From Panopea generosa (lineage: Eukaryota > Mollusca > Bivalvia > Adapedonta > Hiatellidae), in contig CM055895.1 in NCBI GenBank assembly GCA_029582155.1, positions 54,874,464 to 54,938,463 on the forward strand: a DNA stretch of 64,000 nt. The letters run 5' to 3'. The notes beneath the pieces are model-generated. The model worked only from the letters and a program-made list of their open reading frames with translations. It did not search any database and was not told the origin of the DNA. The stretch's first letter is position 1. Every line of letters starts with the position of its first letter. The position numbers and the translations under genes are program-made. This document shows positions 1 through 64,000 of this stretch, one piece after another.

Positions 1-1812
1 GACATTCGTAAAGATTCGGAAGATTATTGGCAAAGTATAATAAATAAAAGCATTGATATGTAATCAAAACACATAATGTGGTAATATACGTAGTCGTTTA
101 AATCCTTTACTTTAGATTTAGTTGCCTAACATCCTTATGGGGAGGGTGACAATAGTAGGTATTATTTTAGAGCTATAATGTAGGTATGGAAATTGACGTT
201 ATTTCTAAAAAAATCCAATGAGAGTGTTATGAAAATAAAAATTATGTAGCTGTCCACTCCATGTAGATAATAAGTCCTAAATAGGAAACTATATCCCTAA
301 CAGGATAAGAATCATTCTAAAGATACATCAATATCATATGTTTAGAGGGTTTCTATGACGATTGACTTTGTCAATTGAGTCACGCTCTATAAATAAAGAA
401 TTTTAACACTGAGGCGATAAGTTACAAGAAATTCGAAAACAGCAATCCATTATCTGTTGATGGTCTTATTGATTTGTCAACAATCGTATATACTGTACTT
501 CCAAATCTTTAATTAATAACATAAAACTGTCTCAATATATTGTGTAGATAGTTTAAGTAATGCAATTTATCGCGCACTATTCACATATTTATGAAGAGAT
601 TTGTTCATTGCTAACCAATAACGTCTTAAAATAAGACGGAGTGTAAAGTATTTTTTGTAGATAAATGGCTTTATGTAAATACGTATTAATTGCGCAATGT
701 TACGAATTAAAATAACGCTAACTAGTAAAATAGAATGAGGGTTGATCCTTAAATACAATGATATATTTCTAAATTTGTCTAAAGTATGGATTTAACATAT
801 GTTATTGTAACGGATAAGCCAATTAGTACAATTAAATCCATGTTAAAAGAATATAATTCCAATCTCATTATCATATATGTATTTAAAGCATTTTCATTTG
901 ACAACGTCAATTTTTTAAAGACTTTTATTTTTCGATAAAACCCTGGAACCGGACTACTTTTACGTTTATCGAATAAACAGAGAAGCATCGACATTTTGAT
1001 GGTCGGTTTAACAATATACGAACTTAAATGACTTTCACAACAGTTCCACGCGTTTTTTATTAATACAATACAACGAAAACAAATGTAAGATCTGATCCTA
1101 GCTGTTTTCTTCGGTTTATTGTTTTATAGATTTCTTTTGTTCAGCGATCAGCGATTTAACCAGGCGTCACAATCAGACCATAAGTTGTTTTGAGAAACAA
1201 TGAAGTAGGTCATAAAATGTTCAGATTTGAGATGTATAGTGTACCATTGAACACAACCCTGGTTTACCGAACGTGAATGCTAGTCGTTGACAAAAATTTT
1301 CACAGGAAAAAATAAATAAAAACCTGTAAATGTAGATCTAGTCGAAGTTCAGAAGAAGATGGTCGTGAGACTATGTAAATATATAAACCTTGCACGTAAA
1401 AGTCGTTTAAAACGTTCCAAATTCGGGTTCTCCATCAATGAGCGTGAATTTATATGACCTTCGTAAATATTGACACATTTTTTTAAAAACAAGCGTGTAG
1501 ACAAAAACTAAACAATTACGTCAGCGTCTACGTATATACACACACACTGCGTGAGTATTTTCTGGAATTATTGATTTTTTATTTGTCTAAATCGAGAGAT
1601 AAAAGGCGGGTGTTTAATTTTTCACCGCAATATATTTCGTCATTTTACCATAAACCAACTAATGTTACACAGTTCATGTGATAATGGAAACAATAGCCGT
1701 TACGATATTATTGGATATTAGATCTAGAGAATTTGATGTCAACCAGGACAGAGGTGATGTATTCTTACGTGTTTGCTTTGTAGCGTATAGTTATTATTTA
1801 TTTTTTTTATTC
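1..1812. other. AT-rich non-coding stretch, no gene seen
   Basis: All six frames are closed by frequent stops. The two open frames of 60-70 codons near 567-994 on the minus strand are low-complexity and have no recognisable domain. No tRNA, SINE or long repeat was recognised here. Confidence 0.6.
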
Positions 1813-1972
1813 ACTTGAGGAGTCTCAAGTTAAATAAAATCATCAGGTTTGGAAATATAAGGATTAAATTCACTTTTTCTGGTTTTTCCTTCGGACTTTA
1901 TTTGATTTGTGCGTGATTCGACATTCTTTACACATGCATAAAAGACAGAAAAAATGAATTTAATCCTATAAC
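1813..1972. repeat. Inverted-repeat cluster abutting a tandem array
   Basis: A short hairpin, ACTTGAGGAGTCTCAAGT (7-bp arms, 4-bp loop), lies at 1813-1830. It is followed by a longer inverted repeat: the arm at about 1855-1882 (core GGATTAAATTCA) pairs with 1946-1972 (core TGAATTTAATCC) with one or two mismatches over about 27 bases. The right arm stops 8 bases before the 58-60-bp tandem array. This could be the end structure of a non-autonomous DNA element that carries tandem repeats, but I saw no second copy to define its limits. Confidence 0.6.
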
Positions 1973-1979
1973 AAACTGT

Positions 1980-2505
1980 AGTGACGGAACGATATGCCAC
2001 TTAAATTAAATAAAATCACGTTTAGTAATGCCACATGAAATTTCAGAACGATATCCTCTAATATCAAATAGAACAAACAACGTTAAACAATACCAAATGG
2101 GATCACAGAACTATAAGTCACTTACATTAAACAGAACCACGTTAAACAATATCAAATGAAACTACAGATTAATATACCTTTTCGTTAAAAGAAACAATAC
2201 TAAAAGAGGTCACAGAACGATATGCCTATTAGATCAAATAAAACAATATTTAACGATACTAAAAAAGAATCAGAGAACAATATGCCACTTGGATCAAATA
2301 AAACCACGTTAAACAAAACTAAAAGTGTCTTAGAACGATTTGTCACTTACATCAAAGTATACCGCGTTAAACAATACCAAAAAAGAAAAGAACGATAATG
2401 CCATTTTAATAAATTAAAACCATGTTAAACAATACCAAACGCGGTCACAGAACCATATGCGATTTAGTGTATATAAAACAACGTTAAGCAATATCAGAAA
2501 AATGT
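1980..2505. repeat. Diverged 58-60-bp tandem array (about 9 units)
   Basis: Recurrent words in fixed order define the unit: CACAGAACGATATGCCACTT, then ATCAAATAAAACCACG, then TTAAACAATACCAAA. About nine units are visible with substitutions and small indels, so the array is old. It does not keep an open frame. The unit is non-coding and resembles a minisatellite or small satellite. Confidence 0.85.
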
Positions 2506-3968
2506 TATGTGTTTCGTTAATTTTATTATTAATCATACTTTAATATTCAAAAACAAATAATATTTTGTTTTTCAATTTTACATTCGTCGCTTAATACAAT
2601 ACCATTTAAGTATTCTTGCACAGCCAAAATAAGCAAATTTTCTTAAATGTTCAGCCATTTTATGCAAAAATGTCCTGTTTTTAAACAGTGAAGGCACTTT
2701 TGCCACAAGAAAGTATTAACACATATTACTCAGTGTGTACTAGATAATGTTCAGAATAAATATTTGTGTGTGGCAGGAATGCCTTCAAAATAAAAAATAT
2801 GTATTTAAATGCGAAAACAGGACGCAATTGGAGGAGAAATAAGCCTTATTATAACCTTAATTGTATTCATCTCTGGAACCATTCTATGAAGAAAAAAATA
2901 TGAAATTAAAAATGAAATATACACATGTTAAAAGAATAAATAATATTTATACAAAGCTTTGCTGAAAAGTAAGTATTTAAGAAAAACGAATTTTTGGGAC
3001 TTTGTGAACCTTGTCCTTTACAAAATCGGATCCAATATTGCATATGCTTAGTACCGGTTACACCCAGGACTATTTCTAGCGTGATTTGTCTAAGTTGTAT
3101 GAATATGTTCGCAATCGATGTTAAATAAATAAGGTTTAAACATGCCATGAAATCATCATATATGTAAAACATAAGTAGATTTAAGTTTTAAGTTACATGT
3201 GATAAGAAGTAAGATATTAAATTTCGGCTAATCACAGTGATAGAGGGTATGGATCCTGATAACTAGTGTGATATATGACTGCTCTGTCTAAGTCATATTG
3301 ATTATGAAACTCGATCTTTTACATTAGATCCAAAACATGATTTCAAAGAATAACAATAATTGTATACCATGTTTTGAGTCGACTGGAACATAATAAATTA
3401 TCAATCAAGTCAATCTTATTCAGCAATTGGCCATTTACTAAGTTTTACAAAGAAATATGGCAAAGACAATTACTTATATTTATGTATTAGAATGTTCAAC
3501 CGTTTATCTCAATTAGCGGTGTTTCTCACAAAAGTTACATTTAAATTGTACTTGTAGTCTAATTCCTTTTTTGTGAATGCTTTATAAAACATTTATATAA
3601 TATATAAAATGGAGTGAACAAGGAAAACAATAACAACAATATATCTTATCAACACAATTCAGCAAGAGTGTTTCTGGATCTTGAGTATATGTCTTTAAAA
3701 TTATATACGGGTAGTTGAATAAATCTCTCTGTCATGTATTTATCTAAGCCTTTGTCATCATGATGATGGTACCTCGATTTCTATGTCCTTATTTATAACC
3801 CTTTGATTATATATTACATGTACGTTTTTCGCTTATAAGTATTTCAGAAAGCGTGTTTCAAAAGTTATTTAACATGCTGATCATGTTTTGTATAATATAC
3901 AAAACCCATACATTGAATTTGCGATGTGACGCCAAAGGAAGAGTGAGGACATGTGCTCCTGTATATCG
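2506..3968. other. Non-coding stretch, nothing recognised
   Basis: AT-rich DNA with stop codons in all frames. An 88-codon minus-strand frame at 2906-3172 contains no known motif and has the composition of random AT-rich sequence. I do not call it. Confidence 0.55.
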
Positions 3969-4190
3969 GGGATATATTCACCAACCATTCTAAACATTAT
4001 GCTTAGACTAAAGCTTTAAAATCCAAAGTTCAATCTTAAATATCTAGTTGACAAGATAGAAATACTGATTGTCAGTGTTTGTATATTAGGTGTCCCTACA
4101 TGCTGCACATTTGGTTGGTCTCAAAACATGGTTTCTTAGTTTGTTTTTTTTTCTCTAAATTCATTCTTAAGTCCAAATCTAAGAATTCTT
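3969..4190. mobile_element. Degenerate MITE, same family as 29574-29752
   Basis: The left end, GGGATATATTCACCAACC, followed by a segment with CATTCT and GCTTAGACTAAA, aligns with the left end of the better-preserved element at 29574. The internal segment (TTCAATCTTAAATAT, then TTGACAAG) and right-side words (CATTCTTAAGTCCAAATCTAAGAATTCTT) also correspond. The right terminus is eroded and I saw no target-site duplication. It carries no coding capacity. Confidence 0.6.
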
Positions 4191-4667
4191 GCTCCTAATC
4201 TTACTTATTCTGTGTATCATTCGATCTATATGATACAGTGTGGCTGTGTCTCTTCAACTTGAAAATCCATGGACGTCTCATAATTTTAATTCCGACTGTC
4301 ACGTGAAACTGTTACTAAAAACCCCTGCCTAGTTTACAATCTATATTCATTATGTTGTTTACTTTAATCTGTGGGAAACAGTAGAAAATAAGTTCGAAGA
4401 ACAGGGTCATATCTCTTATCTTGATTTAGAAAGCAGCCTTTTACACGCCTATCCATCATGTACTGCGCAAAACTTCCAACACCCATTTTGAAGGTTAGTA
4501 GTATCAAAAGTGTTGATTATCGCTTTTTATAATTTTAACTATATCATGATAGTTGTACTTCTCAAGACAGCAAAAAACTATATTTTAACCTGCCTAGGCA
4601 CTGAATCGACCGGTTCTACAACCATTATTTGATACGCTAAATTTTAGGAGATCTCTATGGATATCGT

Positions 4668-5065
4668 ACCAGTTACCTTGCCATTAGTGATGGCGGTAGC
4701 ACGATTCTTGCGCCCATGAAATTAAAGCAAGGTAAATCGGTTGGCCAATTATTTTTGTTGCAAATGGTTAAAATGGTCAATGGTACACATGAGAACAGTG
4801 GAACATGTTCATGAGTTCTGATACGTTTGGCCTATATTGCGTATTACTGGACTTACAGTTTAAAGATGAGTTATGATACACTGCAATAAATGTAAAGAAA
4901 AACCATCGAACCATCGAAATTGTTAAAAAGCATACTTGTCAATCCCATGTTATTGCTGCATATTTAGACTTTCAATGACTATCTATGGAAACAAGGCACT
5001 TCTAGAACCATTGGGTATATGTCCAGTGTTACAAAAGTGAATTTCTTTATATGTAGATCACTCCA
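4668..5065 (+). repeat. Dispersed repeat family A, copy 1
   Basis: One of four diverged copies, all in the same orientation (others near 9540, 41205 and 43488). Shared landmarks in order are TTACC..GCCATTA..GGCGGTAGCA, GATACACTGCAA, CGAAATTGTTAAAAAGCA, TCAA(C)CC followed by a T-rich run, CTGCATATTT, ATCTATGGAAACAAGGCACTT, TAGAACCAT, GTGTTACA..AGTG and TATATGTAGA. No reading frame is conserved. The family is unclassified; a MITE, SINE or LINE 3' piece are all possible. Confidence 0.7.
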
Positions 5066-7149
5066 TCATGTATTGGTGTATAAAGCTAATATGATACAAT
5101 TTGTAATAATGTTGGGATGCCATGGCAAGTGATCTGTGCAAACGTTATCGACTTTGAATAAACTGTTATTTGCCAAAAGCAGTATTTTAAAGAGAAAAAA
5201 AAATCTCTAAAATCTTCGGGATAAATAAATGGTCCGAAGTCGCCTCTTCAAACGGTGATAAGGCGATGCAAAAGGGAAACTTATAAATGCATATATTAGA
5301 GATGCTGAACTTTTAACACCAAGCGCGTTATGGTTAGTAATTAAGTGCAGTGTATCATTTCAAAGTAAGGCACTACTGGTAGTGTAATCACTTTGGGTGG
5401 GGCTACAAACATGTTTTTAATGTTGCTGATTTCGTTTTTGTTTTTTATTATATAAATAGTGTTATCAAACAAATAATATTTTTCCATTAGACGGTAAATG
5501 CGTATTTATATTGTGTTGTTTATTGCAAATAATTATAAGATTTACACAACTGATAGAAGTAAATAATAATAGCCAGGGTGTGCGTTTTACATATAATCTG
5601 GTTTCCAAATGGTCTGAAGCGGGCTGTAAGTCAAACAAGTCGAAAATTCAATCAGTGATCGATATTTGATGCTAGTTCACTGTTTCCCTTAGATAAACAA
5701 TGTCTACGTTAACACTACATGTATTTACTCGGGAAAAAATGTCAGGTGGCCAGTGGCCGGAGAGAAACAGGTCAGTTGTGTGTGGTCATTTTATTATTAT
5801 TTTTGTTATAAATTAAGACCAATCAGCATTAAAGTTCTAACGTATGAAAATCAAACTAATAGAGATATATGCTTACGTTTGTATAATGTGTTGGTACATT
5901 AGTCTTAAAGTTAAGCACTTTGACACAATTTATTCCATGAAATTTTGTTTATAACCTATGAAAAGAATTAATATAACGTATTTTATCTGTAACTAACAAA
6001 CAAATATATTATCTTATTTCTGTGGATATTGATGGCATGCCATAGAAAGTCATATAATTGTTATGTTATTATTTATCAACTAATAAGCTAACAATTGTAT
6101 CACATTTAAATAATTTATTGACTTTGAGTATAGTATTAAATATCACAGACACATTCATTATTATTTCATATTTAATACCATATTAATGTTATCTCACCGG
6201 TATTACATATTATATAATATTATTAAAACAATAATTAAGTTTATATGCCATGAAATAACTTTTATGTAAAGAATTAATTATTTAGTTCTTATCAAACGAA
6301 TTCTAGCTTCAAGTAAATTTTATTTATATCAAAGATGCTTATACAAAGTATATTATATTGCACAAGTTTATCAATGGTAAACAAATACATTCAAGTATCA
6401 TTGAAAAATATTGTGACAATATCCATGTATTAGAATCAAGTATTTTGACTTTGTATTTGCCTGGCACGAATGAATATTCTGTGTATATCCGTAAATTTAT
6501 TTTTTGATGGCCGAACGTAAATTGTGCTATAAGTGTTATTGTAAACAGATAAAAATACGTTTATAAATCGGCATCATTTTGCATTCAAGAATAGCTGTAC
6601 AGAGGTGGCATTTAAACGCCCGAACATATTGACGAAGAGTAATGACTGCCACAAAAATACTTTGCGCAATATTCGAGTTATCTCATACATATCCTGTTGT
6701 TAAACATTTAATCACAATTCTAGTTTATATGCTTTCAATTCATGACAGGAAAAAGTTCAAACTAAAATATACACGGCAAACAAACTAAATAAAAATTATT
6801 GTTACTGATATTCTGTGATCAATGCTATGATAACAGCTCCAATAATTTCCCCTAAAACACATTGGTATGAGAAAGATTTCTTCCCGAAACTGCCAACATG
6901 TATCGAAGCAAACCACACTGTATCGATGAAAGTAAAACCAAAAGGGCACTCATGGAGGGAACGACCAGTAATGCTTGATTGGACACAGCAAGCGTGCACT
7001 GAGTTCAGCGGCACAAATTGTTAACGAATATAACCCGGAGCAGTACCCAACTCAGTGTTTCCAACATTACTATGAGCAATAATTTTGAGACTGGTAACCA
7101 TTTTTAAAAATTAAAAATGTTCCGATTCAATATATGACATTATATCTAA
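5066..7149. other. Very AT-rich non-coding stretch
   Basis: The part at about 5440-6450 is extremely AT-rich. Opposed open frames of about 70 codons overlap at 6802-7024 on both strands. The minus frame ends in a hydrophobic run (residues about 53-66), but neither strand shows a family motif or a convincing exon boundary, so I call neither. Nothing else was recognised. Confidence 0.5.
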
Positions 7150-7845
7150 ATTGAAAACAGAGCGTATAAGTTTATTTTGCGTAGTATAAATTCTAAACTT
7201 CAAGTTTTAAGTCAAATTTGGAAACCAGAAAGAACATTAAGTGCAGCTTGATAATTTTCTAGCATTTACCTTCTTAATCACTGATCTAGCTATTTCATCA
7301 CATGATAGATGCTGGTACAGTACAGCACCAAGATATTTAGATAAATTAACTGTTTGAAAATTAGTCTTTTTGCATGTAATATCAAGGATCAACTAATTTG
7401 ATAGCATAGTTTTAGAACCAAAAAGAATAGATTCTGATTTCCCTAGATACAAGGAAAGTTGTTGCCAACTAACCATACTCTTACATGTTCAAGCTCCCTT
7501 GATAAAATAATTGGGAATTTACATTTCGAAGTTACGAGTATATCAGAATGATCAACTAACAAAATATTTTTTTCAACGACATATATAACATTGATACAAA
7601 TTAAAGATCAAAGGAGACTTATCACAGACACTTCGGGGACCCCACGTGAGACAATGGCCTGGGTAAAATGGAAAGCTAAAATATCACCAATTCGTATCTA
7701 TCAGACAGATCTAGCAGATTGTGAGCTGAGACCACTAGCTTCTAGTTTTATTGACAGAATGATATGGTCCACAGTGACGAAGGCCTTCTGTAGATCAAGT
7801 AAACCATTCCTGCCATGTTGCCTTTATCAGTCCGGAATCTGATGA
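7150..7845 (-). pseudogene. Decayed non-LTR retrotransposon RT fragment (CR1/Jockey-like)
   Basis: The minus strand reads as the reverse transcriptase of a non-LTR retrotransposon, an enzyme that copies LINE RNA into DNA at a nicked target. Motif A appears as LDLQKAFVTVDHIIL near 7800-7760; the family normally has KAFDTVDH. It is followed by the GVPE.SV region near 7640-7610, then several frame breaks, a region corresponding to the RT thumb with SREIRIYSFW, and a downstream KYLGAVLYQ.LS / VNARKLSSC-like segment near 7350-7240. Both the endonuclease part and the 3' end are missing. At least three stops or frameshifts make it dead. The assignment to a CR1/Jockey-type group rests on remembered motif wording; I did not search for relatives. 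Confidence 0.8.
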
Positions 7846-9025
7846 AAACAGGTGAGTATGATACGTATATGTACCAAGGTTGAAAACAATATAAAACTTT
7901 CTGTTATCTAAGTAACATGCAGCTTGATCATAATGACCTTTTAACTTACCTCGGATATCATGATGCTAGATATTCACACAGGAAGATTGTTTCTAACCTC
8001 AGTCGTATTATTTGTCTTGTACAAGGGAATGACTCGGGCTTATATATATGTATGTATGAACATGTACATACCACTATTATTTATCATTTATATATCGATT
8101 AATACTTGTCATTTAGATATAGTTTATAACAATATATTTGTTTCTAAGTTAACAAATATTGCAATTGTGTTATTTATTGTATCATCATTGGCCAATGCAT
8201 GTTTGACCAATCGATTTTCTATTATGGTTTCTTTAAGTCATTTTACATTTCATTTTGTAAAAGCCTGTGTGCTGCTAGAAATGTAGTTGACCGTAGTATA
8301 CTACATAAATTGTTGAATCTTGTGATTTGTGAAATAGAGTAGCAACCCAACAAGAGAGTGTTGTATTTTATGCATATAAGTTCCAAACACAAACTTGACT
8401 GATGCGAGAACGACTATCGCTCCTCCCACAGGCCACGTGGCGTTGTTTGTCCAAGTAAATACAATGTAGTCTTTAATAAAATGCCGTAAGCTTGTCTTAT
8501 GAAGATGGCGGCGCTGAAACCAATAACGATCGCTAATTTGATTGCCAACTTGTTTAATTGACAGCCCGCGTCAGGTTAATTGTTTTACTGAGCATTTCTT
8601 GTTGGCAACAATACAATATATGTAACCAAATTTGATGTATTTCTGTTCAAATACTTGATAATAAAACAACATACATTGTACTTAAGGGTGTATATACGAT
8701 GTCATGTGATCGGTGTAATCACATATGGCAAACATAAAAATTATCTGGCTCTAAGATCATTGTAGTTTCTAAACTGTGTTTCCAATATGTACTAATTTAT
8801 AAAAAAAAACTTCCCTGCTAATTCAGAAAAGATGTTTGTACCAGCATATCGACATCTCTTCCATTATCATTTTATTTTTTTCTCGTGTTAAACTCACACA
8901 TGGCTCCACGTCAGAGACCACGAATCTACTAATTAGGTCAAGTTGCCATGTCTAATTAGACTTAGTGTTACGGCGACATTATCATTGTTTTTATCATTTT
9001 TTTATTCTTTTGATCAACATATATT
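7846..9025. other. Non-coding stretch with an isolated YY1-like site
   Basis: Plus-strand open frames at 7917-8286 are AT-rich and featureless. The only distinctive element is the AAGATGGCGGC site annotated separately. No gene is supported. Confidence 0.5.
8502..8516 (+). promoter_or_regulatory. YY1-type element AAGATGGCGGC, possible start region
   Basis: AAGATGGCGGCGCTG matches the YY1 core (AAGATGGCGGC), which in animals commonly sits at the transcription or translation start of housekeeping genes. The ATG inside it opens only a 17-codon frame (MAALKPIT...) ending in TGA near 8564. The neighbourhood is the least AT-rich part of this region. A short first exon or a lost promoter are both possible; no downstream exon was found. 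Confidence 0.35.
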
Positions 9026-9105
9026 TCGCCCCATTGGTGCAATAAAGTACCAAGTGCCTTTCTTATTTCATATACACTTGGTACCTTATTGCACCAATAG
9101 GACAA
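9026..9105. mobile_element. 80-bp palindromic foldback element (MITE), copy 1
   Basis: The left arm (TCGCCCCATTGGTGCAATAA, continuing GTACCAAGTG) pairs with the right arm (CACTTGGTACCTTATTGCAC, continuing CAATAGGACAA) around a loop of about 17 bases. The same element occurs at 53541-53619. It is too small to encode anything and would move only with a transposase supplied in trans. No clear target-site duplication is left at this copy. Confidence 0.85.
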
Positions 9106-9539
9106 TTTAATCGTGATCTTCTGCTTAAAATCAATATAACACTGTTATGGATTTCTATCGAAATGTTTATAGTCGTCATTTTAAGCAGGTATATTTACAT
9201 GTATTCAATCCATAACTTATTTGTGACTCAAATTTTCGAGACAAAGTGTTTATCTAGGTACCAACACACACACATAATTAAGTATATGAGGTCTTGAAAT
9301 GAGGTTCATGTGTTGTGTGGCAACCGTAAAAAGTCACCACAGGCGTTGAATTTTATATATTCATTCTTGGATGCGTAATGTGCTCCCAAAAAGGGATTTT
9401 GTATTCAGATAGTATAACATAATTTGGTAATGCAATTATATACTCTATAAATAGTGAATACTAGTGCCTTTCCCTACAAAGTTAAGTAGGTTAGGCTCAG
9501 AAAACGCAAAAATGGCCAGGCCTACCCATTGATCTTTTT

Positions 9540-9765
9540 TCGAACATTTTGAAGATCCGTAGTGATACACTGCAAGAAATGAACATTGTCAAACAGAAGG
9601 GGTGCCATCAAACAATCGTTATTGTGAGAAAGCATCTGATCAACCCAATGTATTTACTGCATTTTTAGAGCAACAGGGGCCTATCTTTGGAAACACGATG
9701 ATTTTAGAACCTTTGGTGATGTGTTCAGTGATCCAGAAGTGTATGTCTCTGTATGAAGTTTAAGT
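9540..9765 (+). repeat. Dispersed repeat family A, copy 2 (5'-truncated)
   Basis: GAAGATCCGTAGTGATACAC, TGCAAGAAATGAACA, ATCAACCCA, GGAAACACGATGATTTTAGA, GTGATGTGTTCAGTG and CCAGAAGTGTATGTCTCT match the copies at 41380-41590 and 43670-43850. The part before GAAGATCCG is not recognisable here. Confidence 0.75.
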
Positions 9766-11849
9766 GGGCGGTGAATAGCACTTTATTTATAATTGATTAT
9801 TTTTACTCTTTAATTATGTAAACTCAATGAACACACAAGGGCTTAACCTAAACCATCTTGTTGGCTAAACATGAATATACCATGAACTTTCAAATAATAA
9901 AGTGTTTTTTTTTTCATATCTATAATATTGAATTATAAATATATATTATGTTGTAGATATGCTCCATTTATGAAGTATCAAGTACGTACATGCCGGCAAG
10001 TGAAGTGTTTGATGTTTTTATCTGTGGCTGGGACATCTTCCTTTACAACTTTGTATATGTGTCGCATTTCTGGCATCAATATATTTCGCAATATCTCGGA
10101 AACACAGGTGAATTTAATAAAACATAAGATTGATCGTATGATATGAAGAGAAAACGAATTTATATGAGGGCCAAACGAATAAGAGGTTTAACTTTTTGGC
10201 TAATATTGTCGGCTCATTACATGTCTTAAACTTTAACATTGTTAATATGTCACAGAATTTTTATGCAGTTTTCTATACTTTTCTTATGTAAGCTTTTGGC
10301 TTGCCTCCACGGATGCCAACCAAAGTATTAAGATAGGTTTTGATTTCCTGTGAGATACTCTGTTCAAAATAAAACAAGTAGATACTATGCAAAATGACGC
10401 AGAGTATCATCAAAATCGGATACATTCTGTATTCTACCCTTTATTTTACAATAAAATGTTTAGTTTTGACAATCTTCTAAAATTTCATTTCTTGCCACAG
10501 TTCATCAAATCATTAAATTAGGCCATTATACTGTCTCTAAACATTACAGCGATATCAGTTGGCCCAAGTGTCGGAGATTATCAAGGCTATAAAAGATGCG
10601 GACTGGTCTATTTTGATATACAGGTTATCAACGTTTTGCAGGTATAAGTATCTTCCATATAAATAGATATAAGCAACCCTGATATCACCCGTTTGTTTCT
10701 CTTTTTATTTGGTTTGTAGGTGCCCACATTACGTTGTTGTTTATTTCAAAATACAATTTAATATGCCATGACTGGTAGAAATTAAATCCTTACCTTTATG
10801 GTCTCGTCTTGCTATTTTCCCGCCAAACTGCCAATGAGGTAAGTCCATCTTTATATAGGTTGGATACCGTTACTCCAATCTTGTTTATATGGTAACGGAT
10901 TAGTTGGTCTTTGGTTATTATATAACATTGTTTCGGTGAAACGTTTAAAAGATACCCTGATATTTAGTATATACGATATTAGAACGAGTCATTATAAAAA
11001 TGATTTACCTCCGATGAAAGTGAGACACACCGTTAATAAACACAGTAGAGCAAAAGTGTAGCTCAGTAAGTGCGGGATGACCCCTACCACAATGATCAGG
11101 TTGGGTGAGGCGAGTGGGGTCAGCATATACGTTGTCCCAACAAGTATTTTGTTAAAAAAAAGACTTACCGTGGTAGCTACAAGATACATAAAACACTATA
11201 TATAGCACTTATCATTCCTGGCGGCAGCGAATCCAGTGCTAGTTTTATGGCAGTGGAACACCGGCGTAGCTACAGGTAGGCAATGCATACCATGGTCTGC
11301 CCTTTTCCCAAAAATATAAAAGTCCTTAACTAATTGATAAATGTTTTGCATAGAAAACATACACACAAAACCACTTATAATGCATCATTGGTCATATACA
11401 GTTAAACAATATATGTCGGAGTATCCTATAGCCTCATCAAAATGTCTAGGCCTGCAGGTTTACATTGGTCAATCTTCGCCTCTGCCATACACACACCACG
11501 TACTCATATTTGCATGAGGGATGGGGTACTCTCTCCACTATGTTTTGGCTCGTAGTACTGGAAGTGAAACTCGACTGAGATTCAATATTTTTATACATCT
11601 TATGGTTTAGTCTGTAGTTGTGTGTGTGTGTGTTTCTAAATAAAAGCGTTTTAAAGTCACAAACTATTGGAGTAAATAATATTTATACCCTCTCCCCTTC
11701 TCAGTAATATCAATTAAATGTACGCTTTGAACCCCTACGTCTTGACTCGCAAAACTGAGTTTGATACTAGTTGGAGATTCGCGTGTGTGTGTGTATGATT
11801 AAAAAATAACGCATAAAATGTCTGATTCTTACGGTCAAAAAAAGGACTT
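9766..11849. other. Mostly non-coding, small TG runs, no supported gene
   Basis: Contains short (TG)n runs near 11618-11633 and 11781-11794. A 65-codon minus-strand frame at 10992-11189 is listed separately as a doubtful exon. Other frames are AT-rich and featureless. Confidence 0.5.
11015..11165 (-). other. Doubtful exon-like hydrophobic frame
   Basis: The minus-strand frame contains two hydrophobic stretches, around YMLTPLASPNLIIVVGVIP and HLLSYTFALLCLLTVCLTFI, that would suit membrane segments. It ends at GGAG|GTAAAT, a passable splice donor. A stronger donor-like CACG|GTAAGT lies just upstream in the same strand. The frame has no clear acceptor and no recognised family, and a single hydrophobic frame in T-rich DNA can arise by chance. 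Confidence 0.2.
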
Positions 11850-12235
11850 TGTGATTTGGTTTTGAAATATTTTTAAAATGGTTCATAGGGTTGTGATTTC
11901 TTTTTGCAGATGAGTAGAGCAAACGTTGGCACAGCATATGCTGCAATAAGACATCACTGGTGCAAAAAAGTGAATTTTATAGGATTTCAACATATGCATG
12001 TATTTATGAGCATTTTCGGACTTCTTTTTTTAAAAAAAATCTCAGGGTGTCACTGCACCCTCTTTTAAAAAAAAACAACCTGGTCAACCTAACAGTTATT
12101 GAGCATTTTTATGTGGGTATACATTCCTGCTGTGAAAAAGAAATACTATGTGGAATTCTTTTTTTACCATGGAAATCCTGGACCTTATTTTATAAAGAAC
12201 AAAGAACAAAATTCAACTGTGTAGTGAGACCTAAA
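11850..12235 (+). repeat. Dispersed repeat family B, copy 1
   Basis: Collinear with 30690-31050: AAAATGGTTCATAG, GTTGTGATTTCTT, GATGAGTAGAGCAAA, AGACATCACTGGTG, TTTTATAGGATTT, CTTTAAAAAAAAAAC, AA.CTGGT, TATGTGGAAT, GGAAATCCTGGAC and AACAAAGAACA. The 100-codon open frame across it (11960-12262) is not conserved in the other copy, so it is not a gene. The family is unclassified. Confidence 0.75.
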
Positions 12236-12412
12236 AGTAAAACAAACAAAACAATGGCGTAAATAACAACCAGATTTTCTAACAAAAAATGAGTAGAATT
12301 CAGCAGTTAGTGTTTAAGATATCAAACACTTTTCGGACCGGTTCTCCATATCCCAATAACGAATAGCGGGAGTAGCGTAGAATTATCATCACCAGCGGGA
12401 GAGGGACACCCT

Positions 12413-12421
12413 TCACACACA

Positions 12422-12463
<42 letters not shown>
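12413..12463. repeat. (CA)n microsatellite
   Basis: About 50 bases of CA dinucleotide with one CACC interruption near 12428. Confidence 0.95.
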
Positions 12464-12465
<2 letters not shown>

Positions 12466-12739
12466 CCCCTAGGTTGCCTTTCCCAAATAACTGAAGTGCT
12501 CTTACGCCCATTTAAGTATTGTTTACCTACAAAATACTTATAATTACTCTTAATTGCTCAAAAAGGCTAGCCATTCCTTTTAGAAGGAAAATTTATATAA
12601 TATAGTACATTTTCCCTATATATCAGGTCACGTGTACACATGACAGTTTATGAATATCAATTAATATATAATAAGACTGTTTTAAAATGATCGTGTCGGT
12701 TCTTAAAAAGATATTTGCAATCAGTTAGGCATAATTCTT

Positions 12740-13110
12740 TAAAGGTGAAACACCGGCTAATTATCTTCACACAAAGGTATGAAATTAGGAAAAAGCGCTA
12801 AAAATACCTTTAAATACAAAATTATTTTATAAATGGATACAAAGCATCTTATCATAAGTAAATAAAGTCGGAGTAGTTTCGTACATTAACTCAACCACAT
12901 CGTGAAAAAAACTACGTTATCAATATTGACAAATCAAATCGAAATAAAAATTAAATCACGTGACTCATGTGATAAGTTACAAAATACATTTAAGCAGGAA
13001 ATGTATTTTAATCGATCCTGGGCGCGCAGGCCAATTTGTAAATTCCCTTTCAAGACATTTTTTAATGGTTCACTTGATAATATTATACTTGTAGCCATAC
13101 CCGGTCAGTG
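12740..13110 (+). repeat. Dispersed repeat family C, diverged copy
   Basis: The segment with TCAAATCGAAAT.AAAATTAAA, TCACGTGACTC, ACAAAATA and GGAAAT.TATTTTA matches the reverse complement of the unit duplicated at 31486-32531. The C unit also follows a B copy at both loci, but in opposite orientation. The 69-codon frame at 12902-13111 is part of this repeat and is not called as a gene. Confidence 0.6.
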
Positions 13111-14206
13111 AGTATATATAGGCATGATATATTAAGGGAAGGAAATGTTTTTAGGCAATTTGAATTTTTTTTTAAAAATCATGATTTTTTTTCTTAAACG
13201 AACGGTTTTCTATAAATGATACCACCATGTTAACTATCCCATAACCTAATATCACCCGACAGGTATATTAACTCCAATAAAAAGCAGGACATTCTATGCC
13301 TGTCCCACAATTCATAGCAATTGAACGCTTACTAAACTGTGACGTCATTCAAACATACAGTAAAAGCAACTGACCAATTTGTCTTTCTAAGCATTGCTAT
13401 TAAATGGACCTAACCATGTGAGCTGGGTATGTTCTACAGACTAATTTTCACTAGAACACGAACTGCTACATGTATCGAATGACAAAAACATTTTTCTTTT
13501 ATATTGTGTGATATGGAGATGTCGTAAGTGTAATTAGTTTGATTACACCAATCCCTGTGCACTTAATTATATAAAGTGATATTTTAGTTTAGTTGTTTCT
13601 ATGCTCAAGAGAATGTGACTAATAACATCATTATTTATTTATGTCCTTAAATGTATTCCCGACGGTGTTCTCTGTACCCATGTCTATATATACCGTATCC
13701 CATTGTTATCTGTATAGACGTTTCAGTAACATTTCATCAAGAATGTCGCAGGAATATGATGTGATAGAGAAATTCATGCATTCGGTTATATAAATGCAAA
13801 TTCAATTTCCATTTTCTTAATTAGCATTTAGTGTGTAAAACAATCTGATATAATAAATGTTACAAAAGCATTTAACCAAGACCAATTGATCTGATATCGA
13901 TACAAAAATATTCTTATGGTGTTGCTATACATGTTATATATCGACTAAAGCATTTTGTTCACTTTACAAATTAAGAAATATAAATAAAACTTAAGACATA
14001 GCATTTAAGCATTAAACGGACACAACCACCACTCGCTGTTTAATCAATGATGGTTTAATAACTCCGTCGTCCTATCGTGGTTCACAAGAGCGTCAAACAT
14101 CGCTCGTTCATCAGTAGCTATATAATCAAACTCAAAAGTATAAATGAAAGCACCTCTTTAGATATTTTACAAAATTTGGCTTTTAACTTGTCTTTATCGG
14201 AACAAA
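13111..14206. other. Non-coding stretch
   Basis: AT-rich, no long frame and no repeat recognised, apart from a perfect CRE octamer TGACGTCA at 13340-13347 with no gene beside it. Confidence 0.5.
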
Positions 14207-15765
14207 ATGTTTAACCAAATACTTTTAAATGACAGTTTTAGCAAGTCCATACTCAACATCGCCAAGAACAACTGTGATGAACCATGGATATGCATAAACT
14301 GCAGCACAGAGTCTTTTTTCGAAGACCTGAGCTCTTCTGATACTTCTCTAAATACCAGTCTCGCAGAAAATGAACCAACACTTTCCTTTTGAGGAAATTC
14401 GTGATGTTAGACGAAAACACCCAAATAGATTCTTTGTAGCTCACCTGAACATAAACAATTTAAAACATGAACACATCGAAATTTGTGATTTACTATGTGA
14501 TAATAACAGTTTAGACCGTTTATACATTTCAAAAACAAAAATTGACAAATCATTTAGGGATAGTGTATTTAAAATTTCAGGGTACAAGCTAGAGAGACGA
14601 GACAGAAACATTCATGGTGGTGATATTGCACCGTACATAAGAACAGATATTTCAGCACGACGAAGAAAAGACTTGAAAATCTACGAGGTAACTCTGAAGT
14701 AAACACTGAATGGTCTCATGGAGATCTTCGATTTAAAAATATTATTAAAGAAGCCACTTGTTTAATAAAAAAAAAATAATCCATCACTCCTTGATGTTAT
14801 TTTAATAAAAAACAGCAGGACATATATAAAACATTTAATTTTCCAACAGGTGTTAGTGACTGTCACAATATGATTAGTACAATTATTAACAATGCTGTTC
14901 CTGAATATGAAAAGCAGAAAATGCAGTACAGAAGTTTTAAGATATTTGAATGTAGATGATTTAAATGATGATATTCCAGAAATTAAAATATATAAATATG
15001 AAATGAGATGTGATCAAGACATAAATATGGTTTATAACAAATTTGAAACAAATATGAGAAAGGTAATTGATAAACACATACCTACTAAAAAGACGTATAG
15101 AAGAATCAACCAGTTTCCTTACATGAACAAACAATTAAGAAAAGCAATTGACAACAAAAAAATGACCTATCACAAAAAAAATTAAAATAAAAACGCTTAA
15201 ACATGGGATAAATATAGAATAGCAAGAAACAATGTAAATAAATTAAAAAAGAAGTCCATCAACAATTATTTTCAAGATAGATGCTTAAGGATGTAAGTCG
15301 ACTGACTTTTGGAATACCATAAAACCTTATTTATCGAAAAACTCTAAAACCTCATAAATAAAAATCATTCTTAGTGAAATGATAATATAATTTCACAAAA
15401 TGAATAAGTAGCTGATGTATTCAGCACATTTTTCGTTAATGTAGCAGACGATATTGGTAAAGAATATGTTTTTAACCCAAATGATCACCCAAGTATAAAT
15501 AAAATCAATGAAAAACAACTGGATTAAGATTATTTTATTAATGAAAAGTCCGTATCAAAAATAAAATTATGTAAACCATCAATTGTAAAACCTCTTACTA
15601 AATAATACATTTCTTCATATCGGAAGAAGTTTTTCAAAATAGAGTAAAGGAAGCCCAGGTAACCCCACTTTTAAAAAAAATTGACCCAATGTCAAAATGT
15701 AACTATAGACCAGTAAGAAGTCTTCCAATCCTTTCAAAAATATTTTGAAAAAGTTTTGGATTTAT
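14207..15765 (+). pseudogene. 5' half of a CR1/Jockey-like LINE ORF2, decayed
   Basis: Codes for pieces of a non-LTR retrotransposon protein. 14207-14392 ends in a Cys-rich W.C..C segment (DEPWICINCS) resembling the PHD-like linker found ahead of the endonuclease in CR1-type elements. 14370-14702 carries the start of the AP-endonuclease domain: HLNINNLKHEHIE, then LYISKTKIDKSF (family form: CISETKLD) and a GYKLERRDRNIHGG motif. 14892-15185 resembles the linker between endonuclease and RT (VIDKHIPTKKTYRR, PYMNKQLRKAI). 15186-15765 continues in broken frames through WDKYRIARNNVNKLK to an RP.-LPILSKIFEK-like start of the RT, where homology stops. The catalytic Glu of the SET motif is a Lys here (SKT). 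There are several frameshifts and the 3' part is missing, so it is dead. Confidence 0.85.
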
Positions 15766-16391
15766 TTATGGTGTTTAGCCAATTAAAAGGTAAAAGCTCT
15801 AAATACTCTTAATAACGGACGGAGGCACTAGATACATGTGTATGTACTTATCTTCGTCCAGTGGAATGTAGTATCACCAATTCTTATTATCTTACTTATA
15901 TATTTTGATGTCGCTCTGTTCTCCATAGAGTCAAAGTAAGTGCATTTAGAACACGCTGTAGTCAAACTGGATTAACTAGTCATATAGTCTCGAGTTTTTT
16001 TTTTATTTTGCACTTAACCATCCAATTGTACATACTCGGTGATTCCGTCATATTTCGGTATTAGGATAATTGGGGAGGTGGTCCGAATGTTAGTCTAATC
16101 TTCTTTGTATGTGTATGTGTACCTCATATATTTGTCTGTATATTTGACTTTTAGTACTATCATGTAAAAGTGTTATCTGAGCATAAAACATCTAAAACAT
16201 ATAACATTATGAGTTCACTTGATTGCTCGGCAACTGAAAGCAATACTCTCTTTAAAAAATACTGATTAAATTATTTCAAACTATATAACATTTCTATAAA
16301 TAAATCATGTTTTATACGCCACACCATAATTTGGTTTACAGAAAATATATATATGTACATGTATATATTAAATGAATATCTCCCCTTCCAT

Positions 16392-16461
<70 letters not shown>

Positions 16462-17229
16462 TATATTTCAATAAAAACAAATATATCTTCAATATAAAAT
16501 CTTAATTTCTTTAACATGAGCCATTTGAGAAAGTTTAAAAAAGTAAAAAGTAAAAAGTAAAATATTTTTTTGACGTCGTAAATCATATTTCTCTGGCACG
16601 TTATTTTTATTTGTTTAGTTTAATCGGATATATTGAATCATAAGATCGCAATTTCAACAAGTTGAACACTTTTTATCGGTAAACCAACGTCATAGAATAG
16701 CGGCAGTTAGGACGCAACATTTTTTTAAATAAAACGTCAAAAGTATGAGTAGGATAATGGGATACATAATATTGGGGTTGAACTGACATGGCATATGTCT
16801 GGCTTAATAAAATAAAAACTTGGCATGCTATACTCAAAGTCACTGTATAGTACATTGCAACTGCTTATCTGTAAAACACAGATTATAAACCGCACGTCTA
16901 TGGAAAAGTTTAGATCGATGTTGGGCAGAAACTCAAAATAACTATATTTTACCGAAATTATATAAGGTTTATGAAATATTGTAAAAATTGTGAATCTTAT
17001 TTTTTATTTTATTTTTAAAGTTTTATTAAAAACGAAGAGCTCGTTTTTGTTTTTGTATTTTATGGGCTGAATCGCCCCTTAACGCAACATAATTCTTTAA
17101 AATATTAAAAAATGAACATATAAATCGATCCAGAATTACGTTTGTATTTGAAGCATACAAACTGCAATCTAAGATAACGATAAACAGGAAAGGTGCTTTG
17201 AAAACTGTCTGCTTGTAAAGTGTGCAAAA
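15766..17229. other. Non-coding stretch
   Basis: No coding frame of interest. Contains the (TC)n microsatellite at 16395-16459 and a small AAAAAGT-type repeat at 16537-16562. Confidence 0.5.
16395..16459. repeat. (TC)n microsatellite
   Basis: About 64 bases of uninterrupted TC dinucleotide. Confidence 0.95.
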
Positions 17230-17640
17230 CAACGATGTTGAGAACCACCGTGCGTGTCATCGCTTTTGTCAACAGGCAATCGCTAGTCATTATAGAACGG
17301 TGGTACGATATAAATATGATGATAGAGCGATGACAGGACGGTGATAGAACGAAGGTAGGATGATTAAGACGCGATAACACAGTGACACGCTGGTGATGGA
17401 ACGATGCCACGGTAGCATGGGGACGAAGACGCGATAACACAGTGGCACGCTGGTGATGGAACGATGCCACGGTAGTATGAGGACGAAGACGTGATATTAC
17501 CTACTTCTTGTTCTTCCAATAATGTACAGTGCCCACTCTGGAGCATTGTCGTACATATACATTTACCTGCGTGCCATTGCTCCATCCATCACCATTGTTG
17601 CAGCATACCATTACCATCGTGCTGTCATGTCACCGCACGA
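17230..17640. repeat. 30-bp minisatellite locus 1, with strand switch
   Basis: Between about 17240 and 17500 the sequence is built of units reading GATGACA.GACGGTGATAGAA and similar, the reverse complement of the family consensus at 24780-25510. This includes a near-perfect 60-bp doublet (GACGCGATAACACAGTG, GCTGGTGATGGAACGATGCC, twice between 17370 and 17490). After a non-repetitive joint at about 17500-17565 the units run the other way (CATCACCATTGTTGC, ACCATCGTGCTGTCATG). The minus-strand frames at 17105-17585 are artefacts of the repeat, because the 30-base unit is a multiple of three. Confidence 0.8.
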
Positions 17641-17864
17641 GAATATATAAATAATATATAATTTGATATCAAAGTGCCGCCTGAAAGCATCGTGAGTGAC
17701 ACAGTTTGGTTTGTACGCTAGAGGTTTGCAACTATGATTACCATTGGCATTTTTATCATTTTATCTTAATATTTTTACTTTATTTTGATTGGATCATTGC
17801 TGTAACGTCTAACGTCTAGCTTAAGTATTGGAATTATGTAAATCAAATATTTATATAACATAAT

Positions 17865-18300
17865 TTGAGTAAGATTTTTTGTAAGTCGAACTACAATGAA
17901 AAATACTCCCGAAAAAACAATGTTAAAGTAATGGATGTGGCAGAAAAGGCCAATGAGACTCAACTAGACCTGAAAAACACTGTGACAGACTTGTTCAAAA
18001 AGAAGAATGTAAACATTGAGCCAAGTAAGATCATGGCAATTCACAGAATCCCGGGGAAGGATGGTCACAGCAAGCCAATCCTTATAAAATTTCTCAACAA
18101 CAATGAGAAAACGAAAATTATGGTTCATCGCACTGCATTTAAAAAGATGAGTAATCGCCTTATCGATGATGTCACAAAACTTAACGCTCAACTACTTGAG
18201 CGCCTGGGCAAGCATGAACGTATAGTACAGGCCTGGTTCTTTAACGGAACCGTGTATGGCAGGACCAATAACAACCACCGCCACAATTTGACATGTTTGA
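17865..18300 (+). pseudogene. L1-like LINE ORF1 (RNA-binding protein), 5'-truncated
   Basis: Encodes the RRM and C-terminal domain of an L1-type ORF1 protein, the RNA-binding chaperone that coats LINE RNA. The order of motifs fits the family: SRKNNVKVMDVAEK (start of the RRM), LFKKKNVNIEPSKIMAIHR, then KPILIKFLNNNEKTKIM, RLIDDVTKLNAQLL and AWFFNGTVYGRT at the C-terminus. The N-terminal coiled coil expected in a full ORF1 is absent. The first ATG of the open frame at 17865 is only where the frame opens and is not a supported start. The frame stays open past 18300 into unrelated sequence to 18506. It belongs with the ORF2 remains at 19350-23200. Confidence 0.88.
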
Positions 18301-18869
18301 CAACATCAGGGACATCGGAGCCTAACCATGGAGACCAGACAGTCAACAGATTAACAAAGACTTTAAGTCACAGTGATCATAGAAAGACAGTATTAATAAA
18401 ATGTATTTTCATTGTTACGGATTATAATATAAGTTTTGAAACGATTATTTATTTGGTATGTGTTACTTTACAAAAACTATATAACTCATTGTCTTTTAAG
18501 ATGTGAAGTTAAACTGGCATTGTAAGCACCTAAACACTGAATTTTATAATTGTGATGAGACTTATCTTACCTTGACCTAGTGAACATAGACAATTATAAA
18601 GACTATACTCTCTTTTATGTTTTGTGATGGATATTCATTTTTGAAATGAACTATAATTGGATAACCATATTAGGAGAGAGTTATATACTGTGTTGATAAT
18701 ATAACAGAACTGGATAATTGAAAATAGACAGTTATAATCATTGCTTACAGTTTATAATAGGATATTTATAGTGTATTGTGTAATATGTCCAGAGTGTGAG
18801 TGTGTGTTTGCATATCCCCATTTATTTGTTGTTGTTTCTATCCATTTACTGACTTCCCCCTCTTGTTTT

Positions 18870-19171
18870 GACCGCGGCGTGGTCTAGTGGTAGAGCGTCC
18901 GCCTCGCATGCGGAAGGTCGTGGGTTCAATCCCTGGCCGGGTCATACCAAAGACTTTAAAAATGGTCTTAGAAGCTTCCTCGCATGACGCTCAGCATTTA
19001 GAGGAGAGTTCTAGGTCTGTCGGCCCGGTGTCAGTATAATGTGACTGGGTGGGGAATCATACCATGTGTCTGCGGCATGATACTCCAGTATGACAGCGCT
19101 TAGAATATTGTCTCAAGTAGACACCGTCGCGATATGACTGACAAATTGTTGAAAGCAACGCCATACAACAA
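18870..19171 (+). mobile_element. tRNA-Ala-like SINE with 12-bp target-site duplication
   Basis: A 302-bp SINE inserted between ORF1 and ORF2 of the L1-like element. The head looks like a tRNA: A box TGGTCTAGTGG, a perfect 5-bp anticodon stem (TCCGC/GCGGA) around CTCGCAT giving anticodon CGC, and B box GGTTCAATCC. The acceptor and T stems pair poorly, so this is a SINE head and not a working tRNA gene. The body includes CGGCCCGGTGTCAGTATAAT and GTGACTGGGTGGGG, and the end is TTGTTGAAAGCAACGCCATA plus an ACAACAA tail. The duplication CCCTCTTGTTTT flanks it at 18858-18869 and 19172-19183 without mismatch. Transcription would be by RNA polymerase III from the A and B boxes. It resembles SINEs common in bivalves (from memory). 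Confidence 0.92.
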
Positions 19172-19349
19172 CCCTCTTGTTTTATAGTTATAATTTATGA
19201 GACTATAGAGGACAGCGGAGGACCTTTTGTTTATTTGTATATGTAGGTGTGAATATATGTGTGTTTGGATATATATATGTGTGTATATGTATTAATACAT
19301 GAACAGGTTATCACAATCTCATCATGAGAGCAACTCTACTTAAATCCTT

Positions 19350-22300
19350 TTAATAGTGTTAACGTTTACCTGGTTTGACGATATCATTTGGTCAAATATT
19401 AATTGTATTACAACTAATATAGAAATTGGTTTTGCCAAAATTGAGTTTTTTATATTGGTCCAAAGTAAAATGGCTTGCTTTGATTTTCATTTTTTTTGCG
19501 TGTGTATTTTGTTATGTTTCTATCGATTCGCTCTCTACATCTGGTCATACTACTTTCCAAGAAAATCTGCAGGATGTCCATTTTAATAAAAGTATGGAAA
19601 AAATAGTACGTACTGAATGGCAGCATGATTGCATATATCTGACCCTGAGGGAAACTATATAATTGTTGACATTACACTGGATTATAATAGGTTGATACTA
19701 ACTACGTTATATGCCCCAAATCAGGACTCACCCATTTTTTTATAATATAATGTGCATTGCAGACACTATAAATAATAAGAACATAATTATTTGCGGGGAT
19801 TACAATTTAGTTGAAGATCAAAATGTATTAATAATAGAAAAAGCTAGAAAAAAAGTTTTTAGAAATCAAATCCATTTACAATCAAGTTGACCCATAAAGA
19901 GAATATTATCCATCCACTAGGCGTTATACATGGAGAAAAAAACACACCCCTACAGCAAGCAAGATAAGACTTTTTTCCTCGTTTCTGAAAACCTACTTGC
20001 ATCAATAAGCAAAAGTACTATTGAAGCCAGCTATAGGTCAGACCACTCAATTATCATATTAAAATGTAATTTTAACCTATTTATTAAGGGTAAACCTCTA
20101 TGGAAACTTAATTATTGTCTACTCAGTGATGTAAATTATTTCACTGCGCAAAAAGAAAGTAAAGGGTCATTTTATAAGATCACGGACACAATTCAAAAAG
20201 AAGGAGAAAAACCTACAAAATATTTTGCGGCCTAGAACATCATAACTTCACAAGTAAAATTATACCCAAAATAGAAATGTCTGATCATTACAAAACAAGA
20301 CGATATTTTAAAACAAGCTAAACATTTTTATGAAAGCCTATATGCAAATAAAGATAAACAACTTATAGACATAGATTTGAATAACGAATTTTTAAATTTT
20401 AACATACCAAATTTATCTGATACAGAGTCCATGACATTGGAATGTTTAATTACATATGACCAAGCTTCATCTTCACCTCGTAAGATAGTAAATAATCGAT
20501 CACTGGGTACGGATGTTTTTGGTTCTGACTTTTTTAAAGTTTTTTGGGGGTAAAATAGGGCTTTTGTTGTTAGGGCTATAAATTATGGGGAGTTATCAGT
20601 TACACAAAAACAGGGAATTATTACACTAATCCCCAAAAAATAAACCTAGACGTTTTTTTGTTTTTTAAATTATAGACCAATATTTCTTTTAAATTGTGTT
20701 TACAAGATAGCCTCGGGGCAATAGCAAATAGAATAAAATCAGTTCTTAATAAACTTATCCATGATAATCAAACAGGTTTTATCCAAGGCAGATTTATGGG
20801 GGAAAACACTAGAGCAATATACGATATAATGCAATCTGCAAAAGATAATAATATCCCAGGACTAATACTTCTAGTAGTTTTTGAAAAAGTGTTCGACTCC
20901 ATGTCTTGGTCTTTTATCCAAAAAGTACTCATTCTTTTTAACTTTGGTGACAGTTTTAAAAAGTAGATTGAAGTTTTATACAAAAATTTAAATCTTTCTG
21001 TCAATCAGGAGGTTCACCTGTCAGATTGTTTCTATATAGGTAGAGGCTGCCGACAAGGCGATTCTTTGTCACCGTATATTTTTATTCTCTGTGTAGAAAC
21101 CTTGGCTAATAAAATGCGTAATAACAAAATATAAATGTTTTAACCATTAACAATCATGAATTTAAATTATCACAGTTTGCGGAAGATACATTAGTTGTTT
21201 AAGACGGAGCTTCTTCTTCATTCAAACATACATTTGAAGAACTCTCTTTTTATGCTAGAATTTCAGGATTGAATGTAAATTTTGGATAGGGGCAAAGAAA
21301 TATAGTTCAGACTCAATGTAAACCAAATGGAAACTGTCTTGGGGAAGTCAACAATTTAAACTGTTGGGTATAACCTTTGATGTAGATTTGAATAAAATCC
21401 AAGATATAAATTACCAACAAAAAATTACAAAAATAGCAAACTTTACTAAATTGTGGAAGGGAAGATATTTAACTCCCTTAGGTAAAATAGCAGTAATAAA
21501 AACCTTATTATTACCTATCTTCAATCACCTCTTCCTTTTTCTATCTAATCCAAGTGAGCATATATTAAAACAAGTTAATGACCTATTATTTTAATTTTTA
21601 TGGCATGGTCAAACAAAAATAATAAAAGATGTAGTAATTAAGAAATATTGTGATAAATATGATAAATTTAAAAGCATTTATCGCAGCATTGAAATCCACA
21701 TGGATAAGGAGACTCATTGTTATAGATGGGTAATGGCAACTTCTAATAAACCATAAAATTAACACTAAAAACATTTCAAATCTGGGTATAAGATATTCTG
21801 AAGCTTTAGTTAATGATATTAAAATTCAGTTCTGGAAAGATGTTTATAAAATCTTATATAAATGTTTTAACACACACTACGGCCACAGAAAACAACTCAC
21901 TGCAATCATCTATTTCAACCCAAACATAAGAATTAGTGGCAAAGATATATTTTATAAAATATACTATAATAATGGTTTAACTCTAGTAAATGATTTTATA
22001 AGAGAAGACGGAAAGTTTTACACTTGTGAGGAACTGAACACACTATACAATATTAAAATGATTTTTTACAATATCATAGTGTGAAGAAAGCAATTGAAGT
22101 ATACCTAAAATAATATAATAGAACTGAATCTCATCAAAGTTGAATTACCAAATTGTACCATCTAACATTCAAATATTTTTAAAAAGTAGAAATTGATCAA
22201 TAAAAAAATGAATGAATAGGGTTTTACGGCGTACCAACACATTATAGGTTATTCGACGCCAACAGCAACAAATTAACATACAGATAAAAAAAATACATCA

Positions 22301-23200
22301 ACAAATGAATATGCAGAATGAACCAAGAACCTTGATACCTGCAGAACTGCAGAGTTTCAGCAAATTATATCGTATTACTCAATGTGCCGCTTTTTACGAC
22401 ATGCATAAGCCACAATGATCGTATTATTGCTATCACTCATTGCTCCCTTGAACCACACAGGGGTTGATAATATAACCACAATAGTGAACATGATAAAGAA
22501 TGATAAAATGAACATGACACCCATTCGGAGGATTCCTACCCCTCTGCAGAGACCGACAGTGATTCTATTCTTAGCCGGAACCACACGGGCTAGAACGGAT
22601 CAAAAGACATGTTTGATATTCTTAACAGGAACAAAGGTTTTCCTACATCAAAACTTAAATGGAACTTAGAATATAACTTTGGTGAGGAAACATGGAAAAA
22701 TATCTACAAATTCCCATTTCAAAAACCAATAAGAACTACATTACAATGGTTTCAGGCTAAAAGAAATCATAGAATATTATCTAACAGACAATTTTTGCAT
22801 AAAAAGAGCAAAATTAAAAATAATCCAATTTGCCTTTATCGCACACAAGAGGAAACCGTAACGCACATGTTATGGTCCTGCCCCAAGACACAGTCAATTA
22901 TAAATGAGATGGAAACATGGCTATTCTCTATAAATCCAATAGAAATTACTGAAGAAACATTCATTTTTATTATAGGAAAGGGATTAGCACTAGTACAATT
23001 ATATTTACTGTTGGAAACAAAATTTTACATATTCTATACAAAACAACTCGAAACCCCCTTATCTATAGCAAACCTAAAAAAACAGACTCAAAAGAACACA
23101 TAAATACCTGAAAATGTAGCTACGAGAAACATTAATCTTGAAAAATTTAAAAAAGATTGGAATCCATACTCTGATATTCTATCACAATTATTCCAAATTT
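19350..23200 (+). pseudogene. L1-like LINE ORF2 (endonuclease-RT), decayed and interrupted
   Basis: A broken ORF2 of an L1/Tx1-type retrotransposon. Order: degenerate endonuclease (19360-20110, with GDYNLVEDQN near 19797, a RYTWRKK/FFLVS segment near 19920 and YRSDHSIIILK near 20035); linker (EKPTKYFAA, 20205-20235); RT start (20500-20690); TGFIQGRF near 20770; motif A as LLVVFEKVFDS near 20870, where the family has a catalytic Asp; GCRQGDSLSPYIFILC near 21045; motif C as QFAEDTLV at 21173-21196 instead of FADD; C-terminal Cys/His region 22609-23103 with HMLWSC and one Cys of the knuckle replaced (CLYR). Many stops and frameshifts. A SINE splits it at 22201-22597. The element is dead, and at least two of the catalytic Asp positions are lost. 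Confidence 0.9.
22201..22597 (-). mobile_element. SINE nested in LINE ORF2, with 6-bp TSD
   Basis: A minus-strand element splits the LINE coding sequence: LINE homology stops at about 22195 and resumes at about 22604. The duplication GATCAA is present at 22195-22200 and 22598-22603. Read on its own strand it begins CGTTCTAGCCCGTGTGGTTC, passes GCTTATGCATGTCGTAAAAA (a word I recall from molluscan SINEs) and ends in TGGTACGCCGTAAAACCC with a TTCATTCATTTTTTT tail. The 69-codon minus frame across it is an artefact. It is unlike the 18870 SINE, so a different family. Confidence 0.82.
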
Positions 23201-24599
23201 TCAAAATATAACATAAACCTGATTATAGATCTATATAACTACATATAAAACTAAAATCCCTGTCATTTACACAAGTCATGTTAATATAGATGAATGTACT
23301 CAAAACAAATAAACGATGAACTATTACTATGGTCTTGACTGATGGAGAGAGCATAATTAAGGATTGTTTCTCTTTTTTTTAAAAAAAAGTTAACTGGAAG
23401 CAATTAGAAAATATCAAAAAAAAAGGGGGAAAAAAGAAAAAAATAATAATAATTTAAGTAAGTTATATCATTTTTCACGTACAATACAAAACTTCTACAC
23501 ACAGAGTAGTTATTTCAATTAACGCGGCGGGAAGGGGAGAGAAGAACCTAGGGAGTGAGGTGTGAGAGAATTGTAGTAAATAACATAAACTTTACTGAAA
23601 AAGTGTTACCTCTACCGGGTTTCAAACTTTAAACGCACGGCTTGCCTTCTGAACCCCTTATTGATCAGCCAATGGAACTATTTTGATATAATCTATAAAC
23701 TAAGATATATGACGTATTAAAAACGTGAACCTCTACCGTGTTCCAAATCCAATACCTCATACACATACTTGGATGAAAGTTTCAGAAGGGCTGACGCTTT
23801 CCAAGGAAAGACTCACATATACTCGCATTATACTGAACTATTTTGTATGAAATCTACGAATGTCAGATATTTTGTGTGTTGTGAATATTAAACAAATATT
23901 AAAATATCAAAACCAACACCTCATGCATCGAATTTAATTAACAATTAACAATTTATAAATGCACAGAACTCTGATATCAGTCATTATATGAATTTAACAT
24001 TGAATGTTTTTTTGTCGAAAGAATTACAGTTCACAAATAATCCAACTAATGCTATTTGGATTTCACTCATGCACAAATCATTACAATGACACACACGCTA
24101 CATTCATTGCTAGTAACCAGAATTGCTCATATATTTAATCAAAATATTTTAGAGTGTTAACAAAGTATATGGTGAACCCAAACCGTCCGCAGCCTAAACA
24201 TTAACCATCCCTTGTTCTTCAGCCAATGCTCAACCACTTTTCCGTCGCCGAAACCGAAAATATGTAAACAAACTTCAATAAACTAGTAAACTTAGGTTAA
24301 TAAATTATAAATAATAGACTTAAAGTAAATGGATACGAGCCAGTCTCGCGGTCAGTATATAAGATATTCGTGCGTAGACTCTCACCATTCATTGTAAACG
24401 TTGTATACCCAAAAAACACACCCCTGTCTTGCAATCGATATTTCAGCCAAATATAGATAGTTATCGTGCATTGTAGTTAACTGAACCTGAAGTGTATCTA
24501 CCAATCAAATCAATTAACCCATGGCGCTAGCATGTGGCGCTTTAACATCCAGTTATTATCTATTCAAACACCATCAACTATGTTTTAAGTATGGCAGAC
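23201..24599. other. LINE 3' tail and non-coding DNA
   Basis: 23201-23455 is probably the LINE 3' untranslated region and its A-rich end (A/G/T-rich run at 23395-23455). Beyond it, 23460-24599 is AT-rich with no frame or repeat recognised. Confidence 0.5.
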
Positions 24600-25515
24600 A
24601 GAAAGGCTACGACAGTACCACAGCACTATGGTGATAGTACGATATCACTATGGTGATAATACTATATCACTATAAGGATGAAGTTATGACATGATGGTAA
24701 TAAGACGATAGTTCTATGGTGACAGAACGTAGTTACAATAATGCAATGCTTCAACAGAACAATACCATGATGGAACAGTCGTGTCATCACCATTGTGTCA
24801 TCGTACCGTCGTGTCCTTACAATCGTGCCATCGTACCGTTGAGTCATCACCATCGTGCCATCGTACTGTTATGTCATCACCATCGTGCCATCGTACTGTC
24901 GTGTCATCACCCTCGTACCGTCGTGCCATCACCATTGTGCCATCGTACCATCGAGTCATTACCGTCGTGCAATCGTAATTTCGTGTCATTACTATCGTGC
25001 AATTGTATTGTCGTGTCATCATCATCGTGTAATTGTACTGCCGTGTCATCATCATCGTGTCATCGCATTATCGTGTCGTCACCATCGTTCCATCGTATTT
25101 TTATGTCATAACCATCGTGCAATCGTACTGTTGTGTCATCACCATCGTACTGTTGTGTCATCACCATCGTGCAATCGTACGGTCGTGTCATCACCAACGT
25201 GTCATCGTACTGTCATGTCATCATAATCGTGTCATCGTATATTCGTGCCATCACCATCGTACAATCGTACTGTTGTGTCATCACCTTGGTATTGTCGTGT
25301 CATCACCAAAGTTCAATCATAGCGTCGTGTCATCACCATCATGCCATCATAGTGCCGTGTTGTCACCATCGATCCATCGTACTGTCGTGTCATCTTTACT
25401 GCGCCGTCGTACTTTCGTATCACCACCATCGTGCAATTGTACTGTCCTGTCATCACTATGGTACTTTCGTGTTGTCACCATCGTTCCATTGTTTTGTCGT
25501 GGCATTGCGTGTACC
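24600..25515. repeat. 30-bp minisatellite locus 2, with strand switch
   Basis: From about 24780 to 25510 there are around 24 units of about 30 bases with consensus CATCGTACTGTCGTGTCATC followed by ACCATCGTGC. Sequence variation is moderate and there are few length changes. From 24610 to 24730 the units run in the opposite sense (ACTATGGTGATAGTACGATA and similar), so the array switches strand around 24730-24780. Open frames of 60-160 codons on both strands (Cys/His/Ser-rich, 10-residue periodic) result only from the unit being divisible by three. Confidence 0.9.
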
Positions 25516-27289
25516 TGTTGACAAAATTATACTATGATGACCCATACGGAACACCGACACCGTGCAGCATAAATATAAAAACTCGCTATACTTTGATAGT
25601 TAATTCAAAAAAGAACATTCAAAGGCTCTGTGAATTTCTTATTTCCATTCAAGCCATAAACTGGATGTTTTATGTTAAACATTTATTTTTATCATTTGCA
25701 AATCATTTTTATTATATTGTTTGATAAATCAAATCAAATGCTAAATATACAGTACAACAGTAAGTTAAAAAAACATAAAATATACCGGCTTGTGTAAATC
25801 CCAAACAATTACCCATAAAGCCTTGTTCTTACGATTTGTGTCAAGAATTCTGTCGTACCGTCCTGTTATTTCAAAACAATAAAATCTTTGTCTATATATA
25901 TTAAGCGAAAACTAGAACAGCCAATGGATAAATATTGCGTGCCACACTCAATATAATTTCGTTCTTACAAAAGAATGCCAAGCGTTTCCCTTTAAAATGA
26001 TGTAAAACTGATTCATAATTCTTAATAAAAAATGTAAATTTAACCATATGAAATAAAAGTTGGAAAATCAACCTAATAAACATGCAAGTTTATTGAGTAT
26101 ATATCATACGAGCGTCTTTAAAAGACAGACATTTAACTGTAAATTATGACCAGTAAATTATACCATTTTAATGGCAATAAAAAACTGGACGTTTAGTTGT
26201 TATATGTCGCATGCCTATCTGGTTGCTATCTAGTTCAAAACACTGTGGTATATTGTCAAAAACATAAATTTAAACATTCTATAGACGTCGATACGAATCC
26301 ATGAAATAACGCTAATGGGTTAGCCCGTATAGTCACAGCTGTAACCGTACACTATCGGACATTTTCAGGGTTTATCGGTTAAACATGCACTTAAGAAATA
26401 GGTTAATAAATATAGTTAAACCACTGATCATGTAAAATTCCTAAGAGAGGTAGAGGATATAACTGGATCAGGCGATACAGGCTCAATTTCCGGGTTTTTT
26501 TTCTCCTTTTGTTCAATTCAATAGCAACAGTATTAACAGCAACAGTGCTATACACAATGAGTTCCATCAAAACCAAAGAGTGATTTCTGTACACATATTA
26601 ACCAACCATGATTTGTTTACAGGTTTATCATCAACGAGGTCAAAATTACCGAGTATGTACGTTTGCAACCGAGTATGTACGAATATAATTGGAAACTTAA
26701 AGATAATTCAGTAAGCGGAGCAGCTAATTTCCAAGTAAGAATTACTGATCAGTAAATATGCATTATTCGTGGGTATGAGAGATATCGGCTGTTATAAATC
26801 CAATAAAGGTCATGAGAATACACAAAATTGTCTGTATCTAGTTATCAACTTGTTTTTATCTTTTTAAAGAAACATCTTCAGATACTGGTTATGCCGATAC
26901 AGGTATAAATTGTTTTCTTATAGATAACAATATTTATCGTTGACTTTTAATCATTAGGTAACAGGTTTATATATTTGAAAAACTTTCACATTCATACGTG
27001 CCTATATTTATCAAATTACAATAGAACTAAAATAACGTCACCAATGCGTCCATTTGGCTGTCATTTTCAAACAATCAGTGAACGGAATACATTTATTAAA
27101 ATATAATTTGCACAAAACAAAAATCTCATAGGCTGATACAGTAAATTTGTGACAGTGATACTGGGGCGTCACTTTACCACTGTTATTTATTTTCGCCAAG
27201 TTGTTATGAATCGTCAAAATCCGCTTAAAATACTATATCACGCTAATAAGAACTCTATGAAGCCCCAGTCTCACTTTTACGAGTTTGCT
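25516..27289. other. Non-coding stretch
   Basis: No supported gene. The only structure noted is a 14-base direct repeat ACCGAGTATGTACG at 26648-26661 and 26668-26681, exactly 20 bases apart. Confidence 0.5.
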
Positions 27290-28160
27290 ACCGACTAGCC
27301 ATGATCGGCAGCATCGTAGTTGCGACGTCAGTATTCTCGAGCATTCGTGGGTCATCGGGACAGACTCCCGTCTGTTTTGAACAACACAGTCAGGAGTGAT
27401 CGGCTAGTTTTTCAAGTCGTACGGCAATCGTACATCATTCTTAAGGCCGCCGTAGAGGTATTCGTGATAGTCGTGGCTATTCGTTTCACTTCCCAAGTAA
27501 GATTGCACAAGACGAGGCAAGAACTAATACGTGGGTCTTTACGACTTTGCCACAGTTGTACTACGAATGGACTACGATCTGCCACGATTGATGCCAATTA
27601 CACTAAAAACGTAGTATGAGCTTGTCCCGAATAACCAAGAATTAACACGACAACACAACGGATATTGTCGATTGCATTACGAATTTTCAGAATTATGCCG
27701 ACAGCGCTAAGACTGCAGTAAGAATTACTACGACTTCTTACGATGCCACTACGATTTAACTGCAATTCGGGACCAAACAGTTAAATACAGGCCGTCGGCA
27801 TCCAAGAAATCATACATTATGTGGCTTTCAACCAGTAAACATCTCCCAAGAAGCTCTTACAAGAACATATACCAAGAACGTCTGCCATGTATGATCCTGG
27901 AATAGGGTTGCTTCTACGTGATCTCGTAGCACTCGAGGCAGATATTGCACAGAAAAGACTGTTCGAAAACGCAATGAATTCGTAGCTGGTCTTCGTACGG
28001 ACGTCGGAATGGACTGGGAGTAGTCGTAGTACAGTCGTAGAACAGTTGTGGTAATTCGTGGCTCAGTCGGATCAGATCGTGGTGTTTCATGATATGTCGT
28101 ACTGCATTCGAACTGGGAACGAAGTTGAGTCATAGTAGGCCGAAGCTATTCGTGGAGCAT
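27290..28160. repeat. GC-richer block with 11-bp motif periodicity
   Basis: In places the sequence advances in 11-base steps carrying a TCGTAG/TCGTGG core: near 28020-28070 the words GTCGTAGTACA, GTCGTAGAACA, GTTGTGGTAAT and TCGTGGCTCAG follow one another directly. The mirror form (CTACGA) occurs at the same spacing near 27550-27600 and 27725-27765. Orientation is forward at 27300-27500, reverse at 27530-27770 and forward again at 28000-28160. Opposed frames of 60-100 codons in this block (27320-27619, 27412-27597, 27828-28133) are probably by-products. Confidence 0.6.
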
Positions 28161-28495
28161 CGGCTTGGAAAACGTAGCGCATTATTACAATAGTCGTCAA
28201 AAGTCTTGGGCATTTGTATCAAAAGCACTGATGCAGTTTAACCAATCATAACGAAAATATGTTTAGGTAACCATATGCCGTTATGTTTATCGATAAAATT
28301 GTTTTATTGTCTTAAAATAGGAACAGTTTTATCTTTCAGATGGACGTTATGGTACTGACCTTTCCAAAAAGTGACCAATGTTGTCACGTATTGATATTTT
28401 TTTATTTTACTTCTTGTTGTTGTGGTTAAACTATGTACGTTTGTGTTGCTATGAGTCCGTTAAATAACAATGCTAGGAAAGCCACATTTGAGTAC

Positions 28496-28538
28496 GCTGA
28501 TTGGTCAGTTGCCTCAACCGAATGTTTTTATGACGTCA
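28496..28538. promoter_or_regulatory. CCAAT box plus CRE, promoter-like pair
   Basis: CTGATTGGTCAG near 28498 holds an inverted CCAAT box (NF-Y type). The perfect CRE octamer TGACGTCA follows at 28531-28538, about 25 bases on. This spacing and pairing is common in animal promoters. No intact downstream gene was found; the decayed frame at 28912-29194 is the nearest coding-like sequence. Confidence 0.35.
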
Positions 28539-28911
28539 CAACATTATAAGCGTTCAATTGCTATGGATTGTTGGACAAGCTTAGAATTCTTTACCTTTTC
28601 ATTGGGTGCTAATAGCTCTGATTCGAAATATAAGGTTCTGAGATAAATTAAAGTTAGGCATGTGTTTTATTCTAGATTTTTTTTTTCTTGAACATTAAAA
28701 ACGTATGTTTGTGTTTATATCTGAATTATATTTGTTTTATAGCAAACCGTTTTAATATTGTTAGACCGCTTTCTAATGTACTTGTTTCAAATTGAGAGAT
28801 GTTCGATTTTAAAATCATATTAAGCCTAATCAATACGACTTATTTCTATTTATTTGCGGGAAAATAAAACAAAGGCTCTTAAAAGTCAATTTATTTTCTT
28901 TCCAGTGAACC

Positions 28912-29194
28912 AACACGAAGAAAATAGCATTCAAAGGATACAACAACTACTATAACATATGAAGAGTTAGAGTGGAACATTGATACTAAGCTTAATAAGC
29001 AACACACGAAAAAGTTTATAACAGGGTCATCGCCTTGGGAATGTCAGTAGCAAAGAAAGCACAGAGAAATATTTTAACTATATCAAATATTGAAGAGTTC
29101 ATTAAACTAGCAGTATTCTATGGCACCGTTTTGGAGTTGTACCATAGCGATATTGAATACAAACTTTTACAACTCTATAGCAGTTTGTTGTGAG
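28912..29194 (+). pseudogene. Unrecognised coding-like relic with one frame break
   Basis: A splice-acceptor-like TTTCTTTCCAG ends at 28911. One frame then reads TYEELEWNIDTKLNKQHTKK.. and runs to about 29048, ending ..SPWECQ. An overlapping frame continues as SVAKKAQRNILTISN.. and ..VLELYHSDIEYKLLQLYSSL to TGA at 29192-29194. The composition (E, K, N, amphipathic spacing) looks more like protein than the surrounding DNA. I recognise no domain. It contains CTATGG..CCATAG and half of a 13-base inverted repeat (ATATTGAAGAGTT at about 29087, mirrored near 29237), so it may lie inside a mobile element. A chance frame remains possible. Confidence 0.3.
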
Positions 29195-29573
29195 TATGTA
29201 ACTTACTTTTTCGCCTTTCGACATTTATGCATGTAACTCTTCAATATTGGAGTCCGAGACCATTAGGGTAAGGGTTACCTTCGTGTTAAGGTTCGTTTAG
29301 TTCATTGTACTCAATATTTTATTATATATACTAAAATTTAAATACAGTCAAACCTGTTTACGCAACCATCTCTATTAAGCAGCCACATTTAAACAATTTT
29401 AATGATCTAGTAACATCAAACTACAGTCCGTTTTTATGTGTGTATTTGAGAACAGTTATGTAATATTATCAAATTAAGGTTATAGGTACAAGTAAGTCAA
29501 GTATATGTATATGCATACCGGACAAGGATTTCCACATATTTTCATCAGGTACGGAATGTTCATCCTGCAACAT

Positions 29574-29752
29574 GGGTAGTATTTACCAACCATTCTTGAG
29601 AATATTCTTAGACCAAATTTCAACCTTAGATATATAATTTACTCTGACAGATATAATAGGTATGAGAGTTTAATTGACAAGTGTCTTTTTCAAAATGCAT
29701 TCTTGAGTTCAAGTCTAAAAATATTCTTAAGAATGGTTGGTAAAAACCGCCC
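29574..29752. mobile_element. 179-bp MITE with 3-bp target-site duplication
   Basis: The terminal inverted repeats are GGGTAGTATTTACCAACC (left) and, reading the right end inward, GGGCGGTTTTTACCAACC. They continue as CATTCTT.AGAATATT.TTAGAC for about 38 bases. The flanks are CAT at 29571-29573 and 29753-29755. GGG-starting TIRs with a 3-bp duplication fit a PIF/Harbinger-type non-autonomous element, though CAT differs from the usual TWA target. No coding capacity. A degenerate relative lies at 3969-4190. Confidence 0.82.
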
Positions 29753-29782
29753 CATGTGCACGCGCTTATCCTACTCTCCTGG

Positions 29783-29910
29783 CGCTATGACGTAACGTCA
29801 TTCATAAAATATTCGCGCTTTCGTAAATCCCTCACGCTATGACGTATTCATTCATAAATAGGAAGTGTACCATGGTATATTTCCGCTACCATAATAATAA
29901 AGCGGAATAA
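29783..29910. promoter_or_regulatory. Duplicated CRE-like module and short hairpin
   Basis: The segment GCTATGACGTA..TCATTCATAAA occurs twice about 50 bases apart (near 29784 and 29836). The first carries the palindrome TGACGTAACGTCA. An ETS-like AGGAAGTG follows, then a hairpin with arms TTTCCGCT and AGCGGAA around ACCATAATAATAA (about 29879-29907). It resembles a regulatory or element-end module. No adjacent gene is supported. Confidence 0.35.
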
Positions 29911-29944
29911 AAATCTTAAAAAGCATACATTTTGAGTTGGTATA

Positions 29945-30060
29945 CAAGAAATAGTATCTTCATGGGTTTTCAGAAGCCGAGTTACTGCTAAATCAGTTAT
30001 ATCCAGTTATCAAGAATCGTCCATCCGCACTTGAAACCCATGAGAGAAAGTATACTAAAT
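29945..30060. repeat. Inverted repeat with CATGGG arms
   Basis: The arm ATCTTCATGGGTTTTCAG near 29956 pairs with CTTGAAACCCATGAGAG near 30030 and continues weakly outward (ATAGTAT/GTATACT). A small foldback element is possible. No second copy was seen. Confidence 0.4.
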
Positions 30061-30199
30061 CACGGACGTGAACATATTAGAATAAATATAATTACACCGC
30101 TTGGCAAGACCAGGATTAACAACTTTGCATCAACTGTAGATAAAATGGTATAATAAAAAGGTATGCATTGTGTCTTGCATTTCTTGCACGACGGCATTA

Positions 30200-30335
30200 G
30201 CTAAGTATTTATGAATATCAAATCTTGCGTTCATGTCATATTGCGAGACGCTAGATGGCGCTGAGATAAATCTCGCGAGACGTCTGTCTCATCTAATCTG
30301 TTTGCTGCCAATTGACAAATGACAAGTTAAAGTGG
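30200..30335 (+). repeat. Dispersed repeat R, copy 1, with TCTCGCGAGA
   Basis: GCGAGACGCTAGATGGCGCT, GAGATAAATCTCGCGAGACG, TCTCATCTAAT and TTGCTGCCAATTGA match 44880-44980 and 48850-48950. The palindrome TCTCGCGAGA (30271-30280) is intact only in this copy. It is known from animal promoters as a regulatory motif. Confidence 0.75.
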
Positions 30336-30689
30336 ACATTGCAAATAGGAAAATTAGTTTTTGTCTCCGGTCCGGTTCTATATGTTATTTTCTTGTTTTC
30401 TTTTACATTTAAAGTTATATTGTAGTTACAAAATATAACGCAACTTGAATCACTGGCCAAGAAATATAATCAGGTTATAAATGCTCAGTGTCAATACAAT
30501 GATAGTGTGTATAAACGTGTATTTCCCATATCGAAATATCAGAGTAGGAATCGGCTAGTCCCTAAATGCGTCTGAGGTATTGTTTTTTATTACTTTTATC
30601 ACGAAAAAATAAACAATCCGCGTCTCACTACACAATTACGTCCCTTTTCCTCCCACGGTAACGTGATTCTTTCGATTAAATAAAGTCTT

Positions 30690-31050
30690 ATGAATATTTT
30701 GAAAATGGTTCATAGATGTTGTGATTTCTTGCTTAAGATGAGTAGAGCAAAGGATAGCATAGTTTATGCTGTAATATGACATCACTGGTGTTAAATAAGT
30801 GACTTTTATAGGATTTTTACAAATGCATTTATTTATGGTGTATTTGAGGACCTTTTTGTTTTTAAATAAAACATCTTAGGTTGTCAATGCATCTTCTTTA
30901 AAAAAAAAAACAAGCTGGTAAAAATATCAGATATTTTTTCGTGGGGACACATTTCTAATATGAAAAAAAATTATGTGGAATATTATCTTAACGGTGGAAA
31001 TCCTAGACGTTGTTTTTAAAAACAAAGAACACATTCAACAGTGTATACCT
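30690..31050 (+). repeat. Dispersed repeat family B, copy 2
   Basis: Collinear with 11850-12235 in the same orientation (GATGAGTAGAGCAAA, GACATCACTGGTG, CTTTTATAGGATTT, ATTATGTGGAAT, GTGGAAATCCTAGAC). Diverged by substitutions and small indels. No common reading frame. Confidence 0.75.
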
Positions 31051-31485
31051 ACAGTATAATTTATTTAGCGTATAATTTATTTTACAGCTATGCATTTACA
31101 TTTTATGTTAAAACTTATTTTGACATACCCGTATGTTTTATACGTTTTCTTGACCCTTACCCTAAGCTTTAATGGAAATATCAGTTATATAGTCCAGTTA
31201 ATACACCAAGTATACTCAGTCGGTACGAAAAACGAAAAACTTCTAAAAAAATGTTGAAAATATCCACATGCGTCGTTTCTATATAATCTACACATTAAAG
31301 GGAATTTGTCAGGTTTTTTCAAACTTTTAAAATTGGCTAAAACATTTTTTCCCAACATATAAGGCCTAAATATATATATATATATATACACTCCCTTACC
31401 CCGTTTTGTCAATAAATAGGTATATATATATTAAAACCTATCATAATAATACATTAAAAAGGGTAAACTAAAGGTAAAATAAAGG
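31051..31485. other. Non-coding stretch
   Basis: AT-rich, with short TA runs near 31370 and 31420 and a reiterated GGTAAA word at 31460-31490 leading into the duplicated unit. No gene seen. Confidence 0.5.
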
Positions 31486-32531
31486 TAAAAACTAAAATAG
31501 ATTTCCCGCTTAAAAGTAAAACATATTTTGTGACGTATATAAAAGAGTCACGTGATTTCATTTTGATTTCAAATTGATCCGTTTTGCACAGGATAATGCA
31601 TTTTAATAACATATGAGAGTTTAGGTGATAGGGGGCATATACCTAACTTTTAAAAAGTAGACCTGCCATAGTACATTTTACACGTAGTAAAAATTGTTTC
31701 ATCTTTAAAGAGTCCGAATGACCTCAAGCAGTAGTTAAGTGTTCTTTATTTTAAAATGGTGATTTCGCTTACCACTCCAATTTAAATATTGATTTTGTCA
31801 CGTTTTGGTGGATTTGCCATACCAGACCATTCGGATTTTATTTTTTAATGATAATAAGATGCTTTTTATCCATTTTAATAATTACCTTTTCAAGACATTT
31901 TTAGTGTGTTTTCTGATATACTCTCTTTAACACGAGTTAAAAGAACTGTTATTACAGAGTACGAGCGGAAGTAATCTTAGCTTGAATGGTTTAAAACGCC
32001 CAAGGTTAAAAACTAAAATAGATTTCCCGCTTAAAAGTAAAACATATTTTGTGACGTATATAAAAGAGTCACGTGATTTCATTTTGATTTCAAATTGATC
32101 CGTTTTGCACAGGATAATGCATTTTAATAACATATGAGAGTTTAGGTGATAGGGGGCATATACCTAACTTTTAAAAAGTAGACCTGCCATAGTACATTTT
32201 ACACGTAGTAAAAATTGTTTCATCTTTAAAGAGTCCGAATGACCTCAAGCAGTAGTTAAGTGTTCTTTATTTTAAAATGGTGATTTCGCTTACCACTCCA
32301 ATTTAAATATTGATTTTGTCACGTTTTGGTGGATTTGCCATACCAGACCATTCGGATTTTATTTTTTAATGATAATAAGATGCTTTTTATCCATTTTAAT
32401 AATTACCTTTTCAAGACATTTTTAGTGTGTTTTCTGATATACTCTCTTTAACACGAGTTAAAAGAACTGTTATTACAGAGTACGAGCGGAAGTAATCTTA
32501 GCTTGAATGGTTTAAAACGCCCAAGGTTAAA
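31486..32531. repeat. 521-bp tandem duplication, apparently exact (family C)
   Basis: 31486-32010 and 32007-32531 are the same sequence with a period of 521 bases, and I found no mismatch on reading them side by side. A few bases (TTAAA) are shared at the joint. The unit is the reverse complement of family C (diverged copy at 12740-13110) and contains the palindrome TCACGTGA. The minus-strand 68-codon frame at 31927-32133 crosses the joint and is not a gene. Confidence 0.9.
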
Positions 32532-33320
32532 CCGCTGTCTCGGTATTACAAATAGTATCAACCAGGTGGAAAGATTGGCGGCTAGCATACAACTACACAT
32601 ATAAACAAAAGCATCTTACAAAGATAAGAAAAACATCAACAACAGACGCAACCTTCAAAGCCACCAAAACAGCATAGGCTTAGTTCATAACCGTTTTGTT
32701 ATGAGGAAACAAATGCCGTTCACAACAAGGTAATTGTTCTCCAAGGGTAATAGTCTAAAATTGATATTATTTTATAAGTCTGCGAATTTAATCGAAAGGA
32801 GACACAATTGTCCCATCGGAAATCATTCTGTCTCATTGAGATACGTTGGATCGTGTCAATCAAGACTTTCAAATTATCAACTATTTAAACAATTTTGAAA
32901 TAACTTTTCTCTAGGTTTACAAGAATTGACTGCGAGATATTTCCAAGTCTGACGCAATAACGTCGTAGCTTTTTAAAACAAACACAGGGTACTTACTATC
33001 TTTATAGTATTTATAAAACCAACATGATGTGACTTAAAAAAGCATTGATTACACTGATCTCAACGGATGGCAACTTGAAATACCCAATTCAAAATACAAA
33101 CAATTTTGCATGTATACAAACAGTCGTCATTTTAAAATTCGGTTATCTCAAACCACTGGATATATCAAAGTTAAACGTATGGTCCCTTCGCCTGTTTTGC
33201 TATATGAATTCCATACTCTATCTCAAAGTCAATCTACTGGCTATCTCAAAGAATGTCCCTGGTTCCCTGGACTTGGAGTTTACAAGATTCCACTAATAGA
33301 GAGTAGACTGGTAGCATAAT
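32532..33320. other. Non-coding stretch
   Basis: Two overlapping plus-strand frames (33045-33296 and 33110-33319) have no recognisable domain and no homologous second copy. Nothing is called. Confidence 0.45.
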
Positions 33321-33324
33321 TCGT

Positions 33325-34760
33325 ATGGTGGGTGAAGAAGGCATAGCTGGTAGTGTAGTTGGTATTGTGAGTATGGAGGGTATAGCTGGTAGTGTAGTTT
33401 GTATTTTGGGTGTGGAGAGTATAGTTGGTAGTGTAGTTGGTATTATGAGTATGGAGGGTATAGCTGGTAGTGTAGTTTGTATTCTGGGTGTGGAGAGTAC
33501 ATCTGGAAGTGTAGTTGTTAATGTGAGAATAAAAGGTACAGCTGGTAGTGTAGTTGGTATTGTGAGTATGGAGGGTACAGCTGGTAGTGCAGTTGGTAAT
33601 GAGTATAAAGGGTACAGCTGGTAGTGTAGTTGGTATGGTGGGTATCGATATTAAAGCTAGTAGTGTAGTTGGTATGGAGGTTGTAAAGGGTACATCTTGT
33701 AGTATAGTTGGTATTATGGGTGTAAAGGGAACAATGAGTGATTATGATGGTTGATATGGTATAGTGGATGTAGTAAGTACAGTGAGTAGTTATTTTGGTA
33801 TGATGGATGCAGAGTGGACATTGAGTAGTGGTGTTGGTATAATGAATGTAATGGTTGCAATGGGTAGTGATGTTGATATTAAGGGTGTACTGAGTAGTGG
33901 AATTAGTAAAGAATTAAAGAGGATGCAGAAGGAGCAGTTAAGAGTTGAAGTGGTATGGTGGATGTAGTGTCCATGAAACAGAAGGTATTGATGTTGGTAT
34001 GGTGAACACAGTGGGTAAAGTGGGTAATGATGTTAATATAATTTGGATTGTGAGTAATGAACTTGGTATGGTGGGTGTTTAGGGTACAGTGGGTAGTGCT
34101 GTTGGTATTGTTGATGTAGAAGGTATAGTATGTAGTTGTGTCTGAATGGTGGGTGTAGAGGGTACAGTAAGTAATGGGGTTCTGGTTGGTATTATCGATA
34201 ATGGTTGGTAGAGAGAATACAGTACCTTTATGATGTAGTAATGTAGAGGGAACATTAGAGTTCATAGAGTGAATGTAGATGTTACAGTGGATAATGGTAT
34301 TGGATTGGTGGGTGTAATGGTTCAGTAGTTAATTAGGTCAGTGTGATGGATGTAGTGGATTCAATGGGTAGTGGGTTGGTATGGTGGATTTTGAAGGTAC
34401 AGTCACTGTGGATAGTTGAGCTGGTATGGTGATACATGTAACGAATGTAAAGGATCAGTGTCTTATGGATTTGGTTTGGCGGATGTTGAAAATGGTGCTA
34501 GTATACTAGATGTAGAGTGTAGAGTGTAGAGTTGATGTTGGTATGGTGGTTGAATAGGGTACTGTGGGTATAATGATGTTAGTTTGGCGGGTGTAAAGGG
34601 TACAGTACCATGGTGGTCGAGTTGGTACATGTATGAAGACTAAAAGGTGTTTAATTAATTTGGTATGATGGATTTTGAAGGCGCAGTTTGAGTTGGAGTT
34701 AGTATGACAACTGTAGATGGTACAGTTGTTGGTGATGTTGGTATAGTGGGCCCATGGGGC
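33325..34760. repeat. 39-bp minisatellite, strongly strand-asymmetric
   Basis: Units built on GGTA.AGCTGGTAGTGTAGTT and GGTATTGTGAGTATGGAGG repeat every 39 bases, with a 78-base higher order in the first 200 bases. The array decays into looser GGTATGGTGGGTGTA units up to about 34760. The plus strand is almost free of C, giving strong G/T/A asymmetry. The 99-codon frame at 33325-33624 (GSVVGI.. every 13 residues) and the minus frame at 33903-34265 follow from the unit being three times thirteen. Confidence 0.9.
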
Positions 34761-35191
34761 AGTGTACCCAGTTACCGCTTGTTTAAATTTAAACGATAAC
34801 TTTTTCCAAATTTTTAACTAAATAAAACACAGTTATTTTTTTTGTCAATTTGTAAAAAAATGAGGTTTTAACCAAAACAATCATGTAGTATTAAATTTGA
34901 TATCAACTGCCTATTGCGCCCCAGGTAAAAACTCGTCAATAAATTTATAAGACTGAAAACAACAGTTTTATAATCTTGTTTGATATTTACTGGTATATTA
35001 ATATCAAAATATCATATTCTTAAACATGGCAGTTAGTTACGATTATGATGTGGTCAAGATAGTATCTGACTACTATATAAATTTACATAAAAGCAGTTTC
35101 TAAATACGAATTTGGAAATATAATTATATATATTAACTTATATTAAAATAATTTAATACTTTCATTTGAATTTTGAAAAATATTAGCAAAA
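34761..35191. other. Non-coding stretch before an unknown relic
   Basis: Very AT-rich. No repeat or frame recognised. Confidence 0.45.
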
Positions 35192-35555
35192 ATGTCTAAA
35201 GAAGAAAATAAAAAACAGTTTTTTCCTCCTCCTGAACAATTAGCAATACCTAGTTTCAATAGTTTTGCGCCAAGTCCTCGAAACACAATATAACGGTTTT
35301 CAAAATTTTACTAAGTTTACCATAACTAACATACAAAATAGTCACATGTTTTTATTTAACGCAAAATTGCTTGATGTCAGGTAAAGATCTAGATACAGGT
35401 ATGCTTCAAATATGGGTTGACAACTTTTATGAATTACAATAAACACATATGGATACTGCTGTATTTGTTAGAGAAAGTTATTGGAGGGATAATTTTATTG
35501 ATACTTTCTCATCTTATGACATTATGAAAAGGAAAGAGCGAGGTTGGGCACACCT
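35192..35555 (+). pseudogene. Unrecognised protein-coding relic, broken by two shifts and a stop
   Basis: Three consecutive pieces in different frames read like one protein. From ATG at 35192 in an AAAATG context: MSKEENKKQFFPPPEQLAIP, then SFNSFAPSPRN. After a shift near 35280: TQYNGFQNFTKFTITNIQNS, then HMFLFNAKLLDV. After a second shift near 35380: GKDLDTGMLQIWVDNFYELQ, one in-frame stop, THMDTAVFVRESYWRDNFID, then TFSSYDIMKRKERGW. The aromatic and charged residue content and Pro-rich start differ from chance AT-rich frames. I do not recognise the family. A dead gene of a mobile element, an integrated-virus remnant or a host pseudogene are all open. A short intron instead of a shift near 35285-35381 is also possible. 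Confidence 0.4.
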
Positions 35556-36489
35556 GTTCATTAGGTGACGTCTTTAGCGTCTAAATGTCCCAGGGCGTTG
35601 ACCTCAGTTTTGACTTCATAACAGTGTACTTATTTTAAGTATACCTTATATTTATTTTGTGCAAACTGCGCCTTGAATGTTACGTCTACTGTTTGTCATA
35701 TATGTTCTTATCTTATATTTTATGTAATTACATCTACTTCCTATAACGAAGGCATTTTGCGTTGAAAGGAATGCTTTACAATGGAGAGAAATGATCAGAT
35801 GGTCACTTTAAATAGACGCAATATCTTGTGAACGATAAGTATAAGATAACAAAGAAAATAACAGAGTAACTGATATCGCACAGGAACAATGACAGAAAGC
35901 AATGAAGTGTAAAGTTAAAAAAACAATGAATCATTGTTACGTATAACAAACTATTCAAGAACTATAACTTCAAATTAAAATATAGAAAATGTAAATAAAA
36001 GAATAAGGAAACATTGAGGAATACATAAATGAAAATAACATGTCACGAGCTTTGCTTTCGGTCTGATTTCTTTACTCTTTGTATTTTGTATAAACAATTG
36101 TATAAATTTCATGAAATTAAATATGTTTTAATCTAACTAAGAATGAAATACACAAAACTAAACATACTTAATATTTGATACAATACAAAGTAGCGTATAT
36201 TGAAAAACAAATACAAAATATAACAACGAAAAACATTGAATGGGATGGCGTCCAGACAAATATAACATCATCTGACCGTTTTAACCAACATCATATCTCA
36301 TCCAGATGATCACAAACCTTGGGTCATTTTCATTTAAACAAATGTTACAATAATAAAGTATGCTTACATTGGTATTACATTGTTTGCAGCATTGGTTGTT
36401 GGCACCAAAAGTCGCAAATTTGATCTCAGTTAGTTCAGTCTCATGGCCGTACAAGTTCTAGTCAGGGTGTGGGCTCGAAAGCGTTTAAC
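35556..36489. other. Non-coding stretch
   Basis: AT-rich, no frame above 60 codons and no repeat family recognised. Confidence 0.5.
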
Positions 36490-36995
36490 ACAAGCCCTGA
36501 GCTTTCTTCACAATCAAGTTATAACCGATTAGTTGTTATTAAAAATAAAGCTTCTGTACTTTGGAACAACATTAAATTTCCCTTTGACGATATGTTAAAA
36601 TCCATACATTGGCGATATTGACAAAAGATAGGTGAAGTTTTCAATGCATTATCATTCTTCTGGAATAAGATAATGGAACAATCAATTTACGAGTTAAAAG
36701 GAGATTTTATTGCTTTCCATTAGCTGAGTCGTCAATCTGAAACACAATGAAATAAAGCTATGACAAAACGATAAAAAACATTGACGTGAAGCAATACCTA
36801 AAGACATGCACAGATTTAATAGCTTTTAAATGTCTAATTTTATTTCATTCTTACTGTTAACAATATGATAACTTGATACAACAGCACATACAGAGAAATT
36901 TCTGACCATGGAAGTAGCTGACAATGAGAGTAGGTATTACGTCACTCAACGGACTATTTTATTATTTGCCGGAGAGTCTGTATGACAGGAATGTT
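36490..36995 (+). repeat. Faint older copy of the 45-64 kb tandem block
   Basis: CCTGAGCTTTCTTCACAATC near 36498 resembles 50055. GGAGATTTTATTGCTTTCCA, AATAAAGCTA, TTGACGTGAAGCAATA, TAAAGACATGCACA and TTTTAAATGTCTAA (36700-36850) run parallel to 47870-48010 and 57170-57300. The order of the two parts differs from that in copies 1 and 2, so the locus is rearranged as well as diverged. Confidence 0.6.
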
Positions 36996-37489
36996 GTCAA
37001 AATATATTTCTTCAATTCCATTTGCTTGGTTTATAAGATAGCATGAATGAAAATAAATAAATTGTCTTTGGAATTATTATACAAGCATTTGAAGTAAATA
37101 TGTTTTCATATACAATAAGGTAAGCTGATTATACTGGAGCGTTGTTATGCTCAGCATATGACTTTGGGACTACTTTTATTATTTTAATGTATGTTACCTG
37201 TCAAAACTAAGTGTTCATCAACAGCCAATCAGATGGAAACAATTGCCAAACGTTTTGCCTCTGAATTAAAGAAATACTACAGAGGAAATTATTTGTCAGC
37301 TAGACTTGTTTGAAAATAACTGCGACAAGAAAACTTATACCGCCGTTTCTTTCCAAGGCGATGGTTCCTGTTGTCACTTCTTCACTATGTATACTGAAAG
37401 GGACAGCTAACCCGCCACCTGACATTTTATGTTCTTTCTCAAAAATACCAAACAAATTTCCTTGAATGTTGGACATGAATAAGAAAAAA

Positions 37490-37850
37490 CATTGTTATGT
37501 AACATGCATACCCGTCTGTTTATCTCGTCATTGTTATGTAACATACATAACCGTCTGTTTGTGTCGTCATTGTTATGTAACATACATACCCGTCTGTTTG
37601 TGTCGTCATTGTTATGTAACATACATACCCGTCTGTTTGTGTCGTCATTGTTATGTAACATACATACCCGTCTGTTTGTGTCGTCATTGTTATGTAACAT
37701 ACATACCCGTCTGTTTATCTCGTCATTGTTATGTAACATACATACCCGTCTGTTTGTGTCGTCATTGTTATGTAACATACATACCCGTCTGTTTATGTCG
37801 TCATTGTTATGTAACATACATACCCGTCTGTTTATGTCGTCATTGTTAAT
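37490..37850. repeat. 39-bp minisatellite, 9 near-identical units
   Basis: Nine units of CGTCATTGTTATGTAACATA followed by CATACCCGTCTGTTTGTGT. They differ mainly by TATCT/TGTGT/TATGT in the last bases, so the array is young. Each unit holds a small palindrome, TATGT-A-ACATA. Open frames on both strands (CYVTYIPVCLCRH every 13 residues) are repeat artefacts. It is unrelated in sequence to the other 39-bp array at 33325. Confidence 0.95.
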
Positions 37851-39919
37851 TTAACTTATCTCGTATGCAAATGTCGACAACGCTACTCAATATTTTAAAG
37901 AAAATATTAAATACAAAAATGGTGGGTTAGCTGTTCCGTCCTGTATATGTATTGTACTTAGTTTACTTATTGGTATTGTTCATGCTGTTTTTGTGGCTGT
38001 GAATGATACGTCGCACATTGGTTATTTATAGTTTTAATGCCAAAACAGCTGCAATATATATATGAAAAAGGAAGGCACTTGGCACCTTTTGACATGATGG
38101 TTTCTTATTCTAAACATATATTATTCATGTTGGTTCATCGTCCGTTGCCAAAACTACGCGCACCATGTAATATATCTACAAATAAAAGCAATAACCCATG
38201 CTGATGCAGCAGACGAGTAATTAACACATTTTCTGTGAACACTAATATTATTAGAAGAAACAAGTATCATATGTAGCACGCAAATTTCCTTTCAAGTTTT
38301 AGATCTGTCTTAGATCTGGATGTATATAACTTTTGTATACCGTAACTACCCAACACGCACTGGACATATAAAGTGGCGTCTGATGTTAGTCTAGATAAAA
38401 TTTCTATACCAATTGTATAACTTGATAATTTATAAGTGTTCTACACAATATGTTTACAAACATATAACGCATAGCAGTTGTATAATAATGTATAGCAAAC
38501 TATATCAAACTTTAACTTTTTGCAGTTTTTGCACATCTATCTATCGTATTCGAAATGATAGATCTATACCAATTCATTAAACATGCTTTATATAAAATAT
38601 ACATTAAAACTATTGTATGACTTATCTTGGAGATAAAGGTCACACAGGTGAGGCTCGTAAGCCAAAAAACAACAACTGCAGACTGATGTAATATGAATAG
38701 ACAGTATACAAGAGTTGATATATAGTCTGCCAAATTCTAGCATGAAATTATGCCTTTGTGGTCGGCATGAAACGGTATATTTACGATATATTTCAAAACC
38801 ATGATACAAGTGCATATAAAGAAGATCAAGTGCAGACTTTAAATATTTATTCATATACTCACAGTTTAACATAACAACAATTTTGATATAACGGTTGTTG
38901 TAAAGCTGTTCCGGAAGTTACACAGATGGTGATTGTTCTTGTGATATCCCGGATGTAAGTCACACAGGAAATGCTGACATTACAGAGTCTGTTCTCGCGC
39001 AGTTTCTGCAATGGGAATAAGTACGTATTTACAGACTAAGATCTGTAACTGGATATTTAATAACTGATAAATAAATAAATATAACAATGAGTCACTCCAC
39101 CGTGTTTATAGTATGATTCAAATCGTATCACATATATCCTTTTATGTATAGACGGAATTCTTATATAACATTATTATCATTAAATTGCATAAAGGAGTTT
39201 CACATTATTATAATTTACTATCAAGTTGGAGAACTTGGTTTTTCTTACTATAAAAGTCGATTGAAATTTATCATTATTTCCTTAAATTGCATCAAAGTTT
39301 GCTGGCATTATGTTTTGTATTTTCAACACTAAAAGTTGATGATTCAAGTTTCTGCGTGGTAGGAATGATTTAAAAATGTCTACAAATAATGTAATTTATT
39401 TAATACATAAAAGCATTAACATGAAGAGAGAGACATTAAACACCCCCTAGACGCTAGAAGACAATACTCGTAAAGTCTCATTAGAAAATATGTAAACACT
39501 TTATCACATTTATGTGTTTCGGTTTTGTTAATATATCCATTTATGAGTTTGGTGCACCTGAACACATGAGTAAAATATTTTTATTTCTACATCATTTTAA
39601 ATAATTCAATAGAAATAAAAAATGGCACGACTAACAAGAGACGCCGCATTCAAAGATCACAACCACCATAGCATTACAATTAGTTTAAGAATTAATTAAT
39701 TAAAATAAATATAATACACGAATACATCAGTGACAACAGGGTCGCCGCCTTAAAACGACCAGTAGCAAAATACCCAACCTCGCCCTTCTCCATAAGACGG
39801 GAAAATGATAATAATATGTAAATAAAATGTAGAAAAAGGGATGTCCGTCCGATTATTGTCTTACAAAACGGCAATCTGCAGATGTGTCGATTGTATAAAA
39901 TCAGAAATTATGAGGTGTA
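37851..39919. other. Non-coding stretch with one doubtful exon-like frame
   Basis: Mostly featureless AT-rich DNA. A plus-strand frame at about 38904-39020 reads SCSGSYTDGDCSCDIPDV.. and ends ..SVLAQFLQWE before TAA. It begins just after a stop and an AG dinucleotide, so it could be the last coding exon of something, but no family is recognised and no upstream exon was found. Confidence 0.35.
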
Positions 39920-39924
39920 CGTGA

Positions 39925-40625
39925 TATATATACTGTATATGTAATTTGTTATACTATATACAGAGGTATATGTTATACTATACACATATGTTTATGTAAT
40001 ATGTTATACACAGATGTATATGTAATCTGTTATACTATACACATAGGTATATGTAATATGGTATACACAGATGTATATGTAATATGTTATTCTATACACA
40101 GAGGTATGATGAGGTATATGTAATATGTTCTACACAGAGGTATATGTAATATGTTATACTATACACAAAGGTATATGTAATATGTAACAGTTATACGTTA
40201 TACTATACACAGAGGTTTATGTAATATGCTATACTATACACAGAAGTGTATGTGATATGTTATATTATACACAGAAGTATATGTAAAATGTTATACTTTA
40301 CACAGAGATATGATGAGGTATATGTAATATGTTATACACAGAGGTATATGTCATATGTTTTACTTTTCACTGAAGTATATGTAATATGTTATACTACACT
40401 CAGTGGTATATGAAATATGTTATACTTCACACAGAGGTATATGTATTATGTTATACTATACACAGAGGTATATGTTTTATGTTATACTATACACAGAGGT
40501 ATATGTAATATGTTATACTATACACAGAGGTATATGTAATATGTTATGATATACACAGAGGTATATGTTATATGTTATACTATACACAGAGGTACATGTT
40601 ATATGTTATACTATACACAGAGGTA
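39925..40625. repeat. 31-bp tandem array (about 20 units)
   Basis: Unit GTATATGTAATATGTTATAC followed by TATACACAGAG. Units near 40440-40620 are almost identical and the left part is degraded, with units missing bases. An 11-base ATGATGAGGTA variant occurs twice (about 40106 and 40311), hinting at amplification of multi-unit blocks. Confidence 0.92.
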
Positions 40626-40931
40626 CTCGATGGTTTTATTCAAGCCAGAACAACAAGAACAAAATATACGGGTAGACAGGATGGTGATGAGAACATATAT
40701 CAAGCACCTTGGGGATTTGCCATCATCCACAGTTCTCCTAATCATCACCCAAATAAAGAGAAAACCGTGATTTCAACTACAGAGAGGTCAGCCATCAAAG
40801 ATGCAGTATGTTACAGAATCAATTCCCATAACACTTTTAGTACATGGCTTGATATGTTAAGAAATACGGTTCATACTCAAGTTAACCTCTTTGTTCCAAT
40901 CGCTACATTCGGTACAATACTGTATGATTAA
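40624..40931 (+). other. Open frame of about 100 codons beside the 31-bp array, unrecognised
   Basis: After the last satellite unit (..CACAG|AGGTACTCG) a frame stays open to TGA/TAA at 40931: GFIQARTTRTKYTGRQDGDE, then NIYQAPWGFAIIHSSPNHHP, NKEKTVISTTERSAIKDAVC and a tail ending VPIATFGTILYD. Its base composition is less AT-rich than its surroundings and its residue mix is protein-like. There is no recognised domain, no own start codon outside the satellite, and only a weak acceptor (CACAG). A terminal exon, a transposon relic or chance are all possible. Confidence 0.3.
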
Positions 40932-41204
40932 TGTTTGTCACGTTGGATAGCTCTATGTTTTGGGAAACGGAATTCTTATGAATGAACGTTCTTTACGTGC
41001 ATTTGCTTACCTATAACTGTTCCTAAAATGCTTCAATATTTCTATGAAATACGCTATCATGAATTTAACTGCCTAGTAAACAGTATTTTTATACTTTATA
41101 GGGTGGTTTAATCCTGAGCTAAATGAAATGACACCTTACCACACTGATTCTAAATAATGATATTAACAAATACTTGCGCATGTGCAACTTCCATAGCCCT
41201 TATT

Positions 41205-41610
41205 GTTCAAGGTCTCACTTAAGAATTACTTCCCCCACATGACGGAAGCAAGATTAAGATAATGTGTAATTTGGTTTGGCATAGTATGTTTTTTTTACAG
41301 ATGAGAATAATGAAACATTGTCATGAGTTGTGCCAGGTTTGACTGACACTGGTTGCTGCTTGATGAAGATATAACAGTTTGAAGATGCGTAGTGATACAC
41401 TGCAAGAATTGAACAGAATTGTCAAAAATGAAGGGTTTCCTCAAACTATTGATATTGTGAAAAAGCAACCTGGCCAACCCAAATTTTTTTCTGCATATTT
41501 GGAGCAACATATGGCAATCTAAGGAAACAAGGTGCTTTTAGAACCATCAGTAATGTGTTCAGTGTTCCAGAAGTGCATGTCTCTATATGAAGAACAATGC
41601 AAAATTAATT
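41205..41610 (+). repeat. Dispersed repeat family A, copy 3
   Basis: GTCTCACTTA, CATGACGGAAGCAAGATTA, GAAGATGCGTAGTGATACAC, TGCAAGAATTGAACA, GATATTGTGAAAAAGCAACC, TGGCCAACCCAAATTTTTTT, CTGCATATTTGGAGCAACAT, TAGAACCATCAGTAATGTGT and TCAGTGTTCCAGAAGTGCAT follow the same order as the other copies. It gives the longest continuous match to copy 4. The minus frame 41295-41510 is not conserved between copies. Confidence 0.8.
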
Positions 41611-41967
41611 GTTGTGTTAGACGTTTAAAGTTCGTATCAATTCATTGCTTACTATAAGTATATGTAGTTCAGACGGATGCCTTTAATTTAGTTCAGCTAC
41701 TGAAAAAGGTTAGATAACAATCATTGAACTACTGCTTATTTAGATAGTTGGTCGTTGCGACATAAATGCTTTCAAAATACATTAAATACTTCAATTTAAT
41801 ATGACATGTTAATAATAAGTTTGGTAATTAGTATTTGAAACTGACAAGAGATAGATATCCCCGAATCGCGGAAATGATTAGTTATTGATTGCATTCAAAA
41901 CCTCATAAAATTTCTTAGTGAATTAAACCAAAACAATTATAATACGAAATAAAATATTTGAAACAGG
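41611..41967. other. Non-coding stretch
   Basis: AT-rich, nothing recognised. Confidence 0.5.
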
Positions 41968-42205
41968 GTTAGTTATGGAATAGGGTTTAATGCCACTTTT
42001 ATCCTATTTGAGGATATATAAGGCATTTCCAGTTTTATTGTTGGAGGAAGACCTCGGAATATTGTGAGTAGAACCACCGTCATTCCGCAAGTAACTGACA
42101 AACTTTCTCATATAAAGTTTCTTGATCGAGCGGGACTCGAATCTACGATCGTAGCGGTAAGAGGTGACTGATCTTGAGACGGTGCTTTATCCACTCGGCC
42201 AAGGT
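41968..42205 (-). mobile_element. Bivalve-type SINE with tRNA-Leu-like head
   Basis: Minus strand, about 238 bp. The head starts near 42205 with TTGGCCGAGTGG (A-box region), has an anticodon loop like CTCAAGA (CAA, Leu) and a B box GATTCGAGTCC. The body has TTACTTGCGGAATGACGGTG, GGTTCTACTC and GGTCTTCCTCCAACAATAAA. It ends GTGGCATTAAACCC. This head, body and 3' end match, from memory, a SINE widespread in bivalves. AAACAGG at 41961-41967 and 42206-42212 looks like the target-site duplication. It is not a functional tRNA gene because the stems are degraded. Confidence 0.85.
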
Positions 42206-42724
42206 AAACAGGAATATTTAAGTTCGGTAAATATTTTATATTATATGAAAATCTGTTTTATGTTAGTGTGTGATTTTTGTATATTTATCATAAATGATAA
42301 TGATGTTTATATACAAAACTACGTTGATACATTTGAGTATATTTAAATAGGTTACCAACAAAATAAATAATGTAAACAGTGAATCTAAACCTCAGATAAT
42401 TAATGATAGATTAGCTAATTCAGAATAAATATTTCCCAAAATATGTGAGTGTGCAACTTAAAACTATTTTAAGAAATGCTGCGGTAAATATATGTTATAC
42501 ATTTATATACTTGTCGACTTTAAAGAAACCAGAGCGACAAGAGAATACTCATTATGGGTGTGACAGATAAGGACAAGTATCCTAGATAAAGACCCATTGG
42601 GTAGAAATATTGGGACTAGAGTGTAACGATATTCATGTTTTAAGATAAATTAAATCATTTTTCAAAAGGAAAAAAATAAAGCCAGTATAACATGTACATT
42701 ACCGTGCTACTAACAACAGCTATA

Positions 42725-42965
42725 CTTTATTACACCACACGAGCGGCCTAAGGAGCAGTCTCAACATCACTTACCACTTACCGTTAAGGTTGAAGGATCG
42801 AGTCCCTTTCGCTTCAGAAACTATATGTTAGAAACTTGCCATTTACTTGTGGTAATTTGGTTGTTCTGCTTATATTCATTCTGAGGTCTTTCTCCATTGA
42901 TAAAACTTTATACGCCATACATAACCTGAAATATGTTGAAAATGCAGTTAAACTCCATTAAAAAG
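42725..42965 (+). mobile_element. Second copy of the same SINE, plus strand, more decayed
   Basis: Degenerate head (CGAGCGGCCTAAGGAGCAGT, TCTCAACATCA, then B-box-like GATCGAGTCCC), body with AGAAACTTGCCATTTACTTG, TTGGTTGTTCTGCT and GAGGTCTTTCTCCATTGATA, and 3' end GAAATATGTTGAAAATGCAG followed by TTAAAC. The order is the same as in the 41968-42205 copy but in opposite orientation, 520 bp away. Confidence 0.75.
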
Positions 42966-43487
42966 CTTAAAGAAATATACCAAACAAACATTAAAACCGA
43001 GTGTGTGCATAAGGTGTAAAGTCGTTATCAGATGTTGTTATAGTGTTTGAGAGTGTTTTATTATAGACATTGAAAGAAATTGTTCTAACATCAAATTTTT
43101 ATGTTCCTGGAGAAATACTGATTTAAGACAAAATGACAGTAACTGTTAAACTTATGGACAGGTTTCTTAGGAAGGTAAATCAAAGGTGTATTTTTTATTT
43201 CCTTTCCTTGAAATCTCGAGAGAAGAAACCTTATTCTAGCAACAGGAATTATACTTCGTGGATAACTGCGTATGTGTAATTTATTGTGATTTACGATAGT
43301 ATATAGAGTAACAATCTAAAATGATTTGCTTGCGGTGTGATGATTAAAGTGGACAATAAATACTTGTAACTATGCGTGTGGCAGATATAAAGCTTTTATT
43401 TATTAGGTAGACTTCATTTCCACACATTTCTATAACGTATTAATAATTATACTGCCGCGTGATACTCATTCTATAATAAGCTGGTAG
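42966..43487. other. Non-coding stretch
   Basis: Nothing recognised. Confidence 0.5.
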
Positions 43488-43870
43488 GCCTCACTTACCA
43501 TTATCTCCCCTTAGAGACGGTAGCAAGATTATTGCGCCCATTGGGCAATACTTTTGCTGGAAATGCTTAAAATATATTATATTTGAGAATATGAGAACAT
43601 TAGAACATTTTAATTCGTTCTATCAAGTTTGGATGGCATTTGGTACAGATGGATTAAGGTATAGCAGTTTAAAGAACGTAGTGATACACTGTAACAACTA
43701 AGCAGCACTGTCATTTATCAAACTATCGAAATTGTGAAAAATCAATCTGGTCAACCCCCATTTTTTTTTCCTGCATATCTATGGAAACATGCTTCGTTTA
43801 GAATCAATGGCAATGTGTTCAGTGTTCCAGAAATGTAGGTCTATATATGTAGAACAGTATAAAATTAAGT
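43488..43870 (+). repeat. Dispersed repeat family A, copy 4
   Basis: GCCTCACTTACCATTATCTC, GACGGTAGCAAGATTATTGC, GTAGTGATACACTGTAA, ATCGAAATTGTGAAAAATCA, TCAACCCCCATTTTTTTTTC, CTGCATATCTATGGAAACAT, GTGTTCAGTGTTCCAGAAAT and TATATGTAGAACAGTATAAA. Together with copy 3 it shows that the family extends about 380 bases. Confidence 0.8.
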
Positions 43871-44849
43871 TCTACTCTGCTATGGTGCTACTTATGAGAT
43901 AATTGGCTTTTCATATAGTACATAAAGTGTAATAGTAAAATGGTATGCATATGTTATAACAATATGGTACATTTATAAAATGTTGTTCATATTCATGTGC
44001 CTTATTTGTATTCGTATGATTCTTAGGATATTCGTATGTATCCGTTATATATTGTGGAAGGGATTGAATGGTATAAGTTGTTGCATCATATTTAAAATGA
44101 TTAATTTATTAGTAAAATATATGTCATACCATCGGGCTGCTACTTCAAACATATAGGGTAGCTCATGTGGATAAATGTGTACTAATGTGACACATATGTG
44201 AGTCAAATTTTCTTTCCTTTGTAATCAGATAGGTGCATACAAAACCTTTATTTGTCATCTTCATATCTGTATATGTGTTTGCGAAGTAAGGGGATAAATC
44301 TTTGAATTATGCAGTTATATTCATTTGTCAGAATGAGTGGGAAACAGTTTTCTTATACTTGCAGTTATACAATTTGTAGACTGCATTTTGAAAAAGTAAT
44401 ATCTTAATTAACAAATTTACAATCAAAATAGGATTTTTAACATATCTGGACTATAAATAAGTGATCATGTTTGAAATATAGTATTTTTTCATGTAATTAA
44501 AAAAATACTTTAGTTTAGTTGCATTGATTTGCATAAAACTATCAGTTAAGATAGTAATTAAATGGACTTTAACTTCCTTTACCAAACGATTATCCATTAA
44601 AAAATATGCTTCAGGTTTGAATGTCACAAAAAAATTCTTCTGCACAAAAACTGATATACCAATTCGAAGATATAAGAATAAATATGTTACGCGGATAACA
44701 TATGTTTATAGATTACCTTGATTATCTTTAAACTGAATCGATTAAAAAGTTCCCCAACTTAAGCACAACTTGATATGAGTCGAGGAAAGATATGGCGCAT
44801 CATACTCACTTGTCATGTTTTTCCAAGAGACACACGACTAAACAATATC
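43871..44849. other. Non-coding stretch
   Basis: AT-rich. The opposed frames at 44451-44645 and 44524-44721 are AT-rich chance frames. Confidence 0.5.
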
Positions 44850-45480
44850 AGCCCAGTAGTATGATTATTTATCCTCATGTAGCTGTCAAATAGCGAGACA
44901 CTAGATGGCGCTGAGATAAATCTCATGAGACGTCTACCTCATCTGATATGTTTGCTGCTAATTGATGAATGCCAAGTCCAGAGGACGTTTTTAGAGGAGC
45001 GAGCATAAATCATGGTATCCAGTCATGGCCAATACATTTGCCATTTACAGAGAATAGTAGTGATGACGGTGTTAAAGATCAAAATAATTATTGAGACTCG
45101 TAAGAAGAACATTAATATCAAAGACAGAAATAATAGGACTGGTGTTTAAATATAGTACTATTGTTGAAATATTAGAACATGATTTGTCTAGTGCATTAGT
45201 GGGCGGCGTCTGAAGTGATGGTTTTGATATTTATTAAAATCAGGAATCTTAACTGGCTACTTGGTAATCAGAGAATCAATGATCTATCGGCCAGAATATA
45301 CTGATGTATCGGTATTTAGATCGTTTACATAAATCTCTGCACGTCATTAAGAAGGTAAACGGCCTTGTGCTTTGAGGTGAGGCTATAAGTATAAGTAATT
45401 ACCCCCGTAGGTCATGGAATAACTTTTTACAAAATAAGGCAATTATTGTCCACTAATTTAAACTGTTCATTAAGTGGAAT
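44850..45480 (+). repeat. Repeat R, copy 2 (long form)
   Basis: Parallel to 48815-49545. The head has GCGAGACACTAGATGGCGCT and TCTCATGAGACG (decayed form of TCTCGCGAGA). The middle part shares GGTATCCAGTCATGGCCAAT with TAGTCTCCAGTCTTGTCCAA at 48970. The end shares TGGCTACTTGGTAATC, ATACTGATGTATCGG and ATTAAGAAGGTAAACGGCCT. It immediately precedes tandem block copy 1. Confidence 0.7.
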
Positions 45481-48400
45481 TGTAAAATAATGTTTAAAAA
45501 GTTTTAATGCCATTTTAAACACATGGCAGAATATATATGTGGCATACATGGTTTTATTATCGAACAAAGACCACAAAATTTATCTGAGTACGGCCACCCT
45601 CCTTCCGGAAATAACTTTCAAACTTGCTGACATAATTGTTTGACCTGGATAAGCTAGAAAGCAGCACTAAACATGAAAACAAAAACTTCATACAAAATAT
45701 AAAAATTTCTTTAACAGAAACTAGTTTAACACCATGTATTGATAACGTTGAATAAGATGCAGATAAAACCCTGCAGCGTATATGCCGTCAAACAAAATAG
45801 ATACTGTTCATATATATGATTAGAGTGTTCGTCTGGTCATCCCCAAATGCAACACCATCCTAAATATATGACATATACAATTTATGTATTTATATTGTTT
45901 GATAAAACAGATTCGGTCCGTGTAAGATTTATATTGCTATAGAACTTACTACAATACTACATGTATGTGATGAAATGATCCAAATGGACAATAACTAACA
46001 CTGTGTGGGGCGCATATCAAGCTTTCATTCATGAGTTTTTTGCTCTCGAACAATATAACAATTACAAAGGTAATACATTTGTGCATTTGTTTTCCGTCGA
46101 TACGTTTTATATTGTTATATAGAAAATATGTTAAGTAGATACCTCGCAAAATTATGTTTCAATAGAAGATACGGCAGTAATGCAATGTCTTTGGATACTC
46201 AATAGTAAATAAAATAATATTAAATATTCGACAACATTTGCTCCGCATCAAAGTAGAATAATAAACGCAAAACAACAGCAGCTTTTTCTCCATCACATTG
46301 TATGTATTCTCTGTACATTATGACTAAAGCTGCGTTACCATTACTTGATAAATCGGTAGATACAACAATGTTTCGTCATTTCCACTGGTTTAAATACGGT
46401 TTCTTTAATACTCGTTCATTATTTTTTACCTATTTATGTTTACCGCTGGGAAATCACGCTGTCAATCGTTTGTATAAGACGCCTTCAGCAACTTACTTAC
46501 AATTGCATCATTTGCAATTCTTGCATCAATTGGATTAGATAATTATTTTTTTTCTCTACTTGAAGTGAAACGTGCATATCGATTTTGAATTACTTTCCAA
46601 TCAAATAACGTATAGAACAATTATTTGTTATCAACTGCATTCACTTACACTTGGTTTAAAACAACAGTCAAAGTGTTTCCTTAGTCGTGGCAATAAATTA
46701 AGATGCTACACAATTTATACGATTGAAGTGTGTTTATGCATTTTTCGTTTAATTCTATAATATTGATAGTTACTGATATATAGAAAGGTAATTCATTATT
46801 ATATGATCTAACATGTACAACACGAAAATTTGAAAAACAAATGTTACATTGTATAGTTTAACAACCCACGCATATAGTAATGAGGCGATATTGTCGAAAC
46901 CACATACGCATGTAGTTTTTATTAACCGTATTGTACAACAATATGCCTTACTATAAAATGATCATCTTGTTGAAAAATAGCTGAAAATGTTGGCAAGAAA
47001 GTTTACTGACATTTCTGACATAGCTTAAAAAATGATTGATACGATATGTAAGTTGTGGAAATATGTTAAAACTGTCTAGATATAGTTTGTATAGTTTTCT
47101 AAAGAGACCGCATATTTACATCAATCTGTTGTTAGTAGGGGTAACTGAAGTAAAGAAATGAAAAAAAGGTTTACTTAACAAGATCACTCTGCCATATGGC
47201 TAGCTAATTTTAACACAATAACTAAATAAATCGACATGAAGGTAGTTAATCAAATAAGTAATAGTGGTTGTAGATTTAAGGTATAAATACTTCTGATTCA
47301 TTTATTGATAACAGCATTTATTAGAAAATAGCAGTCTTACTTTATCTTAAGTTCATGATATTCTCACTGACGTTATCTCGTATAATTTTATGGAAGGATG
47401 TAGCTCAAGACCAGTGTTGTCATGTATTTAGATAATATATATTGTATTTTCACAGACAGTTATGTTTGAATAATTCTTTAAATCATTTTATGGACATATA
47501 ATTGTCGCCAATTTAATGTTTGCTTTGTCAAACATCGGTTTACATGTACAGTGTATGTTATTGGGAAACTTACAGGTGCAGCTCTCAACTCACCACACCA
47601 TATAACAGCTAGTTATCTGCTATTTGTAGAATACCATTTCTCATTTATTTTACAGTACTATTGATATACCTTTTATATTTATTTGATATTATGTGTGTGT
47701 TAATCTGTTCTAAGGTATGGGATACATTTCAACTTTTCAACTGATGGCGTAACGTTTGCTTTTACTCTGAGTGATTGCTGATCCCCATAAATAGGAACTA
47801 TTTACGACAGGACGCTTTAAATGCTTCTATTGGTGTAGACTGTAAAACATTCAATTTACAACTTAAAATGAGATTTTATTGCTTCCCATTAGCAGAATAG
47901 TTCACTTTAAGCGAAATAAAATAAAGCTAAGTCCAAATCGATAATTAACAATGACGTGAAACAATATTTAAAGACATGCACAAATGTATTACCTTTTAAA
48001 TTGTCTAACTTTATCATACACTAATTGGTAACAATAAAAGCATAGTAAAAGATCCTTACATGAAATGCTCTTACGGAAATAGCCGGACAGTTAAAAGGCA
48101 ATAAATCACTGTTGATTTTCAGTCAGACAGGTTGTCGTTGGAACAAAATGCATTCCTATGTACATTAAACTTTTCGGCTCTGTTTTAACAACCATATAAT
48201 ATTTGAAGCATGTTAAAGCAGGTGACCATGGATATTGCGTTTCTGATAACAGAAACACATTTGTTGTCGATTGTAAAAACAACAGTAATGAAATGTTATA
48301 ATTTTGACAGGATATATATGTATATCCTTCGCGTTGCATATTAAATAGAAGATCTTACATCAGTCTTCATTTGATATTGATTATTTTTTTAAACTAGATG

Positions 48401-48615
48401 ACAAATAATAGTGTGCCTATCATTATTAAATTTCTATTAAATTGTTTAGTAATCTTAATGATAAATTAGAACGAACGTGAGATTCTTTATATCTCGTATT
48501 TCAGAAAAAATGTGAAATTGTCATTTACTTTATATGTTAGCTATTTAAAAAAGGAAAAAAAGTCGGCTTACCAAGACGCTGTAAACAACACAATGATCAA
48601 TTAGTTTTCGCAAAT

Positions 48616-48681
48616 CATCAAATGACGTCAACGTCTCAGAATAATTGAGTTTATATACCAAGAATTATTGACGTCATTTAA
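48616..48681. repeat. Hairpin with a CRE octamer in each arm
   Basis: AAATGACGTCAA near 48620 and TTGACGTCATTT near 48668 are exact reverse complements. AATAATT/AATTATT sits inside them. The two perfect TGACGTCA sites are at 48623-48630 and 48669-48676. It may be a small foldback element or a paired regulatory site. Confidence 0.6.
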
Positions 48682-48814
48682 ATATTCGGTCAAGTCGAAA
48701 AGCGGCTCTGCATTTGAACCTGATAGAATTAAGTAAAGTGGACAATATCGAGAGAGCAATTGCTAGTTATTTTTATGTGTCCTTAACCTTGGTAACAGCA
48801 AACGACTCAATGAA

Positions 48815-49545
48815 ATTGGTCCAGTATATTGATCATCTTACCTCAAGTTGTTGTCAAATAGTGGGACACTAGTTGGCGCTTAAATAATTCTCACGAGACC
48901 TTTATCTCATCTAATATGTTAGCTGTCAATTGATAAAGTGATACTGCTTAGCGGAGAATAATTCTTAGTCTCCAGTCTTGTCCAATAAAGTATTTTTGTT
49001 AGTTTGATATTACCAAGGTGTACGAATTGTGCTTATGATGCAGGTTAAAACAGTTACTAATGCCAGAAGACGCAAATCCTGCATATCATATACGGAAATA
49101 ATAGACTGAGTAAGGAAGTTTGACTATATTACTAGTATTATTAGAATTAAACTTACTTATTATTTATCGATTGTGAAATAAGTTTCAACACGTACTCGAT
49201 GCTCAGCTACTGACGGAAATAACAAGACTTTGGTATAGAGATAATACTAAGTACTGAAATATTAAATCAGAATTGGCTTGTAATTTAGTATTGGATGTAT
49301 GAAATGGTGTTTTTGTTATTTATAGTAATGCATTGGCTACTTATTAATCCGAGCGTCACTGATCGATCTGTCAGCCTATACTGATGTATTGGTTTTTTTT
49401 ATAGACAGCAACATTTCTTGCCCAGTGATTGAGAAGGTCAACGGCCTTGTGTTTAGTGTTGAAATTATAATTATAGGTAAATACCTACTAGTCATAGAAT
49501 ACATATTCTTTATAACAAATACAATGTATTGTCAACGTAATCGTA
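48815..49545 (+). repeat. Repeat R, copy 3 (long form)
   Basis: Head GTGGGACACTAGTTGGCGCT and TCTCACGAGACC; end ATTGGCTACTTATTAATC, ATACTGATGTATTGG and TTGAGAAGGTCAACGGCCTT. Parallel to 44850-45480, offset about 4.0-4.1 kb. The frame at 49389-49655 (..VIEKVNGLVFS..) overlaps the conserved end, but the other copy breaks it with a stop, so it is not called as coding. Confidence 0.7.
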
Positions 49546-49796
49546 ACTATTCTAGTCCTATTTTATATCGATGCATTCGTTCATTTTGGAGAGATAATAG
49601 ATCAAATTTAATTTCGTTACAATGTCGAGACATTGACTTTCCGGCCTTGAACTAATCCTAGTTTCAAGGTGCATCGAATGCAAAGATTCCAATTCCAAAT
49701 ATATGTTCTAACAAACAAAAGTAAATTTCAAATCGCATTGATTCGATTGAACACAAAGCTACAGTTACACTATATATTTTAAATAAGCATTTATAA

Positions 49797-49801
<5 letters not shown>

Positions 49802-49851
<50 letters not shown>
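49802..49851. repeat. (GT)n microsatellite
   Basis: About 48 bases of uninterrupted GT inside block copy 1, absent from the matching position in copy 2. The minus frame with a run of His/Thr at 49664-49939 is an artefact. Confidence 0.95.
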
Positions 49852-49852
<1 letters not shown>

Positions 49853-50940
49853 CGGAGTCCTTGTTGTTGAAAAAGAAATTTGACACATATATTTATATCT
49901 AATATGACAGTATTGCCTCATATATATTTCTAAACACAAAAGAGATTATAAAATGACCAAGTATATATATATATCGTTTTACTATTTATAATATTGTATT
50001 TCTAAATTTTAAAATATATTAGATTATATTCTTTGTAAATTTCTATATAAATCTCTGAGCTTTCATCGCAATCGAGCTCAAGCTAATTAGTATAAAATAA
50101 AAAATATATAAATTTAAATCTATAAAAAAACAACAACAATATTTCACAGCTGCGTCATTTTAAATTCCTACAGCTGATATATTCTTCAATGTCCTTCTGG
50201 ATTAAGCTTTTTTAAAATTCCATGTGCACGTTCAAGTGCAATTAATTGCTTTCCACCAGTGACATTTAATCCTATGCAACACAAATAGGTGAAACAAAGA
50301 TATGCCAGAATACGAATAAACATTGCAGGAAACATTATCTTAAGACATGAAGAAAACACTAAGTTTAGTACATGTACATACATTTTTATAACATTAACAC
50401 AAATATATTAGTTAAATATTCTTTGTAGAACAGTCAGTCATGGTAATGATAAATGATTTAATGGCATCACTTGGGCCACAGTCTTTTACAGTCAGAGTAT
50501 CTGTGGAACCTAAATCCTTTTATATTTTGAAGTTGAAAGTTAAAAAAAATAAAAAGATGAAATGCATACGCTTAAGTTGCAAGAACGTTCAATATTCTAA
50601 ACTTATTTCATATTTTCTAAACATTTTACAATGAACGTTCAATGTAAGTCGGAGAGAAAATACAGTATACATCACGCAAACACATTTCTGATATGAATAC
50701 CGGAATAAAAACACAGTCGAACCTTTCAGTGACATGCTATGGAAAAAAAATATGCCAAAATTGAAAATATCGGTTATAAATATGCATGTTATGTCAAAGT
50801 CAATAAAATCACAAAGGAAACATTAATGTAATAATATAACTTTCTCTTTAATATCAGTGCTCAAAAATGCTGAAATAAAAGAAGTCTTTATTGAATTATG
50901 ATGACCATTCAAATAAAATCATAAAATTATATATCATAGT

Positions 50941-53220
50941 GTTTGATAGCTCTCTTATGTTTATGTCCAATTTCAGAATAAAATGTATAAAAAAAATAAG
51001 AAAATGTATAACAAACAAGAGACGTATTATATAAAAAAAATCAACGAGGCCACCGAAGCAGTTTCAACACAATTAGTTTGAGGAGTGATTAAAATAAATA
51101 CAATTGAATTGAAAACATTATGATAATCGACAGCATGTGAAACGATTAGTTGAAAATATGCCGCTGTGTGCTTAAACCAGGTTAACGGGTGCACTTAACG
51201 TTGCTCTGTTCCTTTCATCATATTATAAGTCGAGACAGTGTACAGAAAAGTATCTCTGTCTGTCTCTTACAAATACGCAGTATTTTTTAACACATCAAGT
51301 TGAGGTATCTTAAATAAGTAATGAAATAAATTGGACGTTACACTATACATATTGCATTTACAACACTGAGAAATATAACGGAAACATGAACATTAAATAT
51401 GATCAAACAATCGCATATAAGGCAGTTTGTGATGATGATACATATGAGTTTTTAAGTGTATATAACGGCTTAAATTGAATTAATAATTGGATTATGATGG
51501 AAACGTGTTGATTATACCCGATTTTCATTGAGGACCATTTAAAGCAGAGCGGTCGTTTATTTGAAAAAAGTTGGATATAAATAAAAGGCATATAATTAAA
51601 TGTCAATATATTCATTTAGTAGCAATAAACATATCAAAAATAATGTTTACTGTGATTAATTTGTTCTACGCATCGTATTTGCCAACATAGATCAATTTAA
51701 TTATATCCAAATTAGAAAACATTTTAGTTTAAACATATTACCTATAATCACGAGATATGGGATTTCAATAAAAAATAGTTTAAAATTCATTGATGTTTAT
51801 TCAGCTATAAATACATATATACTGGTTTCATTAAGTATACATACGCAATTACAAATAAAATGTAGATAAATTAGTCAAAGATAAATCTATAGCTATCAGT
51901 CATACCATATAAAATCAATTAAATATTGCAAATTATTAAATATAAAGTATCATGGAATGCAATTTTAATATTATTGATTTGGCAGAACCCAATGTAAACG
52001 GTTAATGATATATCACAATAAAATATTCAAATATTATTCAATTAATGCAACATAATAATAACCTTTGATTACCCGTGAAGCTCGAAGGTTTATTTCCAAT
52101 ATGGTCATTGGTATTATACTTACTGAGAATATACATTACGAAAGGTAAATAAAAAAACAGACAAGTGATATGCTTTTTTAAATACACGTTATAAATAACA
52201 TTACGTGTCAATTTTAATGCATAATTAATGATAATTGGTGAAGAATGAAGTTAGTGAAGTAACAATTCTGTCAAGCTCCCCAATAAATGAAAACTTTTCT
52301 CAAATCAAATATGTTTACCGAGCTTGGTTCAAACCTGAGCAGTGATGATTTAGAGACCACATTACTAGACAGGACACTAAATCAAGTAACCCCATGGATG
52401 CAATAGCCAATACCATCGAGGAAATTTAAATAAAGGTTATTGACCGAACAATGTACGAAATAATTACACATAATTGAAGACTGAAGCAAGACACTTCTCT
52501 CAATATATCCCACCACAACAGTGTACTTAATTAGACAATCCTAAACAAGGTAATTGGCCATTATTGTCTGATGGAACTCAGCAATTACACTCGTGACGTC
52601 ATTAACAAATCAAACCAGCATTACTGCATTGAGATTTTGATCATCTAATCTTTAATTCTATCTCCCGTGAGACATTCGACAAGATGATTATATAATTGCC
52701 CAGTCTATATTTAAAAAAAAATAGGCTGTACTCCTCTGCTCTACTCCTATTCACCGCTGCGGTGTCTCATACTTCAGAACAAATGCCTTAAGTAAAAAAT
52801 AAACCATCTAGAAAACAAAGGCAGAACATTTAAATGAAAACATTGATACAGTTATGTTTTAAAGATATTGTTTTACATCAAAATGAGTTTTAGTAGAACT
52901 TGTGTACATCCGTAAATGATTGCGAAACATGCTAACATTGCAACATAGTTGTCTTCACCGCTGTTGTCACTCTTGTATATGTTAGTATTGTAGTCATATA
53001 ATTGTTTTTATAAAATGTTTGGTCATGCTGTGCTAGTGAGAGTGTCAATTTGGTTCTATACATTCTGCTGCTTAGATATGTTTTTACTTTCAGACAGAGC
53101 CTGAAATCAAGAAGAAACTCAATTGTAAAACATATCAACAAAATTGAATCATAGTTTATGTTGGACCATGAAAAAAATAGAATTGTCTGAGAATGACAAG
53201 TTTAGGAAAATTTTGTAATT
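50941..53220. other. Non-coding spacer between tandem copies 1 and 2
   Basis: No frame with a recognisable domain. It contains an isolated CRE octamer at 52594-52601. I could not align it convincingly with 58.2-61.8 kb. Confidence 0.5.
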
Positions 53221-53540
53221 GGTTTTAACGCCGTATTATCGCATGGCATGTTATATATTGCATACATTGTATTTAGTTTTGTTGGTTGATGAAGAACTCA
53301 AAATTAATCGGAGTAGTAACACCCTCCTTCCGGAAATAACTTGTAAACTTGCTCACATATAGTTTTTAAACCGAGCGGGGCTCTGGACAAACCAGAAAGC
53401 CGCACTGAACATGAAAACAAAGAATATGATATAAATTACTGTCTTCAACAAAAAGTATGTATTTCATAGAGTAGAATAATTTGAAGAGAGAAAAGCTGCA
53501 GAGAATAAGATTTCAAATAAAAATAAATATATATCATATA

Positions 53541-53619
53541 TCGCCCCATTGGTGCAAAATAGTACCAAGTGCATTCTTATTGTATATACACTTGGTACCT
53601 TATTGCACCAATGGGACGA
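53541..53619. mobile_element. 79-bp palindromic foldback element (MITE), copy 2
   Basis: Ends TCGCCCCATTGGTGCAA and TTGCACCAATGGGACGA are exact reverse complements apart from GC/GA at one place. TATA flanks both sides (53537-53540 and 53620-53623). Block copy 3 at about 62058-62080 has the uninterrupted ATCATATATATGATTTGATT, which is the empty site. Same element as 9026-9105. Confidence 0.9.
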
Positions 53620-56309
53620 TATATGATATGATTCTTCGCCTGGTCATCGTCAAATGCAACACCATCTCAAATACCTGACATATACAATATACGCCTTTAT
53701 CCTGTGTAATAATACAGCTTCGGTGTGTGATTTATACGGTCATATAGAATAGAACTACAAGAAAACTTGTCTGCGATGTAATGATCCAAGTGGCCAATAA
53801 ATAACACTGCGTGGGACAAATATCTAGCTTTTATTCAGAAGTGTTTTGTTCTCTAACAATAGAATAATTAATTGGTTTCCTTTAATATATGCCGTATGGT
53901 TATATAGCAAACTCGTTAAGTATATATACCGCATATTTCTGATTTACATGTTTATGTGGTATCATCATTTTCATTATAGGAAACGGTACTTATGACATGT
54001 CGGTGGATACTCAATAGTTAAAACAGGAATAATAATCATATACAATTCATGTGACTTCTAATGTACTCTTTATTTTAGTATTCTGTTAATCAATTTTCCT
54101 AATTCGACAACATTTGCACCGTATCAAAATAGACTGATTCACGTCCAAATAATAGCATCACTTTATCCATCTTTATTACATTGTATGTAGTCTATGTACA
54201 TTATGACTAATGCTTCGTTTCAATAACTTGATAAATTGGTAGAAACAGCAATGCAACTTAATTGTCACTTATTTCAAAACGTCTGCTATTATTCTCGTTC
54301 GTTTTATTTACTTATATATATATTCACCGCTGGGAAATCAATCGTTTGTGTAACCGCCAATAGTTACTTATTTACAATTATAGAATTTACATTTTCTGCT
54401 TTCAATTGAATTTGAATGCTTTTTATTTCACTATTGTGATTGAAATTGCGCAGGTCAGTGGAAAGTGCATGTCAATTATGATTAACATTTCACTCAAGTA
54501 ACGTATAGAGCATTAATTTGTTATCACATTCATTAGCTACACTCAATTTAAATTTTTTACAATAAAAAAACGGGTTCATCGCTTCTGCACGTAGAACAAC
54601 GCTGTTTATATTTTGCAAAAAAAAAAATTCTGACGTTGACATTGTCAACATTTGAACAGATGTTACATGTACTAAATATTAAAACAATATTAAATTGTGT
54701 TGTTATTTCTGTTAATTATAATAATTACTCAGATTGTTACAGTAAATTATATTATCATAATTATAGAAAGTTTGTCTACGATACACATGGGACACACCTC
54801 GTATGTTGGCACACATCTGATATTGAGATAACCTATGCGTTTTTGTTCGTTTAATGTTACCGTTACAAAACATGGCTACGTAAAATGGATTTGATCACAT
54901 CGATAAAAAACTACCAATATTAATTCTTGAACTTCAGATAAATGTCCAAGTTGATCTGTAATGACATGAACCAAGTGTTTACTAATTATTTTCATATTAA
55001 AGCTCAGCATCATATTTTGACTAAACTATGAAACAAATTCAATACAACTAGCAGAATAGCAGAATAATATAGATTTGAAAAACACAGGTTACATTGTATA
55101 TTTAAACAACTCTCGCATATAATACTATAATACGATGTTATAGTTACTATATACGTTCAGTTTTTATTAATCTGCCTTGTACAAAAGCATCATCGTCTCT
55201 TGTTCCTAAATAGCTAGACATGTTTGCAAGAAATTTCCTAACATTTGGAATCAATTTTTAACCTAAAAATAGATTGATACGATATATAAGTGATAATCTA
55301 GATTTCTGCATAGTATTTATATTTACATCCACTTGCTATATTAAATCAATGTGCTGGCAGTGGGGGTAAAATGAAAAATAAAGAAAGTGTCTAAATAACA
55401 AGTTTTTATTGTACTGCTTGAAGGAATGTTTCATACACAGAAAATAGCATTTACTAGATAATAAATGTCAAAAGGAATCTTTGGGAGTACAGTGCGTAGC
55501 CAGGAAATGCACACTTAGTTTTACTTAACTATAACTACACGCCTTCTCCAATAGCCTCAGCTTAAGTAGTTTAATATTTTCAAACCCCATTGAATGATTT
55601 GAATAATTCTCAAGGATCAGAGGTAAGGACAGCACTGAGGTGACTTTTGTTGTGAAAATCAAAACGCAAGTTCAATAATACATTACTTGCATGCAAGGTT
55701 AAAACTGATCATTATCATTGTATATTTGAACTATTCAGGACCCTATATAACATAGCATATTAATAATGCATTATTCTTTCTTCCTGTTTTCTTTGGTCAG
55801 TATTCTGGGTAAACATTTATAGTTTTTTTGTTTGTGTGTCTGGTTTTTAAACATAACTATTTGACGATATTACATATGTTTATTTTCATTATCATTTAAA
55901 CTTGAGCATGCTTAGATTGAAACATCTCATTTAAATGATAAAATAAGCACACTAGAAATAGTTTAAATACTATGTGCGCTATGGGATTTATTCATTCTTT
56001 GAAAATATACCAAAATGTGAAAATATACCAAAACTTCGACAAAACAAACTCTTCAAATAAATCTGAATTTAAAATAGCAGTCTAACTTTATCTTAAGTAC
56101 ATGATATTCTCCCTGACAGTATCTCGTATAGTATTTATGGAAGGATGTAGCTCAAGACCAATGTTATCTTGTATTTAGAAAATATATATTGTATTTCTCA
56201 GACAGTTTCAGAAAATTTCTTTAAATCATTTTATTTGCATATTTTTGTCGCCAATTTTATATTTGCTTCGTCAAACATCTGTTTACATATATGCAATGGG
56301 GAAATTTAC

Positions 56310-56925
56310 AGGAGCTGCTGAAAAAAGCGTTTTTTGTTTTTTTTTGTTGTTGTTGTTTCTTATCAATCACTTAACGGTTTCACCGGAAAGAATTATTAGT
56401 TTTACCCTTCGTCCGCTATACGTCCTTAAAGATTACTCAAACAGTATCCAAGCTAATTTTGTGAAAATTTGCATGTGAATACATGGTAATAAAGAGAAAA
56501 TGGAAGTCATTTGATTTGTTCAGTCGGAAAAAAATATGGGTTGCTATGGCAACAAAATAAGTAAAATTACAGATACAATCTTAATCCTGTGATAACATAA
56601 AAAGTATTTAAGCAACTTTTGTGATACTTTGCACGTGAATAGAGAAAAATATGGACATTATGTAGCTCCTTTGATAATATTTTCAAAGGATAAAAAATGA
56701 GGTTACTATGGCAACAAATATGGTGAAATTACAGATACAACTTGGATCTTTAACACTTACATTGTCTAACCTACATTTGTGAAATTTTGGATATGAAACA
56801 AATCGGTTACATAATTTGATTTTTTACAGTCGAAAAAAATATTGTAAATTATTAAAAAAATGGATCCTGCAATAACTCAGAAAGTATTCACAATATAAAC
56901 CTGCTAGTTAGCTTACCATTTCTCA
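56310..56925. repeat. Insert with internal repeats and X-box-like palindromes
   Basis: Absent from block copy 1 at about 47600. It is made of two to three loosely repeated units of about 160-170 bases sharing AAAGTATT.AAGCAA, TTTGTGA.A.TTTGCA.GTGAA, CAGTCG.AAAAAAATAT and AA.TTACAGATACAA. Each of the first two carries GTTGCTATGGCAAC (56540-56553) or GTTACTATGGCAAC (56702-56715), close to the RFX X-box. Confidence 0.65.
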
Positions 56926-58200
56926 TTTATTTTAAAGTTCTATTCATAGACCTATTACTTTTATTTGATATTTCGCCAGTATATTAATCTGATCTAAGGT
57001 ATGCGATACATTTCTCGCTTAACGGGTCTCAGCTGTTGGCGCAACGTTTGATTCAACCAAGAGTGGCAGCTGATTACCATACATAGGCATTTTTTTACGA
57101 AATGACGTGTACTTTCAAATGCTTCTTTTAGTGTAGAATGTAAGGCATTATATTTGCAACTTGACTGGAGATTGTATTGCTTCCAATTAACAGGTCATTC
57201 AAATTAATCAAAATGAAATTAAATAACTAAATCGAGAATTAACAATGACGTAAAAACCATACGTAAATGCATGCACACAATACTTACCTTTTAATTTTTT
57301 TATGCATTTACTATATTCTAATTTGCAAAAGATAAAGCATAGTAAAAGATCCTTAACAGAAATGTAGTTACGGAAATAGCCAACATTTTAATGGCAATAA
57401 ATAACTAATTATTTTCAATCAGACAGATTGCCGTTGGGGCAACAATATATAATTCTACGTACACTGAACTCTTCAATTCAGTTTTGAAATATTCAACAGT
57501 AATTTATGAGCAGCATGTGAACACCAAAGATTGATTAAAAAGAATGATTGTGACATTATAGCCACATATGTATTTCTAAATGGATAGAGATTACATAATT
57601 GACAGGTATATACATTTCAATATAAATTTCCACAGTCATTATTTTGTTATAATTTTAAATTCAGTTAACAATGTAACATCACTTCTTTTAAAAATAAAGA
57701 TTATATTCTTCTTTACTTTCTATAACAGTAACACTATTTCACCACTCCATCCATTTACAGTTGGCTGATTAATCCTCAATATCCTTCTAGAATAAGCTAT
57801 TATAAAATTCCACCTGAATGTTCAAATGAACACCAGTGAAATTTAACTCTACAAAAAATAAATAGATGACATATGAGTAAGCCAGAATACGAATAAATAT
57901 TGACAGGAAACATTATCTTAAGACATGAAGAAAACTCTGAGTTTATAACATACATTTTTAATACCATAACAAAATATTAAGATCCTTTATGTAGCATTCA
58001 GTAAGGTTCTAACAAAATAATTTAACGGCATCAAATAGACAAATGTCACTTTTCAGTCAAAGTGTTTAAACGGTATCAAAAACATTTTATTTGTTGTTCA
58101 ATACCTACTGCTCAAAATAGTTAACAATCATTTATTTGAAGAATATTTATTATTATTTGATCATTAAATGGTTCAATTAAAATCCCCAAAGAATATCATA

Positions 58201-58439
58201 TTAACATAATTTAACGCATTTTACTATTTGGTCAACATTACTGATTCTTTTTTTTTTGTAATATAATTATATAACCACCTGACAATTATCCACCCGTGTT
58301 TAATTGATGTCAGTAATGCATTTTTATCAAGTCAATGCATTCATTTCTGCTGATAAACTGCCTGCCTGATAAACATAGATTATCACGTCATTGCAAGTAT
58401 AGCAGGCACATGACGTCATTATGTATACTTCATGACGTC
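58201..58439. other. Short spacer with CRE sites
   Basis: AT-rich, ending in ACATGACGTCATTATG and CATGACGTCGTTATG close to the mariner relic end (58408-58445). These repeated words may belong to the element terminus. Confidence 0.4.
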
Positions 58440-59345
58440 GTTATGGTTACTTATACATTTTGACCTGGACAGAACTACTTTTAACTTTATTTAAAATGAA
58501 TAAAAAAACGAAATATAGAAAGCGTCACGGTAGGCTGACTGCGGTATACTACGAAGGCACTGGTTTACGCCAGAACCAAGAGCCTGTCATGACCCATATC
58601 TACGACCAGAGAGGAAGGTTTTCAATTTGGGAAAGAGAAATAAGTCACATGGGGCAAGGTATGGGGAGTAAGGGGTTGTGGAAGCATTATCATTTTCTAA
58701 AAACTTTTTAAAAAAGTCCGTTACGAGGACATTGTCATGCAAGAGGCGAACATGTTTGAATCCAGTGACTGGGCGACTTTTTTCGTAGTACCTCTTCAGT
58801 TTAATTAATACTACATCACGATAGTACCTTCTTCTCACAATCTTACCATTGTTTACCAGCATTGCTAAATCTTCAACAGAGAAAATAATTGCATAAAGTA
58901 TCTTTTTACACTCAAGGTTCTTTTGGCAATGACTGGCCGTCTGTCGTGTTTGGTGACCCACTTTGTTCCCAACCTTTCGCCCTGGTTTGAAATAATGTAC
59001 CCAGGTATCGTCACCAGTGACAAAATTTACGAATTCCCTTTGATTATATCCAGGGAACGTTTAAAGCAGTTCGTTTTGGCAGTTTCATCTCGTCGTTTCT
59101 TTTGGTAGTCAGTCAACAAGTGTGGCACCCAGCTAGCAGAATTTTTTCTAACTTTCATAATTTCTCAGAACGAAATGAATTGAACATAGAAAAACGCCCA
59201 TAATGCGTGCTATATTACGCACATTATATCGCGCATCATTTCGAATAATTTCTCAATAATTTTAGACACGACTTTCTTACATGTTGCCGTCTTTGGCCGA
59301 CCAGATTTTGCTGCAATTTGCATACATCAGAATCAAATTAACTAC
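58440..59345 (-). pseudogene. mariner (DD34D) transposase relic
   Basis: Minus-strand remains of a mariner transposase, the enzyme that cuts and pastes its element at TA sites. Order on the minus strand: SGRPKTATCKKVVSK-like linker (about 59320-59270), helix-turn-helix remains, WVPHLLTDYQKKRR near 59125-59085, first catalytic Asp in VTGDDTWVHYFKP (codons at 59008-59019), a middle part rich in HC.K (58960-58800), second Asp in RLLHDN (58731-58739), and third Asp in LAPCDLFLFPKLK (58644-58646), followed by LSGRRYGS and a C-terminal remnant to about 58440. Only 29 residues separate the second and third Asp, where mariner has 34, because about five residues after HDN are deleted. Several frame breaks and a stop near 59065. 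No inverted repeats could be fixed. Confidence 0.9.
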
Positions 59346-61800
59346 AAACTCATAAGACAATTTTGTCAACCTATAAACCGGTGTGATTTCATCAAAACTA
59401 TTTTTTGAAGTACAACCGAGATTAGTACGAACTTTAATACAAGTCCGAAATTCCTCATTATTTGCTTATTAATACCGAAATGACTATAAATCTGGAATCC
59501 CGTATTTCATCAGAAACATGTAAATACCATTCGGTAGGTATTGAAAACAGCTTTCCTAGCGTATAAATTGCAGGTACATTTTGTGCGACTTATAAATACA
59601 CAATATTTTTCTAACACCCTCGTATTGACTTTATTTTAAAGGCCCATCGCCGGTAGCTCCTACACACAGTATTATAGGCGGGGCTTATCACTAGCAGCCG
59701 ACAAGTTTACTACAGTTATTTGATAATACTCATGTCCAACATAAGCTGTAACTACCAGCATAGCCATAGATGATACTGCCTATTGCAAGTTAATACACAC
59801 TGAATTTCTTGTAAATATAATTGATTGATATTATGGAAGTTAATCTAAGCAACAATGTTTATTGTACATGCAGGTTCCTCAGTATTATGGATTAAAATAA
59901 AGGTTTCCCCAGATTAAGTACAGCAAACACAGCACTCAAATATATTGCAATGGACATCTTATCTGCATGCATAATAAACAAAATTGCTAATTAGATACAT
60001 CCAATTTACAGTTTCATGCTGGGTTACATACAACACATCTCTGGTCATGATCAAAGAGATAAAGTGAAATTATTTGGGTCAAGTTCCATGGATTAGTACA
60101 TTATTTACTGAGAGAGAATGAAACTATTTATGAAAAATGGTTTATCGTATTTATTATGGACTTATATCAAACAGGCATACATGTTGTAATGAATTGTAAA
60201 TAAATTGCTTGGACACAAGTAAAGGGCAAACAATTATTTGTGAGACAAAACATAAAAAGATTGAAAATACAGAAACCCCTTTAACATAATAGAATGACCC
60301 ATTCCATTTAAGTTCATAATTTCCCTGGCAAAACTTACAAATGGAAGAAAATGTGGAAATACTTTGAAGGTTTCGAGTGAACAATTTCGTATATTATTTC
60401 ATTTATTTGATTATAATGAGTGTGATTTCAAGATCATTTAGTTACACCAGACTGGTCAATTAATGTTGATGAAAATAACTATAGTTAGACACAGAACTTA
60501 AAGGAATATTTATTGTCAGATGGCATTCAGGACAAAAAATGAGGCACAGATGGAGAAAGTGGGGGAAGTGATTATGATGCTGCTGCTGATGATGATGATG
60601 ATGATGAAAATAAATACATTCCTGTTGAACAGTTATGGATATTGTTTCATGTCCGTTAATAACATTTCAACATCAGTTTTGGCTAGGTGAATTTTCATTT
60701 CCTAATCAAAGAAACAGTCTTTTACCAAAACGTAGGCTAGATACAGAAAATACTGGAATTTGTTTTCAAATGTAGGAGTTTGGTTCCTACTTAATTATGT
60801 AAGAAAAAAAGCAAAGAATATTGAATCAACCAAGATCTAAATTATGCCAAGTTGTGTTTTGAACCTAGTTCATGGTTCATACACAAACATCCAACGCGCC
60901 TATATAGCACTAAGTGGTTTTCATTGAAGGCTGTGATATAAGAACTGTAAAAACAATAAAATGACATTTATTTGCTTAAAAAAAAAAACAATTTAGAAAG
61001 GAAGCTATTGTGAATTATGGGATTCAGAATAATGATCAAACAAGGTTAGTGTAAATGGTTACTTATTTGCATCCAAATAAGAAAGCATGTATGCATGTAT
61101 CTAAGATAAGCCATAAACTACAATGTATAATCATTTGTTTATAATATGAAAAAGGCAGATATATTATGAAGATTAATCTTCATAAACATGTAATTCACAA
61201 ACTGAAAGTCAAACACATTATTCTACTCTGAGATATCAAACACTGCATGGCTCCTCATAGTGGGTTATACACATCTCCAAGCAAGTGTTGCTGTTTACAC
61301 CACGTGACAAGGGTCAAACGGGTTCAAAATTCAAATATTTAGCAAATTTTCCTTGATATCTCAATTTTGTAAGGACTACTACTACTTTGTTTCAGGGAGC
61401 TTTTGTGAATAAAGGGCATTTTTATAAAGCCAAAGTATGTCCCTACAACTACACTTCTTTTTGAAAATAATGACAACTTTGTTTCTATGTTTTACAGAAA
61501 AACATCTCCCAGTTCAACATTGTTGCAAGAAAGTGCCACCATTTGAAATTAGGCTCCTCCCATTTCATTTTATAGAAAAGTTGGGGGTTTAAGTATTTCA
61601 TATACAATGTATTAATAGTGTTCATGTTATTTTGAGGGATGTCTCGATTGTGTTGGTTATTTTGATTTAATGTCATCCATATATCCTGTTATATTGTTAT
61701 TGTTTATATACAATATTAAATCACTCAAGTACAGAACATACGTTTGTATTTCTAAAACGGAGAAGACAAAATTGCGATTATGTTAAATGCTTTTTTTTTT
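59346..61800. other. Non-coding spacer between tandem copies 2 and 3
   Basis: A plus-strand segment at 60490-60660 reads KEYLLSDGIQDKK, stop, GTDGESGGSDYDAAADDDDD.. ..ENKYIPVEQLWILFHVR. Such acidic N-termini occur in several DNA transposases and host proteins, so I do not assign it; a (GAT)n run at 60588-60606 produces the Asp run. A GC-richer patch at 59637-59705 (GGCCCATCGCCGGTAGCTCC) may be the end of an unrecognised element. The rest is featureless. Confidence 0.4.
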
Positions 61801-62594
61801 GCCATTTTCAACGTATGACGTTATATTTCTCATATCTAGTTTTGTTCATGGAGTAAGCTGGCAAACTCTAGCATATTGAGTTTTTTTAACTGAACCGAGC
61901 TCTGGACAAACCTGAAACTAAATGAAAATAAAGAACTTGACACACACTATTAAAATGTTTCAAACAAAAAAGAGGCAAACTGTATGTATTCATAAAATAG
62001 AATAGAATAAATCAAAGAGAAAAAAACTGTAGAGTATAAGATTTACAAAAAAAATAAATATATATCATATATATGATTTGATTTTTCGCCTGGTCATCAT
62101 CTAATGCAAAACCGTCTAAAATACTTGACATATACAATGAACGCCTTTATCCTGTGTCATAATACAGCTTCGGTCGGTGTGTGATTTATATGGCCATATA
62201 GAACAGAACTACAAGAATACCTGTCTGCGATATAATGATCCAAGTGGCCAATAAATAACACTGTGTGGGACAATATTAAGCTTTATTTTAGAAGTTTTTC
62301 GTTCGCGAACAATAGAACAATTATCTGCTTTTCCGATGATATATGTTATAAGGTTATATAAAGAACTTGTTAAGAAGATACATCGCATACCTCTGGTTTA
62401 CATATTTCTGTGATGTCATCATTTCAATATAAAACGGTCTAATGACATGACGTTTGATACTTAATAATAAAAATAGTAGTAATAAGTATTTACAATTTAT
62501 GTGAATTCTTATGTACTGATTTTTGGTGCTCTGTTAATATCTTTTTTTCCTAATTCGATCACATTTGCACTGCATCAGAATAGAATGTGATTGC

Positions 62595-62598
62595 CCAA

Positions 62599-62651
<53 letters not shown>

Positions 62652-63235
62652 GGTCTCACCATTGGAAACCCCTTGGTACCACCAAAAGATAAGATTCCAG
62701 GATAAGTTTTCTGTTAATGAGTTGTGTGAAATAAGTTTCAAAGTATCCAGTAGGGTCATATTACACCCAACACAAAATTTTACCACACTCCAAAGTTCCA
62801 CACTAGACGTGACGATGTTCATTGTTTTTCCTATTCAAATTTGCACGTTTTCTTTCACAAGTGCGCACAATATTCAAATGTTTATCGATAACGTCGATTT
62901 TTTTAATGACATTCGCACATGATCTGAAATTACGTCCACTGTTATTTTTTAAACATTAAGCGCGATATTAAGGAAGCTGTCTGCTTTTCAAGGCAATGTT
63001 GTTGTTTTTAATGGCGTCTAATTTCAAAGTCCCCCGTACTTCTAAACTCGCGTTACTATGTTGACTTTTGCATGAACTTAATGATGACTGAAAGTTGATT
63101 TGATGTTACATGACAATCGAAGAGATGCCAAACTATCCATTGATACCACTGGTTTGCATGTAACGCCCTAAATACAAAAACGACAGGGTCGTCCTATTAC
63201 TTTAGGGACATACCTCGTATTACTTCATTTCCATT
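62595..63235. repeat. Insert specific to block copy 3, led by (CT)n
   Basis: The (CT)n run at 62602-62649 is followed by about 590 bases with no counterpart in copy 2 (homology stops near 54135 and resumes near 54290). An 86-codon frame at 62662-62922 inside it has no recognised domain. I cannot say whether this is an insertion here or a deletion in copies 1 and 2. Confidence 0.55.
62602..62649. repeat. (CT)n microsatellite
   Basis: About 47 bases of uninterrupted CT dinucleotide. Confidence 0.95.
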
Positions 63236-64000
63236 TAATTTAATACAGCTGTTTTATTCTCGTTCTTTATATTTACTTGTTTATACATATGGCAGGGAAA
63301 TCTCTCTGCCAATCGTTTGTGTAAGATGCCCACAGTAACTTATTTACAATGATATCATTTGCAAGGCTCGTATCAGTTTGATTTGAATGCTTTTTCTACT
63401 AATGTAACTTTAATTGAAGTTGCGCATGTCAATTCAAAAACGTATAGAACATTAATTTGTTACCAAGTCCATTAACTTACACTTAATTTTTAAACTACAA
63501 TCATAATATATGTATAGCCCTGGCGTGAATTTATTCTGTACACAACATATATGATAGCAGATTGTTTATACATCATTCTATTAATTCTATAATATTAATA
63601 GTTACTTTTATATAGTAAGGAGATTCATTGTTATATTAACTATTAGATTTTATATTGTTATTTAATGATATAATATTTAACAATATAATGTTAGGTTGAA
63701 CATTCGAGAGGATATGCAATAAAGATCTTATTAATTATAATACAATGATGTTCTTGTAACTATATACGTACGTGATTAATTTGTCTGCATTGTACAACAA
63801 CATGCTGCAAAAAACGTCACCGTGTCTTGTTCTAAAATAGCTAGACATGTTGGAAGGAAAAAATGCTGACACTTGAAATTGAGTTTTAACCTCAAAATAG
63901 TGTGATACGAAATATAAATGATTGATGATATTTTTAAACTGTCTATAAAAAAAAATTCTGCATAGTATTTATATTTACGAACACTATTTTAAGTCCATGT

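Follow-up and report, generated by a model that had tools for sequence, protein, structure and literature searches.

Non-coding DNA in Panopea generosa, edged by a SINE relic and probably multiplied by ancient tandem segmental duplication

In human 22q11.2, Alu SINEs are enriched at the subunits that were duplicated, and their ends have been proposed as points of exchange (PMC3040729). A second point of comparison is the Patella satellite PcH-sat, which accounts for about 10% of the genome of Patella caerulea and has been proposed to descend from a Nin-SINE (PMC11121367). The array that we describe here was not found in the literature on mollusc SINEs and SINE-edged duplications, which was searched by feature and not by species name. 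It lies in a stretch of 64,000 nt from Panopea generosa (CM055895.1, assembly GCA_029582155.1, positions 54,874,464-54,938,463, forward strand), referred to as the window, and consists of three blocks that share a headless SINE at their starts. The parts in common are as follows:

45501-50529, plus strand: part of block A common with B, holding the SINE, S1-S5, X and then Y (from blastn segments against B)
53222-58096, plus strand: part of block B common with A and, as far as the window reaches, with C
61801-64000, plus strand: block C, cut by the window end (blastn matches to B and A; profile match from 61795)

Self-comparison of the window placed the starts of the three collinear blocks, all in one orientation, at 45501 (A), 53222 (B) and about 61800 (C), with plus-strand diagonals at offsets of 7597-9284 for A-B, 8450-8966 for B-C and 16251-16849 for A-C. 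The initial annotation had described three tandem blocks of about 8 kb with collinear landmarks, starting at 45500, 53221 and 61801, and had named a dot plot as the check: the starts proved right to within a few bases, and the A-B and B-C diagonals are present. The collinear tandem arrangement thus stands, but no more than about 60% of a block (7.7-8.6 kb) is common sequence. Nor is the SINE alone in common, an outcome against which the annotation had set its claim: homology beyond it spans about 5 kb, reaching 50529 in A, 58096 in B and the window edge in C at an identity of 59-87%, and its left edge is the SINE tail in all three blocks.

Pairwise comparison of the blocks (E 1e-3; blocks cut at 45500, 53221 and 61801) gave 6 segments with 3118 aligned columns for A-B, 4 segments with 1337 columns for B-C and 3 segments with 1380 columns for A-C, the third of these emerging once A is cut at 45500; every segment lies on the plus strand. 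When the second block was reversed without being complemented, no match was obtained in any of the three comparisons. Block A was also compared with six control windows between 1 and 43 kb: three were without any match, 14-22 kb gave one (55 bp), 28-36 kb gave three and 35-43 kb gave six, the last two windows containing a dispersed repeat, the older fragments and the separate SINEs. The segments and the named pieces within them (blastn identities) are:

A 45501-46660 with B 53222-54552, plus strand: 64%
A 46828-47182 with B 55073-55402, plus strand: 67%
A 47325-47583 with B 56071-56319, strand not assigned: tract S5 and its counterpart, 84%; 216 of 248 aligned columns identical
A 47617-48216 with B 56901-57521, plus strand: piece X and its counterpart, 74%; a distant paralogue of Y
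A 49905-50529 with B 57551-58096, plus strand: piece Y and its counterpart; a distant paralogue of X
A 49905-49970 with B 57551-57615, plus strand: within piece Y, 76%
A 50094-50529 with B 57691-58096, plus strand: within piece Y, 70%
B 53328-53541 with C 61845-62072, plus strand: 70%
B 53619-54136 with C 62069-62587, plus strand: 81%
B 54256-54549 with C 63222-63489, plus strand: 68%
B 55126-55352 with C 63736-64000, plus strand: 67%
A 45666-46228 with C 61917-62490, plus strand: 69%
A 46371-47078 with C 63220-63945, plus strand: 67%

The SINE itself was followed with a profile built from five copies in the window, so that the E values of these source copies (all below 1e-19) are expected; the next best match, at 52876-52948 (E 0.0035), is possibly a further relic. 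The five copies are:

45498-45635 (end approximate), minus strand: SINE relic opening A, head missing, E 5.4e-40 (copy in the profile)
53219-53383 (end approximate), minus strand: SINE relic opening B, head missing, E 1.1e-44 (copy in the profile)
61795-61890 (end approximate), minus strand: SINE relic opening C, head missing and an internal part deleted, E 6.7e-20 (copy in the profile)
41981-42202, minus strand: separate SINE with a tRNA-like head; A-box-like stretch 42191-42202, B-box-like stretch 42130-42142
42736-42957, plus strand: separate SINE with a tRNA-like head; A-box-like stretch 42736-42746, B-box-like stretch 42796-42806

In A, B and C the head of the SINE is missing, and alignment, judged by eye, reveals the same sequence beyond the break in all three. 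Since the three blocks have in common not only the headless SINE but also the flank past its break, a single insertion preceding the duplications is indicated, in agreement with the original claim that one antisense SINE had been in place before the blocks were copied. The SINEs at 41.98 and 42.96 kb belong to the same family and have the common 3' end, but retain a tRNA-like head and have flanks unlike those of A, B and C; from these features they would be best read as independent insertions. Judged by eye, stretches within their heads look like A and B boxes, and the family presumably resembles mollusc SINEs. ARAGORN called no tRNA at either head, and the window's sole tRNA call, at 18872-18943, is located away from the array.

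We consider it probable that the array arose long ago by tandem segmental duplication of non-coding DNA, and the best reading of its later history is that the copies have been decaying mostly neutrally. The unit already contained the truncated antisense SINE when it was multiplied into a tandem row of at least three (A, B and C), with unequal exchange as the likeliest cause; the SINE tail marks the beginning of every unit, a hint that SINE copies may have served as the points of exchange. After duplication the copies would have drifted, lost pieces and gained other mobile elements. What is observed matches tandem duplication in that the copies are collinear, side by side, in one orientation and carry a pre-duplication insertion, and it matches SINE-mediated unequal exchange in that a SINE stands at the junctions in A, B and C; the whole unit including its ends, however, is not repeated. 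Decay following duplication also fits the insertions private to single copies, namely a palindromic element in B at whose site A and C are uninterrupted, a stretch of about 1.7 kb between X and Y in A (48216-49905) that is without a match in B, and a mariner relic in B:

53542-53618, strand not assigned: palindromic, MITE-like 77-bp element, in B only; relative at 9021-9109
48799-49552, plus strand: dispersed repeat within the A-only stretch; relatives at 44831-45468 and 30234-30327
58590-59060, minus strand: Mos1-like mariner transposase relic in the unshared end of B (phmmer)

The mariner relic matches Mos1 chains over residues 5-156 (phmmer E 2.1e-06), and Pfam gave no family for it at E 0.1.

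The main weakness of the tandem-duplication reading lies in the non-matching block ends: the label is our best reading, and membership in that class is unproved. Comparison of the end of A (50.53-53.22 kb) with that of B (58.10-61.80 kb) gave nothing above background except the end of Y, which leaves the last 2.7 kb of A and the last 3.7 kb of B without homology above background. Plain tandem duplication predicts that these ends should match, and the mismatch hence implies either that later insertions and deletions replaced them or that another mechanism was at work. The 400 bp to the left of the SINEs likewise exhibited no clear homology, with nine of ten flank pairs within the range of 60 base shuffles: B-left gave 39.5 with C-left (its shuffles averaging 31.5, with sd 4.2 and a highest score of 41.5) and 42.5 with the left flank of the 41.98-kb SINE (highest shuffle 46.0), each of them close to the upper limit. 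The tenth pair did exceed its shuffles (45.5, maximum 41.0), but both of its stretches lie left of A.

The relations among the copies were assessed from columns in which two copies agree against the third: over S1-S4 (n=381) these number 184 for B-C, 115 for A-B and 82 for A-C. Taken as unpolarised columns without an outgroup, these counts appear to show that most changes are carried by A, and the natural reading of the same outgroup-free comparison would be that B and C are sister copies. MAFFT alignment likewise ranks B-C first in similarity in all four segments, by a narrow margin in S1 and S3, whilst the blastn pieces do not place B-C (68%) first in the S3 region; the earlier impression that the second and third copies are closest therefore holds overall, though not for S3 by blastn. 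Divergence is also uneven along the blocks. S5, about 250 bp long and 87% identical, is the most similar of seven A-B segments, differing in 32 of 248 columns (12.9%) as against 24-32% in the other six (p 3.2e-07), and heterogeneity in A-B mismatches among segments persists after its removal (p 0.008). Mismatches are clustered, with a bin variance of 26.0 against 9.5 expected and none of 2000 permutations as high: this clustering is in part a product of poorly aligned stretches of S4 and Y (45-58%). S5 does not fit uniform neutral drift, and its similarity could be explained by gene conversion or by constraint.

Two pieces to the left of the array, both oriented as the blocks are, resemble parts of the unit:

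36568-36946, plus strand: older relative of X/Y; blastn to A 47751-48110, E 1.2e-41; profile E 1.8e-31
43285-43406, plus strand: older fragment of S2, corresponding to about 0.5 kb into the block; profile E 5.8e-11; blastn to B 53726-53835

They suggest that there may have been one or two earlier, now decayed units, but each is a single fragment. Of the two, only the first had been noted before, as a rearranged older piece at 36.5-37.0 kb: it is indeed a relative and in the same orientation, but its rearrangement is unsupported, as the piece resembles both X and Y, which are paralogues within each block (the overlapping stretch 36492-36808 matches Y at E 2.1e-12). A fourth collinear block on the left was also considered, with 36568 (offset 11183), 39576-39772 (offset 11380) and the 41.98-kb SINE (offset 11238) falling near one diagonal that runs to A and the start of B. 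We set it aside because the 41.98-kb SINE differs in its flank and in possessing a tRNA-like head, and because the stretch of A that matches 39.6 kb also matches 35.45 kb, inverted. A conserved core, in which the parts surviving in older fragments would be better kept than the rest, was rejected too: A-B differences in surviving parts against the rest are 26/107 and 72/283 in S2 and 89/355 and 53/238 in X, and A-C differences in S2 are 24/99 and 74/291. Only for B-C was the surviving part of S2 slightly better kept (11/109 against 60/308, p 0.026).

A rival kept alive by the unshared spacers is that everything between the SINE tail and the end of Y, about 3.3-4.9 kb, forms a discrete mobile element, A, B and C being separate insertions of it; an example would be a long RNA whose SINE-derived 3' tail is gripped by the LINE machinery that copies it. 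In favour of such an element, the left edge of each block coincides with the 3' end of the SINE, the common part of A and B stops at the same place, and the copies have no common sequence between them. We nevertheless regard it as unlikely: the three clear copies and two fragments lie within about 27 kb in one orientation, there is no profile match below E 0.4 in 1-36 kb, and the matches given by 66 open frames scanned in 41.9-64 kb include no reverse transcriptase family. Target-site duplications were not detectable either (11.0 and 8.0, against shuffled means of 10.5 and 9.0), although age would hide one. There is a slim prospect that the segment is more specifically a large composite retroelement, that is, a non-coding RNA of several kb with a borrowed SINE 3' end: it would then have been pasted at least three times, side by side and all facing the same way, and this would account for the fixed ends as well as the unshared spacers. 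Were the SINE edge functional in this sense, we would be dealing with a SINE tail that carries a multi-kb passenger.

Tandem units of several kb are a common size for duplicated genes, and the array might accordingly be what remains of a tandem gene family, either as dead genes or as intron and flank DNA whose exons are tiny or lie outside the common parts. The unit size fits, and a Pfam scan of frames of at least 55 codons would miss short exons, yet we find this distinctly improbable in view of the sequence comparisons. Indels show no excess of multiples of three (24 of 115 in 15 pairwise segment alignments), counts in the segment alignments, taken without a formal test, give no clear codon-position bias, and tblastx yielded nothing beyond chance. 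The Pfam scan, which covered 66 open frames of at least 55 codons in 41.9-64 kb, also gave nothing beyond chance, and among the 23 frames in or beside common segments no match was better than E 0.007. The top match among the 66 (TMTC_DUF1736, E 0.00095) falls in none of the 44 frames that were individually resolved; the remaining 22 lie outside the common segments, with the exception of 49667-49945, which overlaps the first 41 bp of Y. A coding origin was rejected on these grounds, which for Pfam apply to frames of at least 55 codons; the suggestion in the initial annotation that the amplified DNA is non-coding is borne out to that extent, whereas its other suggestion, a gene dead beyond recognition, finds no backing in the indel counts or the Pfam matches. 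An RNA origin was rejected as well: no Rfam family reached the gathering threshold in the whole window, and folding of nine segments on both strands (18 tests, 60 shuffles each) was ordinary, with z between -0.78 and 1.84.

That the array is kept as functional non-coding DNA, regulatory or lncRNA, with S5 and parts of S2 constrained, is very doubtful: the low divergence of S5, the strong clustering of mismatches and the better-kept surviving part of S2 in B-C would favour it, but clustering also arises from gene conversion or from misalignment in S4 and Y, surviving pieces are not better kept in A-B (S2 and X) or in A-C (S2), and there is no folding signal; if S5 were functional, it would represent a conserved non-coding element maintained in several copies.

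The array is real, and probably an old and ordinary duplication. Tandem duplication of non-coding DNA remains recognisable here at about 70% identity, and its events can be ordered by the mobile elements that copies share or hold privately. As in the human 22q11.2 duplications (PMC3040729), the duplicated segments are edged by a SINE, but here identity is only 59-87%, the SINE is of another, tRNA-headed family and the recombination step is one that we infer. With their tRNA-like head, their body and the 3' end that they have in common, the SINEs at 41.98 and 42.96 kb would resemble tRNA-derived SINEs of the Nin-SINE type in molluscs and other invertebrates. PcH-sat is likewise tandem DNA with part of a SINE (PMC11121367), but whereas it forms an abundant satellite, the Panopea generosa array consists of a few large and old units.

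The broken open frames that follow one another on the + strand at 17859–23103 are probably the relic of a LINE, judging by a reverse transcriptase match (RVT_1, E 3.7e-05) at 20676–20963, which at 24 bits lies below the curated RVT_1 cut-off of 29.6 bits. A Pfam match to TMEM208_SND2 (E 6e-05) was obtained in one of the 81 open frames scanned between 782 and 41537, themselves drawn from 100 listed; the match was absent from the 10 frames that were scanned again with Pfam.

Repeats are also found in the window. One dispersed family has DNA-level members at 9543–9758, 41301–41608 and 43591–43868 (70–81% alike), together with a member at approximately 4974–5075 recognised by translated match only. 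Two copies of ~520 bp lie side by side at 31482–32531 with 99.8% identity; either the assembly produced this pair or the segment was duplicated in tandem very recently. The window further holds four minisatellite arrays:

24770–25505, minisatellite array, unit ~30 bp
33299–33877, minisatellite array, unit ~39 bp
37490–37858, minisatellite array, unit ~39 bp, 96% uniform
39903–40625, minisatellite array, unit ~31 bp

GC skew is strongly positive at 32001–36000, where two 2-kb bins have values of 0.27 and 0.34, with no matching AT skew.

Within block B, the second of the three tandem non-coding copies, self-comparison of the window revealed a short tandem repeat (~160 bp, 69%) at 56431–56842, between the tract S5 (56071–56319) and the piece X (56901–57521). 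Approximately 270 bp to the left of this block, a weak SINE profile match (52876–52948, E 0.0035), oriented as are the antisense SINE copies that begin blocks A, B and C, may perhaps represent a further SINE relic.
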